From the NCBI GenBank assembly GCA_024743055.1, contig JANSXH010000007.1:62001-126000 (forward strand): 64,000 nt of DNA, given 5' to 3'. Shown here piece after piece: positions 1 through 64,000 of this stretch; positions within the stretch are counted from its first letter, which is position 1, and every line of letters starts with the position of its first letter. The notes beneath the pieces are model-generated. The model did no database searches. It was given only the letters and a program-made list of their open reading frames with translations, and was not told the DNA's origin. The DNA comes from Pseudomonadota bacterium. Its GTDB lineage: Bacteria > Pseudomonadota > Alphaproteobacteria > Sneathiellales > Sneathiellaceae. Position numbers and translations under genes: made by a program.

Positions 1-38
1 GGTCCGCAATCCTTGCAGTAGTATGAGTAAATTGCCAT
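1..38 (-). CDS. fmdB: FmdB-family zinc ribbon protein (partial, N-terminus only)
   Basis: Only the first 12 codons lie in the window, reading MAIYSYYCKDCG on the minus strand. The start is an opening ATG with AGGAGA upstream (complement of 45-50). FmdB-family proteins begin with a nearly identical segment (M-x-I-Y-x-Y-x-C-x-x-C-G) whose two cysteines open a CxxC zinc ribbon. In the family fmdB often follows the formamidase gene, as here (fmdA ends 62 nt upstream). The proposed regulatory role in amidase expression is family knowledge and nothing here tests it. The gene continues off the left edge. Confidence 0.75.
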   Translation of the reverse strand, partial: MAIYSYYCKDCG

Positions 39-50
39 TAGATATCTCCT

Positions 51-81
51 AAAAAGCGGGTGAGATGTATTCTCACCCGCT
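51..81 (-). terminator. Hairpin terminator/attenuator between fmdA and fmdB
   Basis: A perfect 11-bp stem (AGCGGGTGAGA at 55-65, complement at 71-81) with a 5-nt loop is followed, reading the minus strand, by a run of Ts (51-55). This is a canonical rho-independent terminator. It lies between the fmdA stop and the fmdB Shine-Dalgarno, and its T tract ends directly before that site, so it probably lowers fmdB expression relative to the upstream operon. Confidence 0.75.
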
Positions 82-99
82 GTTCGTTTAAAAAAAGAC

Positions 100-1332
100 T
101 TAGAGATCAGGTGCAAGCGGGACGTCGATTGAACCATCGAGGAATTTCTTAGGTCCCTCCGCGTTCGGCATGACATCCCATTCAAAAATATCTGTCGGCA
201 ACCAGAGGGTTGCACATGCATTTGGTATATCGACAACCCCGGATATGTGGCCTTGAACAGGTGCTGTTCCAAGAATGGCATAGGCTTGTGCCCCGGTATA
301 CCCGAACTTCTTCAAGTACTCGATCGCGTTTAGACAAGCCATGCGGTAAGCAATGTGAACATCAAGGTAATGCTGCTCACCGGCTTCATCAACGGAAATT
401 CCTTCGAAGATCAAATAGTCATCATATTTCGGTGCGATTGGCGATGGCCTGAAAATGGGATTCTTGATCCCATACTTCTGCACGCCCTCTTTGATAAGGG
501 AGACCTTGATATGAAGCCAGCCTGCCATTTCGATAGCACCGCAGAAAGTGATTTCGCCATCGCCCTGACTGAAATGAAGGTCGCCCATGGAAAGACCGGC
601 GCCGTCAACATAAACCGGAAAATAAATTTTTGACCCGCGGGAGAGATCCTTGATGTCACAGTTTCCACCGTGCTCTCTGGGCGGAACCGTTCTGGCCGCT
701 TCCGCCGCAGCTTGGGCCTTGGCTTCCCCAGTCATCTTACCCATATGCGCAGTTGGACCGCCATCTGGTAAGGTGGCAAGTTCCGGAACCCGGTCCGGGT
801 CTGTCGCCACGAGCGCACTCTCCCGGCTATTCCACATATCAAGCATGTTCTTGTCCGGAAGGCATCCAATTAATCCTGGATGGATCAGCCCGGCATATCT
901 TACTCCAGGAACATGCCGGGATTTTGTAAACATCCCTTCAAAGTCCCAGATGGACTTTTGGGCTTCCGGGAAATGATCGGTTAGAAATCCACCTCCGTTC
1001 TGCTTAGAGAAAAATCCGTTGAACCCCCAAAGACTCTCCTCTTTAGTCCCAATATCAAGGATATCAACGACCAGTAAGTCACCAGGCTCAGCCCCCTCAA
1101 CACCGATTGGTCCTGAAAGATAGTGAACCTGCGCGAGTTCTACATCGCGAACATCAGAGGCATCGTCATCATTCTTGATCTGACCGCCCGTCCAGTCATA
1201 TGTCTCGACTTTAAAATCATCTCCTGGCTTAACCCAAACGGCCATGGGAATATCAGGATGCCAACGGTTATGTATGTTCTCATTTGTGAGAGGGCTTTCG
1301 CTCAAGTCCACTTCAATTAGGGTATCAGTCAT
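100..1332 (-). CDS. fmdA: Formamidase / acetamidase (FmdA_AmdA family)
   Basis: 410 aa, the usual length of FmdA-type formamidases, which hydrolyse formamide and other short aliphatic amides to the acid and ammonia in the cytoplasm (EC 3.5.1.49 type). Recognisable family stretches include the N-terminal NRWHPDIP segment, a GPIGVEGAEPGDLLVVDI stretch typical of the beta-rich fold, HPGLIGCLP, GGNCDIKDL and SMGDLHFSQGDGEI. The ATG follows GAGGAGG. It is the sixth gene of a minus-strand run urtA-B-C-D-E-fmdA, 29 nt after urtE, so the transporter probably feeds amide substrate to this enzyme. The amidase family is secure. Formamide as opposed to another short amide is inferred from similarity and context. 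Confidence 0.92.
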   Translation of the reverse strand: MTDTLIEVDLSESPLTNENIHNRWHPDIPMAVWVKPGDDFKVETYDWTGGQIKNDDDASDVRDVELAQVHYLSGPIGVEGAEPGDLLVVDILDIGTKEESLWGFNGFFSKQNGGGFLTDHFPEAQKSIWDFEGMFTKSRHVPGVRYAGLIHPGLIGCLPDKNMLDMWNSRESALVATDPDRVPELATLPDGGPTAHMGKMTGEAKAQAAAEAARTVPPREHGGNCDIKDLSRGSKIYFPVYVDGAGLSMGDLHFSQGDGEITFCGAIEMAGWLHIKVSLIKEGVQKYGIKNPIFRPSPIAPKYDDYLIFEGISVDEAGEQHYLDVHIAYRMACLNAIEYLKKFGYTGAQAYAILGTAPVQGHISGVVDIPNACATLWLPTDIFEWDVMPNAEGPKKFLDGSIDVPLAPDL

Positions 1333-1361
1333 TTTACCTCCTCAGGCTTACCAGTGATTAA

Positions 1362-2054
1362 TTAGACGGACAGGAATTTCGAGACTTTTTCTTCGTCGAT
1401 GCCATCGCGTGGTGCTTCATGCACAAATTCTCCATTTTCAAGAACCAAAACCCGATCTGCGACATCAAGCGCGAAGCTAAGAACCTGCTCAGACACGATG
1501 ATGGAAAGGCCTCGTTCGTCGCGTATACGGCGTAAAGTTCGTGCCATTTCCCGAATGATAGATGGCTGGATCCCTTCTGTTGGTTCGTCCAGTAACAGGA
1601 CCTTGGGATTTGATGCTAAAGCCCGAGCTATGGCTAACTGCTGTTGTTGGCCGCCAGAGAGGTTCCCGCCCCGACGCGACTTCATTTCAACTAAAACCGG
1701 AAAAAGCTCGTAGATATCGTCATTGACCGTTTTGTTTCCTGTGACAATCAGGCCCGTTTCGACATTTTCTTGTACCGTCATGGTTGAGAAAATCTGGCGG
1801 CCTTGCGGTACATAGGCGATCCCTTTCTCCACGCGCTCGTAAGACTTCAGGTTCTCAATTGCCATGCCATCCACAGACACACTTCCGTTCTTTGTTGGGA
1901 TGATCCCCATGAGAGTTTTCATGAGAGTTGTTTTTCCCATGCCGTTGCGGCCCATAACCGCGACAATCTCTCCTGGAGAGACAGCAAAATTCAGTCCGTG
2001 TAGAACTTCGGATTCACCGTACGCCGATCGGAGACTATCTACTGCTAACATCAT
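1362..2054 (-). CDS. urtE: Urea/short-chain amide ABC transporter ATPase UrtE
   Basis: 230-aa ABC ATPase of the branched-chain/urea subfamily. Walker A is GRNGMGKTT near residue 35, the signature LSGGQQQQLAIARALA is near 133, and Walker B is VLLLDEPTEGIQP. The EPTEGIQPSI segment and short length are typical of UrtE rather than UrtD. It begins 8 nt after urtD, with AGGAGGG before the ATG. It energises import through UrtB/UrtC at the cytoplasmic membrane. In this operon the cargo may be formamide or acetamide as well as urea, because the operon ends in fmdA and contains no urease gene. Confidence 0.9.
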   Translation of the reverse strand: MMLAVDSLRSAYGESEVLHGLNFAVSPGEIVAVMGRNGMGKTTLMKTLMGIIPTKNGSVSVDGMAIENLKSYERVEKGIAYVPQGRQIFSTMTVQENVETGLIVTGNKTVNDDIYELFPVLVEMKSRRGGNLSGGQQQQLAIARALASNPKVLLLDEPTEGIQPSIIREMARTLRRIRDERGLSIIVSEQVLSFALDVADRVLVLENGEFVHEAPRDGIDEEKVSKFLSV

Positions 2055-2062
2055 TCCCTCCT

Positions 2063-2809
2063 TTAGTGCCCAAGATAGACTTCAATTACTTTTGGATCGG
2101 CCTGAACATGAGCCATGGACCCTTCTGAAAGAACCTTGCCTTGGTGCAAAACAGTGACCCGGGTTGCTATGTCCTCAACAAATTTCATGTCATGTTCGAT
2201 AACGATAACGGATCTGTCCTTGATGACCCTGTTCAGGAGCTCCGCAGTCTGTTTTCGCTCTGCGACTGACATGCCGGCAACTGGCTCGTCCAGCATCAGC
2301 AGTTCCGGGTCCTGAATGAGCAGCATGCCAATTTCCAGCCATTGTTTTTGACCGTGGCTCAGGAATGCCGCCTGTTCGTCTAACAAGTCTTCCAGAAATA
2401 CTGTTTCCGCAATCTCATCTATGCGGGAGATCACCTCATCATCGCGACGGAACATCAGCGCACCAAATACGCCATGCCCTTTTGGATATGAAATCTCGAG
2501 ATTTTCAAAAACCGTCAGATCTTCATAAACGGTTGGTGTTTGGAACTTGCGTCCTACACCCGCATGGACAATTTGATCCTCGCGCATTTTCAACAATTCC
2601 TGATTTTTGAATTCAACCTTGCCGCCGGTTGCTTTTGTACGGCCGCAAATCAGATCAAGAACAGTTGTTTTACCTGCGCCGTTGGGGCCAATGATCACCC
2701 GGCACTCATTGGGCTCCACATAGAAACTCAGACTATCCACCGCCTTAAAGCCGTCAAAAGATACTGTCAGATTTTCAACAGTGAGCAGGAAATCAGGTCG
2801 TGCATCCAT
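2063..2809 (-). CDS. urtD: Urea/short-chain amide ABC transporter ATPase UrtD
   Basis: 248-aa ABC ATPase. Walker A is GPNGAGKTT near residue 42, the signature LSHGQKQWLEIGMLL has the unusual H-G-Q-K-Q-W form seen in UrtD proteins, and Walker B is LLMLDEPVAGM. It pairs with UrtE as the second ATPase subunit. AGGAGG precedes the ATG and the gene follows urtC by 12 nt in the same operon. Confidence 0.9.
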   Translation of the reverse strand: MDARPDFLLTVENLTVSFDGFKAVDSLSFYVEPNECRVIIGPNGAGKTTVLDLICGRTKATGGKVEFKNQELLKMREDQIVHAGVGRKFQTPTVYEDLTVFENLEISYPKGHGVFGALMFRRDDEVISRIDEIAETVFLEDLLDEQAAFLSHGQKQWLEIGMLLIQDPELLMLDEPVAGMSVAERKQTAELLNRVIKDRSVIVIEHDMKFVEDIATRVTVLHQGKVLSEGSMAHVQADPKVIEVYLGH

Positions 2810-2821
2810 TTTTCTAACCTC

Positions 2822-3976
2822 CTATTCAGCCGCTTCGGCAGCGGTTTTTGCTGGATCAAACTTTCCCGGATCCTTCGATTCAGGAAATTTTCGTTTGAAA
2901 ATTGCGGTGATCCTCGGCTCAATATAGTCGCTGTATAAACCGGCAAGACCGTTGGGGAATATCAAAACAACAGCTATGAAAAGCCCACCAAGGCCTAGCA
3001 ACCAAAGCTCCGGAAAAAGTTCAGAGAAAGTAGTTTTCGCGAGATTGACCAGCAACGCGCCGTAGACAGCGCCAATGATTGACAATCGACCACCCACTGC
3101 ACACAAGATCACCATTTCAATAGAAGGGACAATGCCGACGAAACTTGGCGACATAAACCCGACCTGAAGGGTAAACATGGCCCCTCCAATCGCCGCGAAC
3201 GCCGCTCCCGCACAGAAAACGAAAATCTTGAAATTTGCGACGTCGTAGCCTGAAAACCGGACCCTGTCTTCCTGGTTTCGCATAGCGATGAGAATGCGGC
3301 CTAGTTTTGATCGGCGAATGAGCTGTGCAAGGAAAAGGCAAGCGAAGAGCAATCCCCCATTAACAAAATACAGGAGGACTTTGGCATCATCGGTTCTGAT
3401 ATCCCAACCTTTGAGAGTGCGAAGATCGGTAATGCCATTTACACCACCCGTGTAACCCTGCTGGCCGATAATCAGAATAGTCAGAATTGCAGCAATGGCT
3501 TGGGTAATAATCGCAAAATACACCCCGCCAACACGCCGACGGAACATGGCAACACCAATGATAAAGGCGAATATGACAGGCACCAGAATGACGGCAATCA
3601 AACTGAAGGTCAGGCTATGGAAAGGCTGCCACCAAATAGGGATCTCTGTAATCTGGTTCCAGTCCATAAAGTCTGGAATACCTGGGGTCGACTGAATTTT
3701 CGTCGCTTCCGGGCTGGAAGCCTCTAGCTTTAAGAACATGGCCATGCAATATCCGCCAAGACCAAAAAAGACCCCTTGGCCCAGACTAAGGATACCGCCA
3801 GCACCCCAGCACAGAACCAGTCCTATAGCGACGAAAGCATAGGTCAGATATTTTCCAAAGAGATTGAGACGGAAAGTGTCCAAACCGATTGGCAAAACAA
3901 CGAAAATCAAGAGCGCGAGAAGGCCGAAGCCAATCAGATCTGTGGTTGAAAAGAAACGATTTTTGGAGAGCAGCAT
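2822..3976 (-). CDS. urtC: Urea/short-chain amide ABC transporter permease UrtC
   Basis: LivM-type membrane permease of about 384 aa with 9-10 hydrophobic segments and the family motif around GGVNGITDL. An in-frame upstream ATG at 4009 lies inside urtB. The start at 3976 (MLLSKNRFF) is preferred because GAGGA lies just upstream and urtB ends at 3987. The C-terminus is a charged, Lys/Ala-rich tail. With UrtB it forms the membrane channel of the importer. Confidence 0.9.
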   Translation of the reverse strand: MLLSKNRFFSTTDLIGFGLLALLIFVVLPIGLDTFRLNLFGKYLTYAFVAIGLVLCWGAGGILSLGQGVFFGLGGYCMAMFLKLEASSPEATKIQSTPGIPDFMDWNQITEIPIWWQPFHSLTFSLIAVILVPVIFAFIIGVAMFRRRVGGVYFAIITQAIAAILTILIIGQQGYTGGVNGITDLRTLKGWDIRTDDAKVLLYFVNGGLLFACLFLAQLIRRSKLGRILIAMRNQEDRVRFSGYDVANFKIFVFCAGAAFAAIGGAMFTLQVGFMSPSFVGIVPSIEMVILCAVGGRLSIIGAVYGALLVNLAKTTFSELFPELWLLGLGGLFIAVVLIFPNGLAGLYSDYIEPRITAIFKRKFPESKDPGKFDPAKTAAEAAE

Positions 3977-3986
3977 TGGACAATCC

Positions 3987-4913
3987 TCACTTACGAAGCT
4001 TGAGAGCAAAGAGGCCCTGTGGGCGCAACATCAGGATTCCGACAACTGTTAGCAATGTCAGAACCTTCGCCATTGATCCAGAGAGGAAAAACTCCATTAC
4101 AGATTGCGCTTGAGATATGGAGAAAGCTGAAGCAATGGTCCCAAGAAGGCTTGCTGCCCCGCCAAAGACCACGACCAGGAAGGTGTCCACAATGTAAAGC
4201 TGTCCAGCAGTCGGCCCGGTGGATCCGATCATTGTAAAGGCAGATCCCGCGACACCTGCGACACCACAACCGATGCCAAAGGTCAATCGGTCTGTGCGCG
4301 CTGTATTGATCCCCACAGCGCCTGCCATCACCCGGTTTTGGGTAACAGCCCGCACCTGTTTGCCCCAGGAAGATCGAAACATCATTATGTAAACCGCGAG
4401 CGATATGCCCACAGCAAGAACCATTACAAATATTCCGTTTATGGGCACTTCGATCATGTCAGTTAGGGGTAAAGAGCCCATCATCCAGTCAGGAATGCTA
4501 ACCCCGACTTCTCGAGCCCCGAATACAGACCTGTATATTTGCTGTAAAATCAGGCTTAGGCCCCAGGTCGCTAGAAGAGTATCAAGCGGGCGCTTGTATA
4601 AATGCCGAATTAAAGCCCACTCCACCAACATGCCAAGACCGCCTGCGACAAAGAAGGCCAATATCATGGCAAGGAAGAAATACATGCTAAAGAGCGCAGG
4701 GAGATAATCGGCGAACAAATTTGACGTTAAATAGGTAACGTAGGCGCCTAAAATCATAAACTCGCCATGGGCCATATTAATGACACCCATTTGGCCAAAA
4801 ATGATAGCCAACCCCAGCGCCATTAGAACAAAAACCGAGAAAAGAATTAAGCCGGCGAACCCCTGCATGGCAAAAATAGCCCCGAGTTCCCCCATTGTGT
4901 AATCGGCAAACAT
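3987..4913 (-). CDS. urtB: Urea/short-chain amide ABC transporter permease UrtB
   Basis: 308-aa LivH-type permease with about eight membrane segments and the conserved FGQMGVINMAHGEFMILGAY block of urea/branched-chain permeases. It has the usual UrtB core without the long N-terminal extension seen in some homologues. It follows urtA after a 94-nt gap in which no convincing terminator is visible, and is only 10 nt from urtC. Confidence 0.9.
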   Translation of the reverse strand: MFADYTMGELGAIFAMQGFAGLILFSVFVLMALGLAIIFGQMGVINMAHGEFMILGAYVTYLTSNLFADYLPALFSMYFFLAMILAFFVAGGLGMLVEWALIRHLYKRPLDTLLATWGLSLILQQIYRSVFGAREVGVSIPDWMMGSLPLTDMIEVPINGIFVMVLAVGISLAVYIMMFRSSWGKQVRAVTQNRVMAGAVGINTARTDRLTFGIGCGVAGVAGSAFTMIGSTGPTAGQLYIVDTFLVVVFGGAASLLGTIASAFSISQAQSVMEFFLSGSMAKVLTLLTVVGILMLRPQGLFALKLRK

Positions 4914-5007
4914 CGCCTCTCTCCTAACTGCAATAAATCAATCTGCTAATTCAAAAATGCTTAGGGCGGCCCGCATCACAAGACACGAACCACCCCCTAC
5001 GCAAAGC

Positions 5008-6276
5008 CTATTGATATCCTTCAGGGAATGGATCCGGCTCTACCAGATCTGCAGTCTCGAAGACGACTTCATACTGGCCATCTTCTTTGGCGTGTCCGAC
5101 ACGGGTCTTTGACCATAGATGATGGTTTTCATGGACTTTGACATAGCCCTCTGGTGCCGTGGTCAGTTCAATTCCAGGGCTGGCCTCCCGAATTTTATCG
5201 ATATCGAAAGATCCTGCTTTTTCAACTGCGGCTTTCCAAAGCCATGGCCCCAGATAGGCTGCCTGTGTCACATCGCCAATAACGATGTCCTCACCCCACA
5301 TCTTCTTGAATTCCTCAACAAAGGCCACATTGTTCGGATTGTCGAGGCTTTGGAAATATTTCATACAGGCATATGCGCCGACGATGTTTTCCCCGCCAAT
5401 TCCGCGGATTTCGTCCTCAGTAACCGAGATAGTAAGAAGCAAAGGCTTCTCTTTGGTCATGTCGATCCCAGCCGCTTTAAGCTGTTTGTAGAAAGCAACA
5501 TTGGACCCACCTACAACAATAGCGTAGATCACATCAGGTTTTTTAAGCCTAATTTTGTTGATCACAGAGTTAAACTGAGTGTGGCCTAGTGGGTAATATT
5601 CTTCACCCACTACTTTTAGACCCAGTTTCTCGATATGCTTACGAGCAATTTTGTTCGACGTGCGCGGCCAGATGTAATCTGATCCGAGTAAGAAGAAAGA
5701 TTTTGCACCTTTTGTCTGGGTTACCCAATCGATACCGGCAATGATTTGCTGGGTAGCCTCCTGCCCGGTATAGATCACATTGGGAGACTGCTCCAATCCC
5801 TCATAAAAGGTAGGGTAGTACAAAAATCCGTTATATTGTTCAAATACAGGCAAAACAGCTTTGCGGCTCGCCGACGTCCAGCAACCCATGACAGAAGCGA
5901 CTTTATCATTCACCAGCAGTTTCTTCGCTTTTTCGGCAAAGGTTGGCCAATCTGAGGCGCCATCTTCTTGAATATATTTGATTTTGCGGCCCAGGATACC
6001 GCCTTGGGCATTTATTTGATCGATCGCTAATTTTTCGGCCTGAACGGAACCAGTTTCAGAGATCGCCATTGTACCAGTAATGGAATGAAGGATGCCGATT
6101 GTGACTTCATCATCGGTTACTGCTAGTCCGGTCGTATTGACTGCCGCAGTCGGATAGTCACTTGCGGAAAGGAATTTCGGTGCGAACAATGAGGCGGCGA
6201 CAGCTGTCCCGCCCATCAATACGGCTCGGCGCGACGCTTCCATCGGCTTTTTTGGGTTTTCTGGTGTATCGGACAT
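5008..6276 (-). CDS. urtA: Urea/short-chain amide ABC transporter substrate-binding protein UrtA
   Basis: About 422 aa from the chosen ATG at 6276, which has AAAGGAG at good spacing. A longer reading frame to 6372 adds residues unlike the family. Residues 15-35 form a twin-arginine type leader (ASRRAVLMGG followed by an Ala-rich segment), as in many UrtA proteins, so export through Tat is likely. The mature part matches type I periplasmic binding proteins of the UrtA/FmdD/AmiC group (for example GILHSITGTMAISETGS and YVKVHENHHLWSKTRVG). It is the first gene of the operon and would define specificity. FmdD-type proteins in methylotrophs bind short-chain amides and urea (family knowledge). Confidence 0.9.
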   Translation of the reverse strand: MSDTPENPKKPMEASRRAVLMGGTAVAASLFAPKFLSASDYPTAAVNTTGLAVTDDEVTIGILHSITGTMAISETGSVQAEKLAIDQINAQGGILGRKIKYIQEDGASDWPTFAEKAKKLLVNDKVASVMGCWTSASRKAVLPVFEQYNGFLYYPTFYEGLEQSPNVIYTGQEATQQIIAGIDWVTQTKGAKSFFLLGSDYIWPRTSNKIARKHIEKLGLKVVGEEYYPLGHTQFNSVINKIRLKKPDVIYAIVVGGSNVAFYKQLKAAGIDMTKEKPLLLTISVTEDEIRGIGGENIVGAYACMKYFQSLDNPNNVAFVEEFKKMWGEDIVIGDVTQAAYLGPWLWKAAVEKAGSFDIDKIREASPGIELTTAPEGYVKVHENHHLWSKTRVGHAKEDGQYEVVFETADLVEPDPFPEGYQ

Positions 6277-6518
6277 TATAATCTCCTTTGAGCGTAGCTG
6301 TTCAATCCATGTTGACAGCGGCCATCGCTGTCGAATTCGAAAAGCTTGGAGAAAAATGTTGCAATGCAACATACGTCGTTTAACGTATGTGCATGCGCCT
6401 TTTAACGGTGCATATAAAGTTTAACAAGAAAACGGGCGTCAAAAGACGGGAGGATACGCCTTGTTGTGCATTTTTAATGTGAACGGAAGGGTATGTCCTG
6501 CTCCAAAAGAGTCAAAAA
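6277..6518. promoter_or_regulatory. Divergent promoter region urtA / sensor kinase with perfect inverted repeat
   Basis: This 242-nt gap separates urtA (minus) from the hybrid kinase (plus). It contains ACATACGT-N6-ACGTATGT (6369-6390), a perfect 8-bp inverted repeat, directly next to the smaller dyad GTTGCA-A-TGCAAC (6358-6370). A related TTTAACG..GCAT string occurs twice, near 6380 and 6400. Another hairpin, GACAGCG-N5-CGCTGTC (6314-6332), lies in the presumed urtA leader. The 6369 repeat resembles sites of NarL/LuxR-type regulators (TAC half-sites) and may be the target of the response regulator encoded nearby; that link is inference. Confidence 0.5.
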
Positions 6519-9500
6519 ATGAAACCGGTATTTGGCGTAATGCGGGAGCGACGGCGATACAATCAGTGGGTCGCCAATGAGACCCTAGAAGATTTCGCCT
6601 TACGATATACTGCCCGACGCGCAAGACGCTGGTCTTATTTAAGGGTTACAAATACCGCGCTTGGGTCCATTTCCTTTCTCGCTTTGGAAGCGATTGGAGG
6701 CGCTATTACCCTCCGATATGGCTTTGACACCGCCATCACTGCCATCATGCTTGTCGGGTTTATCCTATTTCTCACCGGAATCCCCATTAGCTACTATGCT
6801 GCCAAATATGGGGTTGATATCGATCTTTTGACCCGTGGTGCCGGTTTTGGGTATATCGGATCGACCATCACATCCCTCATCTACGCGTCCTTTACATTTC
6901 TTTTCTTCGCGCTGGAAGCTGCGATCTTGAGCTTTGCTTTGGAACTATGCTTCGGCATCCCTTTATGGCTTGGCTATATTCTTAATGCATTAGTTGTCAT
7001 CCCGCTCGTAACTCACGGGTTTACAAAGATTTCAAAGTTTCAAGCCTGGACCCAGCCATTTTGGATAATTCTGCAAGTCGTCCCATTTTTGTTTTTAGCC
7101 TACGCAGGTTACACAACGGAATCCTGGACTACGTTTCCCGGAATTGGACCTGCTGAAGCGGGAGGTATGACGCTGGTAATGCTTGGGGCAGCCTCTGGCG
7201 TTGTTTTTTCTTTGATTGCTCAAATTGGGGAGCAAGTGGATTTTCTGAGGTTTCTACCTGAGCCAAAAACCAAAATTGAAAAAAGAAAGTGGTGGGCTTC
7301 GGTTCTGGCTGCCGGTCCAGGCTGGACTATCCTTGGTGTCGGCAAAATGCTCGCCGGATCCTTCCTACTCACTTTTGCCATATCGCTAGGTGTAGGGCCA
7401 GATGTGGCAAGCGATCCAAACCAAATGTACTTCGCAGCCTTCAACCAAGCGATTGAAAATCCGCTGCTAGTTCTTGGTCTTACGGGTACTTTTGTGATTC
7501 TGAGTCAATTAAAAATTAATGTGACAAACGCCTATGCCGGCTCTATTGCTTGGTCAAACTTCTTTTCCCGGCTAACTCATAGCCATCCAGGCCGGGTGGT
7601 TTGGATGGTTTTTAATGTTGCCATTGCTCTAATGCTTATGAATCTTGGAGTGTTTGGCGCCCTTGAAGCCACTCTCGCCTTTTATTCACATGTTGCCCTC
7701 GCCTGGATAGGTGCAATCGTTTCAGACCTCGTCATCAATAAATCCATCGGTTTGAGTCCTCCTCATATCGAGTTTCGTCGCGCTTACCTCTATGACATTA
7801 ATCCAGTTGGCCTGGGCTCCATGGGTGGTGCATGTGTTGCCTCTTTCCTTGCTTATTCCGGTCTGTTTGGTGAGACTGCGATGTCTTTGTCGTCATTCAT
7901 CGCTCTTTTTACGGCTGTGGTATTGGCCCCGATTATCGCCTATGCAACCAAGGGCCAATATTATATTGCCAGGACGCCTCTAGATCTTCCAAAGGATTTG
8001 CATTCATGCTGCATTTGCGAGTACCGGTTCGACGCGGAAGACATGGCAGATTGTCCTTACTATGAAGGCCGAATATGCTCGCTGTGTTGTTCTTTGGATT
8101 CAGTTTGTCGAGACGCTTGCCGACCAACCGCCAGCTTAGATACCCAGACAAACACTTTTCTCAATTGGCTCTTTCCCCAAAAAATAGTTCTTCTGTTGCA
8201 ATCCCGTATGGCGCATTTTTTAATTCTGGCGTCGATAATTTCTGGGCTAATTGGTGTTCTGCTATGGATAATACGGAGCCAAGCTGGAACGGATTCTCTG
8301 GATATAACATTGGCTCTGATTTTTTGCGGGCTTATCTTTATCGTTGGTGTATCTGTCTGGCTTTACATTTTAGCTCATGAAAGCCAAGCAGCGGCGTGGC
8401 GAGAATCAAACTTACAATCTCAACGGCTCATGAGGGAAATCCGGGCCCATCATCGCACGGACGCTGAGCTCCAAGACGCACGAGACAAGGCTGAAGCTGC
8501 CAATCAGGCAAAAAGCCGTTATATGATGGGGTTAAGCCATGAACTTCGCACACCGCTAAACGCTATCTTTGGATATGCCCAAATCCTGTACAAGGACCCA
8601 AACACGCCGCCAAATCGACGGGAGGCCGTTTCCGTTATACGCAGATCTGCGGAACATTTATCGGGCTTGATAGAAGGCCTTTTAGATATATCAAAAGTAG
8701 AAGCAGGTCGGATAGAGATTTATAAAGATCGCATAGACTTTGCCCTCTTTATGTCGCAACTCGCCAGTATTTTTGAGATGCAGGCTGCAGAAAAAGGTAT
8801 CGGCTTTAGCTATAAAGTGATGTCCAAATTGCCGGCCTGGATCGCAACGGATGAAAAGAGACTGAGGCAGGTTCTTATGAATTTGCTGTCTAACGCCATT
8901 CGCTATACAGAATCCGGCGAGGTCAAATTGATCCTGTCTTACCGGAATGAAGTGGCCCATTTCGAAGTCATTGATACGGGTATCGGCATTCCCACAGATA
9001 AAATCGACAATATTTGGAAACCCTTTGAACGGGCTGGCGTAAAAACAGTTCGGGGTACAGGTCTCGGTCTGACAATCACCAAACTTCTCGTCGAAATGAT
9101 GGGAGGAGAAATACGGGTGCAAAGTACTCCTGGAAAAGGGAGTGCTTTCAATCTTCGAATGATGCTGCCAACGGTCCACAGAAATAGCGTTCCTAATGAG
9201 TCCCTGAACTCGCGAATAACAGGCTATTCTGGAAACCGTCGAAGTATCTTTGTTCTGGACGACGAAACAGATCATTTGAAACTGATAGAAACCCTGCTCG
9301 AACCTCTCGGTTTTAAACTTTATCTTGCATCGGGTTTGGACATCGCTGAGGACATGTTAAAGATGTCGACACCGGACCTGTTCTTGCTTGATGTGGATCT
9401 TCCCGACGTTTCAGGTTGGGACTTCGCCGCTAAGCTTCGCCAGGGCGCTTATCCTGCAAGCCCCATTGTCATGGTATCTGCTCACGCTCTGGAGGGCGAA

Positions 9501-9854
9501 AACAACCAGAATGGTCATCAGGAAGCGTTACATGACGCGTTCATTGCCAAGCCTGTGAGCTTTTCCATTCTTCTGGAACAAATAAGGGTTTTGCTCAATC
9601 TCGAATGGACAGAAGATATTCAAAAAGCAAATACGGATGCCACAAAAGTAACCCTTCATGAGATTGACAGAGCTAAGATCATCTCAATGGCTAAAATCGG
9701 CAATGCCTCGGCAATAAGATCGCATCTGGATCAAATGGAAACCGATGCGCCGGATTTGCAATTGGGTCTGAAACCCTTGCGCCAACGACTTTCAGATTTT
9801 GATCTTAAAGGATTGATAAAAGACTTAGAGGCACCTGCAGATGACATTGCCTGA
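6519..9854 (+). CDS. Hybrid sensor histidine kinase with NCS1-type (cytosine/purine/allantoin) permease sensor domain and C-terminal receiver
   Basis: 1111 aa in one reading frame. Residues about 40-490 are polytopic and resemble NCS1 family permeases (TNTALGSISFLALEAIGGAI opening, many TM helices). Residues about 497-541 form a Cys-rich linker with nine cysteines (CCICE, ADCPYYEGRICSLCC, SVCRDAC). Two more TM helices (about 565-620) and a charged helical segment follow. The HisKA box is SHELRTPLNA with phospho-His about 674, followed by a HATPase (GTGLGLTITKLLVEMMGG). A receiver has its phospho-Asp about 958 (LFLLDVDLPD). A helical C-terminal tail of about 90 aa follows. It overlaps the downstream response-regulator gene by 14 nt and diverges from the amide operon, so it probably senses an amide, ureide or related N-compound through the permease module. 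The start could also be the ATG at 6540. Confidence 0.85.
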   Translation: MKPVFGVMRERRRYNQWVANETLEDFALRYTARRARRWSYLRVTNTALGSISFLALEAIGGAITLRYGFDTAITAIMLVGFILFLTGIPISYYAAKYGVDIDLLTRGAGFGYIGSTITSLIYASFTFLFFALEAAILSFALELCFGIPLWLGYILNALVVIPLVTHGFTKISKFQAWTQPFWIILQVVPFLFLAYAGYTTESWTTFPGIGPAEAGGMTLVMLGAASGVVFSLIAQIGEQVDFLRFLPEPKTKIEKRKWWASVLAAGPGWTILGVGKMLAGSFLLTFAISLGVGPDVASDPNQMYFAAFNQAIENPLLVLGLTGTFVILSQLKINVTNAYAGSIAWSNFFSRLTHSHPGRVVWMVFNVAIALMLMNLGVFGALEATLAFYSHVALAWIGAIVSDLVINKSIGLSPPHIEFRRAYLYDINPVGLGSMGGACVASFLAYSGLFGETAMSLSSFIALFTAVVLAPIIAYATKGQYYIARTPLDLPKDLHSCCICEYRFDAEDMADCPYYEGRICSLCCSLDSVCRDACRPTASLDTQTNTFLNWLFPQKIVLLLQSRMAHFLILASIISGLIGVLLWIIRSQAGTDSLDITLALIFCGLIFIVGVSVWLYILAHESQAAAWRESNLQSQRLMREIRAHHRTDAELQDARDKAEAANQAKSRYMMGLSHELRTPLNAIFGYAQILYKDPNTPPNRREAVSVIRRSAEHLSGLIEGLLDISKVEAGRIEIYKDRIDFALFMSQLASIFEMQAAEKGIGFSYKVMSKLPAWIATDEKRLRQVLMNLLSNAIRYTESGEVKLILSYRNEVAHFEVIDTGIGIPTDKIDNIWKPFERAGVKTVRGTGLGLTITKLLVEMMGGEIRVQSTPGKGSAFNLRMMLPTVHRNSVPNESLNSRITGYSGNRRSIFVLDDETDHLKLIETLLEPLGFKLYLASGLDIAEDMLKMSTPDLFLLDVDLPDVSGWDFAAKLRQGAYPASPIVMVSAHALEGENNQNGHQEALHDAFIAKPVSFSILLEQIRVLLNLEWTEDIQKANTDATKVTLHEIDRAKIISMAKIGNASAIRSHLDQMETDAPDLQLGLKPLRQRLSDFDLKGLIKDLEAPADDIA

Positions 9855-10776
9855 GTTTGACCAAGTTCGTCAGATCGTACTGGTCGTTGATGACAGCCCA
9901 GAATCCTTGTCTATGGTCGCTAGCGCTATAGAGGAAGCAGGAATGACTGTGCTGGTAGCCCGAGATGGCCAGACAGCATTGGAACTTACAAAAAGAATTC
10001 AGCCGGATGTCGTTCTGATGGACGCGCTCATGCCAGGGTTGGACGGCTTTGAGACTTGTGAACGTCTCAAGTCAGGGCCGGACATGATACAGGCTCCGAT
10101 CATCTTTATGACGGGGCTCAGCGAGCCACAACATATCCTGCGGGGATTGGAAGTCGGTGGTGTGGACTACGTGACGAAACCCGTCAATCCAGACGAATTG
10201 ATTGCACGCTTAAGTGTCCATTTAACAAATGCCAAGATGATTGAAAGCGCGCGGAACGCCCTGGATGCCGGGGGTAGGCCCGTCTTGGCCGTAACTCAGG
10301 CTGGTAATTTGATCTGGACTTCACCCGATGCGAAAAAGCTGACGGAGGAACTATCAGGGTTCATCAACACGGATAACGCTATTACCGATACTCGGTTTCT
10401 CGAATGGTTGTCTGAACTTGTCAAAACACCTCTTTCAAAATCCCTTCCACTGGAACTGGGGGAAAAAGAAAATCGCATGGAGTTTTGCCTATTAGGTGTT
10501 CGTACACGATCAGAGATTTTACTCTCAGTAGAAAAAGTATCTGATTCAGAACCAGAAGAACTGCTTATCGATGAGTTTTCGCTTACAGCACGTGAGGCGG
10601 AGATACTGATTTGGCTGTCCAAAGGGAAAACAAACCGCGATATCGGTGACATTCTCTCGATCAGTAATCGCACGGTCAATAAGCACCTTGAGCAGATATT
10701 CCAGAAATTAGGCGTTGATAACAGAACTTCCGCAGCCGTCATAACAGATAGAATTTGCAGACAAATGGAAGCATAA
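9841..10776 (+). CDS. Response regulator, receiver plus LuxR-type DNA-binding domain
   Basis: 311 aa. An N-terminal receiver (residues 13-130; acidic pocket VVDDSP, phospho-Asp in VVLMDALMPG, Lys in YVTKPVNPDEL) is joined through a linker of about 100 residues to a C-terminal LuxR/NarL helix-turn-helix (LTAREAEILIWLSKGKTNRDI, then ISNRTVNKHLEQIF). It overlaps the kinase gene by 14 nt, implying translational coupling and a cognate pair. The likely target is the divergent urt-fmd promoter. The linker has no recognisable domain. Confidence 0.88.
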   Translation: MTLPEFDQVRQIVLVVDDSPESLSMVASAIEEAGMTVLVARDGQTALELTKRIQPDVVLMDALMPGLDGFETCERLKSGPDMIQAPIIFMTGLSEPQHILRGLEVGGVDYVTKPVNPDELIARLSVHLTNAKMIESARNALDAGGRPVLAVTQAGNLIWTSPDAKKLTEELSGFINTDNAITDTRFLEWLSELVKTPLSKSLPLELGEKENRMEFCLLGVRTRSEILLSVEKVSDSEPEELLIDEFSLTAREAEILIWLSKGKTNRDIGDILSISNRTVNKHLEQIFQKLGVDNRTSAAVITDRICRQMEA

Positions 10777-10837
10777 GGGGTCGCCGCTGTCACATAAACT
10801 TTGCGGTGAGAAGATTAATGATGATCTGGTCTTTGTC

Positions 10838-11650
10838 TCATTGGCCCATCCCCATTTCCTTCAATCTTTGTGCGCGTTCTTCGGGGAAAGGATGGGTCCT
10901 CAAGATCCCGTTGGTTAGTTCATCAAACCCGTTTCCTGCGCCGGCCTGCTGTCTAAGGATCTCAAAAAGCCGGACGGAAACGTCTTTTGATCCATTGGCT
11001 TCCTTGAGAATACGGTACCCCCAAGCATCGGCCTCAAATTCCTGCTGGCGTGAATAGCCGCTGGCCAGAACTGATTGCGTGCTGTCGGTCACCGACGGCA
11101 AGACGCCGAGGAAGGACTTGAGCAGACTGAATATCAATTCCCGCCCCATGGAGCGAAGATGATCCCGCCCCGCAAAATGGCCTAACTCATGGCCGAGTAC
11201 GAAGAGCAGATCATCGTCATTTTTGACCAGTTTCATTAGCCCGGAGTAAACCTCTATGCGGCCTCCGGGTAGCGCCACAGCGTTTACCGTCGGATTGTCG
11301 ACAGCAACCGCGTAAAATGGGTAGGCGGGAAGCTTGAGAAAAACCTCTTTTGGGATTCTGGCGAATACCCGGTCAAGTCGTCGCTGATCCGCAGATTTGG
11401 TCTTGGATTGCGTCCTGTCATTTTTACCCTGCCAGATTTTCGCTTCGAGCTCCGGGGGGATGTACGGGACAATCAGGTTGGCAACAGCGCCCGAGGCAAA
11501 ATAAAGAAGCGCCAGAAAAACCAAAACACCAACCAGAAGTTTACCAAACTCGCGGAGGGGAGATGTATTTGATACATTTGCAGCTGTATCCAAATCTACA
11601 GCCTTAAATTCAACCTTTTCCTCGTCCTTTTTAGTTTTCATCCTGATCAA
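10838..11650 (-). CDS. M48-family membrane-anchored zinc metallopeptidase
   Basis: 270 aa from a TTG at 11650, or 267 aa from the ATG at 11641; neither has a strong Shine-Dalgarno. A charged N-terminus precedes one TM helix (residues 37-57), then a periplasmic M48 domain. The zinc motif HELGH (154-158) and a downstream QQEFEADAWG segment supplying the third ligand Glu are present. M48 proteins with this layout are probably involved in envelope protein quality control. It follows two YbjQ-like genes at 9 nt and 1 nt spacing, so the three are likely co-transcribed. Confidence 0.85.
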   Translation of the reverse strand: MIRMKTKKDEEKVEFKAVDLDTAANVSNTSPLREFGKLLVGVLVFLALLYFASGAVANLIVPYIPPELEAKIWQGKNDRTQSKTKSADQRRLDRVFARIPKEVFLKLPAYPFYAVAVDNPTVNAVALPGGRIEVYSGLMKLVKNDDDLLFVLGHELGHFAGRDHLRSMGRELIFSLLKSFLGVLPSVTDSTQSVLASGYSRQQEFEADAWGYRILKEANGSKDVSVRLFEILRQQAGAGNGFDELTNGILRTHPFPEERAQRLKEMGMGQ

Positions 11651-11659
11651 TTTTCATCG

Positions 11660-12103
11660 TCATATCCTAGGGTTTTGATAAACGGCAGTCCCATAGGCAA
11701 CAGCTTCAAACATTCCCGGCCGTATGCTCGACGTCGCAATTCTGCAGCAAGCAATTTCGATGCAGTTATCGCGGGCGTTTTCCTTCATCCGCAGGATAGC
11801 TTCTCGCCTTGCGCGATCCAGAAGTGATTCATAAGCACTTATATTGCCGCCAAACAATCCCTTTAATCCCGCGAAAGCTCGTTTAAAATAGTCCGATCCT
11901 ATGACGGCGCTCCCGACAACCAATTCCGTTTCGGCGAGGCCGTGCTCTGCAAGAATTTCATCATTAATGGAAACGGGAATGGCCCTGGCTGCAGATTCAC
12001 GCCTCGACAAGTTCCTAAAATGTCTTTTTTCAACAAAGCTGCCTGTTAAATAGGTGAGTACAATGGCACCCACTGCGAAGATGATTTCGATATATCCAAG
12101 CAT
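11660..12103 (-). CDS. YbjQ/DUF74-like protein with N-terminal membrane anchor
   Basis: 147 aa. Residues 4-22 form a TM helix. The C-terminal 100 residues carry the YbjQ (DUF74, putative heavy-metal binding) pattern: ELVVGSAVIGSDYFKRAFAGLKGLFGG, then YESLLDRARREAILRM, then an Ile/Ala-rich strand ending in AYGTAV. It is an evident paralogue of the next gene, which shares FGG(E/N)I..Y..LL..AR..A..RM and (V/A)YGTAV but lacks the anchor. Function is unknown. The pair plus M48 protease suggests an envelope role (inference). Confidence 0.75.
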   Translation of the reverse strand: MLGYIEIIFAVGAIVLTYLTGSFVEKRHFRNLSRRESAARAIPVSINDEILAEHGLAETELVVGSAVIGSDYFKRAFAGLKGLFGGNISAYESLLDRARREAILRMKENARDNCIEIACCRIATSSIRPGMFEAVAYGTAVYQNPRI

Positions 12104-12104
12104 T

Positions 12105-12419
12105 TTATTTAACTACGACAGCGGTGCCATAAACATAAATTTCTGCGGCGCCAGATGTTATCGCCGAGGTCGCCATACGAACATTGATAATCGCATTCGC
12201 GCCGGCTTGTTCCGCCTGACTAACCATACGCTGGACAGCTGTTTCTCGAGCTGACTCCAAAAGATCCGTATAGGAGCCAATTTCACCACCGAAAAAGTTT
12301 TTGATACCTGCAAGGATGTCGTTTCCCACATGCTTCGCTTTGACCGTACTCCCTGACACAACACCAAAATGCGTAACAATCTTCATTTCGGGAACGTGAT
12401 TTATAGTTGTAATAATCAA
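12105..12419 (-). CDS. YbjQ family protein (DUF74)
   Basis: 104 aa, typical YbjQ length. It begins MIITTIN, the classic YbjQ opening, from a TTG codon with GAAGG eight nt upstream; the internal ATG at 12386 has no such site. It contains the FFGGEIGSYTDLLESARETA block and ends VYGTAVVVK. Family members form pentamers and are labelled putative heavy-metal-binding, without firm function. The gap to the following paralogue is 1 nt. The 256-nt stretch between this gene and the acetyltransferase is AT-rich and shows nothing I recognise apart from the presumed promoter. Confidence 0.82.
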   Translation of the reverse strand: MIITTINHVPEMKIVTHFGVVSGSTVKAKHVGNDILAGIKNFFGGEIGSYTDLLESARETAVQRMVSQAEQAGANAIINVRMATSAITSGAAEIYVYGTAVVVK

Positions 12420-12675
12420 TGTCTATTTCCTTCTTTAATCGTGCCAAAGCAAATTTTCAACCCAACCACAAATGACACTCGCAACGATTTTATATATATC
12501 AGGAAAACAACTAAAATATCATTAATTATATTCTTCTTGAAAGCTATCTCCTTAGCCGCAAAAAACTCGAATTTAAACGCGAAACCGCTCTTGCCGAATG
12601 GCGCCCGATTGCTGCATAAATTGCACAGTCCCGCCTCTTTTCGTCGCGTGCTGGTTTTCCTCTGACAATGCCCGT

Positions 12676-13218
12676 CTAGTTTTCATAAATATCGGCAAAT
12701 GGTATCGGCTGAAAAGGCGCCGCATTGTTGCCCTGGATTTTCATGCCCCACCAACCGACGTCGTGCCAACTTCCAAGCTTAAATCCGACGTCTTTGTAGA
12801 TACCAATTGGTTTGAACCCCATTGCTTCATGAAGTCCGATACTCGCTTCATTTGGTAAGGTTATTCCGGCAAAAGCGTTGACAATGCCCTGCTTGACCAA
12901 AATTTCTAACAGTCCAGTGTAGAGCGATCGTCCAACGCCCTGTCTGTGTGCTGATGGATCAACGTATATGCTGACATCACAAGACCACTGATAGGCAGGG
13001 CGACTACGATGCGGTCCTGCATATGCGTAAGCGACTATTTTTCCGGAATCCTCTGAGACGAGCCAAGGATACTGTCGCAATGTTGCTTTTATCCTTTCGG
13101 CCATTGCCGCCGGTTCCGGAATTTCGGTTTCAAAAGAAATAGCTGTATCGCTTACGATGGGGGCGTAAATGTCTGCAATTGCTTCCGCATCGGTTACTCT
13201 GGCCACTCGAATGTTCAA
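12676..13218 (-). CDS. GNAT acetyltransferase, phosphinothricin/methionine sulfoximine acetyltransferase-like
   Basis: About 180 aa. It is an N-acetyltransferase with the acetyl-CoA loop QGVGRSLY (HRQGVG) and the family-specific opening IRVARVTDAEAIADIYAPIV and C-terminal GFKLGSWHDVGWW, characteristic of the Pat/Bar/MddA group that acetylates phosphinothricin-like or methionine derivative amino acids. The start is taken as TTG at 13218 (NIRVAR) because CAGGGGAG lies 7 nt upstream; a GTG at 13248 would overlap the ilvD stop. The native substrate is unknown. Same strand as ilvD, 30 nt downstream. Confidence 0.8.
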   Translation of the reverse strand: MNIRVARVTDAEAIADIYAPIVSDTAISFETEIPEPAAMAERIKATLRQYPWLVSEDSGKIVAYAYAGPHRSRPAYQWSCDVSIYVDPSAHRQGVGRSLYTGLLEILVKQGIVNAFAGITLPNEASIGLHEAMGFKPIGIYKDVGFKLGSWHDVGWWGMKIQGNNAAPFQPIPFADIYEN

Positions 13219-13248
13219 TTTTTTACTCCCCTGACGAATTCCCGTCAC

Positions 13249-15081
13249 CTAATCAACTGGAATTACTCTAACGGCTCCTTTAGACGCACTTGAAACAAAT
13301 TTTGAATATTGCCGAAGCGCCGTTGAGATACGTCGCTCCCGGTTGGCCGGACGCCATACTGAACCCAAAATATTTCTCCGTCTATCGAGCTCTTCTTTTG
13401 GAACAAGCAATTCAAGTCGCCGACATTCAATATCAATCGAAATCTTGTCACCATTTTTCACCAGCGCAATCAAGCCACCCTCCGCGGCTTCCGGAGAAAT
13501 ATGGCCGATTGATAGTCCGGCAGAACCTCCTGAAAACCGGCCGTCTGTGATGATGGCGCAGCGCTGATCAAGACCAACAGACTTTAGATAAGTCGTCGGA
13601 TACAACATTTCCTGCATCCCTGGTCCGCCCTTGGGACCTTCATACCGAACAACAACAACATCTCCGGCAGAAACTTTACCTTCTAGGATTCCTGCCACGG
13701 CTTCTTCCTGAGATTCAAAAACGATCGCAGGCCCCTCAAACAAAGCAAGTTCCTCGGTGATCGCTGCCGTCTTGATGATGCAACCTTCCTCAGCCAAATT
13801 GCCAGACAAGATCGCCAACCCTCCATCCTGTGAATAGGCATGTTCCCTTTGCCTTATGCATCCCTTTTCACGGTCCGTGTCAGCGTCCTCATAGGTTTTA
13901 CCCTGGCTGAACGGTTCAATGGTTCGAATACCCCCTGGAGCCGCTTTGTAAAACGTTAGAAGTTCCTTAGAATTGCTTTGAATGATGTCCCACTGTGCGA
14001 GATATGCACTAACCGATTTACTATGGCACATTGGTATATCTTGATGGATGAGACCGGCGCGATCCAGCTCCCCAAGAATACCGGCGATTCCGCCGGCCCT
14101 ATGGAGGTCTTCCATGTGATACTTCGAAGTCGAAGGTGCCAGTTTACACAGATGGGGAGTGTTCTTTGAGAGCCTATCGATATCTGCCATGGAGAAATCC
14201 ACACCCGCTTCGTTTGCCATTGCGAGCACATGAAGGATCGTATTTGTTGACCCCCCCATTGTGATATCCATGACCATCGCGTTTTCAAATGCTTTGAAAG
14301 AAGCGATACCCCTTGGAAGAGCTGTACCGTCGTCTTTTTGATACCACCGATTTGCGAGATCGACGATAACACGACCCGCCTCCTCAAACAGGTGCTTTCG
14401 GTTTATATGCGTCGCGAGTATCGTCCCATTTCCCGGAAGTGCCAGCCCCATCGCCTCGGCAATACAATTCATCGAATTTGCACTGAACATACCTGAACAG
14501 GAACCGCATGTCGGGCAGGCAGAACGTTCCAATACATCCACATCTTCCTCCGGAACTTCTGGATCCGCTCCGGCCACCATCATGTCTATCAGGTCAGTTG
14601 ATTTCGTACCGGTTGAAAGTTCGGATTTGCCGGCTTCCATAGGGCCGCCGGAAACGAAAATGGTCGGAATATTTAGACGCATAGCCGCGATCAGCATGCC
14701 GGGTGTGATCTTATCGCAATTGGAAATACATACCATGGCGTCCACACAGTGAGCGTTGATCATATATTCGATCGAATCCGCAATTATTTCACGCGATGGA
14801 AGACTATACAGCATGCCTTCATGACCCATGGCGATCCCGTCATCAACGGCAATGGTATTAAATTCTCGGGCCACACCTCCGGATTTCCAGATTTCACTGG
14901 CTACGATATCTCCCACATCTTTCAGATGGATATGTCCGGGTACAAATTGCGTATACGAATTGACTACAGCGATGATTGGCTTTGTGAAATCCTCATCTGT
15001 CAAGCCAGTCGCACGCCAGAGGCCGCGTGCCGCAGACATTCTTCTTCCGAAAGTCGATTTTCTAGATCTTAATTCAGGCAT
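13249..15081 (-). CDS. ilvD: Dihydroxy-acid dehydratase
   Basis: 610 aa, the size of the [4Fe-4S] E. coli-type IlvD that dehydrates 2,3-dihydroxy-isovalerate and -methylvalerate in branched-chain amino-acid synthesis. The [20 protein letters not shown] opening, CDKITPGM (Cys122), [19 protein letters not shown] and [14 protein letters not shown] are all present. The ATG at 15081 follows AAAGGGA; the longer frame to 15120 would run into the preceding dctM gene. It lies 12 nt after dctM in the same direction, which is odd for a biosynthetic gene and may mean it works on a sugar acid or hydroxy acid brought in by the TRAP system, although the sequence looks like genuine IlvD. Confidence 0.9.
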
Positions 15082-15092
15082 CTGAAATCCCT

Positions 15093-16454
15093 TTAATTGA
15101 ACATTCTGTTTGGCAGCCACATGGCGACGTCAGGAACAGCTAAGACAATTGCAAGGGCAATTACTTGCAACATGACGAAGGGAATTATTCCCCGATAGAT
15201 TTGGCTAATAGTGACCAGGTTTCGCGCCGTTCCCTTGAGATAGAACAGCGCGAAACCGAAAGGCGGTGTCAGAAAGCTGGTTTGCAGATTGAGTGCGACT
15301 AGAATGGCGAACCAATAGACTGAATCTCCGCTGGAAATATGTGTGCCGAATTCCAGGGTTTGGATAATAGGTGCGAAAATCGGCAAAACGATCAATGTGA
15401 TCTCAATCCAGTCGAAGAAAAAGCCCATCACAAAAATCATTAACATCAGCATGGCGAGAATGCCCCAGGGTCCGATATAGGCAGTGTCCATCAATGTCAG
15501 GACCAGTTCTTCTCCGCCAAATCTGCGAAACAGGTAGGAAAATGCCGTCGCTCCTACAAAAATAAAGAAAATCATCGACACGGTTGTCAGGCTTCTGCTC
15601 AGAACTTCATTAAGGGCCGATAAATTGAGGCGGCCCCGAAACAGGGCAAGTATCAGCGCACCCAGGGCCCCTACTCCGCTCGCCTCCGTAGGTGTCGCAA
15701 ATCCGCCAAGGATTGAACCCAGAACCAATGATATCAAGATCGCTGGCAGGACAAAGCCGGACATCAGCTTCACATAGAGCCGTGTGTGCTCCTCATATTG
15801 CTTGGTTTCTTTTAGTCTTGGCGCAATTTCCGGCTTTATTGCGCTCATGATGATGATGTAGAGGGCGTAAAATGCAGACAGAAGCAAGCCGGGGAACAAC
15901 GCCGCCATAAACAACTTGCCGACGGAAATCGTCAGCAAGTCTCCCATTATGACAAGCATGATTGAGGGGGGAATTAAGATACCCAAGGTGCCTGATGCAG
16001 CGATCGTTCCCGTCGCCAGGGAAGGGCTATAGCCCTGGCGAAGCATCAGTGGTAGCGCCAGCATTGTCAGCATGGCAACCGAAGCGCCGATGATTCCGGT
16101 AGACGCCGCTAAAATTGTCCCCATCAAGGTCACCGAAATCGCCAGCCCGCCTGGGACACGCCTTAAGAGGAGTTGCAGGCCTTCCAACAGGTCTTCTGCA
16201 ATTCCGCTTTTCTCTAGTAATGTTCCCATGAGTACGAACATGGGGACGGCGACCATGACATTGTTTGACATCACGCCGCTGTAAATCCGGTTTACGAGAA
16301 GCGGCATTTGGGCCAGCCGGAGTTCTCCCAAAACAAGACCAATCATCGCAAAGACAAGTGCGATCCCTCCAAGAACCACACCAACCGGCAATCCGGAAAA
16401 TATTAATATTGCCAGGCTGACAAACATCAAGACAGGTAAGAACTCAATGACCAT
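15093..16454 (-). CDS. dctM: TRAP transporter large permease DctM
   Basis: 453-aa polytopic protein with about 12-14 hydrophobic segments and DctM hallmarks ([69 protein letters not shown]). It is slightly longer than the usual 425-430 aa. It forms the Na+-driven permease with DctQ (16 nt upstream) and takes substrate from DctP. Substrate is not evident; the neighbouring ilvD suggests a branched or hydroxy acid only weakly. Confidence 0.88.
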
Positions 16455-16469
16455 GAGAGGTCCCCATAT

Positions 16470-17000
16470 TTAGACAAGCGGCTCAAATGGAGAGCATTCC
16501 TGTGCCTGAGCCCTCAGGCAGACAATGCATCTCGACAGAACCGAACAAGCAGAAAGAATCAAAAGACCCAATCCGATTGTTAAAAAAGATTTGATAATCC
16601 AGCGATGGTCGAGGCCGGTGCCTCCGACGGGGCCTTCATTTGTGACATAGGAACGGAGGGCGTAATCAACGGAGAAGTAGGCAAGCATGCCGAGGTAAGG
16701 GATCATGAATACGATGATGCCAAAGATCTCCAGTTTGAGCTTACCCGACGGTTTGAATTTTTCACGGACAAGGTCGACCCGGACATGTGCATCCTTCAGA
16801 TAGGCGGCCCCGAAGCCCAGCATGACTGCCGCGCCATGTAGATGCCATTCCAGATCCTGAAGTACGATGGAACCCGTGTAAAAGAACTTGCGGCCAACGA
16901 CGTCGTATCCAATGACAAATGCCAGAAGCAGCAGCAGCCAGCGTCCAACAAAATGGCCAGCATGCGGCAGAACCGAGAGATATTGAGCAAGTTTTTCCAT
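16470..17000 (-). CDS. dctQ: TRAP transporter small permease DctQ
   Basis: About 176 aa with four hydrophobic helices, the DctQ layout. The DVVGRKFFYTGSIVLQDLEWHL segment is typical. The ATG at 17000 (MEKLAQYL) follows GGAAACGGAAA; an in-frame upstream start at 17057 adds an atypical extension. It sits between dctP and dctM in the standard P-Q-M order. Confidence 0.82.
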   Translation of the reverse strand: MEKLAQYLSVLPHAGHFVGRWLLLLLAFVIGYDVVGRKFFYTGSIVLQDLEWHLHGAAVMLGFGAAYLKDAHVRVDLVREKFKPSGKLKLEIFGIIVFMIPYLGMLAYFSVDYALRSYVTNEGPVGGTGLDHRWIIKSFLTIGLGLLILSACSVLSRCIVCLRAQAQECSPFEPLV

Positions 17001-17080
17001 TATTTCCGTTTCCAGTAGGGAGAAAAAGTGAGAGCCGGACGCAAGAACGACTCTCATTCTTAGCGTTGACTAAAGAGGCA

Positions 17081-18118
17081 TCAACGCATGTATCCTAACT
17101 CGCGCCATTTTGCGTAGGAGGAACGAAAGGCGCTGTAGGAATCCCAAACTCTCTTGAAGTCGGCATCGGCGGCGGATTGCTCTTCAACAACTTCCGCCCA
17201 AGAGGCTTCCATAGCCTCCAGAATTTCAGGAGACCATCTGTGGAAGACCACCCCTTCGCTCTCAAGTGTCTTAAGGGCTTCAAACTGAATTGCCTCACCC
17301 CACGCAACTGACTCAGCTACCGCCGAGCGACACACTTCATTGATGGCGAATTGCTCATTTTCCTGCAGGTTGTTCCAGACTTCCAAATTGATCAGCAACG
17401 AGAACAGACTGGTTTGTTGATGCCATCCCGGAAAGTAATAGTGCTTTGCGTAATTCTGCATACCAAGACGCAAGTCCAGTGCCGGCATGGATACTTCCGC
17501 CGCATCAATTGTCCCAAGCTCCAGCGCTGGCACCGTATCGCCGACCGGAAGCGTCAGCGCCGAAACACCCAGCTTCTCCATTACTCTGGCACCCAATCCG
17601 AAAAAGCGCATTTTCATGCCTTTAAGATCTTCCACCGAGTTGATCGGATTTCTGAACCACCCGGATGCCTCTGGCGGCAGGGTCGCGCAGAGAATGCTTT
17701 TTATATTGTGCCCTGCCGTAATTTCGTTCCAGATTTCATCCCCGTCCCCAAAGTAATACCAGGCGAGGTACTCGGGTGCTTCAGGCCCAAATGGAACTGA
17801 AGTAAACATGGCGGCGGACGGAATGATACCTTGGGCAAACCCTGGTGAATACCAAGCCGCATCAACAGCACCTGTAGAGACAGCATCCCATGCCTCTGGT
17901 GCCGGCACCAAAGCTCCAGGCTCATGGAATTTCAGCCCCAGATCTCCCCCGGTCAGTACACTCACGCGACGGCCAATATCTTTTCCGATATCTCCGACAA
18001 TTGGAAAGGAGCCCGGATAGACGCTTGTCATATCCAGTTCTTTCGCAGTTGCATTTGTGCCTGCTGTGATAGCTGCTACCAAAGCAGCAGCACCCATTAT
18101 TTTCGTTAACTTGTTCAT
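17081..18118 (-). CDS. dctP: TRAP transporter solute-binding protein DctP
   Basis: 345 aa with a Sec signal peptide (residues 1-25, cleavage after TNATA). The mature part is a DctP/TakP-type binding protein. AWDAVSTGAVDAAWYSPGF and the M-R-F-F-G-L-G-A segment carrying the conserved arginine used to bind carboxylates are visible. GGGAGAA precedes the ATG. It is the first gene of dctPQM and is likely controlled by the divergent AsnC/Lrp gene. Confidence 0.88.
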   Translation of the reverse strand: MNKLTKIMGAAALVAAITAGTNATAKELDMTSVYPGSFPIVGDIGKDIGRRVSVLTGGDLGLKFHEPGALVPAPEAWDAVSTGAVDAAWYSPGFAQGIIPSAAMFTSVPFGPEAPEYLAWYYFGDGDEIWNEITAGHNIKSILCATLPPEASGWFRNPINSVEDLKGMKMRFFGLGARVMEKLGVSALTLPVGDTVPALELGTIDAAEVSMPALDLRLGMQNYAKHYYFPGWHQQTSLFSLLINLEVWNNLQENEQFAINEVCRSAVAESVAWGEAIQFEALKTLESEGVVFHRWSPEILEAMEASWAEVVEEQSAADADFKRVWDSYSAFRSSYAKWRELGYMR

Positions 18119-18465
18119 AAACTTCTCCCAATTTTGCTTATCTTTTGCTCAGCTGTTTTGACACCCGCTGAGAGGCACCCACCAATGACGCCATGCATTT
18201 CTCCATGGACAAAACTTGACGCTGGTGAAGCTCGGCAGCCGTTTGCTTCGGCTGGATCTCTTGGTTTGGAATTGCCCTTGAAAGGAAATCGCTGACACCA
18301 GGCGGTTTCAGTTTCTATGAGATGGCGCTCGCTAATCATGAATGCCTTCTCAAGGCCCGGTGTGATGACTGCATGATGAATACAGACAGAAACCAACGCC
18401 TCAACGCCATTACTCTTCAGATTTCTATGATTTGAATGCGACCGACATATATTGTAAACAGCCAT
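18115..18465 (-). CDS. Possible small protein upstream of dctP (uncertain)
   Basis: 116-codon frame starting MAVYNICRSH with an excellent Shine-Dalgarno (GGGAGGAAACA before ATG) and ending in an ATGA overlap with dctP, which would suggest translational coupling. I recognise no family, and the composition (many His, Arg, Ser, Cys) looks poorly protein-like. Another frame across 18140-18300 looks more helix-forming but has no good start, so the region could be a decayed or frameshifted gene, or a leader. Treat as hypothetical. Confidence 0.25.
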   Translation of the reverse strand: MAVYNICRSHSNHRNLKSNGVEALVSVCIHHAVITPGLEKAFMISERHLIETETAWCQRFPFKGNSKPRDPAEANGCRASPASSFVHGEMHGVIGGCLSAGVKTAEQKISKIGRSL

Positions 18466-18588
18466 TGTTTCCTCCCGATTTCCGAGAATGATACCGACTG
18501 TTATTGGTCTATTTTGATCTTTTTTATTGCCCTTTTCATACAATTGAGAATTAATTAGACCGTTTTTAACCTGTTTATGGAATAAATT

Positions 18589-19050
18589 ATGCGAACGCTT
18601 TCTGACACGGATCTACGAATTCTAAGGACAATGCAAACGGACGGTTCCTTATCGGTGTCCGAAATTGCAGATCGAGTAGGAATGTCCCAATCACCCTGCT
18701 CACGTCGTATCATTCAAATGCAGAATGAAGGAATCATTCTCGGCAGATCGTTATTACTGGATCGCAAGAAGCTTGGTTTTCATGTTCTTATTCTGGTGCG
18801 CATAAAGCTCACGGACCATGGCAGGAAATCAATTGATACATTCCAGGAATCCGCGCTTCGAATTCCGGAAGTTCAAGTGGTTCATTTAATGCTGGGCGAT
18901 TTCGATTTTCATTTACGTGTCGTTGTGCGTGATATGGACCATTTTCAGGTCCTTTTACGCAACAAGCTCGTTATGTTGCCTGGTGTACATGAAATCCAAA
19001 GCACGGTGTTGCTGGAGGAAGTCAAATACACGACAGAGCTTCCGATCTAA
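18589..19050 (+). CDS. AsnC/Lrp family transcriptional regulator
   Basis: 153 aa, standard Lrp size. An N-terminal winged helix (LSDTDLRILRTMQTDGSLSVSEIADRVGMSQSPCSRRI) is followed by the RAM ligand-binding domain (GDFDFHLRVVVRDMDHFQVLL). GGAATAAATT precedes the ATG. It is divergent from dctPQM-ilvD and probably regulates it in response to an amino acid. The next 150 nt (19051-19201) hold only the gap before the convergent TRAP gene end. Confidence 0.88.
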   Translation: MRTLSDTDLRILRTMQTDGSLSVSEIADRVGMSQSPCSRRIIQMQNEGIILGRSLLLDRKKLGFHVLILVRIKLTDHGRKSIDTFQESALRIPEVQVVHLMLGDFDFHLRVVVRDMDHFQVLLRNKLVMLPGVHEIQSTVLLEEVKYTTELPI

Positions 19051-19201
19051 TGAGGCAAAAGGGTGTTTGAGAGTTTAGTTAGCCTTCAGGCCAGCTCGAA
19101 GGGATAATTGTGTTTTATAGGCATATTCAAATGAAAACTGGATAGGCCGCCTTTTTACAATACAGCTCCATTGAGTCAAAACTCATCTCATCTTTTGGGT
19201 A

Positions 19202-21103
19202 TTACTGCGACAATACTTCTCGTTGAGTGAATAATATCAGCCCGATCGCAGCGATTGCAGCCGAGCCAATAATGACAGGTATGAGCTGACTGCTGAGGAG
19301 ACATAATCCGGCGGCTACCAGGCCCAATCGATAGTAGGATCTAACCGGTTTGAAGAAAAAACCTTCGGCTGCCACAGCGATAACGACTAATCCTACTGTT
19401 ACGGAAGAGACTGAAAACAGAATATCCAGAAAATGGCCTTTCATTAAGATCGCATCATTGAATACAAATGCGAACGGCACCAAAAAAGCCCCAATAGAGA
19501 TTTTCACAGCATCCAGCGCGATTGTTAACGGATTTGCTTGTGCAAGGGCACTCGCCGCATAAGCGGCTACGGCAACAGGGGGTGTCAGTGCCGACATTAC
19601 GGCAAAGTAAAGAAGGAACATATGCCCCTGCAAGGCAGGTATTTGTAGTTTCACCATTACTGGGGCAATCAGGACAGCGGCAAGAATATAGGCGCTGGGA
19701 GTAGGCATCCCCAGTCCCAATAACAGGGTCAATGCCGCAGCAACCACAAGGCTGATAAACACGTCCTGGCCTGATATAGCAAAGACGAGCACCCCAAATT
19801 TAGACGCGAGTCCCGTCATCGTAATACCGCCAATAACAAGGCCGGCCGCCGCACAGGCCCCTGCGACCGGAACCATCCGCGTTGCCGTTTCCGATAGAAT
19901 TTCAAGCAACGCTTTGAGCCCCAGTCGCGTAGATTTTTTGACTGATGAGACGATTAGGACTGCAAGCAATCCAAATACAGCTGAATAGGTCGGCGTGTAG
20001 CCGTCAATCAATGCCCATGATATTGCAACAAGTGGAATGACAAATAGGAAGCCTTGCTTGAAAACAGGCGTGAATTTCGGAACATCTTCCTTGGAAAGCC
20101 CCTGAAGTCCCAATCTTTTCGCCCGCAGGTGAACCTGAACATAAATTGGAATGTAATAAAGCAATGCTGGGATCAGGGCTGCAATGGCAATCTCGCTATA
20201 AGGAATGCCCGTATATTCAGCCATGATAAACGCAGCAGCTCCCATAACCGGTGGCAAAAGACTGCCTCCCGTTGACGCCGCGACCTCCACCGCGCCTGCA
20301 AATCTGGCGCTGTACCCAAGCCGCTTCATCATTGGAATTGTGATAGCGCCTGTAGTCACAACGTCAGATGTCGGACTTCCCGAAATTGTTCCGTAGAGCC
20401 CTGATGAGATGACGGCGATTTTTGCCGGCCCACCGGCTGTTCGACCTGTTAGGGAGGCTGCGAGATTAAAGAAGAACTCAGACCCGCCACATTTTGCCAA
20501 TGCTGTCCCAAACATCACGAACAGGAACGCATAGGTGGCGGCAACACGCAACGGCACTCCAAATAGACCGTCTGTCGTAAAGGTCATCACATCCAGGAAA
20601 TGGGTATAAGAAATAACGCCGTGGGACAGCACCCCGGACAGATGGTCCCCATAGAGATTGTAGGCCATGAACAGAATGACAATCACAGTCAAACCCAGCC
20701 CAACCGTGCGTCTCATAATTTCAATTGTGAGAAGGATTACCAGACTACCAAAGGCAATGTCATAGTTTGTCAGGGGATCGAGCAGAGTAATACGAGCCGC
20801 AATCGTATCTGCATTGTATAAAAAATAGGCGCCGGTCACGAGCGAGAGAATGGAGGCAACTATATCTACAATGCCTACTTTTTCTCCGCCTGTGGTCGCG
20901 GAGGGGCTGACAATCAAAAAGGCAAGTGCCAGCATGCCTGCGTAAAAGCTGATCGTTATCGAAAGGGCGTCCAACCTTGAATAGGTGGCGGAATATAAAA
21001 CCCATAGGCTTAAAGCAGCGCCAAAAAAGCGAATAAACTGCCCAATCGCGCCAGATGGACGTCTTCGGATACCTGTATCAAATGCTAAACTTACGAAAGA
21101 CAC
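19202..21103 (-). CDS. TRAP transporter fused permease (DctQM, TAXI type)
   Basis: 633 aa with about 16-18 hydrophobic segments. It is the 4TM plus 12TM fused permease that partners TAXI binding proteins. The GSPTSDVVTTGAITIPMMKRLGYS and PPVMGAAAFIMAEYTGIPYSEI blocks are diagnostic. It starts at GTG 21103 with CAGGGGAA upstream. The TAXI-type solute-binding gene lies 88 nt upstream, separated by a hairpin (see 21138). The adjoining phthalate-type genes suggest an aromatic acid as cargo (inference). Confidence 0.88.
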   Translation of the reverse strand: MSFVSLAFDTGIRRRPSGAIGQFIRFFGAALSLWVLYSATYSRLDALSITISFYAGMLALAFLIVSPSATTGGEKVGIVDIVASILSLVTGAYFLYNADTIAARITLLDPLTNYDIAFGSLVILLTIEIMRRTVGLGLTVIVILFMAYNLYGDHLSGVLSHGVISYTHFLDVMTFTTDGLFGVPLRVAATYAFLFVMFGTALAKCGGSEFFFNLAASLTGRTAGGPAKIAVISSGLYGTISGSPTSDVVTTGAITIPMMKRLGYSARFAGAVEVAASTGGSLLPPVMGAAAFIMAEYTGIPYSEIAIAALIPALLYYIPIYVQVHLRAKRLGLQGLSKEDVPKFTPVFKQGFLFVIPLVAISWALIDGYTPTYSAVFGLLAVLIVSSVKKSTRLGLKALLEILSETATRMVPVAGACAAAGLVIGGITMTGLASKFGVLVFAISGQDVFISLVVAAALTLLLGLGMPTPSAYILAAVLIAPVMVKLQIPALQGHMFLLYFAVMSALTPPVAVAAYAASALAQANPLTIALDAVKISIGAFLVPFAFVFNDAILMKGHFLDILFSVSSVTVGLVVIAVAAEGFFFKPVRSYYRLGLVAAGLCLLSSQLIPVIIGSAAIAAIGLILFTQREVLSQ

Positions 21104-21137
21104 CCGAAATTCCCCTGACAGCAGTTTTGAGATCCAT

Positions 21138-21175
21138 AAAAAATACGGCGAGAATTAAAGCATATTCTCGCCGTA
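21138..21175 (-). terminator. Intercistronic hairpin between TAXI binding protein and permease
   Basis: A perfect 12-bp stem (TACGGCGAGAAT at 21144-21155, complement at 21164-21175) with an 8-nt loop is followed on the minus strand by six Ts (21138-21143). It looks like a rho-independent terminator or an mRNA-stabilising hairpin that leaves the binding protein in excess over the permease. Confidence 0.7.
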
Positions 21176-21191
21176 CCGTGATCGGCAACTG

Positions 21192-22178
21192 CTATTGAAG
21201 CCCTTCGGCTTTGTAGACCGATGCAGCCGCCGGATGGTATTCAATCGCTTTTCCATCTGCCATCAATTTGGTGGTCAATGGCTTCATCGCTTTATGGACC
21301 CCCTGGATCTTGTCAGCATTTTTGACCAAAGCAGCTGTGATTTCCTCAACCATTTTAGGGTCGGCGTCATCGCGAACGAAAAGTTGGGCAGACAGGGTGA
21401 CAGTTTCAGTATCGCCCTCTTTCCATTTATAGGCATCTGCAGGGATCATATAGGTTCCGATACTCCATTTATCAGAGACCTCACCAAGGGTATTTCCCGT
21501 GGCATCCAGCAATTTCAGATCAATTGCATCGGCAAGCTGCCGAATGGACCGGTGATTAACAAACAGGGAATTTAGAATAACATCTGCCCGGCGATCCCTC
21601 ATAAGCTCACCCTGCTCTTTCGAGGCTGCATAAGTGACGCTTCCGCCCCAAGACTCGATGTCCTCGGGGCTGGCACCAGCGGCGGTCAACATGTCAGCAC
21701 CGACCTGACTGGCAACGTTTCCACGCTTGTTCAACAGAACACGTACCGGAACTTTCTTCGCCGCAATGTCTTCAATCGAATTAACACCGTGCTCTTTGGC
21801 GAAATCAGCGTTCATGATCATCTGCATTGGTGCCCAGGTGTATAGCACGGCAATGGTTCGGATGTTCTCAATCGGAGCATTGAAGGGTTTCCCTCCTTGC
21901 TTGGCGACAGCGGCTTCCGCGTCATGGACAATAGCCAAATCACATTTGTTTTGTCCCAGCAAGGCGATATTCGCAAAGCCTCCTCCGGATGTCTGATACG
22001 TAACGACAGAGCCCGGATAGGACTCTTTCACCGCGGCATCAATTCCAGATCCCAGTAGTGACCAGAGCCCGCCCGGGCTGGCACCGCAAAGGGTCAGATT
22101 GTATTCCGCTTTTGCTGGACTTGCGGCGACGAACGCACCAAGCAGTATCGCCGATAACGTAGCAATTTTCTTTGACAT
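21192..22178 (-). CDS. TAXI-family TRAP transporter solute-binding protein
   Basis: About 328 aa from ATG 22178, with GGGAGAAC upstream; the frame extends to 22241 but lacks support there. The signal peptide is residues 1-24 (ending SPAKA). The mature start YNLTLCGASPGGLWSLLGSGI matches the TAXI (TRAP-associated extracytoplasmic immunogenic) family. It is first in a two-gene operon with the fused permease. A TTAGCCATCTAA element 75 nt upstream ties it to the MarR-type operators of the ring-hydroxylation genes. Confidence 0.87.
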   Translation of the reverse strand: MSKKIATLSAILLGAFVAASPAKAEYNLTLCGASPGGLWSLLGSGIDAAVKESYPGSVVTYQTSGGGFANIALLGQNKCDLAIVHDAEAAVAKQGGKPFNAPIENIRTIAVLYTWAPMQMIMNADFAKEHGVNSIEDIAAKKVPVRVLLNKRGNVASQVGADMLTAAGASPEDIESWGGSVTYAASKEQGELMRDRRADVILNSLFVNHRSIRQLADAIDLKLLDATGNTLGEVSDKWSIGTYMIPADAYKWKEGDTETVTLSAQLFVRDDADPKMVEEITAALVKNADKIQGVHKAMKPLTTKLMADGKAIEYHPAAASVYKAEGLQ

Positions 22179-22252
22179 TTTGGTTCTCCCAGACCATCTG
22201 CACTTTCCGTGCATGATTTGTTTATTTGCGAGCGAGGGCAATACATGTAAAC

Positions 22253-22264
22253 TTAGCCATCTAA
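22253..22264. promoter_or_regulatory. Imperfect copy of TTAGATATCTAA operator (TTAGCCATCTAA)
   Basis: In the divergent region between the TAXI binding protein (minus) and the aldolase-like gene (plus) lies TTAGCCATCTAA. It matches the perfect palindrome TTAGATATCTAA found twice near 25.05 kb at 10 of 12 positions. A MarR gene lies 0.85 kb away. Probable shared operator (inference). Confidence 0.45.
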
Positions 22265-22339
22265 CTTAAAGACTGGCTTATCCCCTGAAACTTGTCAAGG
22301 GATATGCATTTGGGGGCTTTTTATGGGGAAAAATGAAAA

Positions 22340-23098
22340 ATGAACGCTAAATCAGGCGATAAGGAAGACTATTCAGTTCCAACCCCCGACCCGGCGGATA
22401 TTCAAAATTTGGTGTTTGCCAATCGAATTTTATATAAGTATGGCGTTGTAGACGGGTTTGGACATGTAAGCCTTCGTCATCCCCAAAGCCCGGATCACTT
22501 TCTCCTTTCTCGAAATCTGGCCCCTGATCGAGTGACAGCCGACGACATTTTTATTCATAATTCTTCTGGTGAGATCGTCGATGCAACCTCGGCCACACCT
22601 TATCTTGAGCGATTTCTTCACTCGGAAATTTATAAAGCGCGCCCTGACGTCCTAGCGATAGTCCATAGCCATGCCAATACTGTCATCCCCTTCGGTGTCG
22701 TCAAACAGCAACCTCTGCGTCCCCTATGGCATATGGCAGGGTTTTTAGAAAAAGATGTTCCCATTTTTGACATTCGCGACCATGCAGGGGACGGAACAGA
22801 TTTACTTATTACAGATACGAATTTGGGGGCGGCGCTTGCGTCCGATATGGGAGATGCTTCTGTCGTACTTATGCGTGGCCATGGTGCCACGGTCGTTGGA
22901 AAAGATATACCCGAGGTTTGCTTTCGTGCGGTCTATACCCAGTTAAATGCAGACATTCAGTTGAAAGCGCTGGCGTTGGGCGATATTACTTACCTGACAG
23001 AACTAGAAGCATCAGCTGCAGCAGAAAATATCGGCGGGCAAGTGAACAGGGCCTGGAACCTTTGGTGCAAGGAAGTGGATCCAGGTTTTGAAGAATGA
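22340..23098 (+). CDS. Class II aldolase/adducin family protein, possible aromatic-acid decarboxylase
   Basis: 252 aa. The class II aldolase fold has the expected metal-site residues: Glu96 (HSEIYKA), His109 and His111 (VHSHAN), and His181 (MRGHGA). Family members are sugar-phosphate aldolases, but in phthalate routes of actinobacteria a class II aldolase-like protein acts as 3,4-dihydroxyphthalate 2-decarboxylase. Its position between a TAXI transporter and a MarR-Rieske-decarboxylase cluster makes an aromatic substrate plausible. The MarR gene follows immediately, with no gap after the stop codon. The exact reaction is undetermined. Confidence 0.75.
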   Translation: MNAKSGDKEDYSVPTPDPADIQNLVFANRILYKYGVVDGFGHVSLRHPQSPDHFLLSRNLAPDRVTADDIFIHNSSGEIVDATSATPYLERFLHSEIYKARPDVLAIVHSHANTVIPFGVVKQQPLRPLWHMAGFLEKDVPIFDIRDHAGDGTDLLITDTNLGAALASDMGDASVVLMRGHGATVVGKDIPEVCFRAVYTQLNADIQLKALALGDITYLTELEASAAAENIGGQVNRAWNLWCKEVDPGFEE

Positions 23099-23680
23099 GT
23101 GCAACGGGCAATGACGGATATATCCAATTCTGAAAAAAAGAAACTGGCTGCAGATCTGACAACTCTGGCTATCCTTCAGCATTGGGAACAAACCAATCCC
23201 GAGGATCGGATTGCCCATCTTGTTCGAGATTTGGCGCGAGGCTTTAACCGGGCTCTGCAAATTCGCTTGTCCGAATATGGCGTTTCCTTTGGCCACTGGG
23301 TTTTCTTGCGGGCATTGTGGGAAAAAGACGGGATTACGCAGCGGGAATTGGCGGTCAAAGTTGGCCTGACAGAACCTACAACGCATACTGCCATAACCAA
23401 GATGCTGGATCTTGGCTATGTCTCGCGCAAACATCGGGACGGTAATAAGAAAAAACAATATATTATCCTGACAGAGGCAGGGCGGGTTTTAGAAGAAAAG
23501 CTTGTACCATTGGCCCAGGAAGTGAACGATATCGCGATTTCAGGCATCGATGACAAGACGGTAAAGCTCATTCGCTCCGGTTTGCTGGAAATGGTCAGAA
23601 ATCTGGCTGTAGATGAAGCTCAGATAATGGAAGATGGTAAAAAACTCCCATCAACACGTAGCCTTAACAACAAAACTTAA
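23099..23680 (+). CDS. MarR family transcriptional regulator
   Basis: 193 aa from GTG 23099, or 189 aa from ATG 23111. The core winged helix (residues about 60-125: ITQRELAVKVGLTEPTTHTAITKML, then wing RKHRDGNKKKQYIILTEAG) is typical MarR. An N-terminal extension of about 35 residues precedes the dimerisation helix. It is coupled to the aldolase-like gene and is convergent with the oxygenase gene. It is the best candidate reader of the TTAGATATCTAA palindromes at 22253, 25020 and 25083, with a phthalate-like acid or intermediate as inducer. Confidence 0.87.
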   Translation: MQRAMTDISNSEKKKLAADLTTLAILQHWEQTNPEDRIAHLVRDLARGFNRALQIRLSEYGVSFGHWVFLRALWEKDGITQRELAVKVGLTEPTTHTAITKMLDLGYVSRKHRDGNKKKQYIILTEAGRVLEEKLVPLAQEVNDIAISGIDDKTVKLIRSGLLEMVRNLAVDEAQIMEDGKKLPSTRSLNNKT

Positions 23681-23697
23681 TTTAAAATCACAAGTAC

Positions 23698-25002
23698 TCA
23701 GGACGCTCTCTCAGCAAGCTCTGAAAGGACTTTCTGCTCGGTTTCGACTGTGCCCAAGGTAAGCCAGTCCGTCCCTTTCGGCACAATTCCCTGGAAAGAT
23801 GTAATTTCCGCCTGTGGTATGTGAGTACCAGAACGACCTATGGCCTGAGAGGACCCATTTTCGAAGCCCTTCGCCGCCTCAACCATTAAACGCCGAAACT
23901 CGACAACTGCAAGATCACTTGCCCCTAGAATATCCGTTGTTCGATCAACGATCTTTCCCATGCTCACCCACATGGAAATATCCTGATTAGGTATCCCTTT
24001 AATTCCCGTAAAATTGCCAGATTTCATAAGCTCACGATCCTGATTGAAGTCATTCTCAATAGAGCTCTTGGTACTGTAATCACTTTCTATGTCCTTACCC
24101 ATGACCAGTCGATTAAACTCCCGCCATTCATAGGTCCCGATGATGTCTTCACCGCCCCAGGCAAGGAAGTAAAACCAGCTATTCTCATCATCGACAGGAA
24201 CAACAACACTCGCGACATTGTATGAGGAATTCGGCGGGATCAGAGAAATAAAGGGAGCCACATAAACTGTGACCCGCGCATAATCATGTGTGGATGAATT
24301 CTTTATGGGGCGGCGCAAAGCCACATACCGGAAACCATAAGGAGTCGTCCGGTAAGTCATCCTTGGTGCTTTATCTGTAGACGGTCGCGTCCAATTTGTT
24401 TCTGTCGCCCCTGCGCTATCAACCCTTGCCGGCACCATATCCGACGAATGCAGGCTTGAGGAATGAGCCGAGTCAATCTGGCCTTCCTGCACCTGCGCCC
24501 AGTTACAAGGGATTTTAACCTTTGCAATAGAGACCTTTGTATCCTCAGTTGGCGCAAAGGGTGGACGTTCAAACTCCGGCTTTTCATCTGCCGGTCCCAT
24601 ATAGGTCCAGATAAAACCGCCAATTTCCTCAGTTGGATACGATTTTATCTTTGTCTTTTCCTTGAAGCTGCTCTCTGCCGGTTCAGAGGGCATCTCAACA
24701 ACATTTCCACTGACGTCAAATTTCCAGCCATGATAAAGGCAGCGCAATCCGCAATCTTCATTTCGTCCGTATACCAGTGACGGTCCACGATGGGGGCAGA
24801 ACTCATCCAGCAGGCCAACTTTTCCTTCGCTGTCGCGAAAGGCAACCAGATCCTCACCAAGTAATCTTACTCGAGTGGGCTTGCCATCTATTTCCAATTC
24901 TTCGGACATAAGCGCCGGAATCCAGTGCCGCCGCATCATTTGCCCCATAGGAGCATCCCCTTCCACCCGGCACAGCAATTCGTTTTCCTCAGCGGTTAGC
25001 AT
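23698..25002 (-). CDS. Rieske non-heme iron oxygenase, phthalate 4,5-dioxygenase-like large subunit
   Basis: 434 aa. The Rieske [2Fe-2S] site is C69-P-H71 and C88-L-Y-H91. The mononuclear iron site is D177-x2-H180-x4-H185. The opening MLTAEEN..L.RV..D.PMG..MRR.W.PA and RVRLLGEDLVAFRD closely follow phthalate 4,5-dioxygenase oxygenase components (Pht3/OphA2). It would add O2 to phthalate to give the cis-4,5-dihydrodiol, receiving electrons from the reductase encoded divergently. Its promoter contains the palindrome at 25020-25031. The exact ring position and substrate are inferred from neighbours. Confidence 0.85.
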   Translation of the reverse strand: MLTAEENELLCRVEGDAPMGQMMRRHWIPALMSEELEIDGKPTRVRLLGEDLVAFRDSEGKVGLLDEFCPHRGPSLVYGRNEDCGLRCLYHGWKFDVSGNVVEMPSEPAESSFKEKTKIKSYPTEEIGGFIWTYMGPADEKPEFERPPFAPTEDTKVSIAKVKIPCNWAQVQEGQIDSAHSSSLHSSDMVPARVDSAGATETNWTRPSTDKAPRMTYRTTPYGFRYVALRRPIKNSSTHDYARVTVYVAPFISLIPPNSSYNVASVVVPVDDENSWFYFLAWGGEDIIGTYEWREFNRLVMGKDIESDYSTKSSIENDFNQDRELMKSGNFTGIKGIPNQDISMWVSMGKIVDRTTDILGASDLAVVEFRRLMVEAAKGFENGSSQAIGRSGTHIPQAEITSFQGIVPKGTDWLTLGTVETEQKVLSELAERAS

Positions 25003-25019
25003 CCAGCTCTCCCATTAAT

Positions 25020-25100
25020 TTAGATATCTAAGATAATACTATAGAATATTACCTGAAGCCTTGTCTAGCTTGCAATTTAAGATTAGATATCTAATATAAT
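25020..25100. promoter_or_regulatory. Divergent promoters with two identical palindromic operators TTAGATATCTAA
   Basis: The 12-bp perfect palindrome occurs at 25020-25031 and 25083-25094, with centres 63 bp apart, close to six helical turns. The right copy abuts TATAAT (25095-25100), a consensus -10 for the plus-strand reductase gene; TTGCAA at 25070-25075 is a possible -35. On the minus strand TAGACA and TATAGT with an 18-bp spacer fit a promoter for the oxygenase, with the left copy just downstream of the -10. Both operators are therefore placed for repression, most simply by the adjacent MarR protein. Confidence 0.65.
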
Positions 25101-25129
25101 TTGTCAAAAACTGTTTGTTTGGATTGGGA

Positions 25130-26080
25130 ATGAACTCAGATTTAATTTCAGTAAAAGTCGTCGATAAGCGCCTAATTGATGACGATTATTGCATCATGAA
25201 GCTTGCCGCAAAAGATGGGTCCCCTCTTCCGGAGTTTACAGCTGGGGCGCATATTTCTGCCAAGACGCCGCAAGGAGGAATGCGGAATTTTTCCCTTGCC
25301 AATGACCCAGAGCAGCGAGATTTCTACATACTCGGCATAAAAGCTGAACGGGAGGGTCGTGGTGCTTCCGCGAGTATGGTAGATGCTGTATGTGACGGCG
25401 ACACACTCGAAATTTTACCTCCGGAAAATGACTTCGAACTAGTACCCGCTGACCAATATCTGTTTATTGCCGGAGGTATTGGCATAACGCCTATTATGTC
25501 CATGTGCCGTCAACTTCTCAGGCAAGGGCATACGAATTTTAAACTGATTTACTGTTCTCAGGCACCAAGCACAACTGTATTTCTCGACGAAGTAAAGGCG
25601 GCGGATTTAGCGCCTTACGTGACTCTGCATCACGATAATGGTGACCTCTCGGCGATTTACGACTTCTGGCCGCATTTGGAAACACCCGACAAACGGCATA
25701 TTTATTGTTGCGGCCCGAAGCCAATGATGGAAGACATAAAAGATATGTCGGGCCACTGGCCAGAGAACCAAGTTCATTTTGAAGACTTTAAACCTGTTGA
25801 AGTCCGGCAAGCTGAGGACAAGGCGTTTAAAGTCTATTTGTCAAAATCTGACAAGCAGCTGGAAATACCAGAGGATCAGAGCATTCTGGAAACGCTGCGG
25901 GATGAAGGGTACGATCTCAAGTCCTCCTGCGAAAGCGGGACCTGCGGAACATGTAGAACGGGCCTTCTTTCAGGGGAAGCCGATCATCGGGATCTTGTTC
26001 TGACCGACGCAGAAAAGGAAACATCAATCATGATATGTGTTTCACGCGCCAAGGATGGAGACCTCATCCTTGACATCTGA
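25130..26080 (+). CDS. Phthalate dioxygenase reductase-type FMN/[2Fe-2S] oxidoreductase
   Basis: About 316 aa from ATG 25130 (the frame opens at TTG 25115). The order is an FMN-binding domain (GMRNFSLANDP), an NAD(H)-binding domain (YLFIAGGIGITPIMSM; YCCGPKPMM), then a C-terminal plant-type ferredoxin with Cys-x4-Cys-x2-Cys (CESGTCGTC) and a distal Cys (MICVSRA). This domain order is that of class IA phthalate dioxygenase reductases (Pht2/OphA1). It supplies electrons from NADH to the Rieske oxygenase across the shared promoter. Confidence 0.88.
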   Translation: MNSDLISVKVVDKRLIDDDYCIMKLAAKDGSPLPEFTAGAHISAKTPQGGMRNFSLANDPEQRDFYILGIKAEREGRGASASMVDAVCDGDTLEILPPENDFELVPADQYLFIAGGIGITPIMSMCRQLLRQGHTNFKLIYCSQAPSTTVFLDEVKAADLAPYVTLHHDNGDLSAIYDFWPHLETPDKRHIYCCGPKPMMEDIKDMSGHWPENQVHFEDFKPVEVRQAEDKAFKVYLSKSDKQLEIPEDQSILETLRDEGYDLKSSCESGTCGTCRTGLLSGEADHRDLVLTDAEKETSIMICVSRAKDGDLILDI

Positions 26081-27287
26081 GCCCGAGATCTCATCAACCA
26101 CACCGGTTGGATTAGCCGTCGTCGGTCTCGGGCGCGGTTTTATGCTGACTCTTCCCTCCATTGTTGTGGACCCTCGGCTAAAACTTGTCGCAGCGTGCGA
26201 TCCACGACAAGAAGCAAGATCTGCTTTCGAGGAGCAGTTCAACGGAACAAGCTCCACTAAATTTGTCGATGTGCTTAATGATCGAGCCGTAGAAGCCGTT
26301 TATGTTGCCTCCCCTCATCAATTTCATAAAGAGCACGCGATCACGGCACTAAAGGCCGGTAAGCACGTTCTCATCGATAAGCCCATAGCAATAACGCTTG
26401 CAGATAGTCGGGCAATTATTGAAGCAGCTGAAAAGTATGGTCGCCATGTCGCAGTTGGCCCCTGTCATAGCTTTGACCCACAAGTAAAAGCCAGCCTTCA
26501 ATTAATCAGAACCGGCAAATATGGGCGACTAAGAATGCTCAAGGCAAGTTACTATACGGATTTTATGTATCGACCCAGACGCCCAGAAGAACTCAAAACT
26601 TCAGACGGCGGAGGTGTGATTTTTAGCCAGGGGGCCCATCAAATCGATATCGCGCGATTGTTGGCAGGTGGCCTTGTGGACAAGGTGGCAGCTTTCACTG
26701 GAAATTGGGATAAATCACGCTCATCAGAGGGCGCTTATTCGGCCCTCATGCAGTTTAAAAACGGGGTTTGTGCAAACTTGACTTATAGCGGTTACGCCCA
26801 CTACGACAGCGATGAGAATGCTGACTGGATAGGTGAACTTGGTACCAAAAAAAGCGCTGACGACTATGGCCTGGCAAGGAAGAACCTGGGAAACATTCCA
26901 GAAGGTATGGATGAAGCTGATTTAAAAGATGGGCGAACTTTCGGCCGGGCCGAATTATTACCAGCAAGTATCGAGAACGAGCATTTTGGCGATCTCCTTC
27001 TCAGCTTGGATCATGCGGACATACGGGTGACCCCAGGGAAGTTGAAAATCTATGGGGATGACTTCCGGGAAACTGTTCCAGTTGATAGAGGAAGCGGATC
27101 CAGGTCAGGGGTCATGGATGCAATATGGCAAATGGTTCGCGAAGATCGCGCGCCCATGCAGGATGCGCGCTGGGGACATGCATCACTCGAAGTTTGCCAC
27201 GGGATCTTGGAGGCAGCAAAGACTGGCACTTGGAAGGATATGGAAGAACAAGTCTCTGTCCCAGACTACCCTTCTGGCGGAAATTAA
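26055..27287 (+). CDS. Gfo/Idh/MocA family dehydrogenase, likely cis-4,5-dihydroxy-phthalate dihydrodiol dehydrogenase
   Basis: About 410 aa. An N-terminal Rossmann fold (GLAVVGLGRGF), the EKP-type segment DKPIAIT, and a C-terminal Gfo/Idh sheet domain with GGGVIFSQGAHQIDIARLL are present. Pht4, the dihydrodiol dehydrogenase of phthalate 4,5-degradation, belongs to this family. The ATG at 26055 overlaps the reductase by 26 nt; a GTG at 26037 is the other candidate. It is followed 18 nt later by the decarboxylase gene. Context makes the Pht4 role likely, though the family alone would not. Confidence 0.8.
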   Translation: METSSLTSEPEISSTTPVGLAVVGLGRGFMLTLPSIVVDPRLKLVAACDPRQEARSAFEEQFNGTSSTKFVDVLNDRAVEAVYVASPHQFHKEHAITALKAGKHVLIDKPIAITLADSRAIIEAAEKYGRHVAVGPCHSFDPQVKASLQLIRTGKYGRLRMLKASYYTDFMYRPRRPEELKTSDGGGVIFSQGAHQIDIARLLAGGLVDKVAAFTGNWDKSRSSEGAYSALMQFKNGVCANLTYSGYAHYDSDENADWIGELGTKKSADDYGLARKNLGNIPEGMDEADLKDGRTFGRAELLPASIENEHFGDLLLSLDHADIRVTPGKLKIYGDDFRETVPVDRGSGSRSGVMDAIWQMVREDRAPMQDARWGHASLEVCHGILEAAKTGTWKDMEEQVSVPDYPSGGN

Positions 27288-27305
27288 CAACTTTTGGAGT
27301 AGAAA

Positions 27306-28298
27306 ATGAGTAACCTCAAGCTGTCGATAGCCATAGGTGATTATGACCGCAATCGAGCCCTTATGGATGGCCGGGTTCAAATTGATGGTGTCGACCCGAT
27401 ATTCATGGCGCTTTCACCGGAAGAAATGTTTTTCAGGGCGTTTCGGCATCAGGACTTCGACATTTCAGAAGTTTCCTTTGCCAGCCAAGTTGTTAGCATT
27501 TCTCAGGGAACCTCCAAATATCAGGCACTCCCAATATTTCTGTCCCGCGCCTTTCGCCATAGCGCCATCTATATCCGCACAGACAAAGGTATCGATAGCC
27601 CTGAAAAGCTGAAGGGTCGCAAGATAGGAATTGCTGAGTATCAGTTAAGCGCCAATGTTTGGGCGCGTGCAATACTCGAAGATGAATATGGTGTGATGCC
27701 TTCTGACATCACATGGGTTCGAGGCGGGATGAATTCAGCAGGCCGCCCAGAAAAAATTAAAGTTAAACTTCCAGACGACGTAAAAATGGAATTGGCACCT
27801 GAAGGCAGATCATTGAACGATTTATTGATTGCCGGTGAGATAGATGGGTTTATTGGGCCTCGCAGTCCGCAGTGCTTTGATGATCAGAACCCAAGTATTG
27901 GGAGGCTTTTTGGTAACTCCGTTGACGCTGCAAGCAATTATTGGCGCAAAACAGGCATTTTCCCCATCATGCATCTGCTTGGTGTCCGACGTGAGTTATT
28001 GAAAGATCATCCATTCCTCGCTGGTGCCCTGATGAAAGCCTTTAATGCTTCCAAAAAAGCAGCTGAGACGCTTCTGGCCGATACGTCAGCCACGAAAGTG
28101 ACCATGCCATTCGTAGAGGATCACTTACTTGAAGCTAAAAGACTGATGGGAGAGAATTTTTGGTCGTATGGTATCGAGGGGAATGAAGCAACTCTCAATA
28201 CTTTTCTAGACCATCACAACCGGCAAGGTTTATCCAGTCGTAAAGTAACAATTGAAGAGCTATTTCCCAAGAACACCCTAGAAAGCTATAGCCTTTAG
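27306..28298 (+). CDS. 4,5-dihydroxyphthalate decarboxylase-like protein
   Basis: 330 aa, with the periplasmic-binding-protein-like fold of Pht5 (EC 4.1.1.55), which converts 4,5-dihydroxyphthalate to protocatechuate. The opening LKLSIAIGDYDRNRALMDGRV, the SPEEMFFRAFRHQDFDISE motif and SRAFRHSAIYIRTDKGI are characteristic. It closes the plus-strand run reductase-dehydrogenase-decarboxylase. No protocatechuate ring-cleavage genes lie in the window, so the product is presumably handled elsewhere. Confidence 0.85.
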   Translation: MSNLKLSIAIGDYDRNRALMDGRVQIDGVDPIFMALSPEEMFFRAFRHQDFDISEVSFASQVVSISQGTSKYQALPIFLSRAFRHSAIYIRTDKGIDSPEKLKGRKIGIAEYQLSANVWARAILEDEYGVMPSDITWVRGGMNSAGRPEKIKVKLPDDVKMELAPEGRSLNDLLIAGEIDGFIGPRSPQCFDDQNPSIGRLFGNSVDAASNYWRKTGIFPIMHLLGVRRELLKDHPFLAGALMKAFNASKKAAETLLADTSATKVTMPFVEDHLLEAKRLMGENFWSYGIEGNEATLNTFLDHHNRQGLSSRKVTIEELFPKNTLESYSL

Positions 28299-28327
28299 CC
28301 AGTATCTATTCTGGGTGAATGTCGATG

Positions 28328-28416
28328 GGATCGTCTCTGCTCTTATCGATAACAACCAAAGGCCCCGGAACTGCGGGGGTCAGAGGCGAAACTGGACTGG
28401 AGCCAGGTTCGCCTCA
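28328..28416 (+). repeat. Dispersed structured repeat, copy A (3' part), with downstream tail
   Basis: It aligns without gaps to the last ~89 nt of the 151-nt element at 33582 and 59340: the CCCCG-N6-CGGGG hairpin, then GGCGAAACTGG-N7-CCAGGTTCGCC, here with one mismatch in the stem. Its 5' part is missing because the decarboxylase gene ends at 28298. A second block (28433-28495, GGCAGTCT..GCGAAC.. then GTTTTC..GTTAA.CAGGGAAA) recurs near 43918. It sits between convergent genes, a place suited to bidirectional termination. The rest of the gap to 28561 shows nothing more. Confidence 0.65.
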
Positions 28417-28561
28417 GAATAAGTGATGAAGGTGGCAGTCTGAAGCGAACTCATCTCTGCCGTTTTCTCTGTTAAGCAGGGAAACATTTCGTCATTCTTC
28501 TCCAAATTGAAGATGAATAATTACTGCCTTAGTTTTCCTACAAGACCAGCTCTTTTTGTAG

Positions 28562-30433
28562 TCAGGCTTGCTTCGATTTAGTTCTTCTATTGGGTTGAGT
28601 TGCCTTTCTGACCTCCAGATAATTGGAAAAACGATACAAGATTGGCGCCATAACCCCTTCATAGGCAAATGTAGCAAGCACCCTGATCATCGGATTATCA
28701 ATTGCCCTCGCTGCCCAGCGATATTGGGGCATTTGGGACCAGATTTCCTTAAATGCCTCAGTCCCAGCCTTCAACCGTCCGTCCGTGCCTAAAACATACA
28801 TCCTCCGTTTCAGATCATCCCGTGTCAGCCCGTAGTCTCTCAGTTCAGGGTCTGGCCCTTGAACGCCGATAAACTTGACTTCAATATCCTGTTTTTCACA
28901 AACGGATTTGTAATGATCAATCTCCGCACTGCAGATCGGGCATATGTCGTTGTAATACAGGGTACAGTCATTGCCAGTGGGAGCCAGATTAGACGCCTTG
29001 CCGGTCAAATTGTTAAGCGCCGGTCCCAATTGGGGAAACTTAAATTCAAAACCCCAAGACAGTGCTCTCGTTGGAAGTACTTTCTGGCTCCTAATTAACA
29101 AGTCTGCCATTTCTCCAAGGCCAAGCCGCAGAAAGACCTCTGGGATCTTCAGCAATACGGGTCGTTTGAGAGCACTTCCAGCTTCCTTGAAAAAATCCCT
29201 ATTTCGAACAGGGCTTGGAGCGACAGCATTTACGGGCCCACTCACCCTTGGATGATCAAGGACATATAGGAAAAGTTGTACAAGGTCTTCCTGATGGACC
29301 CATGACATCCATTGATCTCCACGCCCTAGAATAGCCCCTATTCCAAATTTAATAGGTCGTGCGAGTTGTGGAAACGCACCTCCTTTCTTTGACAACACCA
29401 ACCCAATTCGCATTAACGCAACTCGCAGGCCGAGTTTGGACGCCGTCATAGCTCGCTCTTCCGACTTTACGCATAGTTCTGACATAAAGTGATCGCTCGA
29501 AGGGTCATTCTCAGTAAGTTCTTCTTCCCCTCTTGGGCCATAAAAACCAATTGCAGAGGCACTGATCAAGACCTTTGGAGGGCGCGCCAGGCGGGCACCC
29601 AAGGCAATAAGATTACAGATAGTTCTTATACGGCTTGAAATCAGCTTTTCTTTGCGCCTTTTGGTCCAGAGACCACCCATTACAGGTTCACCAGCGAGAT
29701 TGATGAAGGCATCTACAGGCTCACTTGCCTTGATCTCAGTAAGTGAGGTCACGATTTTCACCTGCGGCCCGAACTTGTAGTAAGCTTTGGCAAAAGATCG
29801 GCTGTGGACGATCACCTGATCACCGCGTTCAACAAGTTGACGGGTGAGCGCCGTCCCGATCAGACCCGTGGCACCGGTGATCAAGACTGTTTTGGCTTCC
29901 TCCCGCCTACCTCGTTTAAAGGGCTGCCGTTTCCAATCCGGCATGCTGAGCCTTTGAACGGCAATTAGATCATAAACTCCCCAACCGAAAACACCGATGC
30001 CGATCACCATCATGATCCAAGACAGCAGCCCATAATCGACAGGCACAAAGGCCGTCGAGGCATTAGCCCAGCCAACAATAATTGGGGCAAAGAGAGTTAG
30101 AATGATACCGAAATTAATTGCAAGTATCGTATGCAGAACTCGCTCAGATGGGGGCAGGTCGCGCGTCTGGTCCTCAATCACAAAGTCCCAGAGTGTTATG
30201 ATCACCTCGATGACTATTAGAATGACGAGCAGATAAGCCCATATTCCTTCCCAAGCCACCCAGGCAAGAGATACGAAGATAACGCCATAGATGAGTTCGC
30301 GCACGGAATGCAAGGCGAGTTCATTTCGTGCTGATGGATCTGAGGAAAGTTTTTCAGTAATTTCATGGTGCCAGAGATTGTCAATTCCGCCAATCAGGCC
30401 TTGAATTACAAACATTGTCAAAAGAACTTCCAT
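28562..30433 (-). CDS. Three-part fusion: membrane domain, TIGR01777-type SDR epimerase, DCC thiol-disulfide domain
   Basis: 623 aa from ATG 30433, which overlaps the stop of the upstream gene (TAATG) and has GGAGG; a longer frame to 30607 is unsupported. Residues 1-160 contain about four to five TM helices. Residues 180-480 form an atypical SDR with the NAD motif GATGLIG (187-193) and the GFYGPRG and MSWVH segments of TIGR01777 epimerases. Residues 488-600 form a DUF393/DCC domain with Cys498-x2-Cys501 in YYNDICPIC. SDR and DCC domains are usually separate or paired. The substrate is unknown. Membrane-tethered redox/epimerase chemistry on a lipid or cell-envelope molecule is a guess. Confidence 0.8.
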   Translation of the reverse strand: MEVLLTMFVIQGLIGGIDNLWHHEITEKLSSDPSARNELALHSVRELIYGVIFVSLAWVAWEGIWAYLLVILIVIEVIITLWDFVIEDQTRDLPPSERVLHTILAINFGIILTLFAPIIVGWANASTAFVPVDYGLLSWIMMVIGIGVFGWGVYDLIAVQRLSMPDWKRQPFKRGRREEAKTVLITGATGLIGTALTRQLVERGDQVIVHSRSFAKAYYKFGPQVKIVTSLTEIKASEPVDAFINLAGEPVMGGLWTKRRKEKLISSRIRTICNLIALGARLARPPKVLISASAIGFYGPRGEEELTENDPSSDHFMSELCVKSEERAMTASKLGLRVALMRIGLVLSKKGGAFPQLARPIKFGIGAILGRGDQWMSWVHQEDLVQLFLYVLDHPRVSGPVNAVAPSPVRNRDFFKEAGSALKRPVLLKIPEVFLRLGLGEMADLLIRSQKVLPTRALSWGFEFKFPQLGPALNNLTGKASNLAPTGNDCTLYYNDICPICSAEIDHYKSVCEKQDIEVKFIGVQGPDPELRDYGLTRDDLKRRMYVLGTDGRLKAGTEAFKEIWSQMPQYRWAARAIDNPMIRVLATFAYEGVMAPILYRFSNYLEVRKATQPNRRTKSKQA

Positions 30434-31101
30434 TATTTTGCCTCCTCTTGAAAAACCCCATCCTGATAGAACATGCGTCCAAACAATTGATGGTCGATTG
30501 TCATGGTGAAGCGAAAGAGACCGCCTCCCTCGTCCGTATGGGTGACATGTGCGATGCCAGGGGTCATAAAATGCGGCAGAGGCAAGCGGACGCCCCCTAT
30601 TTGCCAAAAATACCGCGTACTTCTGAAGTGCAGTTTGTGATCCTCTTCAAAAACATCGAGCTTCATTCCAATACCGCCGCCTACGCATTCGACCAGAAAG
30701 CTCTTGCCTGTGAAATGCTTGGTCGAGCGGACCGTGAGAGGGCGTCGGTTCTTGAAGTAGTAAACCCTCTCCCATACGGTTCCTCCAGTTTTCTTATCCT
30801 CGAAGACCTTCACATCCATTGGAACATCCCTGCCGCGATGAGGCGCGAGCGGGGTCCCGACGACACGGGCGGCCTGAGCCAAAATCCAGCCCGGTGTTGA
30901 GCAGGTGACTTCTTCCATGCTGCCGGCATAATGAACGACTTTTGTCTGGGCTTTGCTGGCAAAGCGACTGCGAATATCACGGGTCAGTCGAGCCCAGCCC
31001 CTCTCCCCGACTAGGGCGCGAAACGTAGCAAATTTCCTGTAGCTGACCTTTTGTCCAGCGGCGCTTAAAACCTCTATCCTCTCACCTAATACCTGGCTCA
31101 T
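30433..31101 (-). CDS. DUF4166 domain protein
   Basis: About 222 aa from ATG 31101 with AAGGG upstream. The longer frame to 31194 would run through a regulator site and is rejected. The sequence resembles DUF4166 proteins (YAGSMEEVTC.., RDVPMDVKVF, KSFLVECVGGGIGMKLDVFEED, VRLPLPHF). Function is unknown. The gene is translationally coupled to the SDR-DCC fusion and its promoter carries the GbsR-type operator. Confidence 0.75.
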   Translation of the reverse strand: MSQVLGERIEVLSAAGQKVSYRKFATFRALVGERGWARLTRDIRSRFASKAQTKVVHYAGSMEEVTCSTPGWILAQAARVVGTPLAPHRGRDVPMDVKVFEDKKTGGTVWERVYYFKNRRPLTVRSTKHFTGKSFLVECVGGGIGMKLDVFEEDHKLHFRSTRYFWQIGGVRLPLPHFMTPGIAHVTHTDEGGGLFRFTMTIDHQLFGRMFYQDGVFQEEAK

Positions 31102-31131
31102 TTTTTTACCCTTATTCCTGTTAAATCTGTT

Positions 31132-31151
31132 ATTTCTGTATTGACAGAAAT
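31132..31151. promoter_or_regulatory. Operator ATTTCTGT-N4-ACAGAAAT in front of the DUF4166 operon
   Basis: A perfect 8-bp inverted repeat with spacer ATTG, 31 bp upstream of the DUF4166 start. Its arms are identical to the site at 31754-31773 upstream of the GbsR-type gene. Two identical sites around one regulator gene strongly suggest autoregulation plus operon control. Confidence 0.7.
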
Positions 31152-31214
31152 TAAAAAACAAAAAAATTTCCGTCTCAGATTTCTTGGATATCAAACTTCA
31201 GCAAAGCAAGTGAT

Positions 31215-31742
31215 CTATCCCTTGGTTACGAACTTGGACACCTTGCTGCCCATCTTCATGAGCTTTACCAGTGTCGGCTTATTCAATTTGCTAACCTGAC
31301 TGTACCAAGAGGCCAGAGTATCGACGAACTCCTGCATTCTCTCGATCTTGGCGAGTGCATAGTCAGGAGTCTCTCCATCCATCTTTGCCTCTTCTGCGCA
31401 CCCACGAAGCATCTCCAGCGTTGGATCGATTTCGCGGGTCTTACGCCCCTCAACGATGGTCATCAGCATTTCCCAAAGGTCAGTTTTTGCTTCGAAATGA
31501 TCACGGCGATCCCCCATTACATGGGTACGGGTAATCAGTTTCCACGACTGCAATTCCTTCAAGCTATTGCTGACATTGGATCGGGCGATACCCAGAGTCT
31601 CTGCTATGACTTCAGCTGACAGAGGTGTTGATGACAAATAGAGCAGCGCATGAATTTGTGACACAGACCGATTTACACCCCACTGGGTCCCCATCTCGCC
31701 CCAGTGCAATACAAATTTTTCCATAGCTGGCGTTAAGATCAT
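31215..31742 (-). CDS. GbsR/MarR family transcriptional regulator
   Basis: 175 aa, all-helical with a winged helix (STPLSAEVIAETLGIARSNVSNSLKELQSWKLI) after a GbsR-type N-terminal helix (MEKFVLHWGEMGTQWGVNRSVSQIHALLYL). GbsR-family members usually repress compatible-solute or envelope operons. Here the gene precedes the DUF4166/SDR-DCC pair on the same strand. The matching operators at 31132 and 31754 support control of both itself and that pair. Confidence 0.87.
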   Translation of the reverse strand: MILTPAMEKFVLHWGEMGTQWGVNRSVSQIHALLYLSSTPLSAEVIAETLGIARSNVSNSLKELQSWKLITRTHVMGDRRDHFEAKTDLWEMLMTIVEGRKTREIDPTLEMLRGCAEEAKMDGETPDYALAKIERMQEFVDTLASWYSQVSKLNKPTLVKLMKMGSKVSKFVTKG

Positions 31743-31753
31743 TGGCTTCTTTC

Positions 31754-31773
31754 ATTTCTGTTTAGACAGAAAT
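31754..31773. promoter_or_regulatory. Operator ATTTCTGT-N4-ACAGAAAT upstream of the GbsR-type gene
   Basis: Perfect inverted repeat with spacer TTAG, 12 nt upstream of the regulator start codon, where binding would block initiation. Same arms as the copy at 31132. Confidence 0.7.
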
Positions 31774-31926
31774 TACTGAACATAAGAACAAATGTCAAGT
31801 TAATTGCCCAACAGACCACAACAAATTTAGTCACTTAATCATCTTGACGCTAAGCCGCATGGCTGTTTAATAATTGCACGCAAAGGGACAGCAGATCCCA
31901 GCCCCAAAAATAAAAAGGATAAAAAA

Positions 31927-33129
31927 ATGACAGGCGCGTTGGATGGCATCAGAATTATCGATATGAGCACAGTAATCCTGGGTCCATGGGCGGCACAGCA
32001 ACTGGGTGATATGGGCGCAGATGTTATAAAAGTGGAAACTCCGGACGGAGATCTGACTCGAAAAGCCGGTGCCGAGCGCAATGAAGGCATGGCCTCCTTC
32101 TTTATGGGCGCGAACCGCAACAAACGCTCGATCGTTTTGGACATAACCAAATCTGAAGGACAAGAAGCCCTATTTAAGCTAATCGGTACAGCCGATGTAC
32201 TGCTGCACAATTTCCGGCCCAATGTCGCAAAAAAACTTAATATGACTTATGAGAGATTTGCGACCAGCTATCCTGAACTCGTTTATTGCGCAGCCTTCGG
32301 TTTTCGATCAGATGGTCCCATGGCAACTAAACCGGCTTATGACGACATCATCCAGGCCGCTTGTGGCATAACGGATCTGCAAAAGCTTATTTCAGATGAG
32401 CCGCGTTTTGTTCCAACAATTATTGCGGACAAAACAACATCTCATTATGTGGTTTCTGCTATTCTCGCCGCCCTTCTGCACAGAAGCAAAAGTGGTAAAG
32501 GTCAGGCTGTTGAAGTGCCCATGTTTGAGTCTTTAGTAGACTTTATGATGGTAGAGCATTTGGGCGGAGAAGGATTTGTCCCTCCGACCGGACCAATGGG
32601 CTATGCACGCCTTCTAAATAAAGAGCGTCGCCCTTACGCTACTAAGGATGGCTACCTTGCTGTCTTGCCCTACACAGATGCCAACTGGGAAGCCATGTTT
32701 AAGATTTCTGGCAGAGACGAACTTCGCGATGACCCTCGCTTTGCCAATCATTCAGCGCGCATAAAGAATTCAGGAGACATCTACCATATTCTTGCAGATA
32801 TCGTTGCTACAAAGACTACTGCAGAATGGCTGGATGCTTTGGAAAAAGCGGCGGTCCCCGTACAGGCCGTCCACTCTTTCGAGGATCTGATAGACAATGA
32901 ACAACTTGTTTCCACAGGTTTTTGGCAAACGGCTGAGCACCCCACTGAAGGCACCCTAAGATACCCTGAACCACCCGTCCGGTTCTCAGAGTCCCCTTCC
33001 TCCGTTCGTCGCCTTCAGCCAAGGCTTGGCGAACATAGCGCCGAAGTCCTGACAGAAGTTGGATACTCAGAAACTGAGATTTCGGACCTTTTCGATAAAG
33101 GCGTGAGTAAAACCGTCGACAGCCAATAA
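31927..33129 (+). CDS. CaiB/BaiF family (class III) CoA-transferase
   Basis: 400 aa, the full length of class III CoA-transferases. N-terminal LDGIRIIDMSTVILGPWAAQQLGDMGADVIKVE and the catalytic Asp in PAYDDIIQA (Asp139) are present. Such enzymes move CoA between carboxylic acids. AAGGATAAAAAA precedes the ATG. It stands alone between the GbsR gene and the IS remnant, so the substrate cannot be read from neighbours. A role in activating 4-hydroxybutyrate or an aromatic acid handled elsewhere in the window is speculative. Confidence 0.87.
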   Translation: MTGALDGIRIIDMSTVILGPWAAQQLGDMGADVIKVETPDGDLTRKAGAERNEGMASFFMGANRNKRSIVLDITKSEGQEALFKLIGTADVLLHNFRPNVAKKLNMTYERFATSYPELVYCAAFGFRSDGPMATKPAYDDIIQAACGITDLQKLISDEPRFVPTIIADKTTSHYVVSAILAALLHRSKSGKGQAVEVPMFESLVDFMMVEHLGGEGFVPPTGPMGYARLLNKERRPYATKDGYLAVLPYTDANWEAMFKISGRDELRDDPRFANHSARIKNSGDIYHILADIVATKTTAEWLDALEKAAVPVQAVHSFEDLIDNEQLVSTGFWQTAEHPTEGTLRYPEPPVRFSESPSSVRRLQPRLGEHSAEVLTEVGYSETEISDLFDKGVSKTVDSQ

Positions 33130-33215
33130 AACATCAAGACGTTATCAAAAGTAACGGCTTGACCGGTTATAATGTAAATTCGATATCCATTGGTGTTATG
33201 ACAGGCAATAGATAC

Positions 33216-33511
33216 GGCATTGTCACATTAAGTTCCTAGCAAAGAGACCGCGATTGAACAATTTTTCTTTGATGAAAAAGATCTCCTATTCTCGGCACTG
33301 ATTTCCACCTCATGTCATTCAACATGCAGTTTTGCTTTATGCTCGATTTACGCTGCGCTATCGGGATATCGAAGATCTGCTTGAAGAAAGAAGCCTAGAT
33401 ATATCATACGAAACCGTTCGACTTAATTTGGAGCGCCACCTCATAAGCAGCCTTCAATTCAAACTTAATCGAGAAGCTGCTCTTGCTGTTTGGCATCAGT
33501 TCGCTGCATGA
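33216..33511 (+). pseudogene. IS6-family element remnant: left end and N-terminal transposase fragment
   Basis: The left end GGCATTGTCACATTAA (33216-33231) is the reverse complement of the right ends near 59225 and, partly, 44123. A 79-codon frame from 33272 reads like the start of an IS6-type transposase (FPPHVIQHAVLLYARFTLRY, then RDIEDLLEERSLDISYETVR), interrupted by TGA at 33299 and diverging after ETVR to a stop at 33509. The catalytic DDE core is absent. The flanking 86 nt (33130-33215) show nothing. Confidence 0.8.
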
Positions 33512-33581
33512 TAAATAACATAGTGCTACTTTTTAGCGCTTGAATATCTTACTCTGACAGTGCCTCCCAAATATATTGATA

Positions 33582-33732
33582 AACTGGACCCTAACGCAGA
33601 GTGACAGAGACGAATGCCGAAATCCGGCTTAATTGTTCTGATCGAGGCGCCTCTGTTTATTGCAGATACGGCCAAAAGCCCCTGTTCCGTGGGGTTCAGG
33701 GGTGAACCTGGGCTGGAGCCAGGTTCGCCTCA
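33582..33732 (+). repeat. Dispersed structured repeat, copy B (151 nt)
   Basis: It aligns over 151 nt with no gaps to copy C at 59340-59490 and, at its 3' end, to copy A. Shared features are AACTGGACCCT, GACAGAGACGAATGCCGAAAT, the CCCC..GGGG hairpin and the strong hairpin GGTGAACCTGG-N7-CCAGGTTCGCC. It lies between the IS6 fragment and the convergent 3' end of the dppF-like gene. Stretches either side (33512-33581 and 33733-33931) contain no gene I can support. Confidence 0.75.
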
Positions 33733-33931
33733 GAATATGTGTTGGTGGATGGGGTCAGAGGGAAACTCGTCTCCGCATTTTTGTCTTATTTCTCCTGAAT
33801 TCTCCTCAAATTGCGCTACAATCTATTGTTTTTATTACATTTTTATCGATATACCCCAATTAAGATAACAGGGAAGATTATTTAAACTGCAAGGAAAAAT
33901 TATACAGGAGCAGGGCACTACATAGCCCATC

Positions 33932-34981
33932 CTACTCTAACAAATCCAAACTGGCTTGTTTTTCAACAAAATGGCAAGCCGCCATATGCTCTTCTGTCAA
34001 AAAAACTTCTGGCGGCGCGAGCCTAGAGCAAACATCTTTTCCAACAGGGCACCTACCATAAAAACGGCAGGAATTGGGGTCCGGGTCAATGGGGCTTTGA
34101 GGATCACCTTCAAGCCGCAAGGCCTCACCGGCTCGGAGCTTTCCACCAGGCACGGCGGCATTCAATGCTTTTGTGTACGGATGTGCAGGATTTGTGAAAA
34201 TCTGCTCAGTTGGCCCCTCCTCAATTATTTGTCCTAAATACATGACAATAACCCGGTCGCATAACAAGCGAACCACATTCAGGTCATGTGAGACAAACAA
34301 GTAGCTCATCCCGAGATCTTTCTTAAGTTTAACTAAAAGTTTCAAAATAACAGCCTGTACCGATACATCCAGTGCAGACGTGGGCTCATCGAGGATGAGT
34401 AATTTTGGAGAAACTGCGATCGCCCTTGCTATATTTACGCGCGCCTTCTGCCCCCCTGAGAGTTGATGAGGAAACCTTCCGAGTAATGCGGCTGGCAAAC
34501 CAACTTGCTCGGCAAGCGCTCCGACTTTCTCAGACAATCCTGATTTCTCTGTCAATCCCTTCAACCGTTTTAGAGGTTCGGCAATTGTATCAAATGCCGT
34601 AAATCTGGGATTCAGACTCTCGTGAGGATCTTGAAAAACAATTTGTAGTTCGCTCCGCTCCGGCTCGGCATGAAAGCTCCTTGCGGGAACTGCGCTAATA
34701 TCTCGACCAGAAAATTCTATTTTTCCACTGGTACAATCTGCTAAGCGAGATAGCATTGCAACAAGAGTAGATTTTCCACACCCGGACTCTCCAACCAAAC
34801 CCAAGCTTTCGCCCTCGGATATCGAGAAACTGACATTATCCACAGCATGTAGCATTTGCCGCAGGTCTGGTACATTCTGATTGAAGCTGCGAAGCCAACT
34901 AGCAATCATGCTTCCAGATGGCCCTTTTCCGGCGATGGGAAAATATTTTTTAAGCCCGTTTACTTCCAAGAGTACAGTCAT
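33932..34981 (-). CDS. dppF: Oligopeptide/dipeptide-type ABC transporter ATPase DppF
   Basis: 349 aa. Walker A is GESGCGKSTLVAML, the signature LSGGQKARVNIARAIA, Walker B LLILDEPTSALDVS, then the C-terminal OppF/DppF extension with the cysteine pattern CRFYGRCPVGKDVC that binds an iron-sulfur cluster in some family members. The final gene of a minus-strand set; its start overlaps the dppD stop by 4 nt. Proximity to biuret genes suggests ureide or biuret import rather than peptides. Confidence 0.87.
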   Translation of the reverse strand: MTVLLEVNGLKKYFPIAGKGPSGSMIASWLRSFNQNVPDLRQMLHAVDNVSFSISEGESLGLVGESGCGKSTLVAMLSRLADCTSGKIEFSGRDISAVPARSFHAEPERSELQIVFQDPHESLNPRFTAFDTIAEPLKRLKGLTEKSGLSEKVGALAEQVGLPAALLGRFPHQLSGGQKARVNIARAIAVSPKLLILDEPTSALDVSVQAVILKLLVKLKKDLGMSYLFVSHDLNVVRLLCDRVIVMYLGQIIEEGPTEQIFTNPAHPYTKALNAAVPGGKLRAGEALRLEGDPQSPIDPDPNSCRFYGRCPVGKDVCSRLAPPEVFLTEEHMAACHFVEKQASLDLLE

Positions 34982-35958
34982 AATGGCTTCCGGCAGGACA
35001 GGAAATGCCCTTCACTCACTTCGTCCAAGGTGAGGTCAGGTGTGGAGCAAATTTCCTCAAACCTGTCGCATCTCCCTGAAAAACGACAAGGTGGGAGTTC
35101 TCCGCGAAGATCTGGCAAGCCCCCGGCAATAGATTCAATATCATCCAGTGACCCTTCCCCATGTGGCGTCGCCTTCATCAGTTTCGCCGTATATGGATGG
35201 CGAGGTGCCTCAAAAAGGTCTTCGGTTGAGGCATTCTCCACCACGTGACCGGCATGCATAACGACGATACGATCACAATAATCTGCAGCCATGGCGAGAT
35301 CATGGGTAATCAGCATGGTTGCCATATTCCTCTCCTTCGATAAATCTCGGATCAGATCCATAATTGCAGCCTGGGTCGTAACATCAAGGCCTGTAGTCGG
35401 CTCGTCGGCGATAAGCAATTCTGGCCTGCATGACAATGCCATAGCAATCATAATTCGTTGACACATACCACCGGACATTTCAAAGGGAAATGCATCAATT
35501 CGCCGCTCCGGATCCGGTATTCTGACCGTTTTAAGGGCGTCAATAACGGCTTCGCGAACAGTCTGACGATTGGCATTTTCATGCCGTCTCAATACATCCC
35601 CAATTTGCTTGCCAACTGTCCGTATGGGATTTAGTGCTGTTCTTGGGCTTTGGAAAATCATGGACGCCTGGCGCCCACGTGTTTGCTGCATTACACCTTC
35701 GGTCGCTGTCAAAACTTCAAGCCCGCCTAGATTTATAGAGCCTGATGTAACATGGCCTGCTGGATCAAGAATACCCATCGCAGTCAGGGCTGAAACTGAC
35801 TTTCCTGATCCGCTTTCGCCGACCACACCAACAATTTCCCCGCGGTGCACTTTCATAGAAATGTTTTCAAGAGCCCGCACTATGCCACTTCTGGTACGAA
35901 ATTCTACGCTGAGTTTTTGAATTTCGAGTAAAGGGGCAGGCATTTTCATACGTTCCAT
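34978..35958 (-). CDS. dppD: Oligopeptide/dipeptide-type ABC transporter ATPase DppD
   Basis: About 326 aa. Walker A is GESGSGKSVSALT, the signature MSGGMCQRIMIAMAL (M in place of the usual first Leu and C inside the motif), Walker B LLIADEPTTGLDVT, and C-terminal CRFSGRCDRFEEIC. Of several possible starts I take ATG 35958 just after the dppC stop; the frame to 36030 runs into dppC and is unlikely. The ATGs at 35949 and 35943 are also possible. Confidence 0.86.
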   Translation of the reverse strand: MERMKMPAPLLEIQKLSVEFRTRSGIVRALENISMKVHRGEIVGVVGESGSGKSVSALTAMGILDPAGHVTSGSINLGGLEVLTATEGVMQQTRGRQASMIFQSPRTALNPIRTVGKQIGDVLRRHENANRQTVREAVIDALKTVRIPDPERRIDAFPFEMSGGMCQRIMIAMALSCRPELLIADEPTTGLDVTTQAAIMDLIRDLSKERNMATMLITHDLAMAADYCDRIVVMHAGHVVENASTEDLFEAPRHPYTAKLMKATPHGEGSLDDIESIAGGLPDLRGELPPCRFSGRCDRFEEICSTPDLTLDEVSEGHFLSCRKPL

Positions 35959-35959
35959 A

Positions 35960-36805
35960 TCATGTTCTTCGCCGCGGATCGATGAGGTCCCGCAATCCGT
36001 CACCCAGCAAATTGAAAGTAAAAACAGCAAGCATCAGTGCAGCGCCTGGAAACAAGGCCAACCACCATTCTCCTGAGACAATAAATCCAGCCCCTTCTGC
36101 GACCATAATGCCCCATTCTGCGGTCGGCGGTCTAACCCCAAGGCCAATGAAGGAAAGACCCGCGGCATTCAGGATAGCCCAACCCATGTTCAGAGAAACT
36201 TGCACCATTAGAGGTGGCAGGGTATTTGGATAGATATGCATGGCGAGCAAGCGAAGGGAAGAATTCCCGGCAAGGCGAGCGGCCAAAACAAAATCCGCAG
36301 ATCTTCGAATATTGACCTCTGTCCGCGATACACGTGCATAAAATGGAAGGTTTATTATAGCGGTCGCATAGACGATGTTTTCAACGGTATTTCCCATTGC
36401 CGCGACAATCCCCATGGCAAGGACAAAAAGTGGAAACGCCATAATCGTATCCGTCATACGCCCGACAAGCCGATCTGCCCATCCACCATAAAAACCGGCA
36501 AGGGAGCCTAATAAACTGCCGATGACAAAGGAAATAGCAACCGCGGAAACGGCAATTGCCAGATCGAGGCGCGTCGCAACAATAATCCGGCTAAATACAT
36601 CGCGGCCTAATTGATCTGTTCCAAACCAATGGTCCAGGGAAGGTGGTTTAAGTGAGAGCGCCGAATTACTTTGCATTGGATCGTAAGGCACCAAAAATGG
36701 CCCAAACAGAGCGGCAAGCACAAGCAAAACGAATAATGCTCCGGCGAAAAGCGTAACTGGGTTTTCAGTCAGGATATATTTAAGATGCTTAAGAAACTCC
36801 CTCAT
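35960..36805 (-). CDS. dppC: Dipeptide-type ABC transporter permease DppC
   Basis: 281 aa with about six TM helices. The N-terminal OppC signature (PYDPMQSNSALSLKPPSLDHWFGTDQLGRDVFSRI) and the EAA loop (ARLAGNSSLRLLAMHIYPNTLPPLMVQ) are clear. It is 9 nt after dppB and 1 nt before dppD. Confidence 0.88.
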   Translation of the reverse strand: MREFLKHLKYILTENPVTLFAGALFVLLVLAALFGPFLVPYDPMQSNSALSLKPPSLDHWFGTDQLGRDVFSRIIVATRLDLAIAVSAVAISFVIGSLLGSLAGFYGGWADRLVGRMTDTIMAFPLFVLAMGIVAAMGNTVENIVYATAIINLPFYARVSRTEVNIRRSADFVLAARLAGNSSLRLLAMHIYPNTLPPLMVQVSLNMGWAILNAAGLSFIGLGVRPPTAEWGIMVAEGAGFIVSGEWWLALFPGAALMLAVFTFNLLGDGLRDLIDPRRRT

Positions 36806-36814
36806 CGATTTTCT

Positions 36815-37843
36815 CTAACCATCCAAACCAACGCGAGGATCGATAAGGGTATATGCAATATCAATTGTCAGGTTGAGCAACACATATAGGATCGCCATGG
36901 CGAGCACAAACCCCTGAACCGCCGCGTAATCTGAAACGATCAGCGCTTCAATCGCAAAGGAACCAATGCCTGGCCAAGCAAATACCTTCTCAACGAGGAC
37001 GTTTGAGCCCAACATAAAAGAGAAAACCATCCCTAAGGTGGTAAGAATTGGTAGCAAAGCATTTCTAAAAGCATAGACATAAAGTACGGTTGATCGCCGT
37101 AATCCGGACGCTCGCGCCGTTCGAATAAAGTCACTGGAGAGAACTTGCAACATTGCCGCCCTGGTCATCCGGGCAAGAGGTGCCAAAGTAAAAATTCCGA
37201 GCGTAATCGCAGGTAAAATCAGCTGGGCCAAAGCCGCCCCAAACGTCTCAAAGTCTCCATCTAAAAGGGCATCTATAGTATAGAAGTTTGTAATTGGGGG
37301 TGGTGATAGAAAAATAATATCCAATCTACCTAAAGGCGGTGGAGCGACACCCAAAATATAATAGAATAGATAGACCATAAATAAGCCGGTAAAGAAAACG
37401 GGCAAAGATACTCCTGCTGTAACCACTACTCGGCAAAGCTGGTCGACCCAGGTATTGGGTCGTGTAGCTGCGGCGACTCCGAGAGGCAAGGCGACGGCCA
37501 AAGAGAAAAGTAAGGCAAGAAATGTCAGCTCCAGAGATGCTGGCAGTCGCCTCGTCAATTCTTCTGCGACCGGCAAACCGGTACTAACTGATACGCCTAG
37601 ATTCCCGGTTGCAAGGTCTGTGATATAGATCCAAAATTGTTCAGGCCAGCTTTTGTCCAATCCTAGCGACACTCGAATTTCCTGTATTGACTTTTCATCA
37701 GCCGCGGGACCGGCGAAATAGACGGCAGGGTCTCCTGGAAGTGCACGGGTCAGGACGAAAGTGACAATTACGATACCGATGATTGACGGGATTGCTTGCA
37801 AAAGCCGCCCCAAAATCATCTTCAATTTGTCATTTCCGTCCAT
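36815..37843 (-). CDS. dppB: Dipeptide-type ABC transporter permease DppB
   Basis: 342 aa. TM helix, then a periplasmic loop with ALPGDPAVYFAGPAAD, then five TM helices and the EAA loop TARASGLRRSTVLYVYAFRNALLPILT. Standard DppB/OppB. It follows the binding-protein gene by 43 nt. Confidence 0.88.
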   Translation of the reverse strand: MDGNDKLKMILGRLLQAIPSIIGIVIVTFVLTRALPGDPAVYFAGPAADEKSIQEIRVSLGLDKSWPEQFWIYITDLATGNLGVSVSTGLPVAEELTRRLPASLELTFLALLFSLAVALPLGVAAATRPNTWVDQLCRVVVTAGVSLPVFFTGLFMVYLFYYILGVAPPPLGRLDIIFLSPPPITNFYTIDALLDGDFETFGAALAQLILPAITLGIFTLAPLARMTRAAMLQVLSSDFIRTARASGLRRSTVLYVYAFRNALLPILTTLGMVFSFMLGSNVLVEKVFAWPGIGSFAIEALIVSDYAAVQGFVLAMAILYVLLNLTIDIAYTLIDPRVGLDG

Positions 37844-37886
37844 TCCAAGCTGAAACCTTCTGCCGCCGTTTTCTGACTATTTTCGA

Positions 37887-39509
37887 TTAGCTGGTCACTT
37901 TAGTGAACAAGCGACAATCGAGTTGTCGATGCGCATAGTATTTATAGCCCGTGACATCCTTCTGCATCGCTACGTCGAGATATGGCTGGTAAACAGGAAT
38001 TAGCGGGACATCATCGAAAAAGATTCCTATCAGCTCTTTGATTTTGGGAGCGTATTCAGGATTATCTACTTCCATATGCAATGTGGCATTGGTTAGCTCC
38101 TGAACTTTTGGATTGTCATAATTCATTGAGTTAAATAGCCGACCCTTTTCGTAAACCCAAAATGAGTAATAGTCCGGATAGTTAAGCCAACCGCCGAAGT
38201 TCTTGATATGCATAGGTAGCTTCTTTTCGACCAATGCCGCTGTCCGCCAGTTTGCACCCGGGATCTTGTCAATGGTTACGTTTACCCCCACTTTCCCCAA
38301 ACTCTCTTGCAGAAGCAAACTCATAGGTTCGGACCATTGAGCTAGTCCGAGGTTGAAAGATAATGGAACGTCAAAACCATTAGCATATCCTGCTTCTTTC
38401 AAAAGGTCCTTAGCTTTGTCATAATCTGTGTCATAAGGAAAAGGCTGCGGCCATTCGATGGTTGCAGGTGTCTTTGATTTTCCACCCCACATAGGAATGC
38501 CACGCTCGAAAGCCGCTTGTTTGAATATCTGATCATAAGGAACAGAATAGGCGATTGCCTGACGGACAAGTTTATTTGCGAAAGGCTCAAAATTAAGATT
38601 TAGACCTATTGCTGTCATGGAATTTTCGATCGGGACACCGGAAATCGAAAATTTCCCAGAAGCGCTCAATTCTGCAAAATCTTTAGGCGGCAGATCAAGA
38701 GATACATCTGCATCGCCGCGTTCAAGAAGTGCCCGACGTGTTGAAGCAGACGGCACTTGACGAATGATCACGCGTTCGACCCCCGGAAGCGTGCCATTTT
38801 TCCATCCATCAAAACGCTTATAGACTGTTTGCTGACCCGGATCCCAGCGCTCAAGCATAAATGCACCACCGCCGGCTGGTGTTCGATGAAGGTACTCTGT
38901 CGCCCAAGGATCATCGGCCGTCGCGTTTTTCTTTGCCAGTGTTGAATTGAAAATAATCGGAACTGGAACGCCAAGGTCCGGGAGAGTTAGCTTGCTGGGC
39001 CGCAAAAGTTTTATAACAAAGGTTTCATCATCAACCGCTTCAAATTGTTCTGGCTTTTCTAGGGATCCGGCTTTCATTTGAACTGTTGGAAAACCACCAA
39101 GACTCACAGCGCGATCAAATGACCATTTCACATCCTGTGCAGTGATAGGCGTCCCATCCCAAAAAGTTGCTCCTTTGCGCATCTTAAATGTGATCGACTT
39201 ACCATCTGGAGCGATGGTCCATGATTCAGCAGCTTCAGGTTCCAAGGATGTATAGTCATACATCAAGGTCCCATTCTCCAACTTCTTCGTTGAATATCCA
39301 ACCAGGCGGTCATAGAGATTGACAGCGATTTGATAGCTGGGGCGATTGGTTCCTTTTCGTTGTATGTCCATACTGTTCGGACCATTACCTGTCACAACAA
39401 CCAACGTGCCATCGCGACCCGCTGCTTCGGCAGGCATGAATTTTAGAAACGGTATTGTTGAAGCGCCTGCGGCAATACCCATCGTTTTAAGAAAGTCCCG
39501 TCTGCGCAT
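37887..39509 (-). CDS. ABC transporter substrate-binding protein, family 5 (DppA-type), Tat-exported
   Basis: 540 aa. The N-terminus MRRRDFLKTMGIAAGAS is a twin-arginine signal. The mature protein is a large three-domain family 5 binding protein (YEPEAAESWTIAPDGKSITFKMRKGATFWDGTPITAQDVKWSFDR). It is the first gene of the SBP-B-C-D-F operon. Family 5 proteins bind peptides, nickel, sugars or other solutes; biuret or another ureide is suggested by the divergent biuH-atzF genes (inference). Confidence 0.87.
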   Translation of the reverse strand: MRRRDFLKTMGIAAGASTIPFLKFMPAEAAGRDGTLVVVTGNGPNSMDIQRKGTNRPSYQIAVNLYDRLVGYSTKKLENGTLMYDYTSLEPEAAESWTIAPDGKSITFKMRKGATFWDGTPITAQDVKWSFDRAVSLGGFPTVQMKAGSLEKPEQFEAVDDETFVIKLLRPSKLTLPDLGVPVPIIFNSTLAKKNATADDPWATEYLHRTPAGGGAFMLERWDPGQQTVYKRFDGWKNGTLPGVERVIIRQVPSASTRRALLERGDADVSLDLPPKDFAELSASGKFSISGVPIENSMTAIGLNLNFEPFANKLVRQAIAYSVPYDQIFKQAAFERGIPMWGGKSKTPATIEWPQPFPYDTDYDKAKDLLKEAGYANGFDVPLSFNLGLAQWSEPMSLLLQESLGKVGVNVTIDKIPGANWRTAALVEKKLPMHIKNFGGWLNYPDYYSFWVYEKGRLFNSMNYDNPKVQELTNATLHMEVDNPEYAPKIKELIGIFFDDVPLIPVYQPYLDVAMQKDVTGYKYYAHRQLDCRLFTKVTS

Positions 39510-39546
39510 AGTTTATCTCCTCAGTTAGACAATTATATTTGTAGGT

Positions 39547-39568
39547 CTGTTGAGGATTAGTAGAACAG
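39547..39568. promoter_or_regulatory. Possible LysR-type binding site upstream of the binding-protein gene
   Basis: CTGTT-N12-AACAG, a 5-bp dyad of LysR-site geometry, lies 38 nt upstream of the binding-protein start. A second string, GCAACATTTG, near 39611 resembles GCAACATATG near 40565 in the regulator/biuH gap. This is weak evidence, consistent with a regulator acting at both promoters. Confidence 0.3.
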
Positions 39569-39649
39569 GTATTAGTGATGCAGTATGCTGCTATTTTTTG
39601 TTAGGTGTAGTGCAACATTTGCAGCGCAACAAAAGAGACAGCGGACAAG

Positions 39650-40552
39650 TTATGGATAGCGTGCCTGTAAAATCTTTATAATCTGGTCTGCGAAACGGGC
39701 CACGGCTACTGGTAGCGTTCTGCCTCTAAGTTGGCCAAAATAGATCAACCCTGTCGGCAGGTCTCGTGAATCAATTGGTCGGATAACGGAACCTTCGGGT
39801 ATATCTTTGGTAGGCAAGCCAATAGGTATCTGAAATGAGATAACGCCCTCTGCCAAGGCATGGTTTCTCAGAAATTCAAAACTGTCAGATTCAATTACCG
39901 GATCAAGAGTGATAGTTGAATCCACCAAAGCCGTTTCCATAAGATTGCGAACTCCATATGAAGTCGTCGGCAAAGCAATAGGGTGTTGTAAACAATCGCG
40001 AAGCCTTAACGTATCTTTAGTTGCAAGCGGATGATCCTCTGACATGACACCATATACCTGCTGCCTCACTGTCAAGAGCGTTTGAAATTCAGCAAGCCTC
40101 ACCGGTTCGAATACCAGCGCCAGGTCAGCTGTGTGATCAACAAGGGCTTGTTCCGCGGCGGCCCGATCCCGCAAATATACACCGAAAGTGACCGCCGGAT
40201 GTTCTTTCCGATAAGTGGCAATCTGCTCAGGTAGAAAGAACGGAAGCAATGCCTGACTGCAGGCGATCGATACATGGCCTCGACGCACCCCTGATAAATC
40301 TGCGATCTGGGACTGCACCCTTTCCATATCGGAGAGCTGGTTGCGGATATGATGTACAAGTATTTCGCCTGCGCTGTTCAACCGGACACCGCGCGGCAGC
40401 CGTTCAAAGATGGGAACACCAAGTTCCTCCTCCACTGAGAGAATACGACGATTAAGCGCGGTAGATGTCAATGCTAATACTTCGGCAGCTTTACGAATTG
40501 AGCCAATTCTCGCGACTGCGTCGATGTATCGCAAAGTCATTAAATGTTTCAA
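39650..40552 (-). CDS. LysR family transcriptional regulator
   Basis: About 300 aa from TTG 40552, which has GAGG 8 nt upstream; ATG 40540 is the alternative and the frame to 40840 overlaps biuH. The LysR helix-turn-helix (MTLRYIDAVARIGSIRKAAEVLALTSTALNRRILSVEEELG) is at the N-terminus, followed by a periplasmic-binding-like effector domain. It lies between the dpp-type transporter operon (same strand) and the divergent biuH operon, the classic position to control both. Confidence 0.87.
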   Translation of the reverse strand: MKHLMTLRYIDAVARIGSIRKAAEVLALTSTALNRRILSVEEELGVPIFERLPRGVRLNSAGEILVHHIRNQLSDMERVQSQIADLSGVRRGHVSIACSQALLPFFLPEQIATYRKEHPAVTFGVYLRDRAAAEQALVDHTADLALVFEPVRLAEFQTLLTVRQQVYGVMSEDHPLATKDTLRLRDCLQHPIALPTTSYGVRNLMETALVDSTITLDPVIESDSFEFLRNHALAEGVISFQIPIGLPTKDIPEGSVIRPIDSRDLPTGLIYFGQLRGRTLPVAVARFADQIIKILQARYP

Positions 40553-40670
40553 TAATCTGGCCTCGCAACATATGTGATGCGTTTTTTGCACCGAATTGAT
40601 GAAAATATAGCAGAAGACAGACTCGGTCGCATCTGCAAACTTCACCTGCCAGTGCCAAGAGGAAAAACTA

Positions 40671-41348
40671 ATGAATACCATTGATGCAGACCCATACCAT
40701 TGGCCGTACAACGGGGATCTTAGACCCGAGAATACCGCCTTTATAATAATTGATATGCAAACGGATTTCTGCGGCATCGGTGGATATGTGGACCAGATGG
40801 GGTATGACCTGGGTCTAACACGCGCTCCTATTAAGCCCATTCTAAATGTCTTGGGCTTAATGCGGGAAAAAGGGTATCACATTTTTCATACCCGCGAAGG
40901 CCACCGACCGGATCTGTCGGACCTTCCTGCCAATAAACGTTGGCGTTCCCAACAAATTGGTGCTGGGATCGGCGATCCTGGACCATGCGGAAAAATACTG
41001 GTTCGCGGCGAACCCGGATGGGAAATTATTGACGATCTGGCCCCCCTGCCAGGTGAGTCTATTGTCGACAAACCCGGTAAAGGTTCTTTTTGTGCAACCG
41101 ATCTAGAATTGCTGCTGCGCGTTCGCGGTATTGACAACATTGTTCTTAGCGGAATTACGACAGACGTTTGTGTACATACCACCATGCGCGAAGCAAATGA
41201 TCGTGGGTTTGAGTGTTTGTTGCTGGAAGACTGCTGCGGTGCTACTGACCCGGGAAATCATGAAGCCGCCATAAAAATGGTAAAAATGCAAGGCGGTGTT
41301 TTCGGAAGCGTTTCCAATAGTGTGACATTTACCAGTCAACTGCCCTGA
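40671..41348 (+). CDS. biuH: Biuret hydrolase (biuret amidohydrolase), cysteine hydrolase family
   Basis: 225 aa isochorismatase-like cysteine hydrolase. The N-terminal [30 protein letters not shown], the [31 protein letters not shown] block and the C-terminal [22 protein letters not shown] follow the rhizobial biuret hydrolase as I remember it. The catalytic triad is Asp28, Lys134 and Cys167 (equivalent to Asp36, Lys142, Cys175 there). It cleaves biuret to allophanate and ammonia. AGAGG precedes the ATG. It heads a biuH-cupin-atzF operon; the last gene encodes the next step. Confidence 0.9.
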
Positions 41349-41755
41349 TGACGGAAGTGCAATCCCAACAGTCTTTATTTTGGAAGAGCTCAATGGCTGA
41401 ATCTTTGACTTATACAAATTTAGCAAATCATGGATGGCGAGAGTTCGAATTCGAACCCTTCAAGCCAGGTGTTGAAATCTACCGGTTGTCCCAGGGAAAA
41501 CCTGAGGCCGCTCTATTAAGATATGCCCCCGGTGCCACCATCCCCCGCCACCGGCATACAGGGTTGGAAACCATTCTCATATTGGAGGGATCCCAATGCG
41601 ATGAAAAGGGACGCTATGAATTAGGCACATTCATCCTAAATCCCGCCGGAACAGAACATACTGTTTGGACCGAGGAAGGTTGTGTTGTCCTCATACAATG
41701 GGAAACGCCCGTAGCTTTCCTCTCTATACCTTCAGATACGGCGGAGGCGGATTAA
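41348..41755 (+). CDS. Cupin domain protein (ChrR-type)
   Basis: 135 aa. The ATG overlaps the biuH stop (TGATG); an internal ATG at 41393 with GAAGAG nearby is also possible. A single cupin barrel has metal-binding residues in RHRHTGLETILILEG (H-x-H, E) and a distal His in GTEHTVW. It resembles the cupin part of ChrR-type anti-sigma proteins but lacks their N-terminal zinc domain. In a biuret operon it might bind a pathway intermediate or act as an accessory enzyme; function unknown. Confidence 0.75.
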   Translation: MTEVQSQQSLFWKSSMAESLTYTNLANHGWREFEFEPFKPGVEIYRLSQGKPEAALLRYAPGATIPRHRHTGLETILILEGSQCDEKGRYELGTFILNPAGTEHTVWTEEGCVVLIQWETPVAFLSIPSDTAEAD

Positions 41756-41759
41756 ATCA

Positions 41760-43547
41760 ATGGAAAACCTTTCATTTGATATAGCTTCCCTTCACAAGGC
41801 ATATAAAAGCGGCGTATTGGCGACCGAAGTTATTGCAGAATGCTATCGTAGAATTAACGATCAGGACGATGACGGTATCTTCATAACCCTGACCGACGAA
41901 ACAGCTGCCCTGTCTGCAGCTCAATCAATTGGGCCATTCGATCCCATTACAAAACCACTTTGGGGGATTCCATTTGTCGTAAAAGACAATATTGATGTAG
42001 ATGGAGCCCCGACTACAGCTGCCTGCCCAGCCTATGAGTATGTAGCTGAAAAAGACGCATTTGTTGTTGCAAGACTACGCGACGCTGGAGCAATTCTGAT
42101 TGGTAAGACAAACCTGGATCAATTTGCAACGGGTTTGGTTGGAATAAGATCACCATATCCACCACCAAAAAACGCAATTGACCCAAATATTGTGCCAGGC
42201 GGTTCAAGTTCAGGCTCCGCTGTTGCTGTAGCAAAAGGTCTAGTGAGTTTTTCGCTGGGAACAGATACTGCTGGTTCAGGGCGTGTGCCTGCTGCACTTA
42301 ATAATATTGTCGGCCTTAAACCAACGCTTGGCGCCCTTTCTGGCACCGGTGTTGTGCCAGCCTGTCGAACTCTAGATACAGTTTCAATTTTTGCGCTGAC
42401 TGTAGACAATGCTTATGACGTATACAAAGTCACCGCCGTATTCGATCCTGAAGATGCTTATGCTCGTACAGTGCCAACACCAAATTTGATCAATACACCG
42501 CCTTGTTTCACCATAGGTGTTCCTTCCCCAGGTTCCCGGGAGTTTTTTAAAGATACAGTTCAGGAAGTGTCATTTGAAAGGACGATTGAAGTAATCGCCC
42601 AAATTGGAGGAAGAGTTCGGGAAATAGATTTTGCGCCTTTCTACGATGTCGCAAATTTGCTGTATGAGGGCGCCTGGGTTGCGGAAAGATATACTGTTGT
42701 TGAAGAATTGATGGCTCAAAGGCCCGATGCCTTATTTCCTGTCACTAACGATATCATCAGTGAGGCAAAAAAGCTTTCTGCGGCTGATACATTCCGAGGA
42801 ATTTATAAACTTCAAGAGCTAAAGCGACTGATAGAACCTTTGATTGAGGCTATCAATATAATTTGCGTTCCGACTATCCCAACCTTTTATTCACTAGAAG
42901 ATATGAAGAAGGACCCTGTCGGCCCGAATTCACGCCTTGGTACCTATACTAATTTTGTCAATCTTCTTGATTTATGTGGAATTGCGGTTCCAGTTGCCCC
43001 TCGATCCGACGGCAGACCGGGTAGTGCAACGCTTTTAGCAAGAAGGTCAGAGGACAGTCTTGTCGCAAGTTTAGCCGCACTCCTTCACCAACAATCAAAT
43101 GTCACATTGGGGGCGACAAACTGGACTTTGCCTGAACGCAAACCTCTCGTCCCATCTACCGCCAAAGACGAAATTTTAATTGCTGCTGTCGGCGCACATA
43201 TGTCTGGCCTACCTTTAAATGCTGAGCTTGTTAAACTTGGAGGCCGGTTTCAAAGAAAAGCGAAGACCGCGCCGACCTACCGGTTATATAGCTTGAACGG
43301 CGGCCCACCCTTTCGACCTGGCCTCATGCGAGACAAGAAGGGGCAATCAATCGATCTCGAAATATGGTCTCTGCCGTCTCACCAGTTTGGAACTTTTTTG
43401 AAAGGAATACCGGCACCACTTGGGATCGGGACTATAACTCTCGATGATGGAAATGAAGTCAAAAGTTTCATTTGCGAAGCCATTGGGCTCGAGGGCGCCA
43501 AAGATATTACAGAATTTGGCGGATGGCGAAATTTCCTTGCCTCCTGA
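41760..43547 (+). CDS. atzF: Allophanate hydrolase
   Basis: 595 aa, the length of AtzF-type allophanate hydrolases. The N-terminal amidase-signature domain has the Ser-Ser-Lys triad Lys75 (VVKDNIDV), Ser149 (GGSSSGSA) and Ser173 (DTAGSGR). A C-terminal domain (about residue 465 on: VGAHMSGLPLNAEL.., then RLYSLNGGPPFRPGL) matches the allophanate-hydrolase C-terminal domain. It converts allophanate to ammonia and CO2. The start has GGAGG upstream and lies 4 nt after the cupin gene. Confidence 0.92.
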   Translation: MENLSFDIASLHKAYKSGVLATEVIAECYRRINDQDDDGIFITLTDETAALSAAQSIGPFDPITKPLWGIPFVVKDNIDVDGAPTTAACPAYEYVAEKDAFVVARLRDAGAILIGKTNLDQFATGLVGIRSPYPPPKNAIDPNIVPGGSSSGSAVAVAKGLVSFSLGTDTAGSGRVPAALNNIVGLKPTLGALSGTGVVPACRTLDTVSIFALTVDNAYDVYKVTAVFDPEDAYARTVPTPNLINTPPCFTIGVPSPGSREFFKDTVQEVSFERTIEVIAQIGGRVREIDFAPFYDVANLLYEGAWVAERYTVVEELMAQRPDALFPVTNDIISEAKKLSAADTFRGIYKLQELKRLIEPLIEAINIICVPTIPTFYSLEDMKKDPVGPNSRLGTYTNFVNLLDLCGIAVPVAPRSDGRPGSATLLARRSEDSLVASLAALLHQQSNVTLGATNWTLPERKPLVPSTAKDEILIAAVGAHMSGLPLNAELVKLGGRFQRKAKTAPTYRLYSLNGGPPFRPGLMRDKKGQSIDLEIWSLPSHQFGTFLKGIPAPLGIGTITLDDGNEVKSFICEAIGLEGAKDITEFGGWRNFLAS

Positions 43548-43599
43548 TGGTGTTGTCAGATTAACTTAGTGGAAATGAAACCGGGGCGGTGGCTGAATT

Positions 43600-43730
43600 A
43601 TAGAGCAGAGAATTCGCATCAACCGTTCCGGCGACGTGAACGAAAAATGCAGGAGTTTAAGTCGCCAGGCACCGCTCAGAAATTCCTCAATATTCACTCT
43701 GCAGCCTACAATAACTGTTACACTTACCCA
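43600..43730 (+). pseudogene. IS6-family transposase C-terminal fragment
   Basis: About 40 codons read RAENSHQPFRRRERKMQEF, then KSPGTAQKFLNIHSAAYNN, aligning with the C-terminal region of the fragment at 58786 (RAENSHLPVRRRERKMQRF and so on). No start and no catalytic core remain. It lies just after atzF and shares orientation with the other remnants. Confidence 0.78.
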
Positions 43731-43917
43731 TTAAATTCATTAGATGAATCAAAGAGGCTTTGACCCGTCTCTACCAGTTCTTCAAATATTTCGAAAAATT
43801 AGGAAAACTTGCTATCGTAGGGGTTTGAGAGACATAAACTGGTCGTCGTTTCGCAGCAATTCAACTGCATCATACCTCAAAAAACCCTGTGATAACATGG
43901 TATTAGTGGTAGAGTTA

Positions 43918-44136
43918 GCAGTCTCATGCGAACCCGTCTCCTAGTTTTCCCCGTTAACCAGGGAAAAAACAGGGAATTTCAGCGATTTTTAGCAGAAATA
44001 TGCTCTGTATTTTACATAACCGCCTATTTTAATTGTATTTTCGGCAATTAATCATGACTTCCAAAGCAGGGAATTTTATATTCCTGACAATTAGACTGAG
44101 GTTTCTCTGCGACTACAGTTAGTTAATGTGACAATG
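43918..44136 (+). repeat. Tail block of the dispersed repeat and an IS6-type right end
   Basis: 43918-43970 matches the block downstream of repeat copy A (GCAGTCT..GCGAAC.. then GTTTTCC..GTTAACCAGGGAAA). 44123-44136 is TTAATGTGACAATG, the inner 14 nt of the right end at 59225. The sequence between is AT-rich with no gene. The 620-nt gap between the convergent atzF and beta-lactamase-like genes is therefore a patchwork of mobile debris. Confidence 0.6.
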
Positions 44137-44171
44137 ACCTTCAAATGACCTTTTCCCAGAAATTACCCGAG

Positions 44172-45380
44172 CTAGTCAATAATGGCATCATAAACCCAGT
44201 TCCTAACTAGTGGTCGATATGCTGTTCGTTGATCTGGCTGTTGAATCATGAAAACAATGATCAGCTCTTCAGCCGGATCAATCCAAAAATAGGTGCCAGC
44301 ATATCCACCCCACCAGTAGCTTCCTTTAGAGCCGGCTGCGAACCCTTGGTCCTCCAGGCGCACTGAAAAGCCATATCCAAACCCATTTTCATCGGTAAGA
44401 AGGTCGTAGTTGCCCGGGCGAACATTTTCGAGCTGATCTTGGGTCATCAAGGTCACCGTCTCCTCTTTCAGAAACCGTTTTCCGTTATAGAGGCCTCCGT
44501 TCAACATCATGGAGGAAAATATGAGATAATCGTCTGCGGTCGACATCAAACCCCCTCCCCCTGAATGCAGTTTTGGTTCTTTGCTTGGGTCGGACAGCCC
44601 CTGGAATTCCGGTTCAACAATTCTACCTTTTTTCTCTTCCGCTACATAAAAAGCCGTATCTTTCATACCCAGTGGAGTTAAAATTTCTTCTTCCAGAAAT
44701 TGATCGAGCCGTTTGTTGGACACGACTTCAATGACCCTACCCAACACATCTGTTGAATGACTGTATTCCCAAGCGTCTCCTGGCTGATGCTCGAGAGGGA
44801 GAGATGCTAACTTGCTGACCATCTCCGCCGTTGTCTGATTGACATCATACAAATCTACTTTTTGGTATTCCGCGCGCACCTCAGTATCTCCAAAGAAGCC
44901 GTACACAATCCCAGATGTGTGGCGCAAAAGATCTGCAATTGTGATGGGATTGTCCGGAGCGTACAGCTCCCCAAGCTCCATTACCTTTGTATCCGCAAAA
45001 GCCGGTATAAACTTTGCGACGGGATCGTTGAGGCTGATTTTACCCTGCTCGATCAACATCATGATGCCAACAGATGTAATCGGTTTGGTCATTGAATAGA
45101 TACGGAAAATATCGTCTATTTTTAAGGGTCCTGGCGCTGCTCCCTTTCCCCGAGTCCCAAAGGCTTTGTGATAGACAAGCTTTCCCTGCCTCATTACCGA
45201 TAATGTCGCACCGCTGATGCTTCCGTTTTTAATATCAGCGCGAAGGTTGTCATCAATGATTTCCAGTTTCTCGGAAGAAAGGCCAATTTTTTCAGGCGTA
45301 GTTACACCTTCCGCAAACGCACCATTTGAGAAATGGGCAACTGCCAATAGCAAAATCATGAACCGTAACTTCATTTTCAA
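44172..45380 (-). CDS. Secreted serine hydrolase of the beta-lactamase/EstB family
   Basis: 402 aa with a Sec signal peptide (residues 1-23, ending GAFAEG). The class C beta-lactamase/esterase fold has the nucleophile motif Ser96-M-T-Lys99 and Tyr in the WEYSHSTDVLG segment (YxN/YSH motif). Family VIII esterases of this type hydrolyse esters, lactones or amides more often than beta-lactams. It lies 107 nt downstream of the dehydratase-like gene on the same strand, so it may belong to the same regulon as an exported hydrolase. Confidence 0.83.
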   Translation of the reverse strand: MKMKLRFMILLLAVAHFSNGAFAEGVTTPEKIGLSSEKLEIIDDNLRADIKNGSISGATLSVMRQGKLVYHKAFGTRGKGAAPGPLKIDDIFRIYSMTKPITSVGIMMLIEQGKISLNDPVAKFIPAFADTKVMELGELYAPDNPITIADLLRHTSGIVYGFFGDTEVRAEYQKVDLYDVNQTTAEMVSKLASLPLEHQPGDAWEYSHSTDVLGRVIEVVSNKRLDQFLEEEILTPLGMKDTAFYVAEEKKGRIVEPEFQGLSDPSKEPKLHSGGGGLMSTADDYLIFSSMMLNGGLYNGKRFLKEETVTLMTQDQLENVRPGNYDLLTDENGFGYGFSVRLEDQGFAAGSKGSYWWGGYAGTYFWIDPAEELIIVFMIQQPDQRTAYRPLVRNWVYDAIID

Positions 45381-45487
45381 ACTCTCCCGATTTTCTGTTC
45401 TGAGTAAGTCTCGAATCTTATTCTACCCGCCCTTCGGATCCAAAATAATTGACAATTAACGCTCATTCAATTGACATGCGCCGGGCT

Positions 45488-46981
45488 CTAGTCTTTGATT
45501 CCTGAAAGTCGTCGGGCAGCGGCCTTTTTTCCCTGCAGATCCGCACCTCTGGCAATCTGAATTCTTTGAGCTTGCGGCGAACCTGCACCATGTAGGGACT
45601 CCGTCAGATAGCCAACGGCATTGCGGCCCAATGTCATATTTTCGATCAACCTTAAAATGCGCATGCGATCTTCAAGTTTCGTATTGGTTCGGCCAACCAG
45701 ATATTTACTGACTAAGTGCCCGATTTCGCTGTTTCGTAAATCCTGCTCAGAAGGCATGGTCACCATTAAGCCTCCGGCGATGTCCTGTGCGAGACGGCTG
45801 ATTTCATACGGAAATCGGGTAACATTCTGCTTACAAACATTGGCAAGCAAATCGTTATTGAGATAAACGCCTGACTTCATCGGCTTCGCTTCATGAGCAG
45901 ATGCGAGCGCACCGGATCGAATGGTTTCATTCAGGTGAACCATTTCAACAATTTTGTCCTTTATATGAGAGGCATTTTCAACACCATTCATTTCTGCGAT
46001 TTCTGCTGCTGCGCCGATCAGAACATTCCCTACTCCTGATTTACATACGTAGCTGCAGCGATGATATGTCGTAAATCGTTCGACAAGCATTGCGGCAAAC
46101 TCAAATTCGCCATTCATGAATACATGGTCCCATGGAACGAAGACATCTTCGAAAATAATCATTGCCTCCTGGCCCGCATATTCAGCATTCCCCTGATCAA
46201 TCGTTCCAGGTTCAAGACACCGAGTGTCACTGGACTGACGGCCATAGATATACGTAATCCCGCTTGCGTGAGCAGGAACAGCCCCTACAAAAGCGTAGGC
46301 TTTATCTTTCTCTCCGAGCCTCAATGTAGGCATCACCATTAGCCAATGGGAATTAATACAGCCTGTTTGATGCAACTTGGCACCTGAAATATAAACACCA
46401 TTGTCTGTGCTTTTAGAGACATGAAGATAAAGGTCAGGATCTGCCTGTTCATGAGGTGCCAGTGAGCGATCTCCTTTGGCATCCGTCATCGCACCGCCGA
46501 TGACCTGATTGCGTTTTTGTAGAACCTTTAAGAAAGCAAGAAAACGCTCGTGATAGTGAGTCCCTTGGCTTTCATCAATTTCATAGCTCACCGAATGCAA
46601 TGCGTTTAAGGCGTCAAGCCCAACGCAGCGCTGAAAGCAGGTTCCCGTTTTTTGCCCTAATGCATGTTGCATACGTGCTTTATCAACAAGGTCACCCGCA
46701 GATCCTGCTATGTGGAGAAACCGATTTATTCGGGTGTCTGCCATCGGAGAGTGGACAGTGCCAATTTCTTCCTCCTCTACAGCCAATTCGTATGTTGCCG
46801 CCATCGCGTTAACGGAGGGGCGGATCAGGGGATGCTCTGTAGGCTCCTCGATCTGCTCCCCCATTAAGAAAACTCTCAAGTTACGCCCCATCAGGCTTTT
46901 CTTATATTCCTCAGCTGTTGTGATCGTTTCAACATCGCCCCAAAGCCTGGGGTCGCTGTTTGGATCTATATTCTGAGTCAT
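45488..46981 (-). CDS. 4-hydroxybutyryl-CoA dehydratase / vinylacetyl-CoA isomerase homologue (HpaB superfamily)
   Basis: 497 aa. It falls in the 4-hydroxyphenylacetate 3-hydroxylase superfamily but resembles the radical [4Fe-4S]/FAD dehydratase AbfD much more than the hydroxylases (GQKTGTCFQRCVGLDALNA, MTDAKGDRSLAPHEQADPD, NVCKQNVTRFPYEISRLAQD, ESLHGAGSPQAQRI). The cluster ligands of AbfD (Cys99, Cys103, His292, Cys299) correspond to Cys115, Cys119, His307 and Cys313; the His-to-Cys spacing is one residue shorter and an extra Cys309 lies between. Tyr311 and Lys314 also match. Expected reaction: 4-hydroxybutyryl-CoA to crotonyl-CoA. It sits with an iron ADH and a LIV-type transporter. Confidence 0.82.
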   Translation of the reverse strand: MTQNIDPNSDPRLWGDVETITTAEEYKKSLMGRNLRVFLMGEQIEEPTEHPLIRPSVNAMAATYELAVEEEEIGTVHSPMADTRINRFLHIAGSAGDLVDKARMQHALGQKTGTCFQRCVGLDALNALHSVSYEIDESQGTHYHERFLAFLKVLQKRNQVIGGAMTDAKGDRSLAPHEQADPDLYLHVSKSTDNGVYISGAKLHQTGCINSHWLMVMPTLRLGEKDKAYAFVGAVPAHASGITYIYGRQSSDTRCLEPGTIDQGNAEYAGQEAMIIFEDVFVPWDHVFMNGEFEFAAMLVERFTTYHRCSYVCKSGVGNVLIGAAAEIAEMNGVENASHIKDKIVEMVHLNETIRSGALASAHEAKPMKSGVYLNNDLLANVCKQNVTRFPYEISRLAQDIAGGLMVTMPSEQDLRNSEIGHLVSKYLVGRTNTKLEDRMRILRLIENMTLGRNAVGYLTESLHGAGSPQAQRIQIARGADLQGKKAAARRLSGIKD

Positions 46982-47055
46982 GATAAATTCCTCTCCCTGT
47001 CGGAGTGGAAGGCCTTCCAGAAAAAATTTCCTCCGAATGGCCTCCCCGCGTGCGA

Positions 47056-48003
47056 CTATCTAATTGCTGTTGGGTTAATCATCATTTGAACAGCGCCGCG
47101 CATCCGCGTGACCCCCAGAACGAACATGAACTCATATGCTTGGTCTTTTGCCAGCTCACGGGTATCCATATTCTCTAAGATGAAGATGCCATTTTGCGGT
47201 ATCAAGATCTGATGAACCTTAAAAATTCCATCTGCCCCTTCTTCAAAGGGCAAGGCTTCCAAGCCCCAGGTATCTGCACCGACAGCAACAACTTCCTTTG
47301 AAGCGAGATACTCTGCACCCGTGATTCCAAGACCTGGCTCAACAGATACGTACCGCTTGTGGTCTGGGTTTTCACCATCCAGCAATTCCAGCCAGCCTGA
47401 ATGAAAGAGCACGACATCTCCTTTTCGGATTTCAACTCCCTGTTTCTTTGCCGCGCCGATAACATCTTCTTTCGTGTAAGGAGTTCCCTCTTTTACAATA
47501 TCAACGCCATAGTAAGCAGCCATGTCCAGAAGAACACCGCGAGCAACAATCGGAGGGAGTTTTTCCAGGCCAAGCTTTTTAAGACCATCCGCTTTGGCAA
47601 ATTCAGAAGCTTTAAACCCGTTATAGTAAATGTGTTTAACACCGATATGGCCGAGGCCGTCAATCTGCGGGCCGATACCAAGCCAGCCGGCAAAGATGTC
47701 GTCGTTATAGGTCATACCATTGGTGCCCAAACCGTCCGTCTCAATCTGATTTGGCTGTAAAATGGTTATGCTCATAGACCGCGGCGCAAAAGCCGGTGTT
47801 TCCTTATCTACAACAATGCCAAGGTTATAGGTTTTGCCGGTTTTTACCAGTTTTGAGGCGTCTACGACACTTTCCGGTGTGATGAGATTCGCCGCCCCGA
47901 TTTCATCGTCAGGTCCCCATTTGGATTTGGTCCATTCCTGCGCATCGACGGACACAGCAAACCCGCAACTCAAAGCAACTCCCATTGCGATCAATTTTCT
48001 CAT
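47056..48003 (-). CDS. Exported cyclase-family (PF04199-type) metal-dependent hydrolase
   Basis: About 315 aa from ATG 48003, which has AGGAGG at ideal spacing; the frame to 48120 overlaps the ADH gene and is rejected. A signal peptide (residues 1-22, ending SVDAQ) exports it. The body resembles kynurenine formamidase/isatin hydrolase-like cyclases (KWGPDDEIGAANLITPESV). The metal-site segment reads IGPQIDGLGHIG, keeping Asp and His but not the canonical HxGTH. It may open a lactone, cyclic amide or ester in the periplasm. Confidence 0.78.
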   Translation of the reverse strand: MRKLIAMGVALSCGFAVSVDAQEWTKSKWGPDDEIGAANLITPESVVDASKLVKTGKTYNLGIVVDKETPAFAPRSMSITILQPNQIETDGLGTNGMTYNDDIFAGWLGIGPQIDGLGHIGVKHIYYNGFKASEFAKADGLKKLGLEKLPPIVARGVLLDMAAYYGVDIVKEGTPYTKEDVIGAAKKQGVEIRKGDVVLFHSGWLELLDGENPDHKRYVSVEPGLGITGAEYLASKEVVAVGADTWGLEALPFEEGADGIFKVHQILIPQNGIFILENMDTRELAKDQAYEFMFVLGVTRMRGAVQMMINPTAIR

Positions 48004-48085
48004 GATTTCCTCCTGTTTGGTCGCGACTTCTGATAAATTTGTATGGGCTAGTCGCATCCCCATTGCATATCTCAAATTCCGGCCG

Positions 48086-49270
48086 TCATAGCGCCTTGCG
48101 ATAGATTGCCTGGGCGTCACCGAGATTTATCTTTCGCGGATTGTTGATGAGCAATCGAGACTGTTTCATTGCATCCGTCGCAAGCTGCTCGATATCATCC
48201 TGCACAATACCAACACCCTTTAAGCAAGTCTCAAGACCAAGATCTGCAGACAACGCCGACAACCGTTCGATAAATTCAGAGCACACAGCCTGATTGGATC
48301 GAGACAAATTGATATCTGGGAAGACACAAGGAGCAAGTTCTGCATATTCGTCGCCGCAACCTGGGGCGTTGAACTGCATGACTTGGCAAAGTACCAGAGA
48401 ATTGGACAGGCCGTGAGGAACATGAAAAAGGCTTCCGATTGGATAGGCTAGCGCATGAACACCCGCTACCGGGGAATTTGCAAATGCTTGTCCAGCCAGC
48501 ATCGCACCAAGCAGCATGTTCGACCGGGCAGTAAGATTTTCCCCTTGGAATACTGCGTCGCGGATGTTGACTCCCAGCAACTTCAAGGCCTGCTTAGCAA
48601 GATTTCTGGAGATCGGATTGTTATTTGCATTTCGCGAGGTAAAGGCCTCTATGGCATGCACCATTGCATCTATCCCGGTCGCCGCAGTGATATGAGGTGG
48701 CAAGCCCAGGGTTAGTTCTGCATCTAATAGAGCGATATCGGGAAGCAGACATGGCGAGACAACACCTTTCTTCTCACTTTCCCCTGTGGTTACAATGGAA
48801 ACGGCTGTTACCTCAGATCCAGTGCCTGCTGTTGTTGGGACAAGTATCAATGGCAGCCGAGGGCCGGTTGCCTGATTGACACCATAAATGTCTTCAAGCT
48901 CCTGATCAGAGGCAAGCAGCAAGGAGGCTAGTTTAGCCGCGTCCATGGAACTACCGCCGCCAAACCCGATGACGCAAGTGACGGACTTTGATCTAGCGGC
49001 ATCTACAGCATCCAGAATTGTGGTTGCTTTTGGATCTGCTTCAATCTGATCATAGACAACAACCTGATAGCCGGCTTTTTCCAGATTGACCAGCGCCGGT
49101 AAGGTGAGCCCCAGCTTCATAATTCCGGGGTCTGTAACAAATAGAATTCCGGCTCCTTCGCGAACCGATGGTAAGCTATCAACTAAATCGCCTAATTGCG
49201 CCGCGCCTCCCCAACATTGTTGTATTCTGGGAGGTGTGTTGAAAGCAAAGTCTGTCATTGTCATGATCAT
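48086..49270 (-). CDS. Iron-containing alcohol dehydrogenase (4-hydroxybutyrate dehydrogenase-like)
   Basis: 394 aa Fe-ADH. The NAD(P)-binding motif GFGGGSSMDAAKL is followed by metal ligands in TGIDAMVHAIEAF and GVHALAYPIGSLFHVPHG (Asp and three His). Its ATG overlaps the stop of the LivF-type gene (ATGA), so it is cotranscribed with the transporter. Family members act on many primary alcohols; 4-hydroxybutyrate or a similar omega-hydroxy acid is suggested by the nearby dehydratase homologue (inference). Confidence 0.87.
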   Translation of the reverse strand: MIMTMTDFAFNTPPRIQQCWGGAAQLGDLVDSLPSVREGAGILFVTDPGIMKLGLTLPALVNLEKAGYQVVVYDQIEADPKATTILDAVDAARSKSVTCVIGFGGGSSMDAAKLASLLLASDQELEDIYGVNQATGPRLPLILVPTTAGTGSEVTAVSIVTTGESEKKGVVSPCLLPDIALLDAELTLGLPPHITAATGIDAMVHAIEAFTSRNANNNPISRNLAKQALKLLGVNIRDAVFQGENLTARSNMLLGAMLAGQAFANSPVAGVHALAYPIGSLFHVPHGLSNSLVLCQVMQFNAPGCGDEYAELAPCVFPDINLSRSNQAVCSEFIERLSALSADLGLETCLKGVGIVQDDIEQLATDAMKQSRLLINNPRKINLGDAQAIYRKAL

Positions 49271-49926
49271 GTCACCAGCTCATTCATCAAATCGATATGC
49301 CCACGCTCGATCGAATAGACTTTGTCCACGACTTTTTCTGAATGTGTATAATCTGATTCCGAAATAAGAACGGACATGTTCTCTGCCTTCAGGTCGGAAA
49401 TTACCTCCATTAGGCGTTCTGCCAGTGCAGGTGCAACGCCCTCAAAAGGTTCATCCAACAATAAAAGGTTTGTTCCGGATACCAGTGCCCGCGCGAGCGC
49501 CACCAGCTTTTGCTGCCCCCCGCTTAAGGTCAACGCCTTTCGGTCGGCAAAACGACCAATTTCCGGCATCAAGTCGTAAACCCATTTCAGTCGACTGACA
49601 TCTTGTTTATTGATCGCCCACAATGAAACCATGATGTTTTCCTGAACCGTAAAATGTGGAACAAGGCGTCTATCTTCCGGAAGATACCCAATGCCGAGGC
49701 GCGCGCGCTCATGTGCCTTAACCTGTGTCAACGAGGTACCGTTAAACGTTATGCTGCCTTTCTTCGTTGGGAGCAGACCCATGATAGCGCGCATTACGGT
49801 CGTTTTTCCGGCGCCATTGCGCCCTATCAACCCGCATGTAGATCCCACCTCAATTGCAAGGGATGCATCCCGCAGGATGGGAACATTTTGAATGGACAAA
49901 TCGAGGTTCTCTATCGTCAACATCAT
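49267..49926 (-). CDS. livF: Branched-chain-type ABC transporter ATPase LivF
   Basis: 219 aa ABC ATPase. Walker A is GRNGAGKTTVM, the signature LSGGQQKLVALARAL, Walker B LLLLDEPFEGVAP. Shorter than typical 233-240 aa LivF. It overlaps the upstream LivG by 4 nt and the downstream ADH by 4 nt. Confidence 0.87.
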   Translation of the reverse strand: MMLTIENLDLSIQNVPILRDASLAIEVGSTCGLIGRNGAGKTTVMRAIMGLLPTKKGSITFNGTSLTQVKAHERARLGIGYLPEDRRLVPHFTVQENIMVSLWAINKQDVSRLKWVYDLMPEIGRFADRKALTLSGGQQKLVALARALVSGTNLLLLDEPFEGVAPALAERLMEVISDLKAENMSVLISESDYTHSEKVVDKVYSIERGHIDLMNELVT

Positions 49927-50723
49927 TCCTCTCCTTTTTCAGAGGAGGAAGCTTCGCCGATATCTGACTTCCTGTGAAATTCGCTCCCGATGACAAATTC
50001 TCTGACCTTGGCATTTTCCAAAACTTCCTTGGTCGGACCGTCCGCCAGGATTTTTCCTTCATAAAATGCGATCACTCGCGGAGAGAAAGTTTCAACGATC
50101 TCCATATCATGCTCGATAAACAGAACGGCCGTTTTCGTCGCTTTTAAGGCGTTGATCAATACCTCCATGAAATGCATTTTCTCATCTGCACTTACCCCAC
50201 TTGTCGGCTCATCAAGAAACAGGAGATCTGGATCAGCGACTGTCGCCATGGCAATATCAATCAGCTTGCGGACCCCTTGTGGAAGGGTTGCAACTTCCTG
50301 GTCTGCATAGCCATCGATACGAAATCGTGCCAAATGATCCATGGCCGCCCGCTTAATTGAGGATGTTATTGCCGGACGTAAAAACACTGGTTTTTTCTGT
50401 TTTGCAATCGTTAGAGCAATGAGCATGTTGTCAAGCGCGGACAGTTCTAGAAACAATTGGGGAATCTGAAAGGACCGACATATTCCCAGCCGCGTGATGT
50501 CTCGCGTCGGTTTGCCGGTGATATCCCTTCCACGATATAGGATTTGTCCCGAAGTTGGCTTGAGATATCCAGTGACCATATTGACAAATGTCGTTTTTCC
50601 GGCCCCGTTAGATCCAATCACACCCAGCACTTCACCTGCGTCAATTCGCACATTGATGTTGGAGGCCGCTGTTACCGCACCAAATAGTCGCTCCAAATTT
50701 GAAGTCTGCAATAAAGTTGTCAT
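49923..50723 (-). CDS. livG: Branched-chain-type ABC transporter ATPase LivG
   Basis: 266 aa. Walker A is GSNGAGKTTFVNMV. The C-loop ATLPQGVRKLIDIAMATV replaces the usual LSGGQ with LPQGV, as in many amide- or urea-type LivG proteins. Walker B is LLFLDEPTSGVS. It pairs with LivF. The last residues are Ser/Glu/Gly-rich. Confidence 0.87.
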   Translation of the reverse strand: MTTLLQTSNLERLFGAVTAASNINVRIDAGEVLGVIGSNGAGKTTFVNMVTGYLKPTSGQILYRGRDITGKPTRDITRLGICRSFQIPQLFLELSALDNMLIALTIAKQKKPVFLRPAITSSIKRAAMDHLARFRIDGYADQEVATLPQGVRKLIDIAMATVADPDLLFLDEPTSGVSADEKMHFMEVLINALKATKTAVLFIEHDMEIVETFSPRVIAFYEGKILADGPTKEVLENAKVREFVIGSEFHRKSDIGEASSSEKGEE

Positions 50724-50726
50724 CTC

Positions 50727-51713
50727 TTACTCTCCACCAGGTCTAACTTCAGAAGTTTTTTGGCGCTGTGTATTAACGGTCGTCGATTTTCTGATTAGTG
50801 ACCAAAGCCCCTTTGGGAGAAAGATGATTGTCAAAAGCATGACAATTCCGAGGATCATTTGCCAGGTGTTGGGCGATACTTCAACAGCGTAAACCCGGAC
50901 TATTTCCAGAATAAAAGTACCAAATAGTGGCGCTACAATATTTCCGGTACCACTAAGAATGGCAATAAAGACGAACTGCCCGGATGTTGTCCAATTGGTC
51001 ATTTCGGGATCGACATGCCCCAGGGCGAGCGCCCACAAGACACCCCCAATTCCGGAGACAGTTGCAGCAAGCACATATTTAATGTGAACGGCACGGTGGG
51101 CTGATGTTCCCAGATATTCAACCCGCAATTCATTTTCTCTAATCGCCTCACCGATAAAACCCGTAGGGCTACGCAAATATCGATTTAACAAAAAGGCACA
51201 TAAAATCGTTGGGATACATGTCGCGATATAGAGAGCATATTTTGCTGTCTCATCCTGTGGCGCCCAACCGAAATAGGTGGCCGCTGGTAGGTTGAAGCCA
51301 TCCGTACTCCCCAACTCTTCAATGCTGGATAATAGGCCGAACAGGATCATCGACACTGCCAGGGACAGCATCGCATAAAAAATCTCCCGATACCGTCTAA
51401 GAAGGAAACCCAAAACAAAGGAAACAGCGACGCTGGCGACAATTCCCAGAGCCAACAGAAGGAATATATCAGATATACCGGCAAACTTTCCTGCGAGACC
51501 TGCTGCATAGCCGCCAATGCAGAAATACAGGCCCTGACCGAAGCTTACCAGGCCGGCCCGCATCTGGATCATGACACCCAGTGCAACGAGACCTGTCCCG
51601 AGCGATACCTGAATATAGTTTACGATCCATTCGGGCAGAACAAAGCCAAGGGCAATCAGAACTGGCAGTCCAGCCATCAGGCTGATCTCCGTACGGTCCA
51701 ATGAGCGGGTCAT
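50727..51713 (-). CDS. livM: Branched-chain-type ABC transporter permease LivM
   Basis: 328 aa with about nine TM helices and LivM motifs (MRAGLVSFGQGLYFCIGGYAAG and FVFIAILSGTGNIVAPLFGTF). It overlaps the LivH gene by 4 nt and precedes LivG by 3 nt. Confidence 0.87.
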   Translation of the reverse strand: MTRSLDRTEISLMAGLPVLIALGFVLPEWIVNYIQVSLGTGLVALGVMIQMRAGLVSFGQGLYFCIGGYAAGLAGKFAGISDIFLLLALGIVASVAVSFVLGFLLRRYREIFYAMLSLAVSMILFGLLSSIEELGSTDGFNLPAATYFGWAPQDETAKYALYIATCIPTILCAFLLNRYLRSPTGFIGEAIRENELRVEYLGTSAHRAVHIKYVLAATVSGIGGVLWALALGHVDPEMTNWTTSGQFVFIAILSGTGNIVAPLFGTFILEIVRVYAVEVSPNTWQMILGIVMLLTIIFLPKGLWSLIRKSTTVNTQRQKTSEVRPGGE

Positions 51714-52618
51714 ATCTTTCTCCCTTCAGCGAGTGCAAACAGGCCATATGGCTTTACAGCCAACACCGCCGCCATAACCAGATAGATGGAGAAAAGTTCT
51801 GCTGGAGGATAGATATGCACTGAAGCCGCCCGGGCGAGCCCGACGATGACCGCGCCAATCATGGCACCGCCGACACTTCCCATTCCTCCTATAACGATCA
51901 CGGCAAACGCCATAACGATTACTTCAGCCCCGATGCCGGGCGACACGGATATCTCGGGTGCGGTAATCGCTCCCCCCAATGCTCCTAGTGTTGCCCCAAT
52001 GACAAAAGTTACCGTGAAGAAAAGAGTTACATTGATCCCCAGCGCAGAGCTGATCTCGCGATCTTCAATAACGACGAGTAACAGCTTCCCGGATCGCGTG
52101 TGTGTAAGGACCAACCACAAAGACAGGCCACACAAAACCGCGACCCCAATGATCAGAAATTTGTATACCGTATAAGGTATGTCAAAGACGTCTATGGTTC
52201 CCAGATAATATGCCGGTTGAAAAGCAACATATGATTCTGTCCCCCAGATCAGCTTCGTAGCATCCTCTAGGATAAGAAACAAAGCATAGGTAACCAGAAC
52301 CATTAGTACTTCATCCCGCCCATACATGAAGCGCAAAACACCTCGTTCAATCAACAACCCGGCCACGACACCAACAACTATTGCCGCGGCGGGAATCAGT
52401 AGATAAGTGAAGGCAACATTGGATCCGGTCTGGACATAGAGGCCCACAGACCAGGCTGCAGAATATGCGCCGAGTGCATAGAACCCCCCATGGGCAATAT
52501 TTAGAATTCTCATTACGCCATAAATCAGCGTCAGTCCCACGGACGATAGGAAAAGCCAGGCAGCAAAGCCAAGTCCGTCCACTGCTATCGCGACTGCGGT
52601 AAGCATTTCAAACTCCAT
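51710..52618 (-). CDS. livH: Branched-chain-type ABC transporter permease LivH
   Basis: 302 aa with about eight TM helices and LivH signatures (LIYGVMRILNIAHGGFYALGAY and VIVIGGMGSVGGAMIGAVIVG). It is separated from the upstream binding-protein gene by a 173-nt gap with a hairpin. Confidence 0.88.
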   Translation of the reverse strand: MEFEMLTAVAIAVDGLGFAAWLFLSSVGLTLIYGVMRILNIAHGGFYALGAYSAAWSVGLYVQTGSNVAFTYLLIPAAAIVVGVVAGLLIERGVLRFMYGRDEVLMVLVTYALFLILEDATKLIWGTESYVAFQPAYYLGTIDVFDIPYTVYKFLIIGVAVLCGLSLWLVLTHTRSGKLLLVVIEDREISSALGINVTLFFTVTFVIGATLGALGGAITAPEISVSPGIGAEVIVMAFAVIVIGGMGSVGGAMIGAVIVGLARAASVHIYPPAELFSIYLVMAAVLAVKPYGLFALAEGRKI

Positions 52619-52697
52619 TATCTGTTATGCGATCCAGCTCGCTCAGGAACAAAACATCGTATCGCAGCCCATTGCTGTCTGATGCCAGTTTTGCGGG

Positions 52698-52733
52698 AAA
52701 AAAGTCTGGGTCCTCTAGAGGGAGAGGACCCAG
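52698..52733 (-). terminator. Intercistronic hairpin between binding protein and LivH
   Basis: A perfect 11-bp stem (CTGGGTCCTCT at 52706-52716, complement at 52723-52733) with a 6-nt loop is followed on the minus strand by six Ts (52698-52703). Partial termination or 3'-end protection here would leave the binding protein in excess over the membrane subunits. It mirrors the arrangement at 21138. Confidence 0.72.
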
Positions 52734-52791
52734 GCTGACAAAGAGTTTCGGCATGACAGGGTCACCGTTACTTCGTCAGGGAGTCCTTTTT

Positions 52792-54123
52792 CTAGTTGCA
52801 GTTCGCCCCTTGAAAGCCACCCTCAATCCATTCAATTGAGGTCACGCCCGCTGGGGGATTGACGCAAGTTGCGTTAAAGCGCTTTATATCGACAAGCATC
52901 GCTTTACCGCTGTCTTTATCATATTTATACGTCCCGTAAGCCGTATCTTGGATCGCTTGATGTCCATTGGAAAGTGCCATGGAAACCATGCCGCTGGGAC
53001 CTTCCCACTCTAAGCCCTTTAGCGCACCGATTACCGCTTCCTGATCCGCAGATCCGGCCTTATCAGCCGCGGCCTTCATCCCCAAAATAGCCTGTGCCAT
53101 CTTGTAGGATGGGTATGTAGGCAGTGTCCCAAAGCGATCGAAATAAGCTTTACGAAACCAGTCATTCAACTCCGAGTCCGGGGCCAGATCGCCATGCGGG
53201 CCACGAGCTCCGATAATAGTTCCATCTGGCATCTGAGCGCCGAGTCTGTGCATCGCGGTTTCACCTGTTGTCAAAACTACCTTTGAACGATCAAAAATAC
53301 CTCGGGCGGCCCCTTGCAGGATGAATGCCTCCATATCGCCACCCCAGAAACTTGAGTGAACTACGTCAGGCTTTTTTGTAAGCAGGGCGGAAATTTCCGA
53401 TCCATATTGACCGGAGTATATTTTGGGGAACTGTTCTGTGGCAATCTCCGTCCCTTCTTCAATGACCTTCATAGAGGCTGAAAAATCACGCCAAGAGTCC
53501 TGACCCCAGGCATAGTTCTGGTTGATACCGGCAATTGAATCCGATTTCACGCCCGATGCCTCCAGATAGCGAGCGGCGGCAACGTTATCCATAGTTGCAT
53601 GGCCACCTGTCCGGAACGTATATTTGGGGTCAGTAACAATTTCCTCAAAGATTTGTGGGGTTCCACAATCGAAAAGAATTGTTAGTTTCTTGGCCTCTTC
53701 CGCTGCGGGCGCAATCGCCTTACAGCTGCCTGAAGAGATATAACCTACAATCATATCCACTTCATCTTTTTGAACGAGTTTTTGATAATCTGCCACTTTT
53801 TGCTTCGAGTTTTCATCGACAAAGATTGGATCAATTTTAGCGCCTGCAAATCCGGCAGAGTTATAGGGTGCCGGAACGGCACCTGCATTTATTGACTGGA
53901 TCATTAATTCAGCGGCATTTCGTGCAGGCACACCAAACGGACCTGCCGCACCGCCAGACAGGAAGGTCACGAAGCCAACCTTAACTGTTTTCTCTTCCTC
54001 TGCCATTGTTGGCGATGCCATAACTGCGAGACCCAATGATCCAGCAATGGCAACGGCACTAAGAGAAATCCCTTTCCTTATTATTGTCTTTACGGATTTT
54101 GTCGTACGAGGTGATATCCTCAT
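52792..54123 (-). CDS. ABC transporter substrate-binding protein, branched-chain/amide type
   Basis: 443 aa. A long N-terminus (RISPRTTKSVKTIIRKG) precedes a Sec signal (ending ASPTMA), then a type I binding fold (VKVGFVTFLSGGAAGPFGVPARNAAELMI). GGAGG precedes the ATG. It is the first gene of the run SBP-livHMGF-ADH-cyclase-dehydratase. Its upstream region carries TGAGCG-type motifs shared with the kinase operon. Confidence 0.87.
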   Translation of the reverse strand: MRISPRTTKSVKTIIRKGISLSAVAIAGSLGLAVMASPTMAEEEKTVKVGFVTFLSGGAAGPFGVPARNAAELMIQSINAGAVPAPYNSAGFAGAKIDPIFVDENSKQKVADYQKLVQKDEVDMIVGYISSGSCKAIAPAAEEAKKLTILFDCGTPQIFEEIVTDPKYTFRTGGHATMDNVAAARYLEASGVKSDSIAGINQNYAWGQDSWRDFSASMKVIEEGTEIATEQFPKIYSGQYGSEISALLTKKPDVVHSSFWGGDMEAFILQGAARGIFDRSKVVLTTGETAMHRLGAQMPDGTIIGARGPHGDLAPDSELNDWFRKAYFDRFGTLPTYPSYKMAQAILGMKAAADKAGSADQEAVIGALKGLEWEGPSGMVSMALSNGHQAIQDTAYGTYKYDKDSGKAMLVDIKRFNATCVNPPAGVTSIEWIEGGFQGANCN

Positions 54124-54255
54124 CTCTGTTCCTCCAATTTCTATCTAATCTGAGATAGAAGTCCGCGGCCCGGCATTCTTTGAAATATCTGTAAATCGGT
54201 ATTCCTGTCCGGTTGTAAGCGGAGTCCTCCCATACGTTTCACTCTTATGAATACG

Positions 54256-54327
54256 TGAGCGGATCCTATTGAGAGAGGCCTGCAGCAACAATTAGGTGAG
54301 AGGAGAAAAATGCGCGAATTTCGCTCA
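54256..54327. promoter_or_regulatory. TGAGCG-type inverted repeat sites upstream of the LIV-type operon
   Basis: TGCGCGAATTTCGCTCA (54311-54327) is a near-perfect dyad (reverse: TGAGCGAAATTCGCGCA). TGAGCGGATCC at 54256 is a second half-site. The same consensus occurs at 58723-58739 and 58690-58706 upstream of the histidine kinase. Likely binding sites for the response regulator encoded between them. I found no -24/-12 sigma54 promoter here. Confidence 0.5.
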
Positions 54328-54361
54328 TTCAGCCCCAAATCCGAGCGCTAAACGCCCTATT

Positions 54362-55636
54362 TCAGTTTTTTTGCTTATTTTTTTCTATAATTTCAGTCGG
54401 CCAGGTTTCTGGCGGATAATAAACAGACCAGTCCCCGAGCTGGACGGTTGCTGGCGGATAGCTGTTATCGAACACTGTTTTGCCGATAGCCTGCACTTGC
54501 AGCATTTGATGGTTCACAGGATCCATATGAGATTGAAAGCCCGCTGGATCTTCTGGAAGCGTAAGCGACAGACTTTCAAGTTTCTTGCGTAAAAGGTCTT
54601 TGTCATTCGTACCTCCAGCCTGACGTACCGCTTCAGCAATGGCCAGTATCCCGGTGTAAGCGCCTTCTGCAGCATAGCTCGGATATCGCCCAGCTTTTTC
54701 ATAAAACCGCTGAACAAAACTTCTGTTGAGTTCAGTATCCGGCCAGTTCACATGATGGCGAGCAGACAGTACGAGACCCAACGGCATGTCATTGCCGAGT
54801 TCTGCCAGAACTTCATAATTTCCGCCGGCATCAAAATTCATGAAAATCATATTGTCGAAAAGACCCAATTGTTTGGCTTGCTTGACAAATGTAACAAGAT
54901 CCAGACCCCAGTGACCGTTCACGACAACATCGGCACCACTGTTCTTGATATGCTGGATGTAAGTGGTGAAATCTGTCTCGAACAGCTTTGGCCAATAAAT
55001 GCCCACCACCTCATTTTGGACATTGTCGGCTTGCAGGAATTTTTTTAGGTCATCCCAAGCCTGATATCCATAATCATAATCAGGGCCAATAAACACAATT
55101 TTCAAAGGTGTTTTTTCTGATCCAAAATTCTCCTTTATATATTTTGCCCCGGCACGCATTGAAAGCCGTGTCCCATTATTGACCCGAAAATAAAAAGAAT
55201 GCCATCCGGTTAATGTCAGATTGGGCGACGCATGATCCGTTCCTATAAAAAAGACCTGTTTTTCCTTTGCGAGTTGAGAGACCGTGCGCGCTATACCGGA
55301 GCTGACTACACCGCATAGGAAATCCACCTCATCCACTTCGACAAACTCTCTCGCAATCTGTAAAGATCTAAGTGATTTAGACCTTGTATCTTCGACCACG
55401 ACTTCCAGCCTCGGATATAAATATTTCTCAGAGGATTGAAGAAACTCTTCCGCCATATTGATAGCAATGACACTGTCCCTGCCATATAACCCGCCCGGCC
55501 CGGTGAGAGGGTAAAGACAACCGACTTTGACAGACAGTGCTTCTTGAGGTTTTTGGGTGTCTTCCGCAAAAGAAGTTCGTCCCAAAGCTGTTAAACAGAA
55601 CAATATCAGAAGGATGTATTTGGTCGAAACGCTCAT
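54362..55636 (-). CDS. Periplasmic amide/amino-acid-type binding protein linked to a two-component system
   Basis: 424 aa with a Sec signal peptide (residues 1-24, ending RTSFA). It is a type I binding fold like UrtA/AmiC (KVGCLYPLTGPGGLYGRDSVIAINMAEEFL; YPSYAAEGAYTGILAIAEAV). Its start overlaps the response-regulator stop by 4 nt (ATGA), so it is translated with the kinase-regulator pair rather than with a permease. The best reading is an accessory sensor that loads ligand onto the kinase, although it could also serve the adjacent LIV-type transporter, which already has its own binding protein. Confidence 0.83.
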   Translation of the reverse strand: MSVSTKYILLILFCLTALGRTSFAEDTQKPQEALSVKVGCLYPLTGPGGLYGRDSVIAINMAEEFLQSSEKYLYPRLEVVVEDTRSKSLRSLQIAREFVEVDEVDFLCGVVSSGIARTVSQLAKEKQVFFIGTDHASPNLTLTGWHSFYFRVNNGTRLSMRAGAKYIKENFGSEKTPLKIVFIGPDYDYGYQAWDDLKKFLQADNVQNEVVGIYWPKLFETDFTTYIQHIKNSGADVVVNGHWGLDLVTFVKQAKQLGLFDNMIFMNFDAGGNYEVLAELGNDMPLGLVLSARHHVNWPDTELNRSFVQRFYEKAGRYPSYAAEGAYTGILAIAEAVRQAGGTNDKDLLRKKLESLSLTLPEDPAGFQSHMDPVNHQMLQVQAIGKTVFDNSYPPATVQLGDWSVYYPPETWPTEIIEKNKQKN

Positions 55637-56961
55637 GATAGCTCAAGTTTCTGCATCCGACGCTTCAATGCATGTCTAGAGATACCCAAACGCTCCGCAG
55701 CCAATCCCTTCTTGCCACGGCACTTTATCAGGGCATCCTGTACAAGACCTCGTTCTATACTGATCAATGATTCCTCAATTGTATGAGGCTTCTTCCTACT
55801 CAAATTCCTCATTTCCGACGGAAGCTGTTCTTCAATAATTTTTTGACCCGGATATAATATTGTTAAGCGTTCAATCAGGTTCTTGAGTTCTCGAACATTT
55901 CCTGGCCAATTATATGTGTAAAATATCTCCCGAACGGCACTCGAAAATTCTATAGAGCAGCAGCTAGCGTCCCGTGAAAATTTTTTTGCGAAATGCAGAC
56001 TTAACAGTCCGATGTCTTTTTCCCTTTCCCGAAGGGGAGGAATTTCAATTGGCATGACTTTGAGTCTAAAATAAAGGTCCTGTCTGAACGATCCATTTTC
56101 AACCGCTTCCTCCAGGTTGCCGTTCGTTGCCGCTATTACACGAACGTCTGCATGATGCTCCCTGACAATTCCCAAGGGTCGGTAACTCCTGGTTTCAAGA
56201 AATGCCAAGAGCTTGGATTGCACATTCAAAGGCATTTCCCCAATCTCATCCAGAAACAAGGTTCCACCATCCGCGATCTCCACAAGCCCTCTGCGCTTAG
56301 AGATGATTCCTGGAATAGCACCTCTTTCAGCGCCAAATAACTCCGCCTCAATTTGATTTTCCGGTAAGGTAGCACAATTTATTTCGACAAATGGTGACTC
56401 CCTTCCGCTCCCTCTGACATGAAGGTCTCGTGCAACCACAGCCTTTCCAACACCTGTTTCTCCTAACAGCAGTACGGTTTTTATGTTGCTGGAGGAGATG
56501 CGCTCGAGACACTCTCGTAGAGTTTTTATCAATGAGCTGTTGCCGATGAAAGTAGCTTCCTGTGTGTATCTTTCCCTCAAGTACTGGACTTCGGATTTTA
56601 AAAGGCGATTAGCGTTAGTCTCTTTGATCAACAATATCAATTCGTCAATGTCGAAGGGCTTCGACAGATAGTCTGCAGCCCCCATCTTCATAGCGTTTAC
56701 AGCATCCTGAGTGTCGTCAAAAGCCGACATCATGATCACAGGTGTATCTGGCAAGTCACCGTTCAATCGTTCCAGGACATCCAATCCGGACATTCCAGGC
56801 ATTCTGACATCGAGCAAGATTATGTCCGGGCTTTCTTTTTTCGCAAGCTTGCACCCAACGTGACCATTTTGCGCTTCTACACAATCAAAACCAGCCTGGC
56901 GAAGTGTAAATGCAAGGGATCTCCGTAAGTTAACTTCATCGTCGATAATTAGAATATTCAT
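55633..56961 (-). CDS. NtrC-family response regulator with degenerate GAFTGA loop
   Basis: 442 aa. The receiver spans residues 1-120 (Asp51 in LLDVRMPG, Lys101). An AAA+ domain follows with Walker A GETGVGKA (167-174) and Walker B GGTLFLDEIGEM. A Fis-type helix-turn-helix closes the protein (GLAAERLGISRHALKRRM). The sigma54-contacting GAFTGA loop reads GAIPGI (214-219), so sigma54 activation is doubtful; TyrR- or Rhodobacter NtrC-like sigma70 activation is an alternative. It overlaps the kinase gene and the binding-protein gene by 4 nt each. Confidence 0.87.
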   Translation of the reverse strand: MNILIIDDEVNLRRSLAFTLRQAGFDCVEAQNGHVGCKLAKKESPDIILLDVRMPGMSGLDVLERLNGDLPDTPVIMMSAFDDTQDAVNAMKMGAADYLSKPFDIDELILLIKETNANRLLKSEVQYLRERYTQEATFIGNSSLIKTLRECLERISSSNIKTVLLLGETGVGKAVVARDLHVRGSGRESPFVEINCATLPENQIEAELFGAERGAIPGIISKRRGLVEIADGGTLFLDEIGEMPLNVQSKLLAFLETRSYRPLGIVREHHADVRVIAATNGNLEEAVENGSFRQDLYFRLKVMPIEIPPLREREKDIGLLSLHFAKKFSRDASCCSIEFSSAVREIFYTYNWPGNVRELKNLIERLTILYPGQKIIEEQLPSEMRNLSRKKPHTIEESLISIERGLVQDALIKCRGKKGLAAERLGISRHALKRRMQKLELS

Positions 56962-58640
56962 GATTTTCTCAAAGTTGCCTTTGTTCGAACTGGAAATGTC
57001 AACTTCACTGTTGTGCCTTGACCCGGTTCGCTTTCAATTTCAAGCTTGCCGTCGTTGGCTTCCACTAATTGGTTTGTGATTGAAAGTCCGAGTCCCGTCC
57101 CTCCCGGTCGAGTACTGAAAAAAGGCTGTAAGACTTTTTCCAGGTCTTCATCACTCAGGCCGATACCGTCATCACTCACCGAAATTTCAGCAAGCTCTCC
57201 GTCTCGAAGTGCACGCAATGTAATGTGCCCTCCATTCGGTAGTGCCTCCACTGCGTTCAGGGTGAGGTTTAATAAAACCTGCCGAAGATGCGCATTGTCT
57301 ATTTCTATTTCTAGGGCCGAGTCACCCACTAAGTTGAAAATAATGCTTTTCTCATGCGCCGTCGCCGCCATGAGCGTCCTAACGCTTCTAAAAACCTCCC
57401 GCAGTAGAACCTTCTGGGTTACGGGTTCGCTGGGCTTCGCATAGCGAAGAAACTCTGAAATCGTGTTGTCAACTCTGGCAATTTCGTCTGAAATCACTTG
57501 ATACATTTCTTGTCTATTCGGGCTTTTCTCATTTCGGCTTAAGCCATGTACGGTTGTTGCGACAGTTGCCAGAGGGTTTCGTATCTCATGGGCAATTCCA
57601 GCTGCCATATTTCCTAGAGCGGCACGGCGCTCCACATCGACACGCGACTTTATCAATGTGCCAAGCTGAGCGCTCATCTTATTGAAGGATCGCGCAAGCA
57701 TACCCAATTCACCTGGCCCGTTTTCAGCCACCCTGAGTGAGAAATTTCCGTTAGCGACAGCCTGCGCCCCTTCATTCAATGGCAATAGAAACCTACTCAA
57801 ACGGTCAGACATGTGAATAAATAGCCAAAGTATGCTCAATACGGATACAACAGCAACAACCAACAAAATGTAGCGAATTTGTACTCGAGGTTCATCAAGA
57901 CTACCGCCTCGTTCTACAAGATGGACTTTCCATCCCGGCATTATCTGTCGTGATTTTGCCAGAACATCTCCTGCAGCTGCCAATGTGCCAACTGCCGAAA
58001 CATGAATACGATCAAAAATCACAACTTGAGGATCATAAACGTCAGGCTCAATCAATGAGACGGTCTTTTCAGTCAGGGACGCAAGTCGTGTGCGCAATGC
58101 AACCAAGCCGATTTTTTCTTGATTTAAATAAACGGGCATTCGAATGAGAAACCAGCCCGGACGCCCATCTGTCGGCAAGATAGGTCCAAGAACCTCTACA
58201 TTATTGTATTGGATTATGGGAAGCGTTCCATGATCAATGGAAACAGGTCGCCATCTTGCCGCAGGAATCGTAGCAACAGTCTGTCCTTCGACATCAAAAA
58301 ATTCTACGGAATATATATCAGGGCTTTCAGTCTCCAATAGCAGAAAATCTGAAAGCTGCTGCGACATGGATTTGTGTGAATTCTCAAGAAAGAAGCGCGT
58401 TGTATCTGGCAGATCGACAATATTTTCCAGCTTATTTACTTGAACAGAGACAAAATTGTTCATCCTCAAAGCGACCGTTTCCAGATTTCCCTCCACCTTG
58501 TTGGTCAGAAGCGTGTTCAACAAGTTTGCGCTATAGCGATCATATAAAACGGCCATAATTACGAACGGCACGAGAGCGACGATAAGGGCCCCTAGCAAAT
58601 ATCGCTTCGCAAGGGTTAGTCTTTTAACCTCAAATCGCAC
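56958..58640 (-). CDS. Sensor histidine kinase (periplasmic sensor, HAMP, HisKA)
   Basis: 560 aa from a GTG with GGAAGGAAG upstream. TM1 (16-33), a periplasmic domain of about 220 aa of Cache-like appearance, TM2 (257-275), HAMP (about 276-330), HisKA (GNMAAGIAHEIRNPLATVAT, His351), then a HATPase (FFSTRPGGTGLGLSITNQLV). First gene of the kinase-regulator-binding-protein operon. Its promoter has two TGAGCG-type sites, suggesting autoregulation. Confidence 0.87.
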   Translation of the reverse strand: MRFEVKRLTLAKRYLLGALIVALVPFVIMAVLYDRYSANLLNTLLTNKVEGNLETVALRMNNFVSVQVNKLENIVDLPDTTRFFLENSHKSMSQQLSDFLLLETESPDIYSVEFFDVEGQTVATIPAARWRPVSIDHGTLPIIQYNNVEVLGPILPTDGRPGWFLIRMPVYLNQEKIGLVALRTRLASLTEKTVSLIEPDVYDPQVVIFDRIHVSAVGTLAAAGDVLAKSRQIMPGWKVHLVERGGSLDEPRVQIRYILLVVAVVSVLSILWLFIHMSDRLSRFLLPLNEGAQAVANGNFSLRVAENGPGELGMLARSFNKMSAQLGTLIKSRVDVERRAALGNMAAGIAHEIRNPLATVATTVHGLSRNEKSPNRQEMYQVISDEIARVDNTISEFLRYAKPSEPVTQKVLLREVFRSVRTLMAATAHEKSIIFNLVGDSALEIEIDNAHLRQVLLNLTLNAVEALPNGGHITLRALRDGELAEISVSDDGIGLSDEDLEKVLQPFFSTRPGGTGLGLSITNQLVEANDGKLEIESEPGQGTTVKLTFPVRTKATLRKS

Positions 58641-58689
58641 CGATAATCTTCCTTCCGCTTACAACAGTTTCTCCTAGTATCAGCAAATC

Positions 58690-58739
58690 TGAGCGAAATA
58701 CGATCACTATTTTGAGGCAATTTGAGCGGATTCCGCTCA
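58690..58739. promoter_or_regulatory. Two TGAGCG-type sites upstream of the histidine kinase operon
   Basis: TGAGCGGA-T-TCCGCTCA (58723-58739) is a perfect 8-bp dyad. TGAGCGAA-A-TACGATCA (58690-58706) is a degenerate copy whose centre lies 33 bp away, about three helical turns. The spacing suggests cooperative binding on one face of the DNA. Confidence 0.55.
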
Positions 58740-58785
58740 TTGTCTGGCTCTGTAACGTTCCCTTTGGAGAGCAGTTGATTATTAA

Positions 58786-59240
58786 GGTGAAGCCCTAGAT
58801 TTCCTCGCGCAATCGAGGCGAAACCCCAAAGCTGCGTTTAGGCTGATGAGAAAATTATTGAAGAAACAAGGCTTCGCGCCGACGCAGATCGTCACAGATA
58901 AACTGAAATTCTATCACAAGGCATTTAGAGTTCTGGGCTTGAACGCCGAGCATATTGACAACAAGCGATCTAATAATCGTGCCGAGAATTCACATCTACC
59001 CGTCAGGCGACGGGAACGAAAAATGCAAAGGTTTAAGTCATCAGGATCTGCCCAAAGATTTCTCAATATCCAGTCAGCCGCCTACAATAACTTTTACTTT
59101 CAACGTCACTTAATCAACCGATCTCGCCTCAAGAAATGCCGGGATGAGGCTTTCCGCATCTGGAAGCGTGCAAGTGCTGCAGCCTGAACAAACGCAACTG
59201 GGAAAATCTGCGTCTGGGGCAAGTTAATGTGACAATGCCG
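58786..59240 (+). pseudogene. IS6-family remnant: C-terminal transposase fragment and right end
   Basis: From 58786 a frame reads GEALDFLAQSRRN, then LMRKLLKKQGFAPTQIVTDK and on to the end at 59187, matching the C-terminal half of IS6-type transposases, including the conserved NNRAENSH..RRRERKMQ block. The N-terminal half and its DDE residues are missing, and the frame is preceded by a stop. The right end TTAATGTGACAATGCC (59225-59240) mirrors the left end at 33216. The sequence 58740-58785 matches nothing I recognise. Confidence 0.85.
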
Positions 59241-59339
59241 TTGAATGTCAAAGGACTAAAAAGAATTAATCCGTTGCCGACAGGCATGAGCAGAAAAAGC
59301 GGCCCGGATACTCCAACTAATCCCACAAATATCTTCATG

Positions 59340-59490
59340 AACTGGACCCTGAAACAGGGCGACAGAGACGAATGCCGAAATCTGGCATATTCGCTCTGAT
59401 GTGAGCGTCTCTGATCTGGTCGGATATCGCCAAAGGCCCCGGAACTGCGGGGTTCAGGGGCGAACCTGGACTGGAGCCAGGTTCGCCTCA
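59340..59490 (+). repeat. Dispersed structured repeat, copy C (151 nt)
   Basis: The best-preserved copy. Predicted pairings by eye are CCCTG-AAA-CAGGG (59347-59359), CAGAGA with TCTCTG (59363-59368 and 59408-59413) enclosing the hairpins ATGCC-N7-GGCAT (59372-59388) and CGCTC-N6-GAGCG (59392-59407), then CCCCG-N6-CGGGG, then GCGAACCTGG-N7-CCAGGTTCGC (59460-59486). It ends 7 nt from the 3' end of the convergently oriented tRNA gene. Confidence 0.75.
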
Positions 59491-59497
59491 AGATTAG

Positions 59498-59574
59498 TGG
59501 TGGGCCCGGTAGGACTTGAACCTACGACCAGTCCGTTATGAGCGGACGGCTCTAACCAGCTGAGCTACAGGCCC
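59498..59574 (-). tRNA. tRNA with CAU anticodon, probably tRNA-Ile2 (lysidine type)
   Basis: A full cloverleaf can be folded by hand: acceptor GGGCCTG with CGGGCCC (one U-G pair), D-arm AGCTCAGCTGGTTAGAGC, anticodon stem GTCCG/CGGAC with loop CTCATAA, T-loop GTTCAAGTC, discriminator A and encoded CCA; 77 nt. The CAU anticodon fits either elongator Met or Ile2. The GGGCC acceptor and TGGTCG variable region resemble tRNA-Ile2, whose C34 is modified by TilS to read AUA. Initiator Met is excluded by the paired 1-72. Confidence 0.9.
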
Positions 59575-59704
59575 GTATTCTTTATGCGAATTCCCATCAA
59601 AGGGACGCTAAATTCGGGTATTCGTGACTATTTAGCCTGTTAAACAGCCGGACGCAATCGGCGAAATGAGACTTCGGCGATTTTGTTACGGTTGAAGAAC
59701 GGGT

Positions 59705-61753
59705 TTAGGTATCTAAGAAACTCCGGAGTTTGCGGGACCGGCTTGGATGCTTCAGTTTCCGAAGCGCCTTCGCCTCAATCTGGCGAATACGTTCACGAGT
59801 AACCGAGAACTGCTGACCGACTTCCTCAAGAGTATGGTCCGTATTCATTCCAATGCCGAAACGCATTCTGAGCACACGCTCCTCGCGCGGCGTCAGGGAG
59901 GCCAATACACGAGTAGTCGTCTCCCGCAGATTTGACTGAATAGCCGCATCCAAGGGCTGAACCGCATTTTCGTCTTGAATAAAGTCGCCAAGATGGCTGT
60001 CTTCTTCGTCCCCGATCGGAGTTTCCAGGCTGATCGGCTCTTTCGCGATCTTCATGACTTTACGCACTTTTTCAAGCGGCATGCCGAGTTTCACAGCTAG
60101 CTCTTCCGGCGTTGGTTCGCGACCAATTTCGTGAAGCATCTGACGTGAGGTCCTGACAAGCTTATTGATTGTTTCAATCATATGGACCGGAATACGAATG
60201 GTCCGTGCCTGATCGGCAATGGAGCGGGTAATAGCCTGACGGATCCACCAGGTTGCGTAGGTGGAGAACTTGTAACCGCGGCGATACTCAAATTTATCAA
60301 CCGCCTTCATCAGGCCGATATTACCTTCCTGGATCAGGTCCAGGAACTGCAAACCACGGTTTGTATATTTCTTGGCAATGGAGATCACAAGCCGAAGGTT
60401 GGCTTCAACCATTTCCTTCTTAGCCCGGCTCGCTTCCCGCTCACCCTGCTGAACAGTGCTGACAATCCGGCGAAATTCCGTCATTGGCATACCGAATTCA
60501 GAAGATATTTTGATGATTTCACCGCGAATTTCTGTAATGCCGTCTAGCTCGTTCGACGTGAAATCCTTCCACCCCTTGGCCCGTAATCCTGCGACCTTCT
60601 CAACCCAGCCGGGATCCAACTCAGAGCCAAAATAGTTTTCAAGGAAGCTTGCGCGGGCGACTTTATGCCGCTCAGCCAAACGCAGCAATTTGCCTTCAAG
60701 GCTCATAAGCCGGCGATTGATGCCATAAAGCTGGTCCACCAAAGCCTCGATCCGGTTATTCGTAAGATGGACGTCGTCCATCAACTTGACCAGTTCAAGC
60801 TTCAGCTTCTCATATTTCTTTTCCTGAGCATTGGATACAGTTTCATTTTCAAGAGCAGCAGTAAGGCGGGCTTCCTGAAGCTTGTGCAATTTCTTGTATG
60901 TTTTGGCAATCTCGTCAAAGCGTTCGAACACTTCAGGTTTCAAGGTCTCTTCCAAAGCTGCCAGAGACATTGTGTTTTCTTCAGCGTCGTCCTCTTCCTC
61001 TTCACGGGCCTTTTCGCTGCTTTCACCTTCTTCGCCTTCTTCCTCCTCCTCGTTGTCATTTTCAGACTCTGTTTCAGATTCGGAATCGTCGTCACTCAAA
61101 CCAGCAGCTGGAAGCTCATCATCCTCGCTATCCTCGCTGAAACCTTCCTGCAGGGCTTTCTCTGCCGCGGCACCGGCACCGTAAGTTGCATCGAGATCAA
61201 TCACGTCCCGCAGCAGTAATTGTTCCTGCAGCATTAGCTCTCGCCAATTGAGGATGGCGCGAATGGTCAGCGGGCTTTCACAAATGGCCCCGATCATTTT
61301 TCCACGGCCCGCCTCAATGCGTTTGGCAATGGCGATTTCACCCTCACGGGAAAGAAGCTCAACTGTCCCCATTTCCCGTAAATACATCCGGACAGGATCA
61401 TCAGTCCGGTCTCCTGCGGTGGATGCCGGTTTTTCAGCAACTTCCTTTACGGGTTTTTCTTCGACATCTTCATCATCATTGTCGGCAGCAGGCTCTTCAT
61501 TCGCCTCCTCGTCATTTTCGACAACATTGATGCCCATTTCTGAGAGGAGCGACATAGTGTCCTCAATCTGCTCAGACGACATTTGATCCTGAGGCAGGAC
61601 TTTGTTCAGTTCGTCAAATGTCACGTAGCCTTTTTCTTTGGCTTTCGCGAGCATCTTCTTGACCGCAGCCTGAGATGCATCAATTAACGGGCTATCCGGA
61701 GAATCTTCTCGTTGATCAGATGTATCAACAGCTTCCGCAGTTTTTGCCGCCAT
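59705..61753 (-). CDS. rpoD: RNA polymerase primary sigma factor RpoD (sigma70)
   Basis: 682 aa. Region 1.1 ([27 protein letters not shown]), [11 protein letters not shown] of region 1.2, a long acidic non-conserved insert (about residues 215-265), region 2 ([41 protein letters not shown]), region 3 and region 4 HTH ([27 protein letters not shown]). AGGAG precedes the ATG. It follows dnaG by 68 nt in the alphaproteobacterial macromolecular-synthesis operon. Confidence 0.96.
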
Positions 61754-61821
61754 TAAATTCCCACTCCTCGAAAAATACCTTTGAACACTACTCTTGCCGA
61801 GAATTGTATAGGTAATAAAAG

Positions 61822-63711
61822 TTAAATATTGTTCTTACGTCCTGAGGCAAGGCCAAAGCCATCCAGATCAGCTTCATTTCCTTCTGCTTCAAGTAGCGCA
61901 GTCTTTGCCAGTTTCAATCGTTCAAGATTCTCAGAAGTGACTTCCGTTCCAAGTTGCCTTTGCGCTTCATCCAGATCTCTTTTTAGCTCATCCCGTTTAT
62001 GTCTTGCCAAAATATGGCGCCATCCTGTCAACGCATCTTCATGTGCCGCGGATGGGTCGACGAACCAATCCATCGACAATGACACAGATTCCTCTACGGC
62101 TTTAACTTGCTGAGACAATTTACGTTTAGCTAAATGGTGCGCAAGGCTATCATAGTCAAGGGCTGATTCTATAGCCGCAATATCTATTATTGACCGCCGC
62201 AACCTGTCAAGTTGAGGCGAGGAAAGGGTCACCGACGCAAAGTCTTCAAAGTGATTTTCCATTATTTCTGGGTGGTTTATGACAGTTAGGACCAATAATT
62301 CTTCCCGCCGCCCGGCAGCCGTGATGGAAGAGCTTTTAAGGCGAGAAGAGCCAAAACGACCCGAATCGGGCTTCTGATTCGCGAATCGACCGAATCGTTT
62401 GTTCTCATATTGATTTCTGCTTCCGGCCACAGGCGCTCTTTTCTGTGGACGAAAAGCCTTCCATAATCTGTCTTTAAAATAAGATCGATAATGTCCCTGA
62501 ACTGTTGGATCGCTCATCTGATCACATAGGGAATAAAGTGCTCTTTCTAGTGCGGCTTTCCGTTCTGGCGTCTCTACGGAACGATCCTGTGTCTCTTTCC
62601 GCCACAAAACTTCGGACAAGGGAAGAGCACTCTCCAGAATATTTTTCATAGCGGTGCTGCCTTGGCTTTTTATAACATCATCTGGATCCAGCCCTGAGGG
62701 TAGCAAGGCAAATCTCAATGAATAGCCTGGTTTGAGGAGTGGCAAGGCCCGCTCCGACGCCCGAAGCGCTGCTCGCCAGCCAGCATCATCGCCATCCAGG
62801 CACATAATCGGCTCGGGCACCATCCGCCATAGCAACTGCAATTGTTCCGGTGTAATCGCTGTCCCGAGCGGGGCGACGGCCTGAGGAAATCCAGCATCAC
62901 TCAATGCGATGACATCCATATAGCCTTCCGCGACGATAATATTCCCCGCGTCAAAGGCTTTTTGTCGGGCGAGAGCCACGTTGTAGAGGACGTTGCCCTT
63001 GTGAAACAGGGGCGTCTCCGGAGAATTCAGATACTTTGCCGGCGCATCACCAAGAGCCCGACCGCCAAAAGCAATGATCCGGCCACGCCTGTCGCCGATA
63101 GGAAACATCAGCCGGTCACGGAACCTGTCATAACTGGGACGACCGTCATCCGGTTTGATAATCAGCCCCCCTTCCAGCAAGGTTTCCTCAGATACATCCC
63201 GCGCCATCAAGGCATCTTTGAGGGCGGTGCGGCTTTCGGGCGCGAAACCGAGGCGAAACCCGGTGACAGCATCGCTTGAGACCTGGCGTTTCTCTAGATA
63301 GGTTCTGGCCTTTGATCCTGACTGGCTAGAGAGCTGAGCGATAAACCATTTAGCAGCCAGTTCCATCGCCTCATGAAGGGTCGCTGCCCGTTTTTGCCGC
63401 TCTCGATCTTCTGGGCGCTCCACCGGCATTGGCAGTCCGGCAATCCCAGCAAGGCGCTCGACGGCTTCAGGAAAGCTGACGCCTTCGGTCTGTTTAACGA
63501 ACTCGATAAGATCACCGTTCGCCCCGCAGCCGAAACAGTGATAGAAACCTTTTTCCTCATTGACGGTGAAGGAGGGAGTTTTTTCATTATGAAAAGGACA
63601 CAGGCCTGAATATTCCCGTCCCTTTTTTACGAGCTTAGTTCGACGGCCGATCAAATCCGCCAAGCCGACGCGGTTTCGTATCTCTTCCATAAATTGCGGC
63701 GGAAAAGCCAT
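61822..63711 (-). CDS. dnaG: DNA primase DnaG
   Basis: 629 aa. The N-terminal zinc-binding domain ([18 protein letters not shown], then HCFGCG, a Cys-x2-His...Cys-x2-Cys site), the RNA polymerase/TOPRIM core ([21 protein letters not shown]) and the C-terminal helicase-binding region are all present. It makes RNA primers for replication. It lies upstream of rpoD and downstream of the yqeY-like gene. Confidence 0.95.
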
Positions 63712-63772
63712 CTATACACCCACACTCACTTCTATACCCGACCTAAACCAGCCAGGGACTCCCTGCGGGGGA

Positions 63773-64000
63773 TTATGCTCCTAAAGTATCTTTTACGATA
63801 GCGCTTGCTTTAGAAAAATCCATACGGCCGGCATATTTTGACTTCAGGGCCCCCATCGTCTTGCCCATGTCCTTGAGGCCTTCCGCTCCGATTTCGGCGA
63901 TGACCTCTTCGACAGCGGTTTGAATCTCATCCGTGTCGAACTGCCGGGGAAGGAAATCGGAAATGATATCGATCTCTTCCTGTTCGGACGTCGCAAGATC
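63773..64000 (-). CDS. yqeY: GatB/YqeY domain protein (partial, C-terminal half)
   Basis: The last 75 codons are in the window (LATSEQEEIDIISDFLPRQ... to KASAIVKDTLGA, stop at 63773-63775). The DFLPRQFDTDEI, GLKDMGKTMGALKSKYAGR and final segment match YqeY proteins, which resemble the tRNA-binding tail of GatB. The gene runs off the right edge. Its place before dnaG-rpoD is the typical alphaproteobacterial order. A 61-nt gap before dnaG contains the small dyad CAGGGA-C-TCCCTG. Confidence 0.9.
   Translation of the reverse strand, partial: DLATSEQEEIDIISDFLPRQFDTDEIQTAVEEVIAEIGAEGLKDMGKTMGALKSKYAGRMDFSKASAIVKDTLGA

Follow-up and report, generated by a model that had tools for sequence, protein, structure and literature searches.

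The window analysed here, a 64,000-nucleotide stretch of DNA from what is probably an aerobic alphaproteobacterial genome, encodes a protein that its sequence identifies as a genuine 4-hydroxybutyryl-CoA dehydratase (AbfD or 4HBD) and not as an HpaB hydroxylase. We consider it likely that this protein is a functional [4Fe-4S]/FAD AbfD belonging to an aerobic clade of the family, most likely feeding 4-hydroxybutyrate (4HB) or a precursor thereof to beta-oxidation in air. A rare radical enzyme, AbfD has been known chiefly from strict anaerobes and from ammonia-oxidising archaea (AOA), and it is in wide use as a marker for the HP/HB carbon-fixation cycle of archaea. Its occurrence in aerobic bacteria is already known, from databases, under hydroxylase names, as well as from papers, and earlier papers consider AbfD in bacteria and propose HP/HB cycles for some of them (PMC9802188; PMC4195664). 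What is added here, as read from sequence trees, is a robust aerobic clade uniting thaumarchaea with named and cultured aerobic bacteria.

Identity of the protein

45488..46981, minus strand: abfD, predicted 4-hydroxybutyryl-CoA dehydratase (ORF, PDB matches, trees and structure model)

The 497-aa ORF is unbroken from its start at 46981 down to 45488, and the opposite (plus) strand of the same interval contains many stop codons. In a phmmer search against PDB chains, the protein scored 716 bits with 6VJR, the 4HBD of N. maritimus, and 536 bits with 1U8V, the AbfD of C. aminobutyricum, against only 106 bits for the best HpaB, which excludes a chance match to AbfD. The Pfam scan returned only the shared HpaB_N and HpaB domains (PF11794 and PF03241), whose names would suggest an FAD-dependent aromatic hydroxylase of the HpaB type. 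Such an enzyme has virtually no probability, as the NCBIfam scan gave HpaB models only, all far under their curated cut-offs (TIGR02309 and TIGR02310; 146.3 vs. 480.2 and 72.6 vs. 885.2 bits), the tree and the structure group the protein with AbfD, and the cluster ligands are missing from both reference HpaBs in the alignment; on scores, tree and ligands, the HpaB assignment was ruled out. The HpaB oxygenase component of 4-hydroxyphenylacetate 3-monooxygenase does have the fold and Pfam domains in common with the window AbfD, but it is about 20% identical, is devoid of the cluster ligands and performs an O2-consuming hydroxylation. The AbfD-like identity proposed in an earlier note on this DNA is thus upheld by the ligands and the Tyr/Lys pair, the PDB scores and the tree alike, as is its expectation of a hydroxylase mislabelling, since the plasmid homologues of B. 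elkanii and Sphingomonas are named '4-hydroxyphenylacetate 3-hydroxylase N-terminal domain-containing protein' in RefSeq.

Regarding structure, an AlphaFold2 model generated without cofactors from a 61-sequence alignment (mean pLDDT 94.7, pTM 0.92) has the AbfD fold. With Foldseek and VIA-align, the model is nearest to 6VJR (64% identity over 479 residues, 1.0 Å rmsd, Z 60.3), followed by 1U8V (Z 55.8 over 478 residues), the HpaB structures being well behind (Z 39 or less).

Active site, loop deletion and Cys309

Residues were mapped on a MAFFT alignment of the family, with the numbering of C. aminobutyricum AbfD (1U8V) as reference. The [4Fe-4S] ligands C99, C103, H292 and C299 correspond to C115, C119, H307 and C313 of the window AbfD, and Tyr296 and Lys300 to Y311 and K314, in agreement with the four ligands and the Tyr/Lys pair previously read from the sequence. 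Also kept are Q101 (Q117), T190 (T206), E257 (E272), E455 (E461) and A460 (A466), so that all active-site residues checked are identical to those of the C. aminobutyricum enzyme; their functional roles we take to be those established for the clostridial enzyme. The codons of the main positions, as placed by alignment, are the following:

46637..46639, minus strand: Cys115, [4Fe-4S] ligand (C. aminobutyricum C99)
46625..46627, minus strand: Cys119, [4Fe-4S] ligand (C. aminobutyricum C103)
46061..46063, minus strand: His307, [4Fe-4S] ligand and proposed base (C. aminobutyricum H292)
46055..46057, minus strand: extra Cys309 (C. aminobutyricum Q294; Arg in N. maritimus)
46049..46051, minus strand: Tyr311 (C. 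aminobutyricum Y296)
46043..46045, minus strand: Cys313, [4Fe-4S] ligand (C. aminobutyricum C299)
46040..46042, minus strand: Lys314 (C. aminobutyricum K300)

By homology, the window AbfD would work like the clostridial enzyme. The cluster on C115, C119, H307 and C313 would bind the C4 hydroxyl, and the deprotonated thioester would give one electron to FAD, yielding a radical in which the unactivated beta-C-H is acidified; the beta proton would then be taken by His307, the hydroxide would depart to iron and the electron would be returned, giving crotonyl-CoA. Vinylacetyl-CoA would also be isomerised by the enzyme. While C. aminobutyricum AbfD shares the ligands and catalytic residues (52% identity, 1.2 Å), it has one more residue between His and Cys and stands outside the aerobic clade; it is an oxygen-sensitive enzyme of fermentative metabolism.

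The stretch from the His to the last Cys reads HRQSYGGC in C. aminobutyricum vs. HRCSYVC in the window AbfD. The one-residue deletion pointed out in the earlier note is therefore real in comparison with C. aminobutyricum, but it is no special feature: it is common to all members of the aerobic clade and is also found in Desulfobacterales/Myxococcota, spirochaete, Tessaracoccus and Opitutae sequences, many of them from anaerobes (Desulfobacterales, spirochaete and Opitutae MAGs). As a marker of oxygen tolerance, the deletion was ruled out, since anaerobes have it and the aerobic Sulfolobales-type or crenarchaeal-type enzymes retain the longer loop. The extra Cys309, likewise pointed out, is indeed present at the position of Q294 but appears as a lineage marker with no known functional device attached. 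Within the set, it occurs only in the window AbfD and in L002, L003, L099/L091 and L100/L092, which form a 100/99 subclade in the 89-row tree, and it is best read as a synapomorphy of these five alphaproteobacterial sequences; a role as fifth ligand found no support. Besides, two AbfD relatives (40%) from Syntrophomonas relatives, L066 and L067, retain the Lys and all three Cys, with Gln replacing the ligand His, Thr the Tyr and Ser the Glu257, and possibly carry out a different chemistry on the AbfD scaffold.

Phylogeny, distribution and oxygen

Relatives were drawn from named genome contigs, searches of same-class and archaeal genomes, and plasmids; the main tree comprised 89 rows, B. elkanii and Sphingomonas being added only in a focused tree. 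In the main tree, the window AbfD belongs to a 33-row clade (100/100 support) of alphaproteobacteria, an Oceanococcus-labelled MAG, Ca. Actinomarina and thaumarchaea including 6VJR, and the focused tree gave the same picture, with both added sequences in the aerobic clade. Placement among the HpaB hydroxylases, which the earlier note had set against its own reading, was not what the phylogeny returned, the window protein lying inside the AbfD clade together with characterised AbfDs and the HpaBs on a long separate branch.

Crenarchaeal-type AbfD forms a distant separate clade (42-47% identical), and monophyly of the thaumarchaeal and crenarchaeal enzymes, i.e. their single archaeal origin, is rejected (AU p 0.0034). 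In the trees, the thaumarchaeal sequences seem to sit within the bacterial ones, though a single bacterial clade is still not rejected (AU p 0.33; 0.24 in the focused tree), so that a transfer may have run either way between the two groups. Among the sequences sampled here, the closest relatives of thaumarchaeal AbfD are from aerobic bacteria, a relationship that seems to have been little noticed before and that helps to trace the origin of the archaeal carbon-fixation enzyme. A wider proposal is tentative and, taken as a whole, rather doubtful, namely that an air-stable radical 4-hydroxyacyl-CoA dehydratase serves oxic 4-hydroxybutyrate or gamma-lactone breakdown in aerobic proteobacteria and Actinomarina, and that this bacterial pool was the source of the key enzyme of AOA CO2 fixation.

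The closest characterised enzyme, N. maritimus 4HBD (6VJR; gene Nmar_0207, PMC8670421), resembles the window AbfD in sequence (64% over 479 residues), ligands, deletion and membership of the 100/100 clade; it differs in having Arg at the position of Cys309. N. maritimus is an archaeal autotroph, and in the thaumarchaeal relative examined abfD follows a 4HB-CoA synthetase-type gene, whereas the window AbfD comes from an apparently aerobic bacterium and has uptake and hydrolase genes as neighbours. The plasmid homologues of B. elkanii and Sphingomonas paeninsulae (63% and 61% identity), from isolates of generally aerobic genera, share motif and clade with the window AbfD but have Arg or Ala at position 309 and different neighbours, i.e. 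an AMP-binding ligase and a lactonase, and a CoA transferase.

AbfD was found in none of the 23 other genomes of the genus; in two of them the search gave no more than a 33% paralogue and in one a 24% match. At E<=1e-100, it is present in 11 of 385 evenly drawn same-class genomes (about 3%), the window's own genome included, and this patchy pattern suggests horizontal acquisition of abfD. A binning error is unlikely, given the 203-kb contig, the matching GC (0.478 for the gene vs. 0.482 for the window) and an estimated contamination of 0.06%. Alphaproteobacteria is adopted as the class on the strength of the CtaD matches, led by Sinorhizobium, Bradyrhizobium, Shinella and Rhizobium, and of the named close relatives; a search of the draft for 16S rRNA returned none. 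A paralogue family of same-class genomes (L075-L080, the congeners G004 and G017 among them), which shares some 33% identity with AbfD, retains Cys99 and His292, with C103, C299, Y296 and K300 replaced by Tyr, Ala, Cys and Arg; such paralogues could pass for AbfD in marker-gene surveys.

The earlier note had considered an oxygen-tolerant bacterial version possible on account of an O2-dependent oxygenase in the window, which proves to be the following:

23701-25002, minus strand: Rieske oxygenase (Rieske and LigXa_C domain matches)

Next to it is encoded a divergent Fer2-domain protein that is probably its reductase. Together with the two haem-copper oxidase subunit I (COX1) genes of the genome, this oxygenase implies aerobic life. 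Near the Rieske oxygenase/Fer2 pair (23701-26080) lie genes of the Gfo/Idh/MocA and class II aldolase types, and this gene content reads as a putative cluster for aromatic-ring catabolism.

That the enzyme of some ammonia-oxidising archaea tolerates oxygen, as stated in the earlier note, agrees with the title of 6VJR, 'Oxygen tolerant Archeal 4hydroxybutyrylCoA dehydratase (4HBD) from N. maritimus', and thaumarchaeal 4HBD is termed O2-tolerant both in PMC7554672 and in PMC11494057, which cites a preprint on that tolerance. The window AbfD, which stands in the same 100/100 clade as this thaumarchaeal-type enzyme, is predicted to be oxygen-tolerant too. An ordinary oxygen-sensitive AbfD, used by a facultative organism only in microoxic or anoxic conditions, would fit the presence of the deletion motif in anaerobes as well; the company that the protein keeps nonetheless makes this unlikely, as the other members of the clade are aerobic AOA, surface-ocean Actinomarina, the cultured B. 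elkanii (from soybean nodules) and Sphingomonas (from Antarctic soil), and the enzyme of 6VJR, described as oxygen-tolerant. With an oxygen-tolerant enzyme as the preferred reading, the 12 clade-diagnostic positions of the aerobic clade, among them N158, G162, W213, R221 and T304 (numbering of P0001), provide candidate residues for work on oxygen tolerance, for which a bacterial AbfD would be a tractable radical dehydratase. Since close relatives occur in aerobic bacteria, marker-gene counts from oxic seawater can also include bacteria doing something else.

Gene neighbourhood and proposed role

The genes considered around abfD are the following:

44172..45380, minus strand: carboxylesterase-type serine hydrolase (PF00144) with a signal-peptide-like N-terminus (Pfam and sequence)
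47056..48120, minus strand: PF04199 'cyclase' hydrolase, 354-aa ORF, with a likely start at 48003 that gives a signal-peptide-like N-terminus
48086..49270, minus strand: Fe-containing alcohol dehydrogenase (Fe-ADH), in the same minus-strand run as abfD
49267..52618, minus strand: branched-chain-type ABC importer, two ATPases and two permeases (layout and sequence reading)
52792..54123, minus strand: periplasmic substrate-binding protein of the ABC importer (sequence)
31927-33129: class III CoA-transferase, 29% identical to the Sphingomonas CoA transferase

The ABC importer genes overlap or abut the Fe-ADH gene. The Fe-ADH, 31% identical to a Cetobacterium 4HB dehydrogenase and 35% to an Fe-ADH encoded beside the Oceanococcus abfD, is possibly a 4-hydroxybutyrate/succinic-semialdehyde oxidoreductase, the substrate being deduced from such similarities; it is present in 6 of the 23 congeners, all six without abfD. 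Directly upstream of the importer (54362-58640, minus strand) lie genes for a second periplasmic binding protein, then for a putative NtrC-type response regulator and a putative histidine kinase, which together might sense the substrate for the gene run.

We infer the activity, substrate and pathway direction of the window AbfD, like its oxygen tolerance, from these comparisons. The secreted hydrolases encoded beside abfD would open a lactone or ester precursor, the adjacent ABC system would import it, and this material, or 4-hydroxybutyrate itself, would enter beta-oxidation as crotonyl-CoA. The neighbours of the window abfD were not found at any other abfD locus examined, so that an operon-based function is weak evidence. 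No CoA ligase or transferase lies directly beside the window abfD, and no AbfT-type 4HB-CoA transferase (PF13336), as used in the clostridial module for 4-aminobutyrate/4HB fermentation, was found in the genome, a draft 86% complete.

At other loci, the partners of abfD vary. A MaoC hydratase, a thiolase, AbfD and a Zn-ADH form a conserved set in four Actinomarina-type loci; near its abfD, the B. elkanii plasmid encodes an AMP-binding CoA ligase and a substrate-binding protein as well as a protein of the lactonase family; in Sphingomonas, the CoA transferase gene is directly downstream; and in the anaerobic Cetobacterium, abfD is found with an AbfT-type acetyl-CoA hydrolase/transferase and a 4HB dehydrogenase, which parallels abfD and Fe-ADH in the window. 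The theme across loci, from a 4-hydroxyacid through its CoA ester to beta-oxidation, points to oxic catabolism of 4HB or of lactones/esters. In L099 and L100 (genomes G216 and G308), AbfD is flanked by a molybdenum hydroxylase 35% identical to one near the B. elkanii plasmid abfD, with an AMP-binding ligase too in L099, and this Mo-hydroxylase/AbfD neighbourhood thus recurs.

Since neighbourhoods vary by genome, and lactonase, esterase and Mo-hydroxylase genes could suit various precursors, the AbfD fold and radical chemistry might be applied to another 4-hydroxyacyl-CoA as natural substrate, e.g. one derived from a longer gamma-lactone; this is improbable in view of active-site residues that, where examined, all equal those of two 4HB-CoA dehydratases, and of a sequence 64% identical to that of N. 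maritimus 4HBD. A role in the HP/HB carbon fixation cycle is far less probable still. The closest archaeal relatives do serve this cycle, which certain bacteria have also been proposed to run (PMC9802188; PMC4195664), but the sole ADP-forming synthetase homologue of the genome is encoded away from abfD and shares only 34% identity with the Nitrosarchaeum protein whose gene precedes abfD, the surroundings are of the uptake and hydrolysis type, and the gene is patchy within the genus.

Elsewhere in the window (40671-43547, plus strand), consecutive genes encode a biuret amidohydrolase (409 bits, cut-off 370), a ChrR-type cupin and an allophanate hydrolase. They make up an operon for biuret degradation, next to which a LysR-like regulator and an ABC importer of the peptide type are encoded.
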